Source: Alphaproteobacteria bacterium
GTDB taxonomy: Bacteria > Pseudomonadota > Alphaproteobacteria > Sphingomonadales > Sphingomonadaceae
DNA: 39,149 nucleotides
Direction: 5' to 3'
Assembly: GCA_019239415.1 (NCBI GenBank)
Contig: JAFAZW010000076.1
Coordinates: forward strand, 1-39,149
How positions within the stretch are numbered: position 1 is the first letter of the stretch; each line of letters begins with the position of its first letter. The notes below the pieces were generated by a model that did no database searches, was not told where the DNA came from, and worked only from the letters and a program-made list of their open reading frames with translations. The position numbers and the translations under genes were made by a program. Positions 1 to 39,149 of the stretch are shown here, piece by piece.

Positions 1-1236
1 ATCGACGCCGTGCGGCCCTGGCCGTGGGGGTTCACCGAAGTCGTCATTGACGAAGATCTTGCCTCACTCGGTAAATTTAGCGTCGTGCGGTGTTCCGGGA
101 TCATGCCGGACGGAACGCCGTTTTCGATCCCGGACGAGGTGCCGCCCCCCGAACCGCTCGATGTCCCCGCGGATGCGCGCGATGCCGTGGTGGCCCTGAC
201 GCTCCCCGCGGCGCAACCCGGCGCGGTCGAATTCCGGGCGAGCGACGACGCGGGGCAGGATGCGCGCTTCCTGGTCGACGAACGCGACGTCGCCGATACC
301 TTCTCGGACGACCGGACCAGCGAGACCATCGAGCTCGGCAGGCCCAATCTCAGGTTCGGAGTGACGCGGGATCAGACTTACGGCCGCGTCACCCTGGGAA
401 TCGCCCGCATCCGTGAAGTCTCGCGCAAGCGGCTGATGTTCGACGACCGGTACATCCCGCCATCGCTCGGCTTGCGCGCATCGCAGCGGCTGGTCGGCGG
501 CCTTGCGGATATTGCCGGGCGCGCCGAGCAGCGCATCGACGAGCTCGCGGCGCGCGCGGTCGAGGCCACCGACGGCGGGGCGGACACCTTCGCCAGCTTC
601 CTCCTCCTCCAGGCGTTGAACCGATGGTTGCCGGTGCTGCGCCATCTCGAGCAGCTGCCGACGGTTCATCCGGAGCGGCTCTACGAGACGCTGGCGAGCG
701 CCGCGGGCGAGCTTGCGACGCTCGTGCGCCCCGAACGGAGGCCGCCGCCCCTGCCGCCCTACGACCATGAGCATCCGCAGCTCTGCTTCGAACCGCTGTT
801 CGATCTCCTCCAGTCGATGCTGTCGGCGATGTTCGACCGGTCCGCCGTCCAACTGCCCCTCGAGCAGGGCGGTCCCGGCGCCTACGTTTCGAAGATCACC
901 GACCACAACCTCTTCAAGACCGGATATTTCTATCTCGCGGTGGCCGCCGCGGCGCCGGTCGAGGAGATCCGGGCGCTGTTTCCGAGCATCGCCAAGATCG
1001 GCTCGGTCCAGAAGATGCGGCAGATCGTGGATTCGGCCCTGCCCGGGGTGCCGCTGCGCCATGCGCCGACGCCGCCGCCGCAGCTCAGGGTATTGCCCGG
1101 TTACGTCTATTTCGAGCTGGACCGCGGCGCCCGCGACTGGCGCGACTTCGCCACCGCGCCGGCCCTGGGACTGCACGTCGCCGGCGACTGGCCGCAGCTC
1201 AGGCTCGAGCTCTGGTGCGTCAAGAGGATGAACTGA
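1..1236 (+). CDS. tssK: T6SS baseplate protein TssK, 5'-truncated by the window edge
   Basis: TssK is the trimeric baseplate connector that links the T6SS baseplate to the cytoplasmic parts of TssL and TssM. The frame is open from base 1, so the gene starts upstream; 411 residues are visible and roughly 35 N-terminal residues are missing compared with the usual length of about 445. The visible start contains RPWPWGFTEV, the TssK block that normally lies about 40 residues in. The C-terminus (YVYFELDRG, then LRLELWCVKR) matches the usual TssK ending. The GTG at position 10 would be an internal codon, not a start. The stop shares one base with the tssL start (TGATG), which indicates translational coupling. 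Any tssJ would lie outside the window. Confidence 0.93.
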   Translation: MDAVRPWPWGFTEVVIDEDLASLGKFSVVRCSGIMPDGTPFSIPDEVPPPEPLDVPADARDAVVALTLPAAQPGAVEFRASDDAGQDARFLVDERDVADTFSDDRTSETIELGRPNLRFGVTRDQTYGRVTLGIARIREVSRKRLMFDDRYIPPSLGLRASQRLVGGLADIAGRAEQRIDELAARAVEATDGGADTFASFLLLQALNRWLPVLRHLEQLPTVHPERLYETLASAAGELATLVRPERRPPPLPPYDHEHPQLCFEPLFDLLQSMLSAMFDRSAVQLPLEQGGPGAYVSKITDHNLFKTGYFYLAVAAAAPVEEIRALFPSIAKIGSVQKMRQIVDSALPGVPLRHAPTPPPQLRVLPGYVYFELDRGARDWRDFATAPALGLHVAGDWPQLRLELWCVKRMN

Positions 1237-2699
1237 TGGCGGGGGACGAGGCGGGCCCCGGGGGCCGCAACAAGACGGTGTTCCGCCCGTCGCCGCTCCA
1301 GAGCCTCAAGCAGGGCCGGGGCGGGGAAGGCGAAACCGCCGCGCCGCACGGTGCGGACTGGCCCGATCCTGCGTTCGGCGATGCCGCCGTGCCCAGGCGC
1401 GACGGTTCCGGCCGCGACGGCCCGGGCGACCACGCGCGGCAGTCCCGAAACCATGCCCCCCTTTCCAGCCCCGCGTCGGTTCCGTCCCGGCTCGCCGAGG
1501 ACGATGTGCCGCATCCCGCGACGCCGCGCTCGGTGCGCAACCTCCTGCTGACGGAAGCGGGGCCGGTGCTGGCGCTGGCTGCCGGGATGCGGGCGGGACG
1601 GGTCCGCATGCCTCTCCCTCAGTTCCACCGTCAGGCGAGCCGGGCGATTGCCGCTTTCGAAGCCGCGGTGGCGCCGCATTTCCCGCAGGAGACCCGCCAG
1701 CGCGCCAAATATGCGCTGTGCGCGACGATCGACGATATCGCGCAGAACCTGCCGGGTTTCGGCGCCGACGGCGCCGAATGGGCGCGCCGCAGCCTGGTCG
1801 TGAAGTTCTTCCGCGAAAATATCGGCGGCGACCGCTTCTGGCAGCTCGTCGACGACATGCTGCGCTACCCGGCCGACAATCGCGACCTCATCGAGCTCTA
1901 TCATGCCTGTCTCGCCAGCGGGTTCGAGGGCCGCTTCCGGGTCATGCCGGACGGCCGTCGACGGCTCCACGAGATCATGAGCCGATTGAACGGGGCGCTC
2001 GATCACGTGCGCTCCCTCTCGCCGGTCGAGCTTTCCCCGCAATGGCGGGGGGAGAAGGCGCCGCTGCCGCGCGTCGGCTTCTGGACCTACGTGGCGATGG
2101 CTGCCGGAGTGGCCGCGGCAATGCTCTTCCTGGTCTATGTCGTGCTCCGCATCATCCTCATGAACACGGGGGCCGCGCCGGCGCGGTCGGTGGCAGCCAT
2201 CGTCTCCGATGAGCCTCTCCGCCTGTCGCGCGCGGCGCCCCCCATGGCGCAGGGCGAAAGCCCGCAGACGTCGCGCCTGAAGAAGTTCCTCGAGACGGAG
2301 ATTCGCGAGCGGCTGGTCAGGGTCGAGGAGGACGCTTCGACGGTGCGCGTGCGGACGACGGTCGGGCAGCTTTTCAAATCGGGATCGGACGCGCTCGAGC
2401 CCGGGCGGCAGTCGCTGTTCGAGCGCATCGGCCGCGCCATCGAAGGCGAGCCGGGGCCGGTGCTGGTCGAGGGCCATGCCGACAGCGACCGGGTCTCGTC
2501 GTTGTCCTTTCCCGACAATTTCGCGCTGTCTGCGGCGCGAGCCGACCGGGTGGCGGACATCATCCGTAGCACCCTCACCGACGCGGGGCGGGTGACGGCG
2601 AAAGGCATGGGCGACACGACGCCGATCGCCTCGAACCGGACGGCGGCGGGCAAGTCGCTCAACCGCCGCGTCGAAATCATCGTGCAACGGCACGAATAG
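1236..2699 (+). CDS. tssL: T6SS membrane-complex protein TssL with C-terminal OmpA domain
   Basis: TssL (DotU/IcmH family) is an inner-membrane component of the T6SS trans-envelope complex. The protein has 487 residues. Residues 1-95 are a low-complexity Gly/Pro/Arg-rich tail. A DotU domain follows (about 100-270), recognisable from YALCATIDD, the GGDRFW block and GFEGRFR. One transmembrane helix lies at about 282-309. The C-terminus is an OmpA-like peptidoglycan-binding domain with VLVEGHADSD near residue 409 and LSAARADRV after it, so this is the extended TssL type that can anchor itself to the cell wall. I chose ATG 1236 because it overlaps the tssK stop by one base; an in-frame ATG at 1215 would overlap tssK further. 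tssM starts 12 bases downstream. Confidence 0.93.
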   Translation: MAGDEAGPGGRNKTVFRPSPLQSLKQGRGGEGETAAPHGADWPDPAFGDAAVPRRDGSGRDGPGDHARQSRNHAPLSSPASVPSRLAEDDVPHPATPRSVRNLLLTEAGPVLALAAGMRAGRVRMPLPQFHRQASRAIAAFEAAVAPHFPQETRQRAKYALCATIDDIAQNLPGFGADGAEWARRSLVVKFFRENIGGDRFWQLVDDMLRYPADNRDLIELYHACLASGFEGRFRVMPDGRRRLHEIMSRLNGALDHVRSLSPVELSPQWRGEKAPLPRVGFWTYVAMAAGVAAAMLFLVYVVLRIILMNTGAAPARSVAAIVSDEPLRLSRAAPPMAQGESPQTSRLKKFLETEIRERLVRVEEDASTVRVRTTVGQLFKSGSDALEPGRQSLFERIGRAIEGEPGPVLVEGHADSDRVSSLSFPDNFALSAARADRVADIIRSTLTDAGRVTAKGMGDTTPIASNRTAAGKSLNRRVEIIVQRHE

Positions 2700-2711
2700 G
2701 GGTCTGGCGGG

Positions 2712-5700
2712 ATGGGGCGCGTCTTCAGGAACTGGTGGGTCGTCAGCCTCGCACTCGCGCTGATCCTGCTGCTCCTGCTGACGCTGGGCCTGCCGCTCTT
2801 CCTGCCGCCGTTGCGGCCCCTCTGGGTGCGGGTGCTGAGCGGCTGCGTCGTCCTCGGCGTGTGGGCGCTCCTCGCCGTCCTGCGCGTGCGCAAGGGTCGC
2901 AGGGCTGCGGCCGAGATTGCGGCCGAGCTCAGCGGGGCGAATCCCGTCGACGAAGAGAGCAGCACGCTCACCGCGAGGATGAAGGAGGCGATTGCCGCCC
3001 TCCGCGCCACCTCGGGAAAGCGGCGCGACTATCTCTACGACCGGCCCTGGTATGTCATCATCGGACCGCCCGGCGCCGGCAAGACGACCGCCCTGCTGAA
3101 CTGCGGGCTTCGCTTCCCCTTCGCCGAGCAGGCGGTGAAAGGCGTCGGCGGGACTCGCAACCTCGATTTCTGGTTTGCCGAGGAAGCCGTCCTGGTGGAC
3201 ACGGCGGGCCGCTACACGACGCAGGACAGCGATCATGCCGCCGATGCGGCGGGGTGGGCCCGGTTCCTCTCGCTTCTCAAGAAGCACCGGCCGCTGCAGC
3301 CGGTGAATGGCGTCATCGTCGCGATCTCGGTGGACGAGCTGATCCGCTCCGAACGTGCGCGGATCGACGCGCATGCGTCGGCGGTGATGCGGCGCCTGCG
3401 CGAGTTGCGGACCGCGCTCGAGGTCAGCGTGCCCGTCTACGTGCTGCTCACCAAGGCCGATCTCCTCGCGGGCTTCACGGAATATTTCGACGACCTCGAT
3501 TTCGAGGGACGGCGCGCCGTCGTCGGCGCGACCCTCCCTTATGCGGCGGGCAAAGCCGACGCGGCGGATCTGGCCAAGGCCTTCGACCGCCTCGCGCAGG
3601 CGATTGCCGACCGGCAGGCGAAGCGGCTGTTCGAGGAGGTGGACGCCTCGCGCCGGAGCTTGTTGCTCGGCTTCCCGAGCCAGCTGCAATCGCTGCGCTC
3701 CCGCCTGATGCGGTTCCTCGAGGGCGCGTTCGTCGCGTCCGAGACGGGCGCGCTTCTGCGTGGTTTCTACCTGACGAGCGGCGTCCAGGAGGGAGCGCCG
3801 CTGGATCGGATCCTCTCGGGCATGGCCGAGGTCTACGACCGGCCCCATCCACCCGTCGCCGCGGCCTCGGGCAAAGCCTATTTCCTCAACCGGCTGCTCG
3901 CCGAGCTGCTCTTTCCGGAAGCCGGGCTCATCCGGATGGATCCGCGCGCGCGGGCGCGCCAGCGCGCCCGTCTGGCGGGCTTCATCGGGCTGGTGGGGTT
4001 CCTTTCATTCCTTACGGTTTGCGCCTGGGGGGTGAGCTTCGCGCGCAACCGCACGTTTCAGGAACAGTCGCGCGAGGCGGCCGAGCACGTGCGCGCGCAG
4101 GTCAAGGAGCTCGGCATCGACACGGCCGAGATCCGGGCCGGCGACCCGGACCTGCGCCAGGCGCTCCCGCTCCTCAACGCGCTCCGGTCGCTCCCGCTCG
4201 GCTATGCCGCGCGGCAGGCCGGCGAACCCTCCTTGTCGATGCGGTTCGGCCTTTTCCAGTCGGGCCTCAGTCGGCGCTCGGAAGAATCGTACCGGGACGG
4301 CTTGCGGCGGATCATGCTGCCGCGCCTGCTGCTTCGCCTCGAGGCCTATATGCAGGCCCATGCCGGCGATGCGATGGCCCTGTACGAACCGCTCAAAGTC
4401 TATCTGCTCCTCGGCGGGCAGGGGCCTCCCGGTCGCCTCGACGCGGTGGCCGTTCAATCCTGGGTGGCCGGCGACTGGGCGCGCGAAGTCTATCCGGGTG
4501 CCGACAGCGCTTCCGAACGGCGCGAGCTTCTGGACCATCTGAAGGTCCTGCTGGCCGACCCCGACATCCAGTCTGCCTGGGAGGGCCGGAAGGTCCCGAT
4601 CGACGCCCGGCTCGTCGCGACGACGCGGTCCGTCGTCCAGACCCTTTCGCTCGGGGAGCGCGCCTACGCGGTGATGCGCCAGAAGGCCGCCGGCGCCGGG
4701 TCGCCGTGGCTCGCGGCGAACTATGTCACCCCCGGGGACGCCGCCGCCTTCGCCGATCCGAATGCCGTGTTGTCGCTGCAGGTGCCCTATTTCTTCACCC
4801 GCGACGGCTTCGAGAAATCCTATACGCTCGGACTGGCGACCGTGCAGCAGGACGTCGCCCGCGACGCATGGGTGCTCGGCAGCACCGCCGCCAGCGTGCG
4901 CAGCGATATCGGCAGCGTGCGTCAGTCGGTCGCCGGCTTCTACGCCAAGGACTATATCGCGGCCTGGGAGCACGTCGTCGCGGCGATGAAGCCGGCGGAT
5001 TACTTCAACAATCTCGTCGCCAACGGCGCGTTTACGAAGAACCCCTCGCCGCTGAAGACGATCCTGCTCGAGCTGCGGAGGAATACGCGGTTCGAAGGCG
5101 GAGCCGCCGGCGCGGCGGGCCGCGTCGTCAATCAGCGGCTCACGCGCAGCCGCGGTGGGCAATTCGCGCAGGACATGCAGGCCGGGCGCGAGATGGGCCT
5201 CGACGCGGGCGGCCAGATCGCCTCCTATTTTGCCGGGCTTCACGATTATGTCGGCGACGGCAAGGGCCAGGCGCCGATCGACGAATTCGTCCAGGCGGTG
5301 CGGGAGGCCGGCCGCGCCGTCCAGGCGGCGCGCTCCGGCGCGGGCGTCGGGGGATCGGATTCCCTCCAGGCGCAGCTGTCGCAGGCGATGGCGAACGTGC
5401 AGGCGGCCGCCGCGGCCGGAGGCCCGAGCCAGCTCAAGGCTTTCCTAGAGGCCGCGGCGAAGGGCGGAGCGGCGGCCCAGCTCAGCGCGGCCAAGGGGGC
5501 CGTGGCGACCGAATATGCCCAGAACGTCCTTCCGGCCTGCCGGGAGGTTGCCCAGGAGCGCTACCCTTTTTTCGCGACGTCGAACGTGGATGCCGGGACG
5601 GTCGACGTGCTTCGCGTCTTCGGTTCGACCGGGATCCTCGAGACCTTCGTGCAGCAACGCCTGGCAGCGCTGATCGACCGGAGCGGCGCGATGTGGCGCT

Positions 5701-6179
5701 GGCGCTCCGACAATACGGTCGCGGCGAGCCTGGATCCGGCGACGCCGGAGGAGCTCGCCAAGGCGGGCCAGGTACGGGATCTGCTCGCGGCGGGACTGTC
5801 GCTCAAGGTCGAGGTTGAGCGGATGGGGCCGGACACCGCGTCGATCGACTTCTCGTCGGGGACCTCGACTCAGCATTTCGATCGCAACGCCACCGGCGCC
5901 AAACCGGTGTCGTGGAGCGCGCAGGGGACGCCCGAGGCCTATATCGCCTTTCAACGCCCAGGGGAGGCGGCGGCGTCCGTCCGGATCGACGCGCAGGGGC
6001 CTTGGGCTTTGTTCCGCCTGCTCGACAAGGCGGACCGGCAGAATAGCGGGGAGCGGGCGATCAAGGCGACGTTCCGCAGCGCCAACCAATGGGCGACGCT
6101 GATCATCAATTTCCCCAGCAGCCAGAACCCCTTCAGCCGCGGCGGGATGTGGTCGTTCCGTTGCCCGGGCGCTCTGTGA
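2712..6179 (+). CDS. tssM: T6SS membrane-complex protein TssM (IcmF family)
   Basis: TssM is the large inner-membrane protein that spans to the periplasm and forms the T6SS channel with TssL and TssJ. The protein has 1155 residues, the normal length. Two N-terminal hydrophobic helices are seen (about 10-32 and 42-62) and a third at about 417-440. Between them lies a cytoplasmic NTPase-like domain with an intact Walker A motif, GPPGAGKT (residues 118-125), and VDTAGRYT as the Walker B/switch region near 162. The long periplasmic part ends in the typical C-terminal block (GPWALFRLLD, then FRSANQWATL). The start follows tssL closely. The stop overlaps the GTG start of tagF by four bases, so the two are probably translationally coupled. 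Confidence 0.95.
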   Translation: MGRVFRNWWVVSLALALILLLLLTLGLPLFLPPLRPLWVRVLSGCVVLGVWALLAVLRVRKGRRAAAEIAAELSGANPVDEESSTLTARMKEAIAALRATSGKRRDYLYDRPWYVIIGPPGAGKTTALLNCGLRFPFAEQAVKGVGGTRNLDFWFAEEAVLVDTAGRYTTQDSDHAADAAGWARFLSLLKKHRPLQPVNGVIVAISVDELIRSERARIDAHASAVMRRLRELRTALEVSVPVYVLLTKADLLAGFTEYFDDLDFEGRRAVVGATLPYAAGKADAADLAKAFDRLAQAIADRQAKRLFEEVDASRRSLLLGFPSQLQSLRSRLMRFLEGAFVASETGALLRGFYLTSGVQEGAPLDRILSGMAEVYDRPHPPVAAASGKAYFLNRLLAELLFPEAGLIRMDPRARARQRARLAGFIGLVGFLSFLTVCAWGVSFARNRTFQEQSREAAEHVRAQVKELGIDTAEIRAGDPDLRQALPLLNALRSLPLGYAARQAGEPSLSMRFGLFQSGLSRRSEESYRDGLRRIMLPRLLLRLEAYMQAHAGDAMALYEPLKVYLLLGGQGPPGRLDAVAVQSWVAGDWAREVYPGADSASERRELLDHLKVLLADPDIQSAWEGRKVPIDARLVATTRSVVQTLSLGERAYAVMRQKAAGAGSPWLAANYVTPGDAAAFADPNAVLSLQVPYFFTRDGFEKSYTLGLATVQQDVARDAWVLGSTAASVRSDIGSVRQSVAGFYAKDYIAAWEHVVAAMKPADYFNNLVANGAFTKNPSPLKTILLELRRNTRFEGGAAGAAGRVVNQRLTRSRGGQFAQDMQAGREMGLDAGGQIASYFAGLHDYVGDGKGQAPIDEFVQAVREAGRAVQAARSGAGVGGSDSLQAQLSQAMANVQAAAAAGGPSQLKAFLEAAAKGGAAAQLSAAKGAVATEYAQNVLPACREVAQERYPFFATSNVDAGTVDVLRVFGSTGILETFVQQRLAALIDRSGAMWRWRSDNTVAASLDPATPEELAKAGQVRDLLAAGLSLKVEVERMGPDTASIDFSSGTSTQHFDRNATGAKPVSWSAQGTPEAYIAFQRPGEAAASVRIDAQGPWALFRLLDKADRQNSGERAIKATFRSANQWATLIINFPSSQNPFSRGGMWSFRCPGAL

Positions 6180-6703
6180 ACGCCGTCTTCCTTCTCGGAA
6201 AGCTCCCGGCCCACGGCGATTTCGTCTGCCGCGGGCTCGAGGCGGACGCCCGCCAGCCGTTGGATGCCTGGCTGTGCGAGGGGCTCGCGGCTGCGCAAGC
6301 CGAGCTCGGCGACCGCTTCGAGGCAGCCTTCGATGCCGCGCCGCCCTGGCGTTTCCGCTGGCAGGACGGTGGCGTCTGGGCCGCCGGCGCGATGGCCCCG
6401 TCCGCGGACGGCGTCGGCCGCCGCTTCCCCATCCTCGTCGGACGCCGCGGCGTCGCGGCGAAGGACGCGGACGCAGCCGCCCAGGCGTGCGAGACGGCCC
6501 TCTTCGCCGCGATCTGCGACGGCTGGTCGGCCGACCGGACGGTCGAGGCCGTCGCCGCGTCGCCCGCGACCGGCGACGGTGCCGATCCCGAGGAGGAATG
6601 GTGGGTCGACGGCGGCGAGGAAGCAGGCATCGCGCCGCTCCCGGGCCGCCTGCCGCCGCGGCTCCTGTCGGTTGTGCTGGCAGCGGCGGCGGGTCGGCCA
6701 TGA
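6176..6703 (+). CDS. tagF: T6SS post-translational regulator TagF
   Basis: TagF (SciT/DUF2094 family) is a cytoplasmic repressor of T6SS assembly; in Pseudomonas it acts by binding the FHA protein. The protein has 175 residues. Family landmarks are LLGKLPAHGDFVCRGL at the N-terminus, LDAWLCEGL, PPWRFRW, the APS-D-VGRRFPIL block near the middle and a short variable C-terminus. I chose the GTG at 6176 because it overlaps the tssM stop by four bases and puts the conserved GKLPAHGDF motif close to the N-terminus as in homologues. An ATG at 6089 in the same frame would add 29 residues that only mirror tssM. The stop overlaps the pppA start (ATGA). Its position next to pppA and ppkA supports a place in the threonine-phosphorylation switch. 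Confidence 0.9.
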   Translation: MNAVFLLGKLPAHGDFVCRGLEADARQPLDAWLCEGLAAAQAELGDRFEAAFDAAPPWRFRWQDGGVWAAGAMAPSADGVGRRFPILVGRRGVAAKDADAAAQACETALFAAICDGWSADRTVEAVAASPATGDGADPEEEWWVDGGEEAGIAPLPGRLPPRLLSVVLAAAAGRP

Positions 6704-7461
6704 GCGAGCCGCTCCTTCGCTGCCAGAGCGGCGTCGCCAGCCACGCCGGCTGCGTGCGCGGCGACAATGAGGATGCTTTCCATGCGGACGATGCGGCGGG
6801 CCTGTGGGCCGTCGCCGACGGCATGGGTGGCCACGCGAACGGCGAGTGGGCCTCCGCCGCGATCGTCGAGCAACTCGCGGCGTTCGCCGCCTCCGTCAGT
6901 TTCGAGGCGGGCTGCGCGGAAATCGCGGAGCTCATCTACCAGGCGAACCGCCGCATCTTCGAGGAAGGCGCGGCCCGTGGGACGCAGATGGGCTCCACCG
7001 TGGTCGCCCTCCATGCCTCCGGGTCGCGATTCTCCGTCTTCTGGGTCGGCGACAGCCGTGCCTATCTGCTTCGCGACCGCCGCCTCCACCGGATCAGCCG
7101 CGACCACAGCCAGGTCCAGACGATGATCGATCGCGGCTTGCTTGCGCCCGAGGAAGCGGCCGGTCACCCGATGGGGCACATCCTCGCGCGGGCCGTGGGC
7201 GTGGAAGCGAAGGTCGAAGTCGACGTCGTCGCCGACGAGGTGGCGCCCGGCGACACGTTCCTTCTCTGCAGCGACGGCCTGCACGGCTATGTCGGCGAGG
7301 AGGCGATCGCCGCCGCCCTGGCCCATGCCTCGGTCCAAGGTGCGGCCGAGTCTCTCATCGCCATGACCCTGGACGCCGGCGCGCCCGACAACGTGACGGT
7401 CGTGGCGATCCGGTTCGCCGAGGCGACCCTGCTCGATTTCTCGACCGGAGCCGGGGCATGA
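6700..7461 (+). CDS. pppA: PP2C-type Ser/Thr phosphatase PppA of the T6SS
   Basis: This is a metal-dependent PP2C (PPM) phosphatase of 253 residues, expected to remove phosphate from the FHA protein and so counter PpkA. The PP2C metal-binding and structural motifs are present in order: RGDNEDAF near the N-terminus, ADGMGGH, GDSRAYLL in the middle, LLCSDGL, and GAPDNVTVVA near the C-terminus. There is no signal peptide or membrane segment, so it should be cytoplasmic. The ATG at 6700 overlaps the tagF stop, and the stop overlaps the ppkA start; both are ATGA junctions, so the three regulators are tightly coupled. The order tagF-pppA-ppkA agrees with a dedicated T6SS control cassette. Confidence 0.92.
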   Translation: MSEPLLRCQSGVASHAGCVRGDNEDAFHADDAAGLWAVADGMGGHANGEWASAAIVEQLAAFAASVSFEAGCAEIAELIYQANRRIFEEGAARGTQMGSTVVALHASGSRFSVFWVGDSRAYLLRDRRLHRISRDHSQVQTMIDRGLLAPEEAAGHPMGHILARAVGVEAKVEVDVVADEVAPGDTFLLCSDGLHGYVGEEAIAAALAHASVQGAAESLIAMTLDAGAPDNVTVVAIRFAEATLLDFSTGAGA

Positions 7462-9446
7462 GCGACCCGCCGAAGAGAGACGATCGCACGACGGTATCCC
7501 CGTCGCCGTCTCGTCGGGCCGGCGAGGGGGCGCCGCCGGCCGGGCGGGACGATGCGACGCGCTGGCTGCCCGGATCGAGCGCGGACGAGGCCGGCCGCGC
7601 CGGTCTCACCGTGCCGCCGCCGGGCGCCGCTCATTCGGGCCAGGCGCGTGGTCCGGGCGCCCCGCCGCCGCCGCGCGCGCCGTCGCAGGGCATCCAGGTC
7701 GGCGACGTGCTCAACCACATCTTCGAGGTGAAGCGCTTCATCGCCCGGGGCGGCATGGGCGAAGTGTTCGAAGGGTGCAACGTCAGCTCCGAGGAACGCG
7801 TCGCGATCAAGGTGATGCTGCCCGCGCTCGCCCAGGATCCCAACGTCATTGCGATGTTCCGCAAGGAGGCGCGCACCCTGACGCGGATCCAGCACGAGGC
7901 GCTGGTGCAGTATCGGGTGCTCGCGCAGGAGCCCCAGCTCGGCGTCCTCTACATCGTCACCGAATATATCGATGGCGTCAGCCTCGCCGACGTGCTCGGG
8001 ACGCTGCGCCCCGGCCCCGAGGACCAGGCCGCTCTGCTCCGCCGCCTCGCCTCCGGCCTGCGCGCGGCCCATGCGCTGGGCGCCATCCATCGCGACATGT
8101 CGCCCGACAACGTCCTCCTCGAAGGCGGCCGCCTCGCCGGCGCCAAGATCATCGACTTCGGGATCGCCAAGGATCTCGATCCCGGCGCGGCGACGATCGT
8201 CGGCGACGGCTTCGCCGGCAAGCTCGGTTACGTGGCGCCGGAGCAATTGGGCGATTTCGGCCGCGCCATGGGTTCCTGGACCGATGTCTACAGCCTCGGC
8301 CTGGTGATGGTCGCGGTCGCCGCCGGCCGCGACGTGCAGATGGGCGGAACCCTCGTCGACGCGGTCGACAAGCGGCGCGCCGGAGTGGACCTGACGCCGG
8401 TGCCCGCGCGGCTGCGGGGGGTGCTGGAGGGGATGCTGCGGCCCGACCCCGCCGAGCGGCTGCGCTCGATGGACGACGTGCTCGCCGCGCTCGACCGCGG
8501 CGCCGGTTTCGCGCCCGTCGTCCCCGCCGCCCCGGCCAGGCCGCCGGACCGTGTCGGCCGCATGCCCGCCGCGAAGCCGGTGCTGATCGCGGCGGGCGCC
8601 GGCGCGGCGGCACTGGCCATCGTCGCGGCCGCGTTCTTCTTGTCCCGCCCCGGGGTGCCGCCGGCGACGCCGCGACCGGCGCCGACGCGTGCCGCCGCGC
8701 CGACGGTGGCGGGACCGGCGTCGCCGGCCGAGGCGGCGCGCGCGGCGATCGAGCGGGCGCTGCCGCCCGTCGCCTGCTCGTGGCTCGACATCGCCGACCT
8801 GCGCGAGGCCGGAGGACGCCTCCAGGTGCGGATGACGGGCGTCGCCGACGTGCCGCCGCGCGCGCAGGCGGAGATATCGAGGGCCCTCTCGGGCGCAGGC
8901 ATCCCGGCGGTCGACATGGACTTCAGCGAAGTCGCGCAAATCCAGACGGCCGGCTGTTCGGCGCTCGATGCCTTCCGCGCCATCCGCGCACCGGGCGGCG
9001 GCCGGCTCTCCGTTCCCCAGCGGACGTTCGAGATCGAGCCCATCGCGGACCAGGATTATCCCCGCGCCTCGCGGCCTGTCGTGGAGGTGTCGATCGGCGA
9101 TCCGGGCAAGGATTTTGCGCTGGCGGGGATCGATCCGACTGGAGAGATCACCCCGCAGATCCTCGGCCGCGCCGCCCTTGGCGAGGCGGTGCGGTCGTCG
9201 AAGAAGGGAGAACCCGTCGCCGATCTCGGCGAGGATCGCTTCCGCATCACCAGCATCGTCGACCAGGTCGGCTGGTCCGGCTACCTGCTCATCACCGGCA
9301 ACGGACCGTTCGAGCCCGGTCTCCTCGCGCCGCCCGCCTCGGCGCGGACGCCCGAATGGCGGCAGCGCTTCCTCGCGGCCGCCCGGCGCGGCCACTGGCA
9401 GGCCGAGATGGTGTGGTTCAAGTCGGTGGACGACCGCCCCGGCTGA
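7458..9446 (+). CDS. ppkA: Membrane-anchored Ser/Thr kinase PpkA of the T6SS
   Basis: This is a Hanks-type kinase of 662 residues, expected to phosphorylate the T6SS FHA protein and trigger assembly. After a Pro/Gly-rich tail (1-75), the kinase domain shows the glycine loop RGGMGEVFEG (about 97-106), the catalytic lysine in VAIKVML (about 118), HRDMSPDN (H211) and DFGIAK (D233), then GYVAPEQ. All catalytic residues are present. One transmembrane helix lies at about 374-395, followed by a Pro/Ala linker and a periplasmic region of roughly 250 residues that I do not recognise and that may sense envelope signals. The start overlaps the pppA stop (ATGA). Only five bases separate its stop from the stop of the convergent FHA gene, its likely substrate. 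Confidence 0.92.
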   Translation: MSDPPKRDDRTTVSPSPSRRAGEGAPPAGRDDATRWLPGSSADEAGRAGLTVPPPGAAHSGQARGPGAPPPPRAPSQGIQVGDVLNHIFEVKRFIARGGMGEVFEGCNVSSEERVAIKVMLPALAQDPNVIAMFRKEARTLTRIQHEALVQYRVLAQEPQLGVLYIVTEYIDGVSLADVLGTLRPGPEDQAALLRRLASGLRAAHALGAIHRDMSPDNVLLEGGRLAGAKIIDFGIAKDLDPGAATIVGDGFAGKLGYVAPEQLGDFGRAMGSWTDVYSLGLVMVAVAAGRDVQMGGTLVDAVDKRRAGVDLTPVPARLRGVLEGMLRPDPAERLRSMDDVLAALDRGAGFAPVVPAAPARPPDRVGRMPAAKPVLIAAGAGAAALAIVAAAFFLSRPGVPPATPRPAPTRAAAPTVAGPASPAEAARAAIERALPPVACSWLDIADLREAGGRLQVRMTGVADVPPRAQAEISRALSGAGIPAVDMDFSEVAQIQTAGCSALDAFRAIRAPGGGRLSVPQRTFEIEPIADQDYPRASRPVVEVSIGDPGKDFALAGIDPTGEITPQILGRAALGEAVRSSKKGEPVADLGEDRFRITSIVDQVGWSGYLLITGNGPFEPGLLAPPASARTPEWRQRFLAAARRGHWQAEMVWFKSVDDRPG

Positions 9447-9451
9447 GCGGC

Positions 9452-11020
9452 CTATCTCCGCTGCGCGGCCTGCTCCTCGTACGCCTTGCGGAATTCCTTC
9501 GCGAAGACGTCCATGAAGGCCTCGTCCGAGCCGCGCGCGACACCGCTGAACTCGCGCTCGTACTTGCGCCAAAGCGCCGCATCCCGCGCCTGGGGCAGGA
9601 CCTTCGCGAGCATCCCTTCGGCGCCCGTGCGGCGGCGGATCGCGTCCGGCGAGAAGCGATCGAGCGTGGCCTTGAGGGCGCCCTGCATCGCCTTCAGCGT
9701 CGCCATCTGGTGCGACTGCAGATCGAAGAACGCGTCCTCGACCGCCGCCTCCGCATCCATGAACCCGCGTTCCCTGGGGCTCAACAGCCGCGCGAGCGCC
9801 TGCTCGGGAACCCGCGCGAACTTGATCGGATTGTTGCCGTCGAACTCCAGCCGGGTGCCTTCGGCCCCCATTTGCGCCTTCGCCCGGGCGCGGGCTTCGA
9901 CGAGCACGACGAGGCCCGCGACGAGACGGCGAAGCAGAGCCGCCGCGGCAATCACCGTGCGCGGCCCCGCCTGGGGGATCTCGGCGTCCCCCAGCCCCGC
10001 GGCGGCGAGGAACTCGCGGGCGAGGTCGCCGGCGTCGGGCCGATCGGCCGGCGGCTTGTGCGCGTCGGCGCGGGGTTCCGCTACGTCCTGCGCCCCGTCC
10101 GCCGCGGGCCGCCGCCGGGCAGGGTCGGGCGCGGGTGGCGCCGCGCGCGGATCGGCGGCCGGTTCGTCGGGCGTCGACAGGCCGGGGAGATCGGGCCGCC
10201 GTGCCGAAGCCGCGCCGAAGCCGCAGCGCGCCCAGTCGACGATATTGCCTTCCGCGATGCGGCCCCAGACGTCGTCCGCGGACGGCGGCGGCGGGCGGTC
10301 CGGCGCCGCGCTCGACCAGGCGGAGGGGGGCTCGGGCGCGGGTTCCGGATCGGACCAGGGCGATGCGGCTGCAATCTGCGCGCGGTGGCTCGGATCCCAT
10401 TGCGGCGACGGTGCGACCGGCGGCGTTGCGGCGGCCCAGCGTTCCGACGCCCCGGCCGACGCCGGCGCGATCGGCGGCCGCGGGTCGGCGGCCCCGCCGA
10501 GCTCGTCCCAGCCGCCGCCGGGCCGGGCCAATCCCGCGGCGGGCGGGGACGCGGCGTGCGGCGCGACATAGGGTTCGTCGTCCCATTCTCCTGCACCGGG
10601 TGGGGACGGAGACGGCGCGGCCGACGCGAATTGGCTGTCCCACCCCTTCCACGCGGCTTCGCCGCCCGACGTGTCGGACTCAGGCTCCAGCGCCGCGAGC
10701 GCACTGCCGCTCAGCTCCGCGACCAGCTCGTAATGGCCGATCTGGAAGCGGTCGCCGGACGCGATGACCCGCGGCCCCTGCATCCGTTCGGTCGCCCCGT
10801 TGAGGAAGGTGCCGTTCGTGCTGAGATCGGTGAGGATGTAGGATTCGTCCCGGAACAGGATGTCGCAATGGTGGGAGGAGATATGGCGGCGCGGGTCCGG
10901 CAGGCTCCAGTCGCAGGTCGGCGCCCGGCCGATCGAGCCGCCGCGGCGGTGAAGGACGAACTCGGTGGGCGCGCCGTTTTCGAGCGCATCGAGGCCGCGG
11001 ACGGTGAGGGTGAGGGTCAT
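9452..11020 (-). CDS. tagH: T6SS FHA-domain scaffold protein (TagH/Fha)
   Basis: This is a T6SS FHA protein of 522 residues, the expected phospho-acceptor and scaffold of the PpkA/PppA switch. The N-terminal FHA domain (about 24-95) is canonical: GSIGRAP, HISSHHC and STNGTFLNG carry the phosphothreonine-binding Arg, Ser, His and Asn. A long Pro/Ala/Gly-rich linker follows (about 105-320). The C-terminal domain (about 340-522) shows the features of T6SS FHA proteins, including NPIKFARVPEQALARLL and the FMDVFAKEFRKAYEEQ ending. I chose the ATG at 11020 because it overlaps the upstream gene's stop by four bases and places the FHA domain at the N-terminus; the frame is open further upstream, but that part overlaps the previous gene. 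It is transcribed toward ppkA. Confidence 0.9.
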   Translation of the reverse strand: MTLTLTVRGLDALENGAPTEFVLHRRGGSIGRAPTCDWSLPDPRRHISSHHCDILFRDESYILTDLSTNGTFLNGATERMQGPRVIASGDRFQIGHYELVAELSGSALAALEPESDTSGGEAAWKGWDSQFASAAPSPSPPGAGEWDDEPYVAPHAASPPAAGLARPGGGWDELGGAADPRPPIAPASAGASERWAAATPPVAPSPQWDPSHRAQIAAASPWSDPEPAPEPPSAWSSAAPDRPPPPSADDVWGRIAEGNIVDWARCGFGAASARRPDLPGLSTPDEPAADPRAAPPAPDPARRRPAADGAQDVAEPRADAHKPPADRPDAGDLAREFLAAAGLGDAEIPQAGPRTVIAAAALLRRLVAGLVVLVEARARAKAQMGAEGTRLEFDGNNPIKFARVPEQALARLLSPRERGFMDAEAAVEDAFFDLQSHQMATLKAMQGALKATLDRFSPDAIRRRTGAEGMLAKVLPQARDAALWRKYEREFSGVARGSDEAFMDVFAKEFRKAYEEQAAQRR

Positions 11021-11580
11021 GCGGCGGTTCCGGCGCCGGTGGCGGCATGCTCGCCGGCTGACAGGGCCTCCCGCAGGACGCCCTCCGGGTCCTCGGAGCC
11101 ATAGGCCGCGACCATGACGGCGGAAGCGGCAAGCCGGCCGCTGAGCTGCGGCGGGGGCAGGACCGGCGGCAGGTCGTCCGGTGCGATCGAGCCGCCCGAC
11201 AGGAACACCGCGGTGCCGAGCAGCCGCTCCGCGCTCCCCTCGGTCGCGTCCTCCGCCGATACGAACGCATCGCGACGGAACTCGTCCGTCGGGTCGTCGA
11301 CCCAGCGCAGGGCGCGGTCGAGCGCCTGCTGGTCTCGCGGCGGCAGCTTTACCCGGTGCGACCGCGCCTCGACGATGCGCGCCGCCCATGCGATCCCCTC
11401 GTAGCGCGGCAGGGCATGGCCGAGGAGGGTCACGGCGCGCTCGATCTCGCCGGCCTCGACGAGCTGCTCGTACCAGCGCCGGGGCGCAACGCCGTCATCC
11501 GGCTGGTCGCCCTCGGGCAGGTCCATTGCCGCCGCAATCTGCCGCGCTTCGCTCCACTTGACCTTGATCCAATCTGCCAT
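11017..11580 (-). CDS. DUF6931-like small protein encoded between vgrG and the FHA gene
   Basis: A soluble 187-residue protein without signal peptide or membrane segment. It begins MADWIKVKWSEARQIA and contains RRWYEQLVEAGEIERAVTLLGHALPRYE, which reads as helical and repeat-like, then RALRWVDDPTDEFRR, an Ala-rich stretch and a short hydrophobic block. I believe it belongs to the DUF6931 family seen in T6SS clusters, from recall rather than a search. Function is unknown; its position directly after vgrG suggests a spike-loading, adaptor or regulatory role, but nothing in the sequence proves this. It starts seven bases after the vgrG stop and overlaps the FHA gene by four bases, so the three form one operon. 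Confidence 0.75.
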   Translation of the reverse strand: MADWIKVKWSEARQIAAAMDLPEGDQPDDGVAPRRWYEQLVEAGEIERAVTLLGHALPRYEGIAWAARIVEARSHRVKLPPRDQQALDRALRWVDDPTDEFRRDAFVSAEDATEGSAERLLGTAVFLSGGSIAPDDLPPVLPPPQLSGRLAASAVMVAAYGSEDPEGVLREALSAGEHAATGAGTAA

Positions 11581-11587
11581 GGTTCGC

Positions 11588-13579
11588 CTAGTTGATCAGA
11601 ACAATGCCGCCCTTGAGGGTGAGGATGCCGTCGCCCTTCACCGTCGTCATCGGCGATTTCGCTTCCAGCGTCGCCTTTCCCGTCGCTCGGATCATCGTAC
11701 TGTCGAGCTTGATGCTGGTGGGATCGAGCTTGACCACCGTGCTCCCCACCTTGAGCGTGATGCTGGTGCCCGCCTCGATTTCGATCGTCGTGCCGGCCTT
11801 CACCTTCAGCTTTCCCTTGATCTCGAGGGAGTCGTCGGCGCCGATCTTCACTTTCCGGTTCTTGACCACCTCCTCGGCCTGGTTGCCGCCGATCTTCACC
11901 TTCTCGTCGTTGTGCACCGTCTCCTGACGGTCGTGGCCGATCATGATCTCCTGGTCGCGGCCGACATGGTGCGATTCCAGATCGCGAACGCGGGTCGTCA
12001 GGTCCTTTTCGGAATGAATGAGGATCTCCTCGTGGCCCGATTTGTCCTCGAAGCGGATTTCGTTGGCACCCGGATCGCCGGTGTCGAGCTTCTTCGCGCG
12101 GCCGTCGAGCGGGGTCTTCTGCTTGTAGGTCTTGGTCCGCCAGAGCGCCCGGGTCTTGTTGCCGGGCAAGGCGTAGATCGGCATCTGGCCCCGATTGAAC
12201 ACGCGCCCGACCACGACCGGGCGGTCGGGGTCGCCGCCGAGGAAGTCGACGAGGACCTCGTGGCCGATGCGGGGGAGGATGATGTTGCCGAGGCCGCCGG
12301 TCTGCGAGACGCGCATCCAGCACGTGCTCTTCTCGCCCGGCGTGCCGGAGCGGTCCCAATGGAAGCGGACCTTCACGCGGCCATATTCGTCGGTGAAGAT
12401 CTCCTCGCCGGCCGGTCCGGTGACGATCGCCGACTCGAGCCCGTGGACTCGCGGCCGCGGCGTCACCTGCGGCGCCTTCCAGCGCGTGCGGGCCGGCACC
12501 GCTTCGATTTCCACATTGTAGGGCGCCTCGTCGGTTCCGCTGCCGGTCCGGTATCTCTCGGCCGTGATGCTGTGGAAGGTGCCGGTGATCAGGTAGGCGC
12601 CGTCGAGTCGCGCCACCGGATGCTCGGCCACGGACACGGTGGCGCCGCAGCTGAGACCGGAGGCCTGGGACCGGCCGCTGTAGCTCCTGCGCTGCCCGCG
12701 CAAGGCGTCGAGGGCGACCGCACCGAGGCGCCGGCCTTGCCCCTCATCCTTGTAGCGCCCGGGATAATGATAGACTTCCTGCGAGTCGCGAGGATGGCCG
12801 GCCGCGCCTTCGGCCAGCGCTTCCAGCGGGCGTTCCGGCTTCTCGAAATCGAAATCCCGAAACGTCACCTTGGCCTGCGCGCTGGTCGCCACGCGCTCGA
12901 CCCACGATTGCAGATAATGACGGCGCGACTTCTCCGTCCGCGCGGCCGAGTCGGTGTTGAAGACGCTCAGCGTGAGCGGGTTGTAGGTGAGCGCGGCGGG
13001 CGTGCCCCGAACGTGCGAGGCCGGCGCGTCGCACAATATCATGACGTGGCGATCGGCCTGGTGCCTGAAGAAATAATAGAGGCCTTCCTCCTCCATCAGC
13101 CGGGAGACGAAGGCGAAGTCGCTTTCGCCATATTGGACGCAGTAGGGCCGCAGGCTGAGCGTTCCCGAGAGGCGGGTATAATCGACATCGCTGATGCCGG
13201 CCTCGTCGAAGACGCGCTTGATGATCTCGAGCGCGTCGATCTCCTGGTAGATGGCGAAGTCGCGGTTGTGCGCGAGGAAATGCGTCCACGGGCGCAGCAC
13301 CAGGCGATGGTGGAAGCCTTCCGGCGTCTCGCGCTCGAACCCGCCTTCGGTGATGAACCCGTGGAAGTAACGCTGTAATTCACCGTCCTGTGAGACCGAC
13401 ACCGTCGCCGATTTGCCCAGGTGCGGCAATAGATCCATTTCACCAAGCGGCGAAATAACGTCAAGGTTGATCATAAATGGTTGGCTAAGAGCCTCGGCCG
13501 CTTCAATCCTCTCAAGCAGTACTTGTTCGCCTCCAAGGTCGATCGAAAGACTCGTCTCACGACTGGATCCCGCGCCCAT
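11588..13579 (-). CDS. vgrG: T6SS spike protein VgrG (TssI)
   Basis: VgrG forms the trimeric spike at the tip of the Hcp tube and carries effectors. The protein has 663 residues. The gp27-like base covers about 1-380 (for example YCVQYGESDFAFVSRLMEE, EEGLYYFF). The gp5 OB-fold follows (EEIFTDEYGRVKVRFHWDR, CWMRVSQ, GGLGNIILPRIGHEVLV, GGDPDRPVVVGRVFN). The C-terminus is a beta-helix of short repeats ending GGIVLIN. There is no extra C-terminal enzymatic domain, so this is a structural rather than an evolved VgrG, and a separate PAAR tip would be expected; none is in the window. The ATG at 13579 has a GGGGGGAG ribosome site about eight bases upstream. The 5' part is visibly less GC-rich than the rest. 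Confidence 0.95.
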   Translation of the reverse strand: MGAGSSRETSLSIDLGGEQVLLERIEAAEALSQPFMINLDVISPLGEMDLLPHLGKSATVSVSQDGELQRYFHGFITEGGFERETPEGFHHRLVLRPWTHFLAHNRDFAIYQEIDALEIIKRVFDEAGISDVDYTRLSGTLSLRPYCVQYGESDFAFVSRLMEEEGLYYFFRHQADRHVMILCDAPASHVRGTPAALTYNPLTLSVFNTDSAARTEKSRRHYLQSWVERVATSAQAKVTFRDFDFEKPERPLEALAEGAAGHPRDSQEVYHYPGRYKDEGQGRRLGAVALDALRGQRRSYSGRSQASGLSCGATVSVAEHPVARLDGAYLITGTFHSITAERYRTGSGTDEAPYNVEIEAVPARTRWKAPQVTPRPRVHGLESAIVTGPAGEEIFTDEYGRVKVRFHWDRSGTPGEKSTCWMRVSQTGGLGNIILPRIGHEVLVDFLGGDPDRPVVVGRVFNRGQMPIYALPGNKTRALWRTKTYKQKTPLDGRAKKLDTGDPGANEIRFEDKSGHEEILIHSEKDLTTRVRDLESHHVGRDQEIMIGHDRQETVHNDEKVKIGGNQAEEVVKNRKVKIGADDSLEIKGKLKVKAGTTIEIEAGTSITLKVGSTVVKLDPTSIKLDSTMIRATGKATLEAKSPMTTVKGDGILTLKGGIVLIN

Positions 13580-13757
13580 CCGACAGCTCCCCCCGGGCGC
13601 CCAGACGTCCCCCGGCCACGCAGAATCATAAACCAGACGGAAGGTTGTGCAATATTAGGATCGATTGCCCCCCGCGCTGCTTGTCTAAAGGTTTCGGCGG
13701 GTTTAAGGAAGAAGTTTGCGAATTGGCCCGCGGGGCCCGTGCTGGAGGGGGGTTCCA
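13580..13757. promoter_or_regulatory. Divergent intergenic region between vgrG and the OmpA-family gene
   Basis: This 178-bp gap separates divergent genes and contains the most AT-rich stretch in the T6SS part. On the minus strand, a TATGAT -10 box (13625-13630) lies 16 bases downstream of TTGCAC (13647-13652), which would start transcription about 40 bases before vgrG. The -10 matches the sigma-70 consensus at 5 of 6 bases, the -35 at 3 of 6. On the plus strand only a weak TTGTCT (13681-13686) is seen, followed by a GGAGGGGGG ribosome site ahead of ATG 13758. I saw no clear sigma-54 (-24/-12) site. Confidence 0.35.
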
Positions 13758-14456
13758 ATGCGCGCAGCGGCAGTGATCTCAGCCTGTGTAGCCGTCCTGT
13801 TGTCGACCGCATCTTGGGCACAGGAGCGACCGACTCGTTCCGTCGACGATTATCTTTGCACCTTCGCCGGAAAATGCTCGGGGTCGGATGCCGACCAGCA
13901 GGCCAGCAGGGATGCCCCGGAAACCAAGGGGTTCAGGCTCATTCGTCCGACGGGCGAGGCGCCGCATGCGGCATCGCCCAAGCCGGCCGCTGCGCCCGCC
14001 GGGAACCGGACGCAGACCGCCGCGGTGACCCGGACGGTGCGCTCTCCCCAGCATCCCCGGGCGGTCTCCGCCCATCATTATGCCGCCTCGGCGAAGGCGA
14101 AGGGGCAGTCCCTCGTCGGCCGGCGCGGCGACCTCCTGCTCAGCTTCGAGAGCGGCTCGGCCAACCTCACGCTGCAGGCGAAAGCCGAGGCGAAGGTGTT
14201 CGCCGAGACGCTGTTGCGGCCGGAGCTTTCGGGGCGCCACTTCCTCATCGAGGGTCATACCGATTCGGTCGGCGGCCGCTCCTACAACCTCGTGCTGTCG
14301 CAGCGCCGGGCGGAGGCCGTGGCCGCCTACCTGGTGTCGCTCGGCATCGAACGCGACCGTCTGCAGGCGCGGGGTTTCGGCTTCGATCGGCCGCTCCAGG
14401 GACTCGCGCCGGCCTCTTCGGAAAATCGCCGGGTCGAAGCGATGCTGACGCGCTGA
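13758..14456 (+). CDS. Exported OmpA-family peptidoglycan-binding protein of the T6SS locus
   Basis: A 232-residue secreted protein with a signal peptide at residues 1-21, cleaved most likely after LSTASWA. The signal has no lipobox, so it is probably not a lipoprotein. A Thr/Pro/Ala-rich middle region is followed by a C-terminal OmpA domain (about 120-232) with LLLSFESGSANL, FLIEGHTDSVGG and LSQRRAEAVAAYL, which carry the Asp and Arg that contact diaminopimelate in this family. It probably tethers the secretion apparatus to the cell wall or aids passage through peptidoglycan; TssL in this locus has a second such domain. I chose ATG 13758 because it follows a GGAGGGGGG ribosome site and begins the signal peptide; an in-frame start at 13716 would add 14 residues in front of it. 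Confidence 0.85.
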   Translation: MRAAAVISACVAVLLSTASWAQERPTRSVDDYLCTFAGKCSGSDADQQASRDAPETKGFRLIRPTGEAPHAASPKPAAAPAGNRTQTAAVTRTVRSPQHPRAVSAHHYAASAKAKGQSLVGRRGDLLLSFESGSANLTLQAKAEAKVFAETLLRPELSGRHFLIEGHTDSVGGRSYNLVLSQRRAEAVAAYLVSLGIERDRLQARGFGFDRPLQGLAPASSENRRVEAMLTR

Positions 14457-14529
14457 GGCGGGGTGGCGGTGTCCGGACCATGGTGGCGGGCGAGACGCCG
14501 GGCAGCCGCACGGGGCCGGCGGAGCGGGC

Positions 14530-15513
14530 ATGACGGCCGAGCTCGCTGACCTGATACGGCCGCTCGCCGGCGCCGAGCCGGCGGGTCCCGATCTCAGCTA
14601 TGACGCGGGACGCCTCGAGATCGAGCGCGCCTTCGAGGCGGGGTCGGCGGACGACGCTGCCGAACCGGTCGACTGGCGGCGGGTGATCGCGCTGATCCTC
14701 GAGCAGGCGGAACGTACGCGCGATGCGTGGCTGCCGGTCTATCTGGCGCGGGCGGGGGCGTGGGCCAACCGGCTCGATACCGTCGAGCTCGGTTGCGAGT
14801 ATCTCGCGGGCCTGTTCGAAAATTGCTGGGAGACGATGCATCCCGGTCTCGCGGATCTCGGCTTCCAGGGGCGCAAGGGCCCGTGCGAGTCGCTGGTGCG
14901 GGTGCGCGAGTTCGTCGGCCCGCTGAGCCGGGTGACGCTGATCTCGCATCCGCGCCTGGGCAGCTTTTCTGTCGCCGACGTCGCGCGCATCGCCGGCGAA
15001 GGCGCCGCGGCCGAGGATTACGGCAGCTTCCGGGCGGCTCTCGACGAGCTTCCCGCCGAAGATATCTCCGGGATCCGTAATCGCATTTCCCGAATTCGCT
15101 CGGCTATTCAACGAATTGACGCGGTCCTGACGGAGCACGCGGACGGTGACACGGGTACGAACTTCGCCGCGACCTATGCAGTCCTTGACTCCGCCGGGCA
15201 CGGTCTCGCCAGGATTCTCGGCGACGACTCGGGTTCACCTTCTCCGGCGCCGGTCGACGAAGTGAATGCCAACCAATCCTCAGAACAGGTCAGGCAGACA
15301 GGCTCGATCAACTCTCGCGATGATGTGCTTAGGGCACTGGATGCAATCTCCGATTATTATCGCCGACGTGAGCCGGGCAGCCCGGTCCCTGTCGCCATCG
15401 CGCGGGTCAAAGGCTGGGTGGATATGGACTTCCTGACGATCCTGGGAGACATCGCGCCGGAAAGCTTGGCGGAAGTGCGGCGCGTGCTGACGCCGCAGCG
15501 CGAGGAGCCATGA
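14530..15513 (+). CDS. tssA: T6SS cap/baseplate-organising protein TssA (short type)
   Basis: TssA guides baseplate and sheath assembly. The protein has 327 residues, similar to the short, TssA1-like class. The N-terminal ImpA_N domain (about 10-130) shows the typical PAGPDLSYD, then LPVYLARAGAWANR and FENCWETMHPGL. The C-terminal part contains INSRDDVLRALDAISDYY and RREPGSPVPVAIARVKGW, the block shared by short TssA proteins. No transmembrane segment is seen. ATG 14530 has a GGAG site just upstream and lies 73 bases after the OmpA gene. Bases 15085-15370 look less GC-rich than the surroundings. Whether it shares a transcript with the OmpA gene is likely but not shown. Confidence 0.9.
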   Translation: MTAELADLIRPLAGAEPAGPDLSYDAGRLEIERAFEAGSADDAAEPVDWRRVIALILEQAERTRDAWLPVYLARAGAWANRLDTVELGCEYLAGLFENCWETMHPGLADLGFQGRKGPCESLVRVREFVGPLSRVTLISHPRLGSFSVADVARIAGEGAAAEDYGSFRAALDELPAEDISGIRNRISRIRSAIQRIDAVLTEHADGDTGTNFAATYAVLDSAGHGLARILGDDSGSPSPAPVDEVNANQSSEQVRQTGSINSRDDVLRALDAISDYYRRREPGSPVPVAIARVKGWVDMDFLTILGDIAPESLAEVRRVLTPQREEP

Positions 15514-15522
15514 TTTAACGGA

Positions 15523-15550
15523 TTGATATTCGGGCTGTTAGGCGTATCGT
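15523..15550 (+). promoter_or_regulatory. Candidate sigma-70 promoter ahead of tssB
   Basis: In the 91-bp gap between tssA and tssB, TTGATA (15523-15528, 5 of 6 consensus bases) lies 16 bases upstream of TATCGT (15545-15550, 4 of 6). A transcript from here would begin about 45 bases before tssB, whose ATG has a GGGGGG ribosome site at 15592-15597. It could give the abundant sheath and tube proteins a promoter of their own. Short promoter matches occur by chance, so this is tentative. Confidence 0.3.
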
Positions 15551-15604
15551 GATCGCCGTGCGTCCGCTCAGCAAAAGCGGTTGCTCAAAACGGGGGGATA
15601 TCTG

Positions 15605-16144
15605 ATGGCGGTCAAGAGCGGCCAGCGCTTCATCAAGGAAAACCGCGCCCCGCGGGTCCACATCGAATATGAGGTGGAGACGTACGGCTCTCGCCAGAAA
15701 GTCGAGCTGCCGTTCGTCATGGGCGTGATGTCCGATCTGTCCGGCAAGAGCCATGTCGAGAAGAAGCCGATCGACAAGCGAGAATTCGTCGATTTCGACA
15801 TGGATAATTTCGACCAACGGATGGAGGCGATCGCGCCGCGCGCGGCCTTTGCCGTCGATAATTCCCTGTCGGGAGAAGGCGGTAAGCTGTCGGTGGACCT
15901 CACCTTCAAGAGCGTCGAGGATTTTTCGCCGGGCCAGATCGCCAAGGCGATACCCTCGCTCGCCAAGCTTCTCGAGGCGAGGCAGCAACTCAATGACCTC
16001 CTTCTTTATATGGACGGGAAGGACGGCGCGCAGGACCTGCTCGACAAGGTGCTCAAGGATCCGGCCCTGCTGAAGGCGATTTCCGCGGCCAAGGCCGACG
16101 ACGATGCACCGCCGGCCGCGACGGGAGACGAAACCGCCGCCTGA
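15605..16144 (+). CDS. tssB: T6SS sheath small subunit TssB (VipA)
   Basis: TssB pairs with TssC to form the contractile sheath around the Hcp tube. The protein has 179 residues. Hallmarks are the N-terminal NRAPRVHIEYEVET, then VELPFVMGVMSDLSG, KREFVDFDMDNFD and the helical C-terminal part ending in an acidic Ala-rich tail. ATG 15605 was chosen because it follows a GGGGGG ribosome site at a spacing of seven bases; an upstream in-frame ATG at 15581 lies before that site. tssC follows after 39 bases with its own ribosome site. Confidence 0.96.
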   Translation: MAVKSGQRFIKENRAPRVHIEYEVETYGSRQKVELPFVMGVMSDLSGKSHVEKKPIDKREFVDFDMDNFDQRMEAIAPRAAFAVDNSLSGEGGKLSVDLTFKSVEDFSPGQIAKAIPSLAKLLEARQQLNDLLLYMDGKDGAQDLLDKVLKDPALLKAISAAKADDDAPPAATGDETAA

Positions 16145-16183
16145 ACCACGGCTGTGAGGGCGCTGACATCGGAAGAGGGGACA

Positions 16184-17671
16184 ATGGCGCAAGAAGCGAT
16201 ACAGACCGCGACAGCTCAGCCCGAGGCCTTCGCCCTCGACGAGTTCTCCGCCCTCCTCCAGAAGGAGTTCAAGCCGAACGACGACACCCGGCGGGACCGT
16301 ATCGAGGAGGCCGTCCAGACGCTTGCCCAGCAGGCGCTCGCCGACGCGGCCGTGATCGGGGAAGACGTCTTTTCCACGGTGGACGCGATGCGCGCCGCGC
16401 TCGACCGCAAGCTGAGCGAGCAGATCAATCTCATCATCCACCATCCCGACTTCCAGAAGCTGGAGGCGGCATGGCGCGGCCTCCATTATCTGGTGATGAA
16501 CTCGGCGACGGGGAAGGATCTCAAGATCCGGGTGCTCAACATCTCCAAGGAGGAGTGCCGCAAGACGTTCCGCCAGTATCGCGACGCGGCCTGGGACCAG
16601 AGCCCGCTGTTCAAGAAGATCTACGAGGCGGAGTTCGGCCAGCTTGGCGGCCAGCCCTATGGGGCGTTCGTCTGCGATTACAGCTTCGATCACAGCGCGC
16701 CCGACATCGAGGTCATGAAGGGGCTCTCGAAGATCGGCGCGGCCAGCCACGCCCCCTTCATCGCCGGCGCCGCGCCGGGGCTGATGGGCATGGAGAGCTG
16801 GGAGGAATTGGCCAATCCGCGCGATCTTGCCAAACTTTTCGACGCCACCGACTACGCCGCCTGGCGTTCGTTTCGCGCCACCGACGACAGCCGTTACATG
16901 GCCCTCGCCATGCCGCGTTTCCTCGGGCGGCCGATCTACGGAGCCAAGACGGAGCCGGTCGACGCGTTCGATTTCGAGGAAGACGTCGCCGGCGATCACA
17001 GCCGTCACCTGTGGCTGAACGCCGCCTACGCCATGGGTACGCGCATCACCGAAGCCTTCTCGACCTACGGCTGGTGCACGCGGATCCGCGGCGTTCAATA
17101 CGGAGGGACGGTCGAATCCTTGCCCACGGCCATGTTCCCGACGGACGAGGGCGGCGTTGACTTGAAGTGTCCGACCGAAATCGCGATCTCGGACCGGCGC
17201 GAGGCGGAGCTCTCCGCCGCCGGCCTGATGGCGCTGGTTCATCGGAAGAACAGCGACCAGGCGACCTTCATCGGCGCCCAGACGGTGCACAAGCCGAAGA
17301 TCTACGAGAGCAAGGATGCGACGGCGAACGCCAACCTGTCGGCGCGTTTGCCCTACATCTTCGCCAGCTGCCGCTTCGCCCATTATTTGAAGTGCATGGT
17401 GCGCGACTGGGTCGGCGGGACGCGCGAGGAGCGCGAGCTCGAACGCGACCTCTCCGACTGGATCATGCAATATGTCGACGGCTCGCCGGAATTGTCGAGC
17501 GAGGCAACGAAGGCCAAGCTGCCGCTCAAGGACGCCAAGATCGAAGTCGTGCCCGATCCGGAGAATCCCGGTTACTATCGGGGCAAGTTCATGTTCGTGC
17601 CGCATTACCAGCTCGAAGGCATGGACATCGCGCTCAGCATGGTCTCGCGGCTGCCCAAGTCGGCCGCCTGA
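16184..17671 (+). CDS. tssC: T6SS sheath large subunit TssC (VipB)
   Basis: TssC is the large subunit of the contractile sheath and the part recognised by ClpV-type recycling through the TssB/TssC complex. The protein has 495 residues, the standard length. Characteristic stretches are FQKLEAAWRGLHYLVMNS, LKIRVLNISKEE, FGQLGGQPYGAFVCDYSF, PFIAGAAPGLMGMESWEEL, FLGRPIYGAKT and the C-terminal NPGYYRGKFMFVPHYQLEG. The ATG at 16184 is preceded by GGAAGAGGGG. No anomaly is seen in the frame. hcp follows after 45 bases. Confidence 0.97.
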   Translation: MAQEAIQTATAQPEAFALDEFSALLQKEFKPNDDTRRDRIEEAVQTLAQQALADAAVIGEDVFSTVDAMRAALDRKLSEQINLIIHHPDFQKLEAAWRGLHYLVMNSATGKDLKIRVLNISKEECRKTFRQYRDAAWDQSPLFKKIYEAEFGQLGGQPYGAFVCDYSFDHSAPDIEVMKGLSKIGAASHAPFIAGAAPGLMGMESWEELANPRDLAKLFDATDYAAWRSFRATDDSRYMALAMPRFLGRPIYGAKTEPVDAFDFEEDVAGDHSRHLWLNAAYAMGTRITEAFSTYGWCTRIRGVQYGGTVESLPTAMFPTDEGGVDLKCPTEIAISDRREAELSAAGLMALVHRKNSDQATFIGAQTVHKPKIYESKDATANANLSARLPYIFASCRFAHYLKCMVRDWVGGTREERELERDLSDWIMQYVDGSPELSSEATKAKLPLKDAKIEVVPDPENPGYYRGKFMFVPHYQLEGMDIALSMVSRLPKSAA

Positions 17672-17716
17672 GATCCTGACCCGAAATTGACGCTATGACG
17701 TGGAAGGAGAGATCCA

Positions 17717-18202
17717 ATGGCTGTCGACATGTTTCTCGAGATCAAGGAATGTCCGGGCGAATCGACGAAGAAGGGACATGAAGGCCAGATCGACATCACG
17801 TCGTTCAGCTTCGGCGCGGTCCAGTCGGGCTCGTTCGCGCGCGGCGGCGCCGGCGGCGGTGCCGGCAAGGCCGAGTTCCAGGACATCAGTGTCGTCAAGG
17901 AAGTCGACAAGTCGTCGCCGAAACTGTTCCAGGCCTGCGCGGCGGGCACCCATTTTGGGAAGGCCACGATCTACGTCCGCAAGGCCGGCGACAAACCGCT
18001 CGAATATTACAAGGTCGAGCTCAGCGACCTGATCGTGTCGAGCGTCCAGAACAGCGGCTCGGCAGGCGGCGACGCCGTGATGGAGTCGATTACCTTCAAC
18101 ACGGCGAAGATCAATTTCACCTATGTCGAGCAGGACGCCAAGGGCGGCGCCGGCAAGACGGTGACGGCCGGTTACGACGTCCGCGCCGGCGAAAAGGTCT
18201 GA
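17717..18202 (+). CDS. hcp: T6SS tube protein Hcp (TssD)
   Basis: Hcp stacks as hexameric rings to form the expelled inner tube and can carry small effectors in its lumen. The protein has 161 residues: MAVDMFLEIKECPGES at the start, GQIDITSFSFGAVQSG, a Gly-rich loop, FQDISVVKEVDKSSPKLF, GKATIYVRKAG and YYKVELSDLIVSS. There is no C-terminal fusion domain. A strong AAGGAGA ribosome site (17704-17710) stands seven bases before the ATG, in keeping with high expression. It is the usual export marker of an active T6SS. Confidence 0.97.
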   Translation: MAVDMFLEIKECPGESTKKGHEGQIDITSFSFGAVQSGSFARGGAGGGAGKAEFQDISVVKEVDKSSPKLFQACAAGTHFGKATIYVRKAGDKPLEYYKVELSDLIVSSVQNSGSAGGDAVMESITFNTAKINFTYVEQDAKGGAGKTVTAGYDVRAGEKV

Positions 18203-18226
18203 CGGCGTCGACCCGGGACGACGCTC

Positions 18227-19012
18227 GTGCAGACCGCCGACCAATGTCTGCGCGATGGCGACGTCGAGGGCGCTCGGGCGGCTTTGACCGAGAGCATACG
18301 CTCCCGCCCGGCCGATCCTGAAGCGAGGATGTTCTTCTTCCAGTTGCTCTGCCTGACGGGCGAGTGGGAGAAGGCGCGAAAGCAGCTCGAGACGCTGGCT
18401 CGCCTCTCTCCCGAGGCGCGCATGCTGAGCGTCGTCTATGGGCAGGCGATTGCGGCCGAAGCCGTCCGCGCGGCGGTGTTCGCCGGCGACGCGGATGTCT
18501 CGATCCTCGCCGGCGGCGCCTGGGCGCAGCGGCTCGTTGCCGCCCTGCGCCGGCGCGGGCAGGGCAACGTTGCCGGCGCCCGGACCGCGCGCGACGAGGC
18601 GCTCGATGCGGCGCCCGACACCCCGGGTGAAGCCGACGGAAGCCGCTTCGACTGGATCGCCGACGCGGACAGCCGTTTCGGCCCGACCTTCGAAGCGGTG
18701 ATCGGCGGCCGCTACGGGCTGGTCGCCTTCGATGCGGTGTCGCGGATCGATGCGGAAGGCCCCCGCGACCTGCGAGACCTCGTCTGGTCGCCGGTCCAGA
18801 TCGCTTTCCGGCAGGGCCATTCCGCGGCGGCGCTGCTGCCGACGCGATACCCCGGCAGCGAGCGCTCGTCCGACCCCGCGGAGCGCCTCGCGCGCAGCAC
18901 CGGGTGGTCGGAACGAGGCGGTGAAGAGCTGGGATCGGGGCAGCATCTCTGGGTCTTGTCGAACGGGGAGGAGAGGGGCCTCCTCGCCGTCCGTTCGCTC
19001 GCCTTCGACTGA
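18227..19012 (+). CDS. tagJ: T6SS accessory protein TagJ (ImpE/SciE family)
   Basis: TagJ (ImpE) is a cytoplasmic accessory protein that, in Pseudomonas, binds the N-terminus of TssB and modulates sheath handling by ClpV. The protein has 261 residues. The N-terminal part (1-100) is TPR-like (CLRDGDVEGARAALTESI, EARMFFFQLLCLTGEWEKA). The C-terminal part is the ImpE domain (FDWIADADSRFGPTFEAVI, GGRYGLV, LRDLVWSPVQI, ALLPTRYPGSE). I chose the GTG at 18227 because it starts directly at the first helix and sits 24 bases after hcp. tssE begins six bases after the stop. Its presence beside tssE is typical of ClpV-containing clusters of the threonine-phosphorylation type. Confidence 0.9.
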   Translation: MQTADQCLRDGDVEGARAALTESIRSRPADPEARMFFFQLLCLTGEWEKARKQLETLARLSPEARMLSVVYGQAIAAEAVRAAVFAGDADVSILAGGAWAQRLVAALRRRGQGNVAGARTARDEALDAAPDTPGEADGSRFDWIADADSRFGPTFEAVIGGRYGLVAFDAVSRIDAEGPRDLRDLVWSPVQIAFRQGHSAAALLPTRYPGSERSSDPAERLARSTGWSERGGEELGSGQHLWVLSNGEERGLLAVRSLAFD

Positions 19013-19018
19013 GCTCCC

Positions 19019-19552
19019 GTGTCGCTCCGGCCGCGCCTCACCCCGACGATCTTCGACAAGCTGGTTGCGGACCTCGAGATATCGGGCCTCCGCCGTGACG
19101 AGGAGGAGACGCCGAAAGGCGGCGGCGAGGCGATGCGCTTCTACTCGGTGCCGCGGATGGAACGGTTCGGGGAGAGGGCGCTCAGGGAGACGATCCGGCG
19201 CGATCTCGCCTGGCTTCTCAACACGACGAACCTGGCGGCGGTCGTGGATCTGTCCCCTTGCCCGCAGGTGCGCTCCTCGGTGCTCAATTACGGCGTGCCG
19301 GATCTTGCGGGCAAGTCGCTGCATCGACGCACCATCCTGCACCGGGCGCGGGAGGTCCGCGACGCCATCCGGATGTTCGAGCCGCGCATCGAACCCGACA
19401 GCCTCGTCGTCGAGCCGGGCGGCGGCAGCCAGGGCGGGAACTCGGTCACCTTCCTCATCCACGGCGATATCTCCTCCGCGGTCAAGGTCATGCCGGTGCG
19501 GTTCCGCACCGAGCTCGAGGCCGACACCGGGGCGGTGGACGTGTCGGAGTAG
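19019..19552 (+). CDS. tssE: T6SS baseplate protein TssE (gp25-like)
   Basis: TssE is the gp25-like baseplate wedge component that starts sheath polymerisation. The protein has 177 residues. The N-terminus (LRPRLTPTIFDKLVADLE) and the block TIRRDLAWLLNTTN match the family, and the C-terminal beta part includes VRDAIRMFEPRIEPDSLVV. The length is at the long end for TssE because of an insertion with a Lys/Gly-rich stretch near residues 27-40. The GTG start at 19019 lies six bases after the tagJ stop; no better ATG precedes the conserved N-terminus. tssF begins four bases after the stop. Confidence 0.92.
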   Translation: MSLRPRLTPTIFDKLVADLEISGLRRDEEETPKGGGEAMRFYSVPRMERFGERALRETIRRDLAWLLNTTNLAAVVDLSPCPQVRSSVLNYGVPDLAGKSLHRRTILHRAREVRDAIRMFEPRIEPDSLVVEPGGGSQGGNSVTFLIHGDISSAVKVMPVRFRTELEADTGAVDVSE

Positions 19553-19556
19553 CGCG

Positions 19557-21419
19557 ATGGATCCCCGCCTCCTCCGCTTCTACAACGACGAGCTCACTTA
19601 CCTTCGTGAAGCCGCCCGCGAATTCGGGGAGGAGCATGAGACGGTCGCCGGTCGACTGGGGCTCAAGACCCCGAGCGATCCGGATCCCTATGTCGAACGC
19701 CTGCTCGAGGGGGTGGCGTATCTCGGCGCGCGCGTTCAGCTCAAGATCGCCGACCAGTATCCGGAATTCACCCAGCACCTCCTGCACGCGGTGCAGCCCC
19801 ATTATCTCGCCCCGACACCTTCGATCTGCATCGCCGCGTTCGAACCCAAGGAGGCCGACCCGGCGCTCGTCGAGGGCCACCTTATTCCGCGCGGCACTGA
19901 GATGCGCGCCGTGGGCGGGGAAAAGGACGCCACCCCGGTCGTCTTCCGGTCCGGCCACGACGTCACCTTGTGGCCGCTGCGCGTGGCCGAGGCTGAATAT
20001 CTGGCGAACCGCGCCGCGGTTGCGCCGTTCGCCGCGGCGGCGGGCATCCGCGCCGAAGCCGGCCTCAGGCTCCGGTTCGAAGCGACCGGCGGCGTGGCGC
20101 TGGCGAGCATCGATCCCGGCAATCTCCCCCTCTATCTCGACGGATCGGGCAACATCCCCGGCGAGCTCTACCGGCAGTTGATCGGCGATGCCGCCGGCGT
20201 CATCGGGCGGCCCGCGGGATCGGCCGACGTGGGCGCCTGGGTTTCGTTGCCGCACCCGCGGCAGCTCGGCTTCGGGCGCGACGAAGCCTTGCTTCCCGCG
20301 GAGATGCGGTCGTTTCGGGGCTACAGGATCCTCGCCGAATATTTCGCTTGTCCCGAGCGGTTCCTTTTCGCCGACCTGCCCGAGCTCGGCCGAGCCTTCG
20401 CGAGCGCGACGGACGGTTGCGACATCGTCATCCTGTTTTCGCGCAGCGTCCCCGCGCTGGCCAACGCGGTCGATCCCTCGAATTTCCGGCTCTTCGCCAC
20501 TCCCGCCATCAACCTGTTCGAAAAGCAGCTCGGGCGGGTTCCCGTCACGCCCTACGATCATGAATATCACGTCGTGCCCGATCGGACCCGGCCGCTCGAT
20601 TTCGAGGTCTTCAGGGTGCTCGACGTGTGCGCGTTTGCCGGCGACGATCCCGAAGGGCGGCCGGCCGCGCCCTTATATGCGTTCGGCGCCTTGCTCTACG
20701 ACTGGCGCGAGGCGCTGTTCTATACGACGCAGCTGCGCTGGCGCCGCCTGTCGACGAAGGAGCAGCGGGTCCGCCGCCGCTCCGATTATATCGGCACGGA
20801 AACCTGGATCAGCCTCACGGCGATGGGTGACGCAGCCCGCCTCGACGAGGTGAAGGAACTGGCCGTTCGCGCGCTCGTGTCGAACCGCGAGCTGCCGGAG
20901 CTTCTCACCTTCCGCGGCGACAGTCATTTCATCGTCGCCGGCGTGCCGGCCCGCGCCGTGACCGTCCTGCGCGCCCCGACCCGGCCGCGGCCGCCGCTCG
21001 GCATCGGCGACGCCGCCTGGCGGGTGATCGCCCACCTCACGCCGAATTACGCATCCCTCGCCCCGACCGACCATGACGACCCCTCGGTCCTGCGCGATCA
21101 TCTTGCGCTCTATGGGCGCCAGGACGATGCGGCGCTCCGCCGCCAGATCGATGGGATATTGGCGATCCGCTCGAAGCTGGCGGTGCGCCGCGTTCCCGGG
21201 TTGGATCGCATGGCGGTCGCGCGTGGCCACGAGATCAAGATCAAGCTCGATGACGCGGCCTTCGAGACGTCGCGCATGTACCTGTTCACCGCGGTGCTGG
21301 AGCAATTCCTCGCCGAGTTCGCGAGCGTCAATTCCTTTACCCAGTGCACCTTCCAAAGCGTTTTCGAGGGAGAATTCGCGCGATGGCCCCCACGGATCGG
21401 CCGGCGCCGGACCATCTGA
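19557..21419 (+). CDS. tssF: T6SS baseplate protein TssF
   Basis: TssF (VasA/ImpG family) forms the baseplate wedge with TssG. The protein has 620 residues, the usual length. The start is a textbook TssF N-terminus: MDPRLLRFYNDELTYLRE, then AREFGEEHETVAGRLGL and PDPYVERLLEGVAYLGARV. Later landmarks are FRGYRILAEYFACPERFLF, NLFEK, YDHEYHVVPDRTRPLDFE and the C-terminal LYLFTAVLEQFLAEFASVNSF-like block. ATG 19557 has a GGAG site in the end of tssE. The frame is open upstream, but that region belongs to tagJ and tssE in another frame. The last 37 bases overlap the start of tssG, as is usual for this gene pair. Confidence 0.95.
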   Translation: MDPRLLRFYNDELTYLREAAREFGEEHETVAGRLGLKTPSDPDPYVERLLEGVAYLGARVQLKIADQYPEFTQHLLHAVQPHYLAPTPSICIAAFEPKEADPALVEGHLIPRGTEMRAVGGEKDATPVVFRSGHDVTLWPLRVAEAEYLANRAAVAPFAAAAGIRAEAGLRLRFEATGGVALASIDPGNLPLYLDGSGNIPGELYRQLIGDAAGVIGRPAGSADVGAWVSLPHPRQLGFGRDEALLPAEMRSFRGYRILAEYFACPERFLFADLPELGRAFASATDGCDIVILFSRSVPALANAVDPSNFRLFATPAINLFEKQLGRVPVTPYDHEYHVVPDRTRPLDFEVFRVLDVCAFAGDDPEGRPAAPLYAFGALLYDWREALFYTTQLRWRRLSTKEQRVRRRSDYIGTETWISLTAMGDAARLDEVKELAVRALVSNRELPELLTFRGDSHFIVAGVPARAVTVLRAPTRPRPPLGIGDAAWRVIAHLTPNYASLAPTDHDDPSVLRDHLALYGRQDDAALRRQIDGILAIRSKLAVRRVPGLDRMAVARGHEIKIKLDDAAFETSRMYLFTAVLEQFLAEFASVNSFTQCTFQSVFEGEFARWPPRIGRRRTI

Positions 21420-22429
21420 CGATGCTCGCCCGGGCCGCTCCGGCGGCCGGAGCCTATGGCGTGCTCGCCCTGGTCCGCGCGGCGGAAGCGCGGGCCGGGG
21501 GGCTGCCTCGGGTGGGGCTGGCGAAACGGCCTGGGCAAAATGTCGTCGACCTCGCGCAGGCGCCGTCGCTGAACTTCGCGGCGGCAACGCTCGAAAGCAT
21601 CGAGGTGACGGCCGGGCGCGCCAAGGTGACCGGCCATTGGCTCGGTCTCACCGGACCGATGGGGCCGCTGCCGCTGCACCTCACCGAATTCGCCGCTTAC
21701 GAGCGCCGCTACGCCCGCACCCGCCCGTTCGGCGACTTCCTCGATCTCCTCGCCGGCCGCATGCTGCAGCTTTTCTATCGGGCCTGGGCGGATTCCCAGC
21801 CGGCCGCGCAGGCGGATCGCGCCGACGACGATTCGTTCGGCCGCTACCTCGGCGCGCTGACGGGCGCCGCCGACGGCGTGACCCGCGACGCGCGCTTTCC
21901 CGCGCAGGCCCGCCTCTTCTACGCCGGCGTGTTCGGCGGCAGGCGCAGCGCCGCTGCGATCCAGGACGCGCTCACCTTGCTCCTCGGCATGCCGGCGGAA
22001 GTGCGTGAGTTCCAGCCGCGCTGGCGCGAAATCGGCCGGGACGAACAGAGCTGCCTCGGCCGGTCGTTCGCGACGCTCGGTACCGACGCCCTGGCCGGCG
22101 CGCGGATCCGGGCGGCGTCCGACGCCTTTCGCGTGGTCGTGCGCGCGACGGATCTCGGCGACTTCCAGACGCTCCTGCCGACCGGATCCCGTTTCGCCCT
22201 GGCGGCGGAAGCATTGTCCGCCTTTGCTCCCGACCATCTGGAATGGGATCTGCTGATCGAGCTCGACGAAAGCTGCGCGCCGCCGGCCAGGCTGGATGGC
22301 CGGGCGATGCTGGGCTGGACGAGCTGGCTCGCGCCCGGCCGTGTTCCACGGCTCCGCAGCGACGTCCGCTTGCGGCGGACCAGTGCGGCGCCGGGGCTGT
22401 TTGGGGAGGGACGGCATGACCGAAATTAG
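21383..22429 (+). CDS. tssG: T6SS baseplate protein TssG
   Basis: TssG (VasB/ImpH family) joins TssF in the baseplate wedge and contacts TssK. The protein has 348 residues, typical for the family. Landmarks are LALVRAAEARAGGLPRVG near the N-terminus, PSLNFAAATLESIE, LTGPMGPLPLHLTEFA, FGDFLDLLAGRMLQLFYRAW, ARLFYAGVFGG and the C-terminal TLLLGMPAEVREFQPRW block. ATG 21383 lies inside the end of tssF and has a GAGGGAGA ribosome site; an in-frame ATG at 21344 would extend further into tssF without adding family-like sequence. The stop lies 14 bases inside tssH, so tssF, tssG and tssH are expressed as a coupled unit. Confidence 0.94.
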   Translation: MAPTDRPAPDHLTMLARAAPAAGAYGVLALVRAAEARAGGLPRVGLAKRPGQNVVDLAQAPSLNFAAATLESIEVTAGRAKVTGHWLGLTGPMGPLPLHLTEFAAYERRYARTRPFGDFLDLLAGRMLQLFYRAWADSQPAAQADRADDDSFGRYLGALTGAADGVTRDARFPAQARLFYAGVFGGRRSAAAIQDALTLLLGMPAEVREFQPRWREIGRDEQSCLGRSFATLGTDALAGARIRAASDAFRVVVRATDLGDFQTLLPTGSRFALAAEALSAFAPDHLEWDLLIELDESCAPPARLDGRAMLGWTSWLAPGRVPRLRSDVRLRRTSAAPGLFGEGRHDRN

Positions 22430-25121
22430 CCGCTCGGCGCTGTTCGGGCGCCTCAATCCGACCGCGCTCAAGGCGATCGAGACCGCCACCGGCTTCTGCA
22501 AGATGCGCGGCAATCCCTATGTCGAGCTGGTCCACTGGATCCACATCCTCCTGCAGGATGCGCGAAACGACCTCGCCGCGATACGCGGCGCCTTCGCGCT
22601 CGACGATGCTGGGCTCGCGCGCGACGTCGTCGCGGCGCTCGATGCGCTGCCGCGCGGCGCCACCGCGGTCTCCGACTTCTCCCCCCAGATCGAAGAGGCG
22701 ATCGAGAAAGGCTGGCTCTACGCGTCGCTGCAGTTCGGAGCGGCGCGGGTGCGAAGCGGGCATCTTTGCTACGGCATGTTGAAGACGCCCACCTTGCGCA
22801 ATGCGCTGTTCGCGATGAGCGGCGAGTGGCGGAAGGTACAGGTCGAACGGCTCGGCGGCGAGTTCGAGGCGGTCGTCCGCGGCTCGCACGAAGCCACGAC
22901 GGTCGAGGAGGTCGCCGCCGGCCCGGCGGCCGGCGGGGCGGCACCGGCGACCGCCGAAGGGGAGGCGCTGGCGAAATTCTCCGTCGATCTCACCGCGAAG
23001 GCCAGAAGCGGCGGGATCGAGAGCATCGTCGGGCGCGACGCCGAGATCCGGCAGGTGGTCGACATCCTGCTGCGTCGCCGTCAGAACAACCCCATCCTCG
23101 TCGGTGAAGCCGGCGTCGGCAAGACGGCGATCGCGGAAGGGTTCGCCAGGCGGATCGTCGACGGGGACGTTCCGCCCCCGCTGCGCGGCGTCACCTTGCG
23201 CGCGCTCGATGTCGGCCTGATGCAGGCCGGCGCCAGCGTGAAGGGCGAGTTCGAAAAGCGCCTGCGCGCGGTGATCGACGCGGTGGAGGCCAGTCCGGCC
23301 CCGGTCATCCTGTTCATCGACGAGGCGCATACGCTGATCGGCGCCGGCGGCCAGGCCGGCACCGGCGATGCCGCCAATCTCCTCAAGCCCGCGCTCGCGC
23401 GGGGGCGGCTGCGCACCATCGCCGCGACCACTTACGCCGAATACCGGCAATATTTCGAGAAGGATCCGGCGCTGACGCGCCGCTTCCAGACGGTCGACGT
23501 CGCCGAACCGGACACGGCCGACGCCGTGGCGATGCTCCGCTCGGTGGCGCCCGCGATGGAGGCGCACCACGACGTCGTCATCCTCGATGCGGCCGTCGCG
23601 GCGGCGGTGACGCTTTCGCAGCGTTACGTTCCCGCGCGTCAGCTTCCCGACAAGGGCGTCAGCCTCCTCGATACCGCCTGCTCGCGGGTCGCGGTGTCGC
23701 AACACGCGACGCCGGCCGCGGTCGAAGACCGGCGTCGCCGCGTCGAGCTCCTCGAGGTCGAGCGCGACGTCGTGGCACGCGAGCTCGCGGGGCAATATCG
23801 CGGCGACGATCGCCTCGAGCGGCTCGACGAGGAGCTCGGCGACGCTCGGGCCGCGCGCGATGCCGCCGAGGCGAAGTGGGAACGCGAGAAGGCGGCGATC
23901 GCCCGAATGACGGAAGCGCGCGGGGCGCTGGCCCGTCGTCGTGCGGGCGGGGAGGGCGACGAGCCCGCGCTCCAGGCGGCGCTGGAAGCGGCGATCGAGG
24001 CTGTTGCCGCCGCGCAGGAAGATACGCCGATGGTGTTCGGCGTCGTCGACGAAGACGCGGTAGCCGCCGTCGTCGGCGATTGGACCGGCATTCCGGTCGG
24101 TCGCATGGTCAAGGACGAGATCAGGAGCGTCCTGTCGATCGCCGATCAGCTGAAGGCGCGCGTCGTCGGCCAGGACCATGCGATGGACGCGATCGCGAAG
24201 CGCATCCAGACCAGCCGCGCCAGGCTCGACAATCCCGGCAAGCCGGTCGGCGTCTTCATGCTGTGCGGGCCTTCGGGCGTCGGCAAGACCGAAACGGCGC
24301 ACGCGCTCTCCGAGCTGCTCTTCTCGGGGGATGAGTCGATGATCGTCATCAACATGAGCGAGTTCCAGGAGGCGCACACCGTCTCGACCCTGAAAGGCGC
24401 GCCCGCCGGCTATGTCGGCTACGGCCAGGGCGGTGTCCTCACCGAGGCCGTGCGGCGACGGCCCTATTCGGTGGTCCTCCTCGACGAGGTGGAGAAGGCC
24501 CATCCCGACGTCCACGAGATGTTCTTCCAGGTGTTCGACAAGGGCTTCATGAACGACAGCGAAGGCCGCCATATCGACTTCAAGAACACGATCATTCTCC
24601 TGACCTCGAACGTCGGGACGGATCTCGTCATGTCGCTCGCCGAGGACGAGGAGCTCAGGCCCGACGCGGAGGCGCTCGCCCACGCCCTGCGGCCCGAGCT
24701 GCTCAAGGTCTTCCCGCCGGCGCTGCTCGGCCGGCTCCTCGTCCTGCCTTATTATCCGCTCGACCCGGAGATGCTCGGCGGCATCGTGCGCATCCAGCTC
24801 GAACGGATCCGGCGGCGGATCGCCGACAATCACGGCATCGCGCTCGCCTATGGCGAGGATGTCGTCGACCGCATCGTCTCGCGCTGCAACGAGGTGGCGT
24901 CGGGGGGACGGATCATCGACGCGATCCTCACCAACACGATGCTGCCCGAAATGTCGATCGCGCTGCTCGAGCGGCAGATGAACGGCGAGGCCGTCGCGCG
25001 GATCGAGGTGACCGCCGGGGAGCACGGCTTCGCCTACCGCTTCCGTGGCCGCGACGAGGCGGCGGCCGGAGAGCAGACGCGGGCACCGGCGCCGCAGGCC
25101 GCCCTGTCGCCCGGCGGGTGA
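22416..25121 (+). CDS. clpV: T6SS sheath-recycling AAA+ ATPase TssH (ClpV)
   Basis: ClpV disassembles the contracted TssB/TssC sheath. The protein has 901 residues. The N-domain (about 1-160) begins with MTEISRSALFGRLNPTALKA, the ClpV-type start. The first AAA+ domain has Walker A GEAGVGKT (230-237) and Walker B ILFIDEAHTLIGAG. A coiled-coil middle domain follows near 430-530. The second AAA+ domain has GPSGVGKT (618-625) and VVLLDEVEKAHPD. Both ATPase sites look intact. ATG 22416 was chosen for its GGGGAGGG ribosome site and N-terminal match; it overlaps tssG by 14 bases. The gene closes the T6SS core operon and is followed after 19 bases by the convergent effector gene. Confidence 0.96.
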   Translation: MTEISRSALFGRLNPTALKAIETATGFCKMRGNPYVELVHWIHILLQDARNDLAAIRGAFALDDAGLARDVVAALDALPRGATAVSDFSPQIEEAIEKGWLYASLQFGAARVRSGHLCYGMLKTPTLRNALFAMSGEWRKVQVERLGGEFEAVVRGSHEATTVEEVAAGPAAGGAAPATAEGEALAKFSVDLTAKARSGGIESIVGRDAEIRQVVDILLRRRQNNPILVGEAGVGKTAIAEGFARRIVDGDVPPPLRGVTLRALDVGLMQAGASVKGEFEKRLRAVIDAVEASPAPVILFIDEAHTLIGAGGQAGTGDAANLLKPALARGRLRTIAATTYAEYRQYFEKDPALTRRFQTVDVAEPDTADAVAMLRSVAPAMEAHHDVVILDAAVAAAVTLSQRYVPARQLPDKGVSLLDTACSRVAVSQHATPAAVEDRRRRVELLEVERDVVARELAGQYRGDDRLERLDEELGDARAARDAAEAKWEREKAAIARMTEARGALARRRAGGEGDEPALQAALEAAIEAVAAAQEDTPMVFGVVDEDAVAAVVGDWTGIPVGRMVKDEIRSVLSIADQLKARVVGQDHAMDAIAKRIQTSRARLDNPGKPVGVFMLCGPSGVGKTETAHALSELLFSGDESMIVINMSEFQEAHTVSTLKGAPAGYVGYGQGGVLTEAVRRRPYSVVLLDEVEKAHPDVHEMFFQVFDKGFMNDSEGRHIDFKNTIILLTSNVGTDLVMSLAEDEELRPDAEALAHALRPELLKVFPPALLGRLLVLPYYPLDPEMLGGIVRIQLERIRRRIADNHGIALAYGEDVVDRIVSRCNEVASGGRIIDAILTNTMLPEMSIALLERQMNGEAVARIEVTAGEHGFAYRFRGRDEAAAGEQTRAPAPQAALSPGG

Positions 25122-25140
25122 ATCGGCGCGGCCGGCCCGG

Positions 25141-25851
25141 TCAGCCGAAATGATGCGCGGGCGGCACCATGTTGATGTGGCCGGTGCCGGGCTGCGGCTT
25201 GCGGGCGGGAGGCGGCGCCGCCTGCCTCGCTTTCTTCATCTCGTCGACCGCCTTGTTGATGAAGTCCTTGCGGCGGTTGAAGCGGTCCTGCGGGACGTTC
25301 GGCCAATTCTCGCGCTTCGAAAGGACGGCCGCGAGGTGCTCCAGGTCGTTCGTGGCGAGGTATTTCTGCACCATCGTCCGCGAAGCGCTCGTGTAGTCGC
25401 CGCGGAACTTGAGGTCGATGATCACGTCCTGGATCGCCGGGTCGGTCTTGTCCCAGTCCACCGCGCCGTAGGCCTTCTTCGTATCCTCCTTGCCGGAGAT
25501 CCGCTTCACCTCGGCGAACTCGGCGGCGTAGGAAATGTCGAACAGCTTCACCTGCGCGTCCGTGCCGATCTCGAACGCCTGGAGCTTGTTGGCGGTGATG
25601 AAATCCTTGGCCGCCTGGCCGAAGAGCCCGGCGGCTCCCGAGAGGACCTTGGCATCCCCGTCGGCGACGCCGGCGGCGTGCAGGTCGGCCTGGATCTGGG
25701 CTGCGGACTTCGTCTTCATGTCGTAGCCGCGGCCGATCGTCAGGCCGGAGGTCATCGACGGGACGTGCAGCTTGCGGCTGTGATAGGGGCCGCCTTCCTG
25801 GCCCTCGGAATCGAAGGTGAGCGTTCCTTTTTTCGGCTTCAGTCCGTCCAC
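25141..25851 (-). CDS. Predicted T6SS effector: pesticin/T4-lysozyme-type muramidase
   Basis: A 236-residue protein that reads as a pesticin-like member of the T4-lysozyme superfamily, predicted to cut peptidoglycan glycan strands. The N-terminal LTFDSEGQEGGPY gives a candidate catalytic Glu16; GLTIGRGYDM gives Thr38 and Asp44. In pesticin the triad is Glu178, Thr201 and Asp207, so the Thr-to-Asp spacing of six is identical and the Glu-to-Thr spacing differs by one (22 against 23). The C-terminal half has helical lysozyme-like blocks and ends in a Pro-rich tail. There is no signal peptide, which fits T6SS delivery rather than Sec export. The GTG at 25851 follows a GGGAGG site; longer starts would run into the upstream immunity-like gene. 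It is convergent with clpV. Confidence 0.72.
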   Translation of the reverse strand: MDGLKPKKGTLTFDSEGQEGGPYHSRKLHVPSMTSGLTIGRGYDMKTKSAAQIQADLHAAGVADGDAKVLSGAAGLFGQAAKDFITANKLQAFEIGTDAQVKLFDISYAAEFAEVKRISGKEDTKKAYGAVDWDKTDPAIQDVIIDLKFRGDYTSASRTMVQKYLATNDLEHLAAVLSKRENWPNVPQDRFNRRKDFINKAVDEMKKARQAAPPPARKPQPGTGHINMVPPAHHFG

Positions 25852-25882
25852 GACTATCCCTCCCCGTGCTGGTTGCTGTTCG

Positions 25883-26320
25883 CTAGGGCGTCTCGACCCT
25901 GCGCCGGAGCTCGGCGATCCGCGCCGCGTTGCGCCGCTGCAGGCAGTAGAGCCATTCGGTGCCGGCCGCCGTACCGGAGGCCGATTCCCAGGTGTCGACG
26001 CGGCATTCCGCATCGCGGTTGCGCAACCAGGTCGCCTGGGCCTCGCCCAGCGCCGTGCGAAGCCCGGCATCGTCGGCGGCGCGGGCGAGGAGCCTTTGCA
26101 TCAGTCCCTCCATGGCCAGCGCCTGGCCGCGGACCATCTGGGTCCGGCACGAGGATAGCGCCGCCTCATCGCGCGAACGCGTGCATGAATCGATCTTCGC
26201 GGGGGCCAGGGCCGGCCGGATCGGGCTCGGCTTTCGCGGAGTCCCGGCCTGAAGGCGGCCGGCCGAACTGAGCGCGATCAGCAAAAGAACCAGCGCGCGT
26301 CGTGGCGAGACCTTCCGCAT
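25883..26320 (-). CDS. Exported LprI/DUF1311-type protein, probable immunity protein to the muramidase
   Basis: A 145-residue exported protein with a signal peptide at about 1-25 (MRKVSPRRALVLLLIALSS). The mature part carries the LprI/DUF1311 signature AQATWLRNRDAECR and four cysteines (46, 58, 106, 126) likely to form two disulfides. Mycobacterium tuberculosis LprI is a known lysozyme inhibitor, so a periplasmic inhibitor beside a signal-less muramidase fits an immunity role. The start was set at ATG 26320 because it begins the signal peptide; longer frames add a Cys-rich stretch without family resemblance. The gap to the muramidase gene is 31 bases, immunity first, so immunity would be made before the toxin. 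No lipobox is evident, unlike mycobacterial LprI. Confidence 0.7.
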   Translation of the reverse strand: MRKVSPRRALVLLLIALSSAGRLQAGTPRKPSPIRPALAPAKIDSCTRSRDEAALSSCRTQMVRGQALAMEGLMQRLLARAADDAGLRTALGEAQATWLRNRDAECRVDTWESASGTAAGTEWLYCLQRRNAARIAELRRRVETP

Positions 26321-26440
26321 TTCACGAACGGTGCCACAGGCGCACTGGGCTGTACACAGCTTTGTCTGGGCCGCCGGCCGCGACATCGCTCGGCGGCGCG
26401 ACGGCGACTGAGGCGCCACTGGAGAAGGGTCGCGAACGGT

Positions 26441-26932
26441 CTAGAGCAGGCGCTGGACGAGGTTGCGGCCTCCGCCGTCAGGGACATAGGGCGTATCCAG
26501 CCAGCGCAACCGCTCCACCGTCGCTTCGGCCGCGGTCCAGCCGTCCGCCCGCAGGGCGTCGAAGAAGATCTCGCGCGCCAGCCCGAGGAAGCGGGCGGCG
26601 TCCACCAGGTCGCCTTGCAGGTGGACCTCGTACGGCGCCACCTTCTCGAACGTGCCGTCCTCCGCCATGCGCGCGCGTTCGACCAGCCGCAGCGACCAGG
26701 CGGGGTGCGCCACGTCCCAGGTGAGGCGACTCTCCACCTCGCCCGCGCGGACCGCAAGCGCGTTCGTCGCGGTGAGGACCAGGCCGTTGAGCTCCTCCCG
26801 ACGCGTGCCCGACCGCCGCCGATCGGCGCGCAGGTCCTCGAACAGCGCGCCGTCGCGCGCCAGGCGCGCGCGCGCATGGGCGGCGACGATCGCCCGCAGC
26901 GTCGGGCCGGCGGAACTGCTCTTCACCTTCAA
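26441..26932 (-). CDS. Unrecognised protein upstream of the effector/immunity pair
   Basis: A 163-residue soluble protein that I do not recognise. It has no signal peptide or membrane segment. The N-terminal third is Arg/Ala-rich and helical (LRAIVAAHARARLARDG); the middle contains LTWDVAHPAWSLRLVERARM and the C-terminal part APYEVHLQGDLVDAARFLG and AEATVERLRWLDTPYVPD. The residue pattern looks protein-like rather than a high-GC shadow. It lies 120 bases upstream of the LprI-type gene on the same strand, so it could be an adaptor or chaperone for the effector, or be unrelated; no specific T6SS adaptor family is evident. Confidence 0.55.
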   Translation of the reverse strand: MKVKSSSAGPTLRAIVAAHARARLARDGALFEDLRADRRRSGTRREELNGLVLTATNALAVRAGEVESRLTWDVAHPAWSLRLVERARMAEDGTFEKVAPYEVHLQGDLVDAARFLGLAREIFFDALRADGWTAAEATVERLRWLDTPYVPDGGGRNLVQRLL

Positions 26933-27022
26933 TCTCCTGCCCAGATCGTCGGCCGAACGCCCGAGCCTCCCGCTTGGTTCGATCGCGTCCGACCAGGGCG
27001 CCGCCGTCCGGCACGCCCGTGA

Positions 27023-27292
27023 CTAACCGTCCCGTCCCGCGTCGTCGCGTTCGCTCAAGTCCATGAACGTGCGCGCGGCGTCGCGGTCGGCTTCGGAGGC
27101 GAAGGCGATGTCGAGGTCCGGCGCGGCGCCGCACATGTGGAGCAGGGCCCACAGCGCGAAGCGGCGGCCGCGGTCCCGCTCGAGGCCGAGGTCGACGCGC
27201 ATCCGTTCGATGCCGGCGGCGAGCGCCTCCGGGGCGGCCGCTGCCAGGTCGGCGGTGCCGAAATAGCGGCGCATCTGGTCATCGAGGTCCAT
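27023..27292 (-). CDS. Small conserved-looking protein downstream of the CcmI-like gene
   Basis: An 89-residue protein, MDLDDQMRRYFGTADL at the start, with no cysteine pairs suggesting metal binding and no membrane segment. The central part FALWALLHMCGAAPDLDIAF is mildly hydrophobic, and the end is Asp/Arg-rich. I do not recognise the family. Its ATG lies two bases after the TGA of the TPR gene, so the two are almost certainly co-transcribed and translationally coupled. That ties it to the cytochrome module rather than to the T6SS. A role in cytochrome maturation or regulation is only a guess from position. Confidence 0.55.
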   Translation of the reverse strand: MDLDDQMRRYFGTADLAAAAPEALAAGIERMRVDLGLERDRGRRFALWALLHMCGAAPDLDIAFASEADRDAARTFMDLSERDDAGRDG

Positions 27293-27294
27293 GC

Positions 27295-28143
27295 TCAGAG
27301 CCCGAGCTGCGCCGCGGCGGCCTTGAGCCGGGCCTGGGTCGCGGCGTCCTTCCCGAAAGCCTTGAGGCCGTCGCCGAGCGCCTGGCGGGCTCCAGCCGGG
27401 TCGTTCAGCACGGCGCGCGAGCGCATCAGCCGTATCCAGCCGTCGGCGTCGTCGGGGTTGGCGGCGAGGCGGGCGGCGAGGCGGTCGACCATCGCCCGCG
27501 CCATCTTGTCCTGCTCGCCCGGCGGGATGGCGCCGGCCGCGGCGAGCTGCTCGGGCGTCGGTCCGGGGATGGCGGCGGTAGCCGGCGCGGCGGTAGCCGG
27601 CGCGGCGGCCGCCGGCGGGGGAAGGGCGGGGGCCGCCAGGCCGTTGCGCTTCGCGGTCTCGCCGATCGTGCGCCGCAGGTCCGCCTCCCACGGCGCGCCG
27701 GGCGGCGTGTCCTTGAGCAGCGCGCTCCAGGCGGCGATCGCGCCCTTATGGTCGCCGGCGAGATCCTTCTGCACGGCGAGGAAGTAACGCGCGCGGGCGT
27801 CCGAGGGGTCGAGCGCGATCGCCCTGGCGAGGGCCTGCGCGGCTTCGGGCACCACGGTTCGGCTGCCGGTCTGCAGCGCCTCGCCGAGCGACGACCAGTT
27901 CTCGGCATTGCCGGGCTCGATCCGCGTCGCCTTGCGATAGGCCTCGGCCGAGGCCGCGGCGTCGCCTTTCTCGGCATAGGCCCAGCCGACCGTCCGCCAG
28001 TCCTTCGCGAGCGGGTCGGCGGCCGCCTCGCCGCGGCGGCCCAGCGCCGCATAGCCGATCGACCCCGCGGCGGCGAGCGCCGCGACGGCGAGGAGCAGGG
28101 TCGCCGGCGAGGGCGCGCGGCGGGTCTCGACAGGGGCGGCCAT
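27295..28143 (-). CDS. CcmI/CycH-like TPR protein, probable cytochrome c maturation factor
   Basis: A 282-residue protein with an N-terminal transmembrane helix (about 11-34) and a TPR-containing periplasmic part. One TPR region lies at about 50-130 (WAYAEKGDAAASAEAYRKA, then RIEPGNAENWSSLGEALQ). After a Pro/Ala linker (about 165-200), the C-terminal part shows DRLAARLAANPDDADGWIRL, the pattern seen in the CcmI/CycH C-terminal domain that handles apocytochrome c. It lacks the two-helix N-terminal arrangement of classical CcmI. The divergent neighbours encode proteins with 20 CxxCH motifs, so a dedicated chaperone for haem attachment is plausible. I chose ATG 28143 because the frame upstream lacks TPR-like sequence and overlaps the divergent gene's leader. 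Confidence 0.72.
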   Translation of the reverse strand: MAAPVETRRAPSPATLLLAVAALAAAGSIGYAALGRRGEAAADPLAKDWRTVGWAYAEKGDAAASAEAYRKATRIEPGNAENWSSLGEALQTGSRTVVPEAAQALARAIALDPSDARARYFLAVQKDLAGDHKGAIAAWSALLKDTPPGAPWEADLRRTIGETAKRNGLAAPALPPPAAAAPATAAPATAAIPGPTPEQLAAAGAIPPGEQDKMARAMVDRLAARLAANPDDADGWIRLMRSRAVLNDPAGARQALGDGLKAFGKDAATQARLKAAAAQLGL

Positions 28144-28151
28144 GGCTTGCG

Positions 28152-28179
28152 ATTGTCGCGGCAAAATGGTCAACGTCAA
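28152..28179 (-). promoter_or_regulatory. Candidate promoter for the CcmI-like gene (possible leaderless start)
   Basis: In the 58-bp gap between divergent genes, the minus strand has TTGACG (28174-28179, 5 of 6 consensus bases) 16 bases upstream of GACAAT (28152-28157, 4 of 6). Transcription would then begin within a few bases of ATG 28143, giving a leaderless or near-leaderless mRNA. No ribosome site precedes that ATG, which would agree. The match is weak and the call tentative. Confidence 0.25.
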
Positions 28180-28201
28180 GCCAGACGCGGGGAGCGGAAC
28201 C

Positions 28202-30628
28202 ATGCCGGAGCGGCTGCGCATTGCGATCGTCGGCTCCGGTCCCGCCGGCCTTAGCGCCGCGGCCCGGGCGGCGGCGCTCGGCCTCAGCCATGTCCTCCTC
28301 GAAAAGGCCGACCACCTCTCCGATACGATCTACAAATATCAGAAGGGCAAGCACGTGATGGCGACGCCGGCGCAGCTGGTGCTGCGCTCGGACATGCCGT
28401 TCGAGGCCGGCAAGCGCGAGGCCGTGCTCGGCGCCTGGGACGCGCGCGCCGGCGCGATCGCTGTCCGCCTCAACGCCGAGGTGCGGGCGATCGAGGGTGC
28501 CCGGGGCGCCTTCATGCTGCGGCTCGCCGACGGCGACACGATCGAGGCGGAGAGTGTCGTCCTCGCCATCGGCACGCAGGGCAATCCCAACCGGATGCGG
28601 TGCGAAGGCGCCGATCTCCCGCACGTCCAATATCAGCTCGATGATCCCGGGGAATATGTCGACGAGCATATCGTCGTGGTCGGCTCGGGCGACGCCGGCA
28701 TCGAGAATGCCCTCGGCCTCGCCGCCGACCCGGCCCAGGGCAATGTCGTCGTCCTCCTCAACCGCGGCGTCGATTTCGCCCGCGCCAAGGCCGCCAACGT
28801 CAAGCTGTTGATGGAGGCGCGGGACGCCGGTCGCATCCAGGTGATGACCGAGACCTCGCCGGCGAAGGTCGAGCCCGGCTGGCTGACCCTCGACACGCGC
28901 GACGGCCAGCAGCGCCTCCGCTGCGACCGCATCATCGCCCGGATGGGCTCGGCGGCCCCGCGCGCCTTCGTCGAAGCGTGCGGGATCGCTTTCACCAGCC
29001 CCGACCGCGAGGCCTTCCCGCAGCTCAGCCCCAGCTTTGAGACGAGCGTGCCGGGCCTCTACGCGATCGGCGCGCTGGCCGGCTATCCGCTCATCAAGCA
29101 TTGCATGAACCAGGGCTATGACGTCGTCGAATATATCGCCGGCAACCGCGCGCTGCGGCCGGCGGACGAGCCCATCCTGGCGGCCAAGCTCGAGGGCTTG
29201 CCGGGCCGCCGCTCGGTCGACCAATGGCTCGAATTCCTCCGCGCCAACGTCGCCATCTTCGAAGGCCTCTCGCCGCTCCAGATGCGCGAGTTCATGCTCG
29301 ACAGCCAGGTCCGGGCCTGGCCCGCCGGCGCGACCGTGTGCGAGCGCAACGCGCCCGGCGATTCGCTCTTCGCCATCGCCTCGGGCGCGGTGGCGGTGGA
29401 GGTCGGCGCGGGGCGGACGGTGCCGATCGGCACTGGCTCGATCTTCGGCGAGGTCGGCCTCATCTCCGGCCGCCGCCGCGGCGCCACGGTGCGCGCCGCC
29501 GAGGAGTCGATCCTGGTCGAAATCCCGCGCACCGCGGCCTTGAAGCTGATGGCGACGGTGCCGGCGGCGAAGCGGGCGATCGAGCGCATTTCGATCGAGC
29601 GCCAGCTGCTCCAGGTGTTCGGCGCCGGCCTCGCGGCGGACGATCTTGCCGAGGTGCTGGAGAGCGCCGAGGTGAAGACCGTCCGTGCCGGCGAGGCGAT
29701 CCTCACCGAAGGCGAGGAGGGGCGCGACATCTTCGTCGTCCGCCGCGGTTCGATGGTGGTCGAGAAGGCGATCGGCGGCCGCCCGGTCTTCCTCTCCTAC
29801 CTCCCGGCCGGCTCCTATGTCGGCGAGATGGCCTTGATCGACGGCGGCCCCCGCACCGCCACCGTCCGCGCCGCGATCAAGTCGGAGGTGATCCGCCTCG
29901 ACGGCGACGCCTTCGCCCGCCTGCTCGTCCGCCAGCCGGACCTGCTCGGCAAGGCGAAGCGCGACATGGCGGCGCGGCGCGAGGTCAACGCCTTCGTCGA
30001 AGCGAAGAAGGCGGGCTTCGCCGGCGCCGTCGACCTCTATTCGTCGGTCGCTTCCTTCCTCGTCGAGAACGGCATCGGCGAGGCGACCGACGTCCTCCTG
30101 ATCGACGAGAAGCTCTGCGTCGGCTGCGACAATTGCGAACGCGCCTGCGCCGACAGCCACGAGGGACTGTCGCGGCTCGACCGGGAGGCGGGCAAGACCT
30201 ACGCCCACCTCCACGTCCCCACCTCGTGCCGCCATTGCGAGCACCCGCATTGCATGGCCGACTGCCCGCCCGACGCCATCCACCGCGGGCCGGACGGCGA
30301 GGTCTTCATCGACGACAGTTGCATCGGCTGCGGCAATTGCCTGCGCAACTGCCCCTATGGCGTCATCCGCATGGAGAAGGTGCCGCCGAAGAAGCCGCCG
30401 CTCCTCGCCTGGCTGCTCGCCGGCCTCGGCCCCGGGCCGGGCGAGCCGCCGCGCCGCTGGACCGACAGGCGCGTCTCCCCCGATACGCCGAAGCGGGCCG
30501 TGAAATGCGACATGTGCGCCGGCATCGACGGCGGGCCGGCCTGCGTGCGCGCCTGCCCCACCGGCGCCGCCATCCGCGTCGCCCCCGAGCAGATGCTGAC
30601 GGTGGCAAGGCTCGGGGGGAAGGGATGA
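28202..30628 (+). CDS. Fusion of flavoprotein oxidoreductase, two cyclic-nucleotide-binding domains and four-cluster ferredoxin
   Basis: An 808-residue cytoplasmic redox protein with three parts. Residues 1-330 are a two-dinucleotide-fold oxidoreductase: FAD motif GSGPAG (11-16), NAD(P) motif GSGDAG (near 161), and a closing LYAIGALAGYPL. The thioredoxin-reductase CxxC pair is absent. Residues about 356-445 and 482-578 are two cNMP-binding domains with intact phosphate-binding cassettes (FGEVGLISGRRRGATV and VGEMALIDGGPRTATV). Residues about 638-790 hold 16 cysteines in four groups (CVGCDNCERAC, CRHCEHPHCMADC, CIGCGNCLRNC, CDMCAG with CVRAC), the DmsB/NrfC-like pattern of four [4Fe-4S] clusters. 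No Tat or Sec signal is seen. I chose ATG 28202 because it has a GGGGAGCGG site and sits just before the FAD motif. It heads the operon and probably feeds electrons from NAD(P)H to the cytochromes, under cyclic-nucleotide control. Confidence 0.88.
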   Translation: MPERLRIAIVGSGPAGLSAAARAAALGLSHVLLEKADHLSDTIYKYQKGKHVMATPAQLVLRSDMPFEAGKREAVLGAWDARAGAIAVRLNAEVRAIEGARGAFMLRLADGDTIEAESVVLAIGTQGNPNRMRCEGADLPHVQYQLDDPGEYVDEHIVVVGSGDAGIENALGLAADPAQGNVVVLLNRGVDFARAKAANVKLLMEARDAGRIQVMTETSPAKVEPGWLTLDTRDGQQRLRCDRIIARMGSAAPRAFVEACGIAFTSPDREAFPQLSPSFETSVPGLYAIGALAGYPLIKHCMNQGYDVVEYIAGNRALRPADEPILAAKLEGLPGRRSVDQWLEFLRANVAIFEGLSPLQMREFMLDSQVRAWPAGATVCERNAPGDSLFAIASGAVAVEVGAGRTVPIGTGSIFGEVGLISGRRRGATVRAAEESILVEIPRTAALKLMATVPAAKRAIERISIERQLLQVFGAGLAADDLAEVLESAEVKTVRAGEAILTEGEEGRDIFVVRRGSMVVEKAIGGRPVFLSYLPAGSYVGEMALIDGGPRTATVRAAIKSEVIRLDGDAFARLLVRQPDLLGKAKRDMAARREVNAFVEAKKAGFAGAVDLYSSVASFLVENGIGEATDVLLIDEKLCVGCDNCERACADSHEGLSRLDREAGKTYAHLHVPTSCRHCEHPHCMADCPPDAIHRGPDGEVFIDDSCIGCGNCLRNCPYGVIRMEKVPPKKPPLLAWLLAGLGPGPGEPPRRWTDRRVSPDTPKRAVKCDMCAGIDGGPACVRACPTGAAIRVAPEQMLTVARLGGKG

Positions 30629-30639
30629 GGGGAAAGATC

Positions 30640-30722
30640 GTCATCCCGGCGCAAGCCGGGATCTCCCCGCGAAAAGGCGCCGCGGCTAACCTGAGGGAGG
30701 TCCCGGCTTTCGCCGGGACGAC
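30640..30722. repeat. REP-like dispersed palindromic element, copy A
   Basis: An 83-bp element made of two hairpins. The left arm GTCATCCCGGCG-AAGCCGGGAT and the right arm TCCCGGCTTTCGCCGGGACGAC are each palindromic and also roughly complementary to one another. The spacer contains CGAAAAGGCGCC. A second copy with a related spacer lies at 38243-38321. Copy A fills the gap between the flavoprotein fusion and the cytochrome b-like gene, whose ATG comes six bases after it. It may stabilise or attenuate the transcript there. Confidence 0.85.
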
Positions 30723-30728
30723 GGGGTA

Positions 30729-31574
30729 ATGGCCACCCGGCAGATCCCCCGCACCACGCTCGGCGAGGGCGCCAGCCATGAGGGCTTCCTGCGCCACAAG
30801 CGCTTTCGCTGGGCGAAGCTCGCCTTGCTGCTCTGCGCTGCGGCCGTCGCCGGCTATGCCCTGATCGACGCGCCGCCGCGCCATTATGGCGGCACCGCCT
30901 TCGGCTATGTCCTCGGCACCGTCGCGACCCTGCTCATCCTCTGGCTGACCCTGCTCGGCCTGCGCAAGCGCGCGATGACGCCGGGCCGCTGGTCGCTCAA
31001 GGGCTGGACGAGCGCCCATGTCTGGCTCGGCCTGTCGCTCACCGTCCTTGCCACGCTCCACAGCGGCCTCCGCTTCGGCCCCGACGTCCACACCCTCGCT
31101 TGGGGGCTGATGATGGCGGTGATCCTCTCCGGCCTCTACGGAATCGCCGTCTATGCCGCACTGCCGCCGGCGCTCGGCGACAGCCGCGCCGAGATGACGC
31201 GGCCGCAGATGGTCGACGCGCTCGCCAAGCTCGACGTCCAGCTCGAGGCCGCCGCCCAGCCGCTCGCGCTCGCCGACGCGGCCGTCGTGCGCAAGGCGCT
31301 CGCCGAGGATCCGTTCGCGGCCGGGCTGCTGCGCCGGCTCTCCGGCTCGGACGCCCGTTCCGCCACCCGCCGCGCCATCGTGGCGCTGGCGCCGGCCGGC
31401 GATGCCGCTCTCCTCGCGGTCCTGGAGCGCAAGGTCGCCGCGCTCGGGCAGATCCGGCGCCACCTGCGCATCCGCGCGCTCCTCGAAGTATGGCTCTACG
31501 TCCACGTGCCGCTGACCTTCGCGCTCCTCGCCGCGCTCGCCGCCCACATCCTCAGCGTCTTCTTCTACTGGTAG
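30729..31574 (+). CDS. Di-haem cytochrome b-like membrane protein
   Basis: A 281-residue inner-membrane protein with about five helices (29-48, 55-78, 94-113, 120-145, 250-281). Helix 3 carries His97 and His111, helix 5 His259 and His273. Both pairs are 14 residues apart, the same spacing as the haem ligands in the two ligand helices of cytochrome b of the bc1 complex, so two stacked b-haems across the membrane are predicted. A soluble loop of about 105 residues lies between helices 4 and 5. I do not recognise a named family. It sits between the Fe-S flavoprotein and the decahaem cytochrome genes, as expected for the transmembrane electron carrier. No strong ribosome site is present; GGGG at the edge of the upstream repeat may serve. 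Confidence 0.82.
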   Translation: MATRQIPRTTLGEGASHEGFLRHKRFRWAKLALLLCAAAVAGYALIDAPPRHYGGTAFGYVLGTVATLLILWLTLLGLRKRAMTPGRWSLKGWTSAHVWLGLSLTVLATLHSGLRFGPDVHTLAWGLMMAVILSGLYGIAVYAALPPALGDSRAEMTRPQMVDALAKLDVQLEAAAQPLALADAAVVRKALAEDPFAAGLLRRLSGSDARSATRRAIVALAPAGDAALLAVLERKVAALGQIRRHLRIRALLEVWLYVHVPLTFALLAALAAHILSVFFYW

Positions 31575-31581
31575 GGCGGCG

Positions 31582-33369
31582 ATGGCGTTCGTCCTGCGCA
31601 CCGTCACGACCAGCGCCGAGGGGCGCGAGATCGTCCGTACGCGGCGGGTCGAGGGCGACCGGCTGACGATCGGCCGCGGCCCGGCGTGCGACATCCACCT
31701 GACCGACCTCGCCGTCGCGCTGCGCCACGCCGAGGTCGCGCGAAGCGGCGAGCGGCTGGCGGTGACCGTCGAGAACGGCCTCACCGTCGCCCTCGACGGC
31801 CGCCAGGTCGGCGCCGGCAGCCTCGCCCTCGCGACCGGCGGCGACCTGCGCATCGGCAGCCACCTGCTCCGCTTCCTGCCCGTCGCCGCCGGATCCGACG
31901 AGGTGGCCGTCGGCGTCGAGCGCGTCACCGAGGGCGAGGCGAAGCTCGACCGCGACGCCGAGCGGCTCTTCTCGCTCGCTTCCGTCCTCCCCGGCAAGCG
32001 TCCGCTGGCCTGGCTGCTGGCGCTGCTCGTGATCGGCCTCTGCATCGCCTGGCCGGTGAAGACCTTCTACGACCGCCAGCAGCGGGCCGAACGCTTCGCC
32101 CGCTTCCAGGCCGACGAGCTCTGGTCGGCGGGCCATCTGAGCGCGGCCCATGCGAGCCTGCGGCACGACTGCAACGCCTGCCACGTCAAGCCGTTCGAGT
32201 CGGTCCGCGACGCCGCCTGCGCCTCCTGCCATCGCGACATCCACGGCCATGCCGACCCGTTCCGCCTCGCCCGCGCCCAGCCCGATCTCAGCGCCTGGGG
32301 CCGGTTCCAGCTCCGTCTCAAGCAGGCGTTCGACCTACCGCCCGGGCGCTGCATCGATTGCCACACCGAGCATCAGGGGCCGCAGCAGATGGCGCCGACG
32401 CCGCAGCGCTTCTGCGCCGACTGCCACGGCGATCTCGCGGCCAGGCTCCCCGACACCAGGCTCGGCAATGCGGGCGACTTCGCCCGGATCCATCCCGATT
32501 TCCGCCCGGCGGTGGTCACCGGCTGGCAGGGCGAGCGGCCGATCCTCACCCGCGTGTCGGGCCCGGCCGCGCGCGAGGCGAACGGCCTCAAATTTCCGCA
32601 CGCGCTCCACCTCTCGCGCAGCGGCGGCGCCGCGCAGATGGCGCGGCGCCTCGGCATCGGCGCGAGCCTCGACTGCGCCGACTGCCACCGGCCCGAGCCG
32701 AACGGCGCGCGCTACCAGCCGGTGGTGATGGAGCGCGACTGCGCCCAATGCCACAGCCTCGCCTTCGCCCGCACCGGCGGCGTCGTCCGCACCCTGCGCC
32801 ACGGGGATCCCGCGCAGGTGATCGCCGAGGTTGGCGACTATTACCGCTTCCGCACCGCGCCGCGGCCGCCGAGCCTCGCCCCGGCCGGCCGGCGCCAGCC
32901 GGGCGCGGCGCCGGCGGTCGCGACCCGCATCCGCTTCGACGCCGGCGCCCGGGCGCCTGGGCCCGAGGCGGCGGTCCGCGCCGTCTTCTCGCCCGGCGGC
33001 GCCTGCTACGATTGCCACCAGGTGGACGCGCCGCCCGCCGGCTCGCTGGCCTACCGCATCCATCCCGTCGCCTTCCCGGAACGCTACATCCGCCACGGCT
33101 GGTTCGATCATCGCCCGCACGCGGCCCAGAGCTGCGGCAGCTGCCACCAGGCAGCGCGCTCGAACGCGGCCTCCGACCTGCTGATTCCGGGCATCGCCAC
33201 CTGCCGGGGCTGCCACGGCGGCGAGCGGACCGCGAAACCGGTCGCGTCGCCCTGCGCGATGTGCCATTCGTACCACGCACGGCCGGGGGCGCCGGCGATG
33301 GTCGTTCGGCAGCGGCTCCGGGGGGAGCAGCGGCCGGTCCCCGCGGCCGCCGTGCGGGAGGGGGGCTGA
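31582..33369 (+). CDS. FHA-domain, membrane-anchored decahaem cytochrome c
   Basis: A 595-residue protein with an unusual order of domains. Residues 24-98 are FHA-like (LTIGRGPACDIHL), residues 141-160 form one transmembrane helix, and the rest is a c-type cytochrome with ten CxxCH motifs starting at Cys 197, 213, 257, 278, 365, 387, 475, 518, 541 and 558. The haem part must be periplasmic, because haem is attached there, which places the FHA part in the cytoplasm. In the FHA part the usual Ser of SxxH is Ala (ALRH) and the second Asn is Asp, so phosphothreonine binding may be lost. It starts seven bases after the cytochrome b-like gene (AGGGCGG site) and shares one base with the next start (TGATG). 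It probably accepts electrons from the membrane b-haems. Confidence 0.9.
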   Translation: MAFVLRTVTTSAEGREIVRTRRVEGDRLTIGRGPACDIHLTDLAVALRHAEVARSGERLAVTVENGLTVALDGRQVGAGSLALATGGDLRIGSHLLRFLPVAAGSDEVAVGVERVTEGEAKLDRDAERLFSLASVLPGKRPLAWLLALLVIGLCIAWPVKTFYDRQQRAERFARFQADELWSAGHLSAAHASLRHDCNACHVKPFESVRDAACASCHRDIHGHADPFRLARAQPDLSAWGRFQLRLKQAFDLPPGRCIDCHTEHQGPQQMAPTPQRFCADCHGDLAARLPDTRLGNAGDFARIHPDFRPAVVTGWQGERPILTRVSGPAAREANGLKFPHALHLSRSGGAAQMARRLGIGASLDCADCHRPEPNGARYQPVVMERDCAQCHSLAFARTGGVVRTLRHGDPAQVIAEVGDYYRFRTAPRPPSLAPAGRRQPGAAPAVATRIRFDAGARAPGPEAAVRAVFSPGGACYDCHQVDAPPAGSLAYRIHPVAFPERYIRHGWFDHRPHAAQSCGSCHQAARSNAASDLLIPGIATCRGCHGGERTAKPVASPCAMCHSYHARPGAPAMVVRQRLRGEQRPVPAAAVREGG

Positions 33370-34220
33370 TGCTGATCGCGCAGGTCACCGACATCCATCT
33401 CGGCTTCGAGGGCGACCGGCCCGACGAGCTCAACCGCCGCCGGCTCGACGCCGTCCTCGCCTGGCTCGCGGCGATGCGACCGCGCCCGGACCTGCTGCTG
33501 ATGACGGGCGACCTCGCCGATGCGGGCGACGACGACCTTTCCTACCGGCGCCTCAAGGAGGCGACCGCCGATCTGCCCTTCCCGGCTTACCCGATGGTCG
33601 GCAATCACGACGGCCGCGCCGCCTTCGGCGCCCATTTCCCGGCCTCCGTCCAGGACGGCTTCGTCCAGTACGAGATCGACGCCGGGCCGCTGCGCATCCT
33701 CGTCCTCGACACGCTGGAGGAAGGCCGCCACGGCGGCGCCTTCTGCGAGCGGCGCGCCGCGTGGCTGGAGGCCCGGCTCGCCGAGCAGGACGAGCGGCCG
33801 ACCCTGATCGCCCTCCACCATCCGCCGATCGATCCCGGGCTCGCCTGGATGGGCGAGAATCCCGACGCCGCGTGGGTCCGCCGGCTCGAGGCGCTGCTGT
33901 CGCCGGCACGCAACGTCGTCGGCCTCGTCGCCGGCCACCTCCACCGCCCGCTCGTCACGCGGTTCGCCGGCACGATCGTCGCGGCCTGCGCCGCAACCGC
34001 GCCCGAGCTCGCCCTCGACCTCGCCGGCATCGACGCGGAGCGCCCCGACGACCGCCCGATGATCGTCGAGGAGCCGCCCGCCTTCGCCCTCCATCGCTGG
34101 ACCGGCCGCGCCCTCGTCACCCATTTCGGCCTCGCCGCCGCAGCGCCCGTCCTGTCGCGCTTCACGCCCCCCTGGCAGCCCCTCCTGCGCCAGCTGGCGG
34201 GAGAACGGGGCCAAGCCTAA
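33369..34220 (+). CDS. CpdA-like metallophosphoesterase, probable cyclic-nucleotide phosphodiesterase
   Basis: A 283-residue calcineurin-like phosphoesterase close in length and motif order to the class III cAMP phosphodiesterase CpdA. The metal ligands are present: D8 and H10 (VTDIHLG), D48 (MTGDLADAGD), N79 and H80 (VGNHDG), then ALHHPP and AGHLHRP (GHxH). There is no signal peptide or membrane helix, so it is cytoplasmic. The start overlaps the cytochrome stop by one base, which makes it the coupled last gene of the operon whose first gene has two cyclic-nucleotide-binding domains. Removing the signal sensed by that protein is the obvious inference. CpdA homologues may also act on other phosphodiesters, so the substrate is not certain. 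Confidence 0.83.
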   Translation: MLIAQVTDIHLGFEGDRPDELNRRRLDAVLAWLAAMRPRPDLLLMTGDLADAGDDDLSYRRLKEATADLPFPAYPMVGNHDGRAAFGAHFPASVQDGFVQYEIDAGPLRILVLDTLEEGRHGGAFCERRAAWLEARLAEQDERPTLIALHHPPIDPGLAWMGENPDAAWVRRLEALLSPARNVVGLVAGHLHRPLVTRFAGTIVAACAATAPELALDLAGIDAERPDDRPMIVEEPPAFALHRWTGRALVTHFGLAAAAPVLSRFTPPWQPLLRQLAGERGQA

Positions 34221-34351
34221 TCCTCCCCGAGCTCGCTCGGGGAGGGGGACCGCACGAAGTGCGGTGGAGGGGCATGCTGAGGCGGAGGGAAGCCCCTCCA
34301 CCACGTCGCTTCGTGCCGCGGTCCCCCTCCCCGAGACAAGCTCGGGGAGGA
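34221..34351. repeat. Long imperfect inverted repeat between convergent genes, possible bidirectional terminator
   Basis: Left arm 34221-34273 and right arm 34292-34351 are imperfectly complementary, and each arm contains its own hairpins (CTCCCCGAG-CTCGGGGAG and CCGCAC-GTGCGG types). The whole would fold into a long branched stem. It begins one base after the phosphoesterase stop and ends two bases before the cytochrome stop, so it occupies the full gap between convergent genes. There is no T-run; any terminator function would rest on the stem alone. Elements of this sort (CTCCCCGAGC...GCTCGGGGAGG) are dispersed in many Sphingomonas-like genomes, from memory. Confidence 0.8.
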
Positions 34352-34353
34352 GC

Positions 34354-37300
34354 TTAACGTACCCAGTCCGCCATGCTGCCCGTATCGCTCACCCGGAACG
34401 GATCGCCGGCGCCGTTCAGGAACAGCCGCTCCATCTCGGCGCGGGTGAAGGGCCGCGAGCCGAGGCGGCCGAAGACGGCGATCTGGCCGCCCGTCTCGTC
34501 GACCGCGCGGTCGCGGTCGAGGCCCTTGGCGAGGCCGAGCGCGGGGTGCGGCGTCCGCGCCCAGGCGATCAGCTCGGGCACCGGCGCCGGCGAGAAGCCG
34601 TAGAAATTGGGCTGGCTCTCCGGGCTGGTGAGCTGGATCACCTTCATCCCCGCGCGCCCGTCGGCGACATAGGCGAAGAGCGATGCATTGGTCGACGCGA
34701 CGACGACGTCCTCGACGTCGGTCATCCGCCCGCCGAACGTCTCCTTGCGGTAGACGGCCGGCCGCTCCGGATTGGCGACGTCGACGATCGCCAGCCCCTC
34801 GCCCTTCGCGGCGACATAGGCATAGGTGCGGGCGACGTAGAGCTTGCGCGCGTCGCGGAGCTTTACGGTCGCGGCCGGCACCGCCACCGGCCGGTCGAGC
34901 CGCGTCACGTCGAACAGCTTGAGCCCGTCCGCGTCCGTCACCCACAAATAGCGGAACTGCACTGCCGACGCGCGTCCGTCGCGTAACGGGAGGCTCGCCG
35001 CCAGCCGCGGCTTCAGCGGATCGTCGAGGTCGACGACGACGAGGGCGCCGGGCGTCGTCACATAGGCGATGTGCCCGGCGAGCGTGACGTGCCGCGCCCC
35101 GGAGAGCGCCCCGCCCGGGTTCCACGTCACCGCCCGCTTGAGGAAATTGTTCTGCGCATTGCCGTCGGCGAACGTGTCGACATCGACGAGGATCAGCCCC
35201 TCCTCGGCGTCGGTCACCACCGCATAATGGTAGAGCGGGTGGAAGGCCTGCTCCTGGTTCGCGGCGCGCATCTCGGCCGTGTTGCGCGTCGGCGCGATCG
35301 GCTGGTTGGTGGGGAGCGCCATGCAGGTCGCGTTGCGGCTCGGCACGTGCGCGTCGTGGCCGAGCGGGGAGAAGGGGGCGGTGAGGATCTTCTCCGACAC
35401 GCCCTTGTTGGCGATCGACGCCACGTCGTAGACCCGAAAGCCGCCGCGCCCCTCGGCGACGTACAGATATTCGCCGCGATTCTGGAGGCAGCGCACCTCG
35501 CCGCCGGCGCCCTTGGCGACGTTCTCGAACACCTCCGGCGCCCCCTTGCCGCGCCGCGTCCAGTTGACGAGCTCGCGCTTGTTCCTGTCGAGGTGGAGCC
35601 GGTACCAGTCGGGATAGGCGAAGCGCTGCAGGTAGGAGCCGATCACCGCCTGCGGCTCGTCCCACTCCGTCACCCGCGTCGCCTGCACGCCGCCGTCGAG
35701 CCCGACCCAGGCGTTCAGCCCGACGAAATTGACGAAATTGGTCCCCTGGAGCAGCAGCTGCGCCATCACGGCATTGTTGTCGTTCGCCTGGCTCAAATGG
35801 CAGTCGCTGCACGTCTTGGTCTCCGCCGTCCGCACCGTGTGCGGGAAATGCGGCGCGAAGGCCTGGGACGAAAAGCCCGACGCGCTGAGCGGCGGCTGCT
35901 GCACGTAGATCCGCTCGCGGTTGATGTTGGTCGACGACAGCACCAGCGCCGAGCTCGACCGGACCGGCGCGACGATGTTCCCCTTGGTCGTCATGTGCCG
36001 GCCCAATTGGAACATGTCGTCGCGCGCGACCTGCGGGTTGTAGGTCGCGAAGTTGCGCGTCTCGCCGCCCTCGAAGCGGTGGATGCCGCTCTTCCAGTTC
36101 GCCTCGATCGGCAGGTGGCAGCCGCCGCACGACGTCGTCCAGCTGAGGTGGCAGGTATAGCAGGCCATCTCGCTCGGCTTGTGTGCCAGCTTCGCCTCCG
36201 GCACGCCGCTGCCGAAGACGTACCGCCCCGTCTCCGCCCCCTCGGTCGACATCAATTTCGCCCGCGCGGCCTTGAGGTTGAAGCGCGGGTTCGCGGGATC
36301 CACGCTGTCCTTCACCAGCGACACGCGCCAATAAAGGTCCGGGTCGACGATCGAGCGCTGCACCAGCACGCGCCGCCCGCCATCCTCCTCCATCCACTCG
36401 AACCGCCTTTGCCCGTCCGGGTTGCGCAGCAGCGCGAGGTTGGTGCCTTTCGGCGGCGCCGCCGGCCCGGACGTCAGCAGGTTCGGATAGTCCCTCGCCG
36501 TGCCGTGGCAGTCCTTGCAGGCGATCTCGATCGCGTTCGCCACCTCCCCGTAAATGAACCCGTTGCCGTGGCTGTCCTGCGCGAAGTGGCAGTCGGCGCA
36601 CTGCATGCCCTTCTCGGCATGGATGTCCATCAGGTGGACCGCCTTGCCCGGATTGACGCCCGGCGGCGTGAACGGCCCTTCGCCCTTGCGCCGGAACTTC
36701 TCTGGGTCGTCCGGCGCCACCGTCTTGCCCTCGGCGTCGAGCAGATTGCCCGCCCGGTCGCGCTTGTAGACGGCGCGGAAGTTCCAGCCGTGGCCGTGAT
36801 AGTCGGCGAACTGGGTGTGCTTCGCCTTCGGGTTCACCTCGTCGTGGACGTTGCGCAGGAAATCGACGTCCCCCCACAGCCCCCGCGCCGCCGCGGCCTC
36901 CGGGTTCCGCTCGTTGACCGCCCGCGTTTCGGCGTCGGAGGGATAATGCTGCTGGCGATAGGCCGCTTCCTTGCCCTTGGGCGCCGCCATGCGGTTCTCC
37001 GGCCCCGGCCACATCAGGTCGGCGTCGGCCTCGTAATCCCACATCGTGTAGCCGAGGTAGGAGTTCAGGAAGACGTTGGGCTGGTGCATGTGGCAGCTCA
37101 TGCACTGCGAGGTCGGGATCGCCCGGGTGAAGGCGTGGCCGAGCGGGTGGCCGCTCTCCTTCCTGCCCGCGATCGTCGGGTCCGCGCTCGCCGTCTGCCC
37201 GTCGCGGCCATAGGGGGCGTAGGTGAGGCTGTGCCGCGGCTCGCGGTCGTTGGCATAGACGACGTGGCAGCCCGCGCAGCCCGAATGGCGATAGTCGCCC

Positions 37301-38340
37301 GGCTGGTCGTTGGTGCCGATGAACCACAGGAACGGGTCATTGAGGCGCGTCTTGTGGATGTTGAGGATCGGGATCGCGACGCGCAGCCCCGTGCCCGGCC
37401 CGCGGTTCGACTGGCGGATGTCCGGCCGCCCGCTCTCCTCGAGCCGCTGCAGCGCGCCGGACGGGGAGGGGAGGCCGATCTCCGGAAAGGCCGACCCGAT
37501 CGTCCGCCCGCCCTGCTCGAACACCCGGAAGATGTCGCCCGGCGGCACCACCTGCCAGGTCGGCAGCGGGTACATCTCGGCGAGCGCGCCGCGCGCCCGC
37601 TCCGCCGCGCTCAGCTTTCCGTCGCCGGACGGAAAGGGCGACACCAGCTTCGCCGGCTTCCCGTCCCGCGTGTAGGCCTCGCCGAACCGGTAATTCTTGA
37701 ACGGCAGGATCCCGTTATTGTAGGCCGCCCCGCCCCACAGCATCGCCCCCGTCGCCATCAGCGACCGTTCCCCCGCCTCGATCGTCGCGGCGTGGCACGC
37801 CCCGCAACTCTCCCGCGCCACGCGGTAATCGGACGGATTGACGAACCGGATATATTCCGCGCTCTCCGCATTGAGCAGCGCATAGCTCCGCTTGGGATTG
37901 GCCGACGAGGGCCACCCCCAGGCCTGCGGATAGAGCGGCAACACATGGGCCGCATCGCGCGCCGCGACATATTTCGGATCGCCGTGGGGCAGCGAAGCGT
38001 CCCCCCGAATAGCGGGATTGCCCCCATGACAATCGACGCACCCCAGCACCACCGCCTGGCTCGCATGCATGGTGCGATATTCGCCGTCGGAGTGGCACGA
38101 CTGGCACCCCGCGGACTTCCTGTCGGCGACCCCCCAATCCTGCGTCTGCGGCGCCGGCGCGGCGCGCACGAGCGCATAGTCCCGCGCGACTGACTTCTCC
38201 CCCTCGGAAGCGACCAACGGGGACGCGAACAGCCCCACCACCGTCATCCCGGCGAAAGCCGGGATCCCCCAACGAAAAAGGCGCCCCCTCAACCGGAGAT
38301 CCCGGCTTCCGCCGGGATGACGGAACAACATCTCGCGCAT
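34354..38340 (-). CDS. Large exported decahaem cytochrome c with C-terminal LVIVD-type beta-propeller
   Basis: A 1328-residue protein. A long Arg-rich N-terminus leads to a hydrophobic stretch and a likely signal cleavage after SPLVA (residue 44). Ten CxxCH motifs lie between residues 79 and about 846: CQSCH, CVDCH, CGACH, CAGCH, CMSCH, CADCH, CKDCH, CYTCH, CGGCH and CSDCH. The C-terminal third (about 940-1290) repeats a motif such as YAYVAAKGEGLAIVDVANPERP, the LVIVD-type propeller unit. It should be periplasmic or surface-exposed and could be the terminal electron donor/acceptor or reductase of the module. Residues 7-33 are encoded by a REP-like repeat. The start is uncertain: ATG 38340 and 38331 keep the signal peptide, ATG 38247 would give only an 18-residue one without positive charge. 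The function of the propeller is unknown. Confidence 0.87.
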   Translation of the reverse strand: MREMLFRHPGGSRDLRLRGRLFRWGIPAFAGMTVVGLFASPLVASEGEKSVARDYALVRAAPAPQTQDWGVADRKSAGCQSCHSDGEYRTMHASQAVVLGCVDCHGGNPAIRGDASLPHGDPKYVAARDAAHVLPLYPQAWGWPSSANPKRSYALLNAESAEYIRFVNPSDYRVARESCGACHAATIEAGERSLMATGAMLWGGAAYNNGILPFKNYRFGEAYTRDGKPAKLVSPFPSGDGKLSAAERARGALAEMYPLPTWQVVPPGDIFRVFEQGGRTIGSAFPEIGLPSPSGALQRLEESGRPDIRQSNRGPGTGLRVAIPILNIHKTRLNDPFLWFIGTNDQPGDYRHSGCAGCHVVYANDREPRHSLTYAPYGRDGQTASADPTIAGRKESGHPLGHAFTRAIPTSQCMSCHMHQPNVFLNSYLGYTMWDYEADADLMWPGPENRMAAPKGKEAAYRQQHYPSDAETRAVNERNPEAAAARGLWGDVDFLRNVHDEVNPKAKHTQFADYHGHGWNFRAVYKRDRAGNLLDAEGKTVAPDDPEKFRRKGEGPFTPPGVNPGKAVHLMDIHAEKGMQCADCHFAQDSHGNGFIYGEVANAIEIACKDCHGTARDYPNLLTSGPAAPPKGTNLALLRNPDGQRRFEWMEEDGGRRVLVQRSIVDPDLYWRVSLVKDSVDPANPRFNLKAARAKLMSTEGAETGRYVFGSGVPEAKLAHKPSEMACYTCHLSWTTSCGGCHLPIEANWKSGIHRFEGGETRNFATYNPQVARDDMFQLGRHMTTKGNIVAPVRSSSALVLSSTNINRERIYVQQPPLSASGFSSQAFAPHFPHTVRTAETKTCSDCHLSQANDNNAVMAQLLLQGTNFVNFVGLNAWVGLDGGVQATRVTEWDEPQAVIGSYLQRFAYPDWYRLHLDRNKRELVNWTRRGKGAPEVFENVAKGAGGEVRCLQNRGEYLYVAEGRGGFRVYDVASIANKGVSEKILTAPFSPLGHDAHVPSRNATCMALPTNQPIAPTRNTAEMRAANQEQAFHPLYHYAVVTDAEEGLILVDVDTFADGNAQNNFLKRAVTWNPGGALSGARHVTLAGHIAYVTTPGALVVVDLDDPLKPRLAASLPLRDGRASAVQFRYLWVTDADGLKLFDVTRLDRPVAVPAATVKLRDARKLYVARTYAYVAAKGEGLAIVDVANPERPAVYRKETFGGRMTDVEDVVVASTNASLFAYVADGRAGMKVIQLTSPESQPNFYGFSPAPVPELIAWARTPHPALGLAKGLDRDRAVDETGGQIAVFGRLGSRPFTRAEMERLFLNGAGDPFRVSDTGSMADWVR
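38243..38321. repeat. REP-like dispersed palindromic element, copy B, inside the cytochrome signal-peptide region
   Basis: A 79-bp element with the same two-hairpin structure and related spacer (CGAAAAAGGCGCC) as copy A at 30640-30722. Arms are GTCATCCCGGCGAAAGCCGGGATC and GATCCCGGCTTCCGCCGGGATGAC-like sequences. On the minus strand it is in frame with the decahaem cytochrome and encodes residues 7-33, including the typical repeat-derived peptides RHPGGSRDL and IPAFAGMT. Confidence 0.85.
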
Positions 38341-38440
38341 CCAGCCCCCTTGCTGTGGCCCTTATTGCAGAGGCGCGGCGGGGGCTAAAGGGGCCTGCGT
38401 ACGCCCGCTGACCAATCGAGCATCCCTCATGAAGGAACAG

Positions 38441-39025
38441 TTACAGCGACCGTCTTGAAGCCGTTGCCGCTGACGTGTCAGCGATCGCCTGCCCGTAAAG
38501 TTCGGCCGTAGCTTCAGTCACAGCCGCTCGCGCAGTAGCCTCGTCGCAGGCGAACCACTCGCCCGTGAGCTTGTCGGTGGAGAGCCGACTATGCGCGGCC
38601 TTCTCGACCTCGCGCGCCTTGAAGTTAGGGCACTTATATTCCGCTACGATACGGAGCCCCCCTGCGGCGCCGGTGGCAAGGTTTCGCCGGCGGACGGCAA
38701 CGTCGCGCGCCTTGCCTACCTTATGGCGCCCCTCGGCGTTGGCGAAGATGTAGACGGACTCGAGACCCGCCTCCGCAATGATACGCTTCATCTCGGCGTC
38801 GCTAATCGAGCGGCGCGGAACCCACCGAAACAGGTTGGAACGGCCGACGGCGCCGAGCTTGTAAAGCTCCAGAAGCACTTGCTTTGCAGGATCGACATAA
38901 TCCTCGGGCGCGCCGCCGGTGCGCGCCATCGTGCTCGCCACGAAATAAACCGCCTGCTGTAGCGTCGCGGCGTCGAGGGAGAGGCGGTCGGTCGGAATGG
39001 GAATCTTGTCGTCGTCGGTGAACAT
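38441..39025 (-). CDS. GIY-YIG / T5orf172-type domain protein
   Basis: A 194-residue protein. The C-terminal half resembles the T5orf172/MUG113 branch of the GIY-YIG nuclease superfamily: VYIFANAEGRHKVGKARD aligns with the family's Y-I-x-KIGxS/T-type block, followed by a basic stretch (VAVRRRNLATG) and then EVEKAAHSRLSTDKLTGEWFACD with the conserved Glu, His and GEWF. The N-terminal 90 residues are not recognised. Such domains occur in phage, mobile-element and housekeeping contexts, so activity and role are open. The ATG at 39025 has a GAAAGGCAGGG ribosome site. It is not evidently linked to the cytochrome module; it is separated from it by about 100 bases and codes on the same strand. Confidence 0.72.
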   Translation of the reverse strand: MFTDDDKIPIPTDRLSLDAATLQQAVYFVASTMARTGGAPEDYVDPAKQVLLELYKLGAVGRSNLFRWVPRRSISDAEMKRIIAEAGLESVYIFANAEGRHKVGKARDVAVRRRNLATGAAGGLRIVAEYKCPNFKAREVEKAAHSRLSTDKLTGEWFACDEATARAAVTEATAELYGQAIADTSAATASRRSL

Positions 39026-39149
39026 GCCCTGCCTTTCAAGCTGTGCCGCTGAATCTACGGCACGACGAGCTCGGCTGTCATTAATTCCAAGAGGCGCCGC
39101 GCGAGGCCTCTGCCGGACGCCCCGCCTCTGGGGGGGGGAGCGGGGGGGG
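39026..39149. other. Non-coding window end with G homopolymers
   Basis: These 124 bases contain no gene that I can support. The first part holds the ribosome site of the GIY-YIG-type gene and presumably its promoter. The last 20 bases are two G-runs separated by AGC, unlike anything else in the window, and may reflect a contig end with low-quality sequence. Confidence 0.5.

Follow-up and report, generated by a model that had tools for sequence, protein, structure and literature searches.

Genes and features of the cytochrome locus

The stretch of Sphingomonadaceae DNA analysed here (the window; 39,149 nucleotides) carries, towards its right-hand end, the genes P0001 to P0006. These genes and the features within and between them are as follows, with the residues of P0001 counted from base 28196.

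27295..28143, minus strand: P0006, TPR protein with a TM anchor, CcmH/CycH (NrfG) kind (PF23914, 57.9 bits, cutoff 42)
28202..30628, plus strand: P0001, YpdA-like flavoprotein with two cyclic-nucleotide-binding (CNB) domains and four [4Fe-4S] ferredoxin sets
29318..29575 (limits approximate), plus strand: first CNB domain of P0001, with Glu419/Arg428 (cNMP_binding stretch, invariant Glu/Arg)
29675..29929, plus strand: second CNB domain of P0001, with Glu544/Arg553 (PF00027, best stretch 494-578)
30116..30556, plus strand: 16 cysteines for four predicted [4Fe-4S] clusters of P0001
30639..30723, unstranded: palindromic repeat in the gap separating P0001 from P0002 (29-nt arms, 90% complementary)
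30729..31574, plus strand: P0002, membrane cytochrome b, with His97/His111 and His259/His273 as predicted ligands of two stacked haems
31582..33369, plus strand: P0003, cytoplasmic FHA/YscD-like domain, TM helix (about residues 138-163) and periplasmic decahaem domain (predicted topology)
33369..34220, plus strand: P0004, metallophosphoesterase resembling the cyclic-nucleotide phosphodiesterases SpdA/CpdA (PF00149, metal motifs)
34354..38340, minus strand: P0005, decahaem cytochrome with C-terminal LVIVD repeats, presumably exported (N-terminal hydrophobic stretch)
34756..34857, minus strand: LVIVD repeat of P0005, best stretch (PF08309, 52.5 bits, cutoff 20.2)
38241..38323, unstranded: palindromic repeat within the P0005 ORF, in its signal-peptide region (29-nt arms, 93% complementary)

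The ATG of P0004 overlaps the stop of P0003 by one base, and P0005 is convergent to the other genes, so that it is adjacent to them in the window without belonging to the same operon. A frame of 89 codons that directly follows the TPR gene (27023-27292), and with which the region of the preliminary description began, matched nothing in 80 named loci, the best 80 of 481 relatives, and no Pfam family above cutoff; it is left out of the set described here. The palindrome arm has four matches in the window, where 0.01 would be expected.

P0001 begins with a Pyr_redox domain (residues 8-307) that is followed, in the Pfam search, by two cNMP_binding stretches and 4Fe-4S domains. The closest family of the flavin domain is YpdA/Bdr (TIGR04018, 117.7 bits, under the cutoff of 339.9), and its PDB match is 7a7b. 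The cysteines fall into four sets, 641/644/647/651, 678/681/686/690, 709/712/715/719 and 771/774/783/787, and all 16 are invariant both in 13 rows from the order (the window's included) and in a 7-row alignment of the window's protein with six from other families. The cyclic-nucleotide-binding match reaches 116.3 bits (cutoff 27.5), and in the same two alignments a Glu/Arg pair, which we take to be the phosphate cassette of CNB domains, is invariant at both sites; with both cassettes intact, P0001 is predicted to bind cyclic nucleotide.

The histidines of P0002 sit as His97/His111 and His259/His273 on two helices (placed by hydropathy) and are invariant in all 14 rows. The protein clears no Pfam cutoff (Ferric_reduct, 25.2 against 28); weak cytochrome b561 matches occur in 13 of 14 members, as against 5 of 14 for Ferric_reduct (E<=1), and a PDB sequence search gave no relative, with one match at E 0.35. 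P0001 and P0002 are fused in two genomes of one genus. A further candidate fusion, a 1154-residue open frame in genome G598, was rejected, its translation having a stop between the two parts.

P0003 and P0005 contain ten CxxCH motifs each by direct count, whereas 2000 composition-preserving shuffles of each protein gave means of 0.038 and 0.009, respectively, and never more than one. Every motif is invariant, in 14 rows for P0003 and 29 rows for P0005. The periplasmic part of P0003 has ten more invariant histidines outside CxxCH, a number that would be enough for a second axial ligand on each haem. The FHA fold of its N-terminal part is above cutoff in two families (PF00498, 22.7 against 20.7; PF16697, 34.7 against 33.2); Gly31-Arg32 is kept, and, judged by eye against the phosphothreonine-binding motif, a Ser three residues before His49 is present in 0 of 14 rows. 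P0005 matches the ExtM profile in 29/29 rows, at 77-78 bits where the cutoff is 800. In the PDB sequence search P0005 had no relative and P0003 had fragments only, and a structure model of P0005 (residues 45-1200; mean pLDDT 41.2) is usable only at the C-terminal repeats.

P0004 scores below the equivalog cutoff for both SpdA (126.5 of 400) and CpdA (70.1 of 225). P0006 is a probable accessory for c-haem attachment, judging from its TPR_CcmH_CycH match; its NrfG match is weak and below cutoff.

A preliminary description of this DNA had reported flavin and NAD motifs, 16 ferredoxin cysteines, a di-histidine pair on each of two helices, two cytochromes with ten CxxCH motifs apiece and a CcmI-like TPR protein, and all of these stand. 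It had, however, omitted the two CNB domains, the FHA/YscD-type domain, the metallophosphoesterase, the LVIVD repeats and the partner genes elsewhere in the genome. It had also treated the genes as one adjacent set; the cofactor genes are indeed all present, but P0005 is part of a second module, that of the outer membrane.

Conservation and the outer-membrane module

The locus was compared with 80 named loci. Being the best 80 of the 481 relatives that were confirmed, they are biased to close kin. Counts refer to the 57 of these best 80 of 481 that are fully flanked, all of them brought in by P0001, the 23 with cut flanks having been left out. P0002 and P0003 are present in 57/57, P0004 and P0006 each in 56/57, and all five genes occur together in 55/57, so that the gene set is, as the preliminary description would have required, syntenic in relatives. 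P0005 is matched in 34 of the 57, with ten CxxCH in 28 and 3 to 8 in the other 6, low counts that are probably due to reading having started at the best aligned piece or to the locus ending at that point. A cyclase-domain match falls inside the stretch in no more than 11 of the 57. Among the best 80 of 481 relatives are many named Sphingomonadales, cultured strains included, which makes the system directly testable. In the one annotated record that was read, the genes are named generically or as hypothetical.

The second module comprises a tetrahaem c554-like carrier, a double HbpS-like lipoprotein, a β-barrel and P0005, and its other genes were found on other contigs of the source genome. The barrel gave no Pfam or NCBIfam match at E<=0.01; its model (pLDDT 53.7) is AlgE-like with about 18 strands, as counted from the secondary-structure list, and weakly suggests a β-barrel of about that size. 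With a model so weak and of this shape, a sheath of the Mtr type is not supported.

Beyond the window's family the two modules are found joined. A co-directional operon with the order P0001, P0002, P0003, HbpS-like lipoprotein, outer-membrane β-barrel and P0005 is present in 8/8 barrel-positive loci opened in the class sample beyond the window's family; G496, a genome that does not belong to the class, has it as well. Multihaem cytochrome and barrel share an operon in these eight class loci and also in L153, a low-GC locus read by tblastn. No P0004 was detected at the loci with the six-gene operon; genome G395 has P0004 together with the split arrangement of modules.

Within the order, P0005, the cytochrome b and the barrel occur in an identical set of 25 out of 147 genomes; in 6 of these 25 the modules are unlinked (more than 20 kb apart on one contig), and in 5 more they lie on different contigs. 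In a class sample of 385 genomes, the 29 that are barrel-positive form a strict subset of the 37 that are cytochrome-b-positive. Three of the 29 belong to the window's family, and 8 of the 26 others were opened, as were 4 of the 8 barrel-negative genomes. These 8 of 37 have the inner module but no barrel that was found, and so do G147, G179 and G295 (the last only 76% complete). Each of the genome searches scored only a few candidates per genome, and misses are possible.

A predicted route for electrons, and its alternatives

Composition, cofactor sites, gene order, co-inheritance and one gene fusion can be read directly from the sequences, and together they make it probable, in our judgement, that the two modules form a trans-envelope electron-transfer system. 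Its direction, gating, acceptor and assembly into a complex are what we infer. P0001 would oxidise cytosolic NAD(P)H via FAD and four [4Fe-4S] clusters, and the two stacked haems b of P0002 would pass the electrons across the inner membrane without quinone. P0003, docked in the cytoplasm through its FHA-fold domain and anchored by one helix, would take over the electrons on the periplasmic side with ten bis-histidine haems, and at the outer membrane P0005 would be the terminal cytochrome or the reductase. The preliminary description had proposed the sequence NAD(P)H-FAD-FeS-haem b-haem c; gene order and the P0001-P0002 fusion in one genus now back it.

The tandem cyclic-nucleotide domains of P0001 would act as the switch, with P0004 lowering the signal, and electron flow is probably switched by a cyclic nucleotide. 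Such a switch makes sense, as exporting electrons costs the cell both NAD(P)H and membrane potential. For the same reason a role in balancing redox state, in detoxification or in the reduction of metal(loid)s or iron is more likely than energy-conserving respiration. Taken to its full extent, the proposal is a tentative one: a quinone-independent valve, widespread in Alphaproteobacteria, that would send NAD(P)H electrons through the haem b pair and more than 20 c-haems to the cell surface, and that cAMP or cGMP would open or shut at the dehydrogenase. Sphingomonadales are usually regarded as aerobes without extracellular electron transfer.

Less likely than the two-module system as described above, but the strongest of the alternatives to it, is a terminal step in which a periplasmic or outer-membrane reductase acts on a soluble anion of the tellurite or selenite kind, with the barrel as anion pore, P0005 as the enzyme and no flow to the surface. 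The consistent ExtM match of P0005 and the AlgE-like shape of the barrel would suit it; that match is, however, far under its cutoff, and the model of the barrel is a weak one. Both modules are present in strain KR-99, which is reported to possess a tellurite reductase that is membrane-bound, NADH-dependent and not yet assigned to a gene, although the subunits given there are of 62 and 55 kDa and their nearest mass-spectrometry match is GroEL (PMC5488091). Identification of that enzyme with the present proteins by mass was tried and set aside, the predicted masses giving no clear fit to 62 and 55 kDa.

Reductive acquisition of iron, in which Fe(III) or haem iron would be reduced at the surface for uptake, we regard as improbable. 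It would account for the HbpS-like haem-binding lipoprotein in the operon and for the weak ferric-reductase match of P0002, but at least 20 haems would arguably be costly in iron for a scavenging system, and no TonB receptor was seen in five recurrent neighbour families or in the 21 features of one annotated record. Slightly more doubtful still is inward flow from an extracellular donor to NAD(P)+: the cofactor chain is reversible in principle, but a low-potential donor (at about -320 mV) or energy input would be required, and no energy-coupling subunit was seen among the operon genes. Equally doubtful is that the modules are co-inherited yet carry out separate reactions, as the unlinked arrangements and the genomes lacking a detected barrel might suggest, since the exact co-occurrence in the order and the single operon elsewhere speak against it.

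Relation to known systems

Family-profile and PDB sequence searches matched no known complex to the gene set in full, in agreement with the preliminary description, which had not recognised it as a characterised one; no description of the system was found in the part of the PMC literature that was searched. For the NADH-dependent tellurite reductase of Erythromonas ursincola KR-99, which has no assigned gene, the set offers a concrete candidate.

The flavin domain is nearest to YpdA/Bdr, but in P0001 it is fused to CNB and ferredoxin domains. In the NADPH oxidase and ferric reductase superfamily, electrons from NAD(P)H move outward over two stacked haems b held by a pair of helices, and the two histidine pairs of P0002 on two helices resemble this arrangement. 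Here, by contrast, the dehydrogenase is a Pyr_redox flavoprotein with four FeS sets, and the electrons would pass to a decahaem cytochrome.

The nearest named relative appears, through P0005, to be ExtM of Geobacter sulfurreducens. Its extHIJKLMNOPQS cluster (selenite/tellurite), as set out in the accessible part of the source, likewise groups a porin-like outer-membrane protein with multihaem cytochromes, an Fe-S protein and a cytochrome b (PMC5877670). ExtO is a Rieske protein. In that part of the source neither a cyclic-nucleotide domain nor a cytosolic flavoprotein for NAD(P)H is listed, and ExtM is described as a 12-haem protein of 68 kDa, whereas P0005, a distant relative far below the ExtM cutoff, has 10 haems and LVIVD repeats (PMC5877670).

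MtrCAB, PioAB and the Geobacter PCC resemble the present set in combining multihaem cytochromes and a β-barrel in one operon, with predicted flow across the envelope. They differ in that electrons enter from quinol where here they would enter from NAD(P)H; the HbpS lipoprotein also replaces the surface cytochrome lipoprotein, and the barrel, in its weak model, is AlgE-like with about 18 strands. The best-studied Gram-negative electron-export lines outside Geobacter begin at the quinone pool. Export through Geobacter CbcL and ImcH, in the accessible part of the source, begins there as well (PMC6148476). If the reading proposed here is correct, the present system would be of a different design: electrons would enter from NAD(P)H and cross the membrane over haems of the system itself, and built-in receptors for a second messenger would place the control of redox output at the protein level.

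The gene set and its surroundings

The window is one entire contig (G000:C60) and carries, between 27295 and 38340, six genes:

P0006, - strand: TPR protein of the CcmH/CycH kind
P0001, + strand: flavoprotein with cyclic-nucleotide-binding and ferredoxin domains
P0002, + strand: membrane cytochrome b
P0003, + strand: FHA-decahaem cytochrome
P0004, + strand: metallophosphoesterase
P0005, convergent to P0001-P0004: LVIVD-decahaem cytochrome

The 16 ferredoxin cysteines, two histidine pairs and ten CxxCH motifs in each of two cytochromes claimed in the preliminary description were all borne out by direct count (shuffle means for the CxxCH motifs, 0.038 and 0.009), and its observation holds as a whole. 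Pfam searches added features that it had overlooked, namely a pair of cyclic-nucleotide-binding domains in P0001 (116.3 bits; cutoff 27.5), an FHA/YscD-like domain in P0003, the LVIVD repeats of P0005 and the metallophosphoesterase identity of P0004. The latter carries the usual metal motifs, and its closest families are the cyclic-nucleotide phosphodiesterases SpdA and CpdA, with scores below both cutoffs.

Copies of one palindromic repeat element lie at 30639-30723 and 38241-38323, the second within the signal-peptide region of the P0005 reading frame, where it seems to code part of the hydrophobic stretch. Directly after the TPR gene, an 89-codon frame (27023-27292, -) had no Pfam family above cutoff and no match in 80 named loci (the best 80 of 481 relatives). 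Between P0005 and the contig end is a T5orf172/MUG113 protein (38441-39025, -), where relatives have a barrel gene. The left part of the window (1-25121) holds type VI secretion genes (VasE, DotU with OmpA, IcmF, a VgrG-like hub, ImpA, and a ClpV-like ATPase recognised by eye); two long reading frames there, 15515-17605 and 17693-19462 (-), had no Pfam match at E<=1e-5.

Conservation and gene order

Conservation of the whole set in other genomes had been proposed as a check, and the genes proved syntenic. The named loci were the best 80 of 481 relatives retrieved by P0001, which we take from their genera to be Sphingomonadales apart from one 'uncultured bacterium'. Among the 57 of these 80 with full flanks, P0002 and P0003 are both present in 57, P0004 and P0006 in 56 each, and all five genes together in 55; within the stretch examined, P0005 occurs in 34 and the barrel in 31. 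By these counts the gene set is a unit. Megaplasmids carry P0001 in 12 Sphingobium records, and P0005 in Sphingobium records and one of Sphingopyxis; the annotation of these genes in one such record is generic only.

P0001 shows no substitution in its 16 cysteines or in either Glu/Arg pair of the cyclic-nucleotide sites, both across 13 rows of the order and across 7 rows that set the window's protein beside six from other families. P0002 keeps its four haem histidines and His121 in 14/14 rows. The 21 invariant histidines of P0003 (14 rows) are those of ten CxxCH motifs, ten others in the periplasmic part and His49 of the FHA domain. In a wider alignment, 7/7 rows keep nine of these ten additional periplasmic residues, and 6/7 keep His513. 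Since there is one extra histidine per haem, bis-histidine ligation of all P0003 haems is predicted. Ten CxxCH motifs are found in P0003 of all 57 fully flanked relatives (from the best 80 of 481). The sixth haem site reads CX4CH in loci L155 and L156, whose nine CxxCH therefore still amount to ten sites. P0005 keeps ten of ten in 29 rows. Judged from these alignments, the cofactor sites of P0001, P0002, P0003 and P0005 are under selection.

Of 147 genomes sampled from the order, the 25 that have P0005 are also the 25 that have the cytochrome b and the 25 that have the barrel, and none of the three genes occurs in the other 122. Simple probabilities for this co-occurrence are inflated by kinship, but in the list of genomes six genera (g1, g3, g4, g6, g7, g16) have carriers as well as non-carriers, and the three genes come and go as one. 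The inner module (P0001-P0002-P0003) and the outer-membrane module lie within 15 kb of each other in 14 of the 25 carriers, between 22 kb and 1.3 Mb from each other on a single contig in six, and on separate draft contigs in five. Across 385 genomes of the class, all 29 with the barrel fall within the 37 with the cytochrome b.

Outside the family, eight barrel-positive loci of the class sample were opened, and in every one the genes P0001-P0002-P0003-c2-c0-P0005 follow each other in one direction; in L178, no gap or overlap between neighbours from P0003 to P0005 exceeds about 20 bases. The same order recurs outside the class (G496) and, with c3 in between and P0005 just past the stretch examined, in G504; in G296 the run P0001-P0002-P0003-c2-c0 stops near the contig end, and P0005 was not found there. 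G395, of another family of the class, breaks the simple rule by being split as in Sphingomonadales, P0004 included, so that the derived state of the split arrangement is an inference. In two genomes of one genus (G179, G295) P0001 and P0002 form a single protein of about 1120 residues, a fusion that directly supports a flavoprotein feeding cytochrome b.

The outer-membrane module and possible other outlets

The surroundings of P0005 were opened in 25 loci, 24 of them from the remaining carriers in the order and one from G395. All 25 have a β-barrel that matches no family (c0), and 24 have a tetrahaem c554-like cytochrome (c3); a lipoprotein with a pair of HbpS-like domains (c2) was gene-called in 24 and located by tblastn in the 25th. 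In the window P0005 sits beside the inner-membrane genes, and c3, c2 and c0 are on other contigs of the genome, c3 and c2 at the end of C32 and c0 on the short C64; these two contigs are probably neighbours, because both ends bear the same repeat. The barrel model (pLDDT 53.7, about 18 strands) is closer to AlgE and OprD-type porins than to a wide sheath. On that ground, a pore that admits substrate to a reductase is as possible a reading as a conduit to the surface.

An adenylate/guanylate cyclase (L042:2-2246 and related loci) recurs beside this module, followed in several loci by a small exported-looking protein unassigned to a family. The L042 gene scores above the cyclase cutoff, and its possible CHASE2 part below cutoff.

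The genome search found no barrel in eight of the 37 class genomes that have the inner module. Four of these were opened, and in place of c2-c0-P0005 a c3-like tetrahaem cytochrome is nearby in all four, joined in three by a five-haem protein. The pair lies beside the inner module at L173:2781-6382, L175:11826-18019 and L176:2817-6215, and is a possible alternative outlet. Neither barrel nor P0005 was found in G147, G179 and G295 (for G295, completeness is 76%; in G147 the contig breaks off shortly past P0003). On these results the inner module is probably a reusable supply of periplasmic electrons with exchangeable outlets.

Proposed route, control and known relatives

The electron path first proposed, from NAD(P)H through FAD, Fe-S clusters and haem b to haem c, is supported and enlarged. 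FAD in the YpdA-like domain of P0001 would be reduced by NAD(P)H, and the four ferredoxin-type clusters would hand electrons one at a time to P0002, in which they would cross from the cytosolic to the periplasmic haem. From there they would go on to P0003, which an FHA-fold domain and a single helix presumably keep in place. This route would need no quinone, and the terminal step would fall to P0005 at the outer membrane, together with the lipoprotein and the barrel. The system probably works as a line for electron export that is fed by NAD(P)H and ends at the outer membrane.

Sending electrons outward dissipates the membrane potential, as NADPH oxidases do, and the flow should therefore be under control. 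The tandem cyclic-nucleotide domains of P0001 match PKA and PKG chains and, with the co-encoded phosphodiesterase, fit such control, which suggests cyclic-nucleotide gating. A cyclase-domain match lies nearby in 11 of the 57 fully flanked named loci (from the best 80 of 481).

Both modules are present in Erythromonas ursincola KR-99 (G065), a strain reported to have a membrane tellurite reductase that depends on NADH and for which no gene was found (PMC5488091); a connection with these genes is a lead, not a result. Any place for the system in the Ext, Mtr or ferric-reductase family would be putative. All 29 P0005 rows match Geobacter ExtM, the window's protein with an E value of 3.9e-22 but with 78 bits where the cutoff is 800, and in the Ext cluster loss of the porin ExtI alters selenite and tellurite conversion (PMC5877670).
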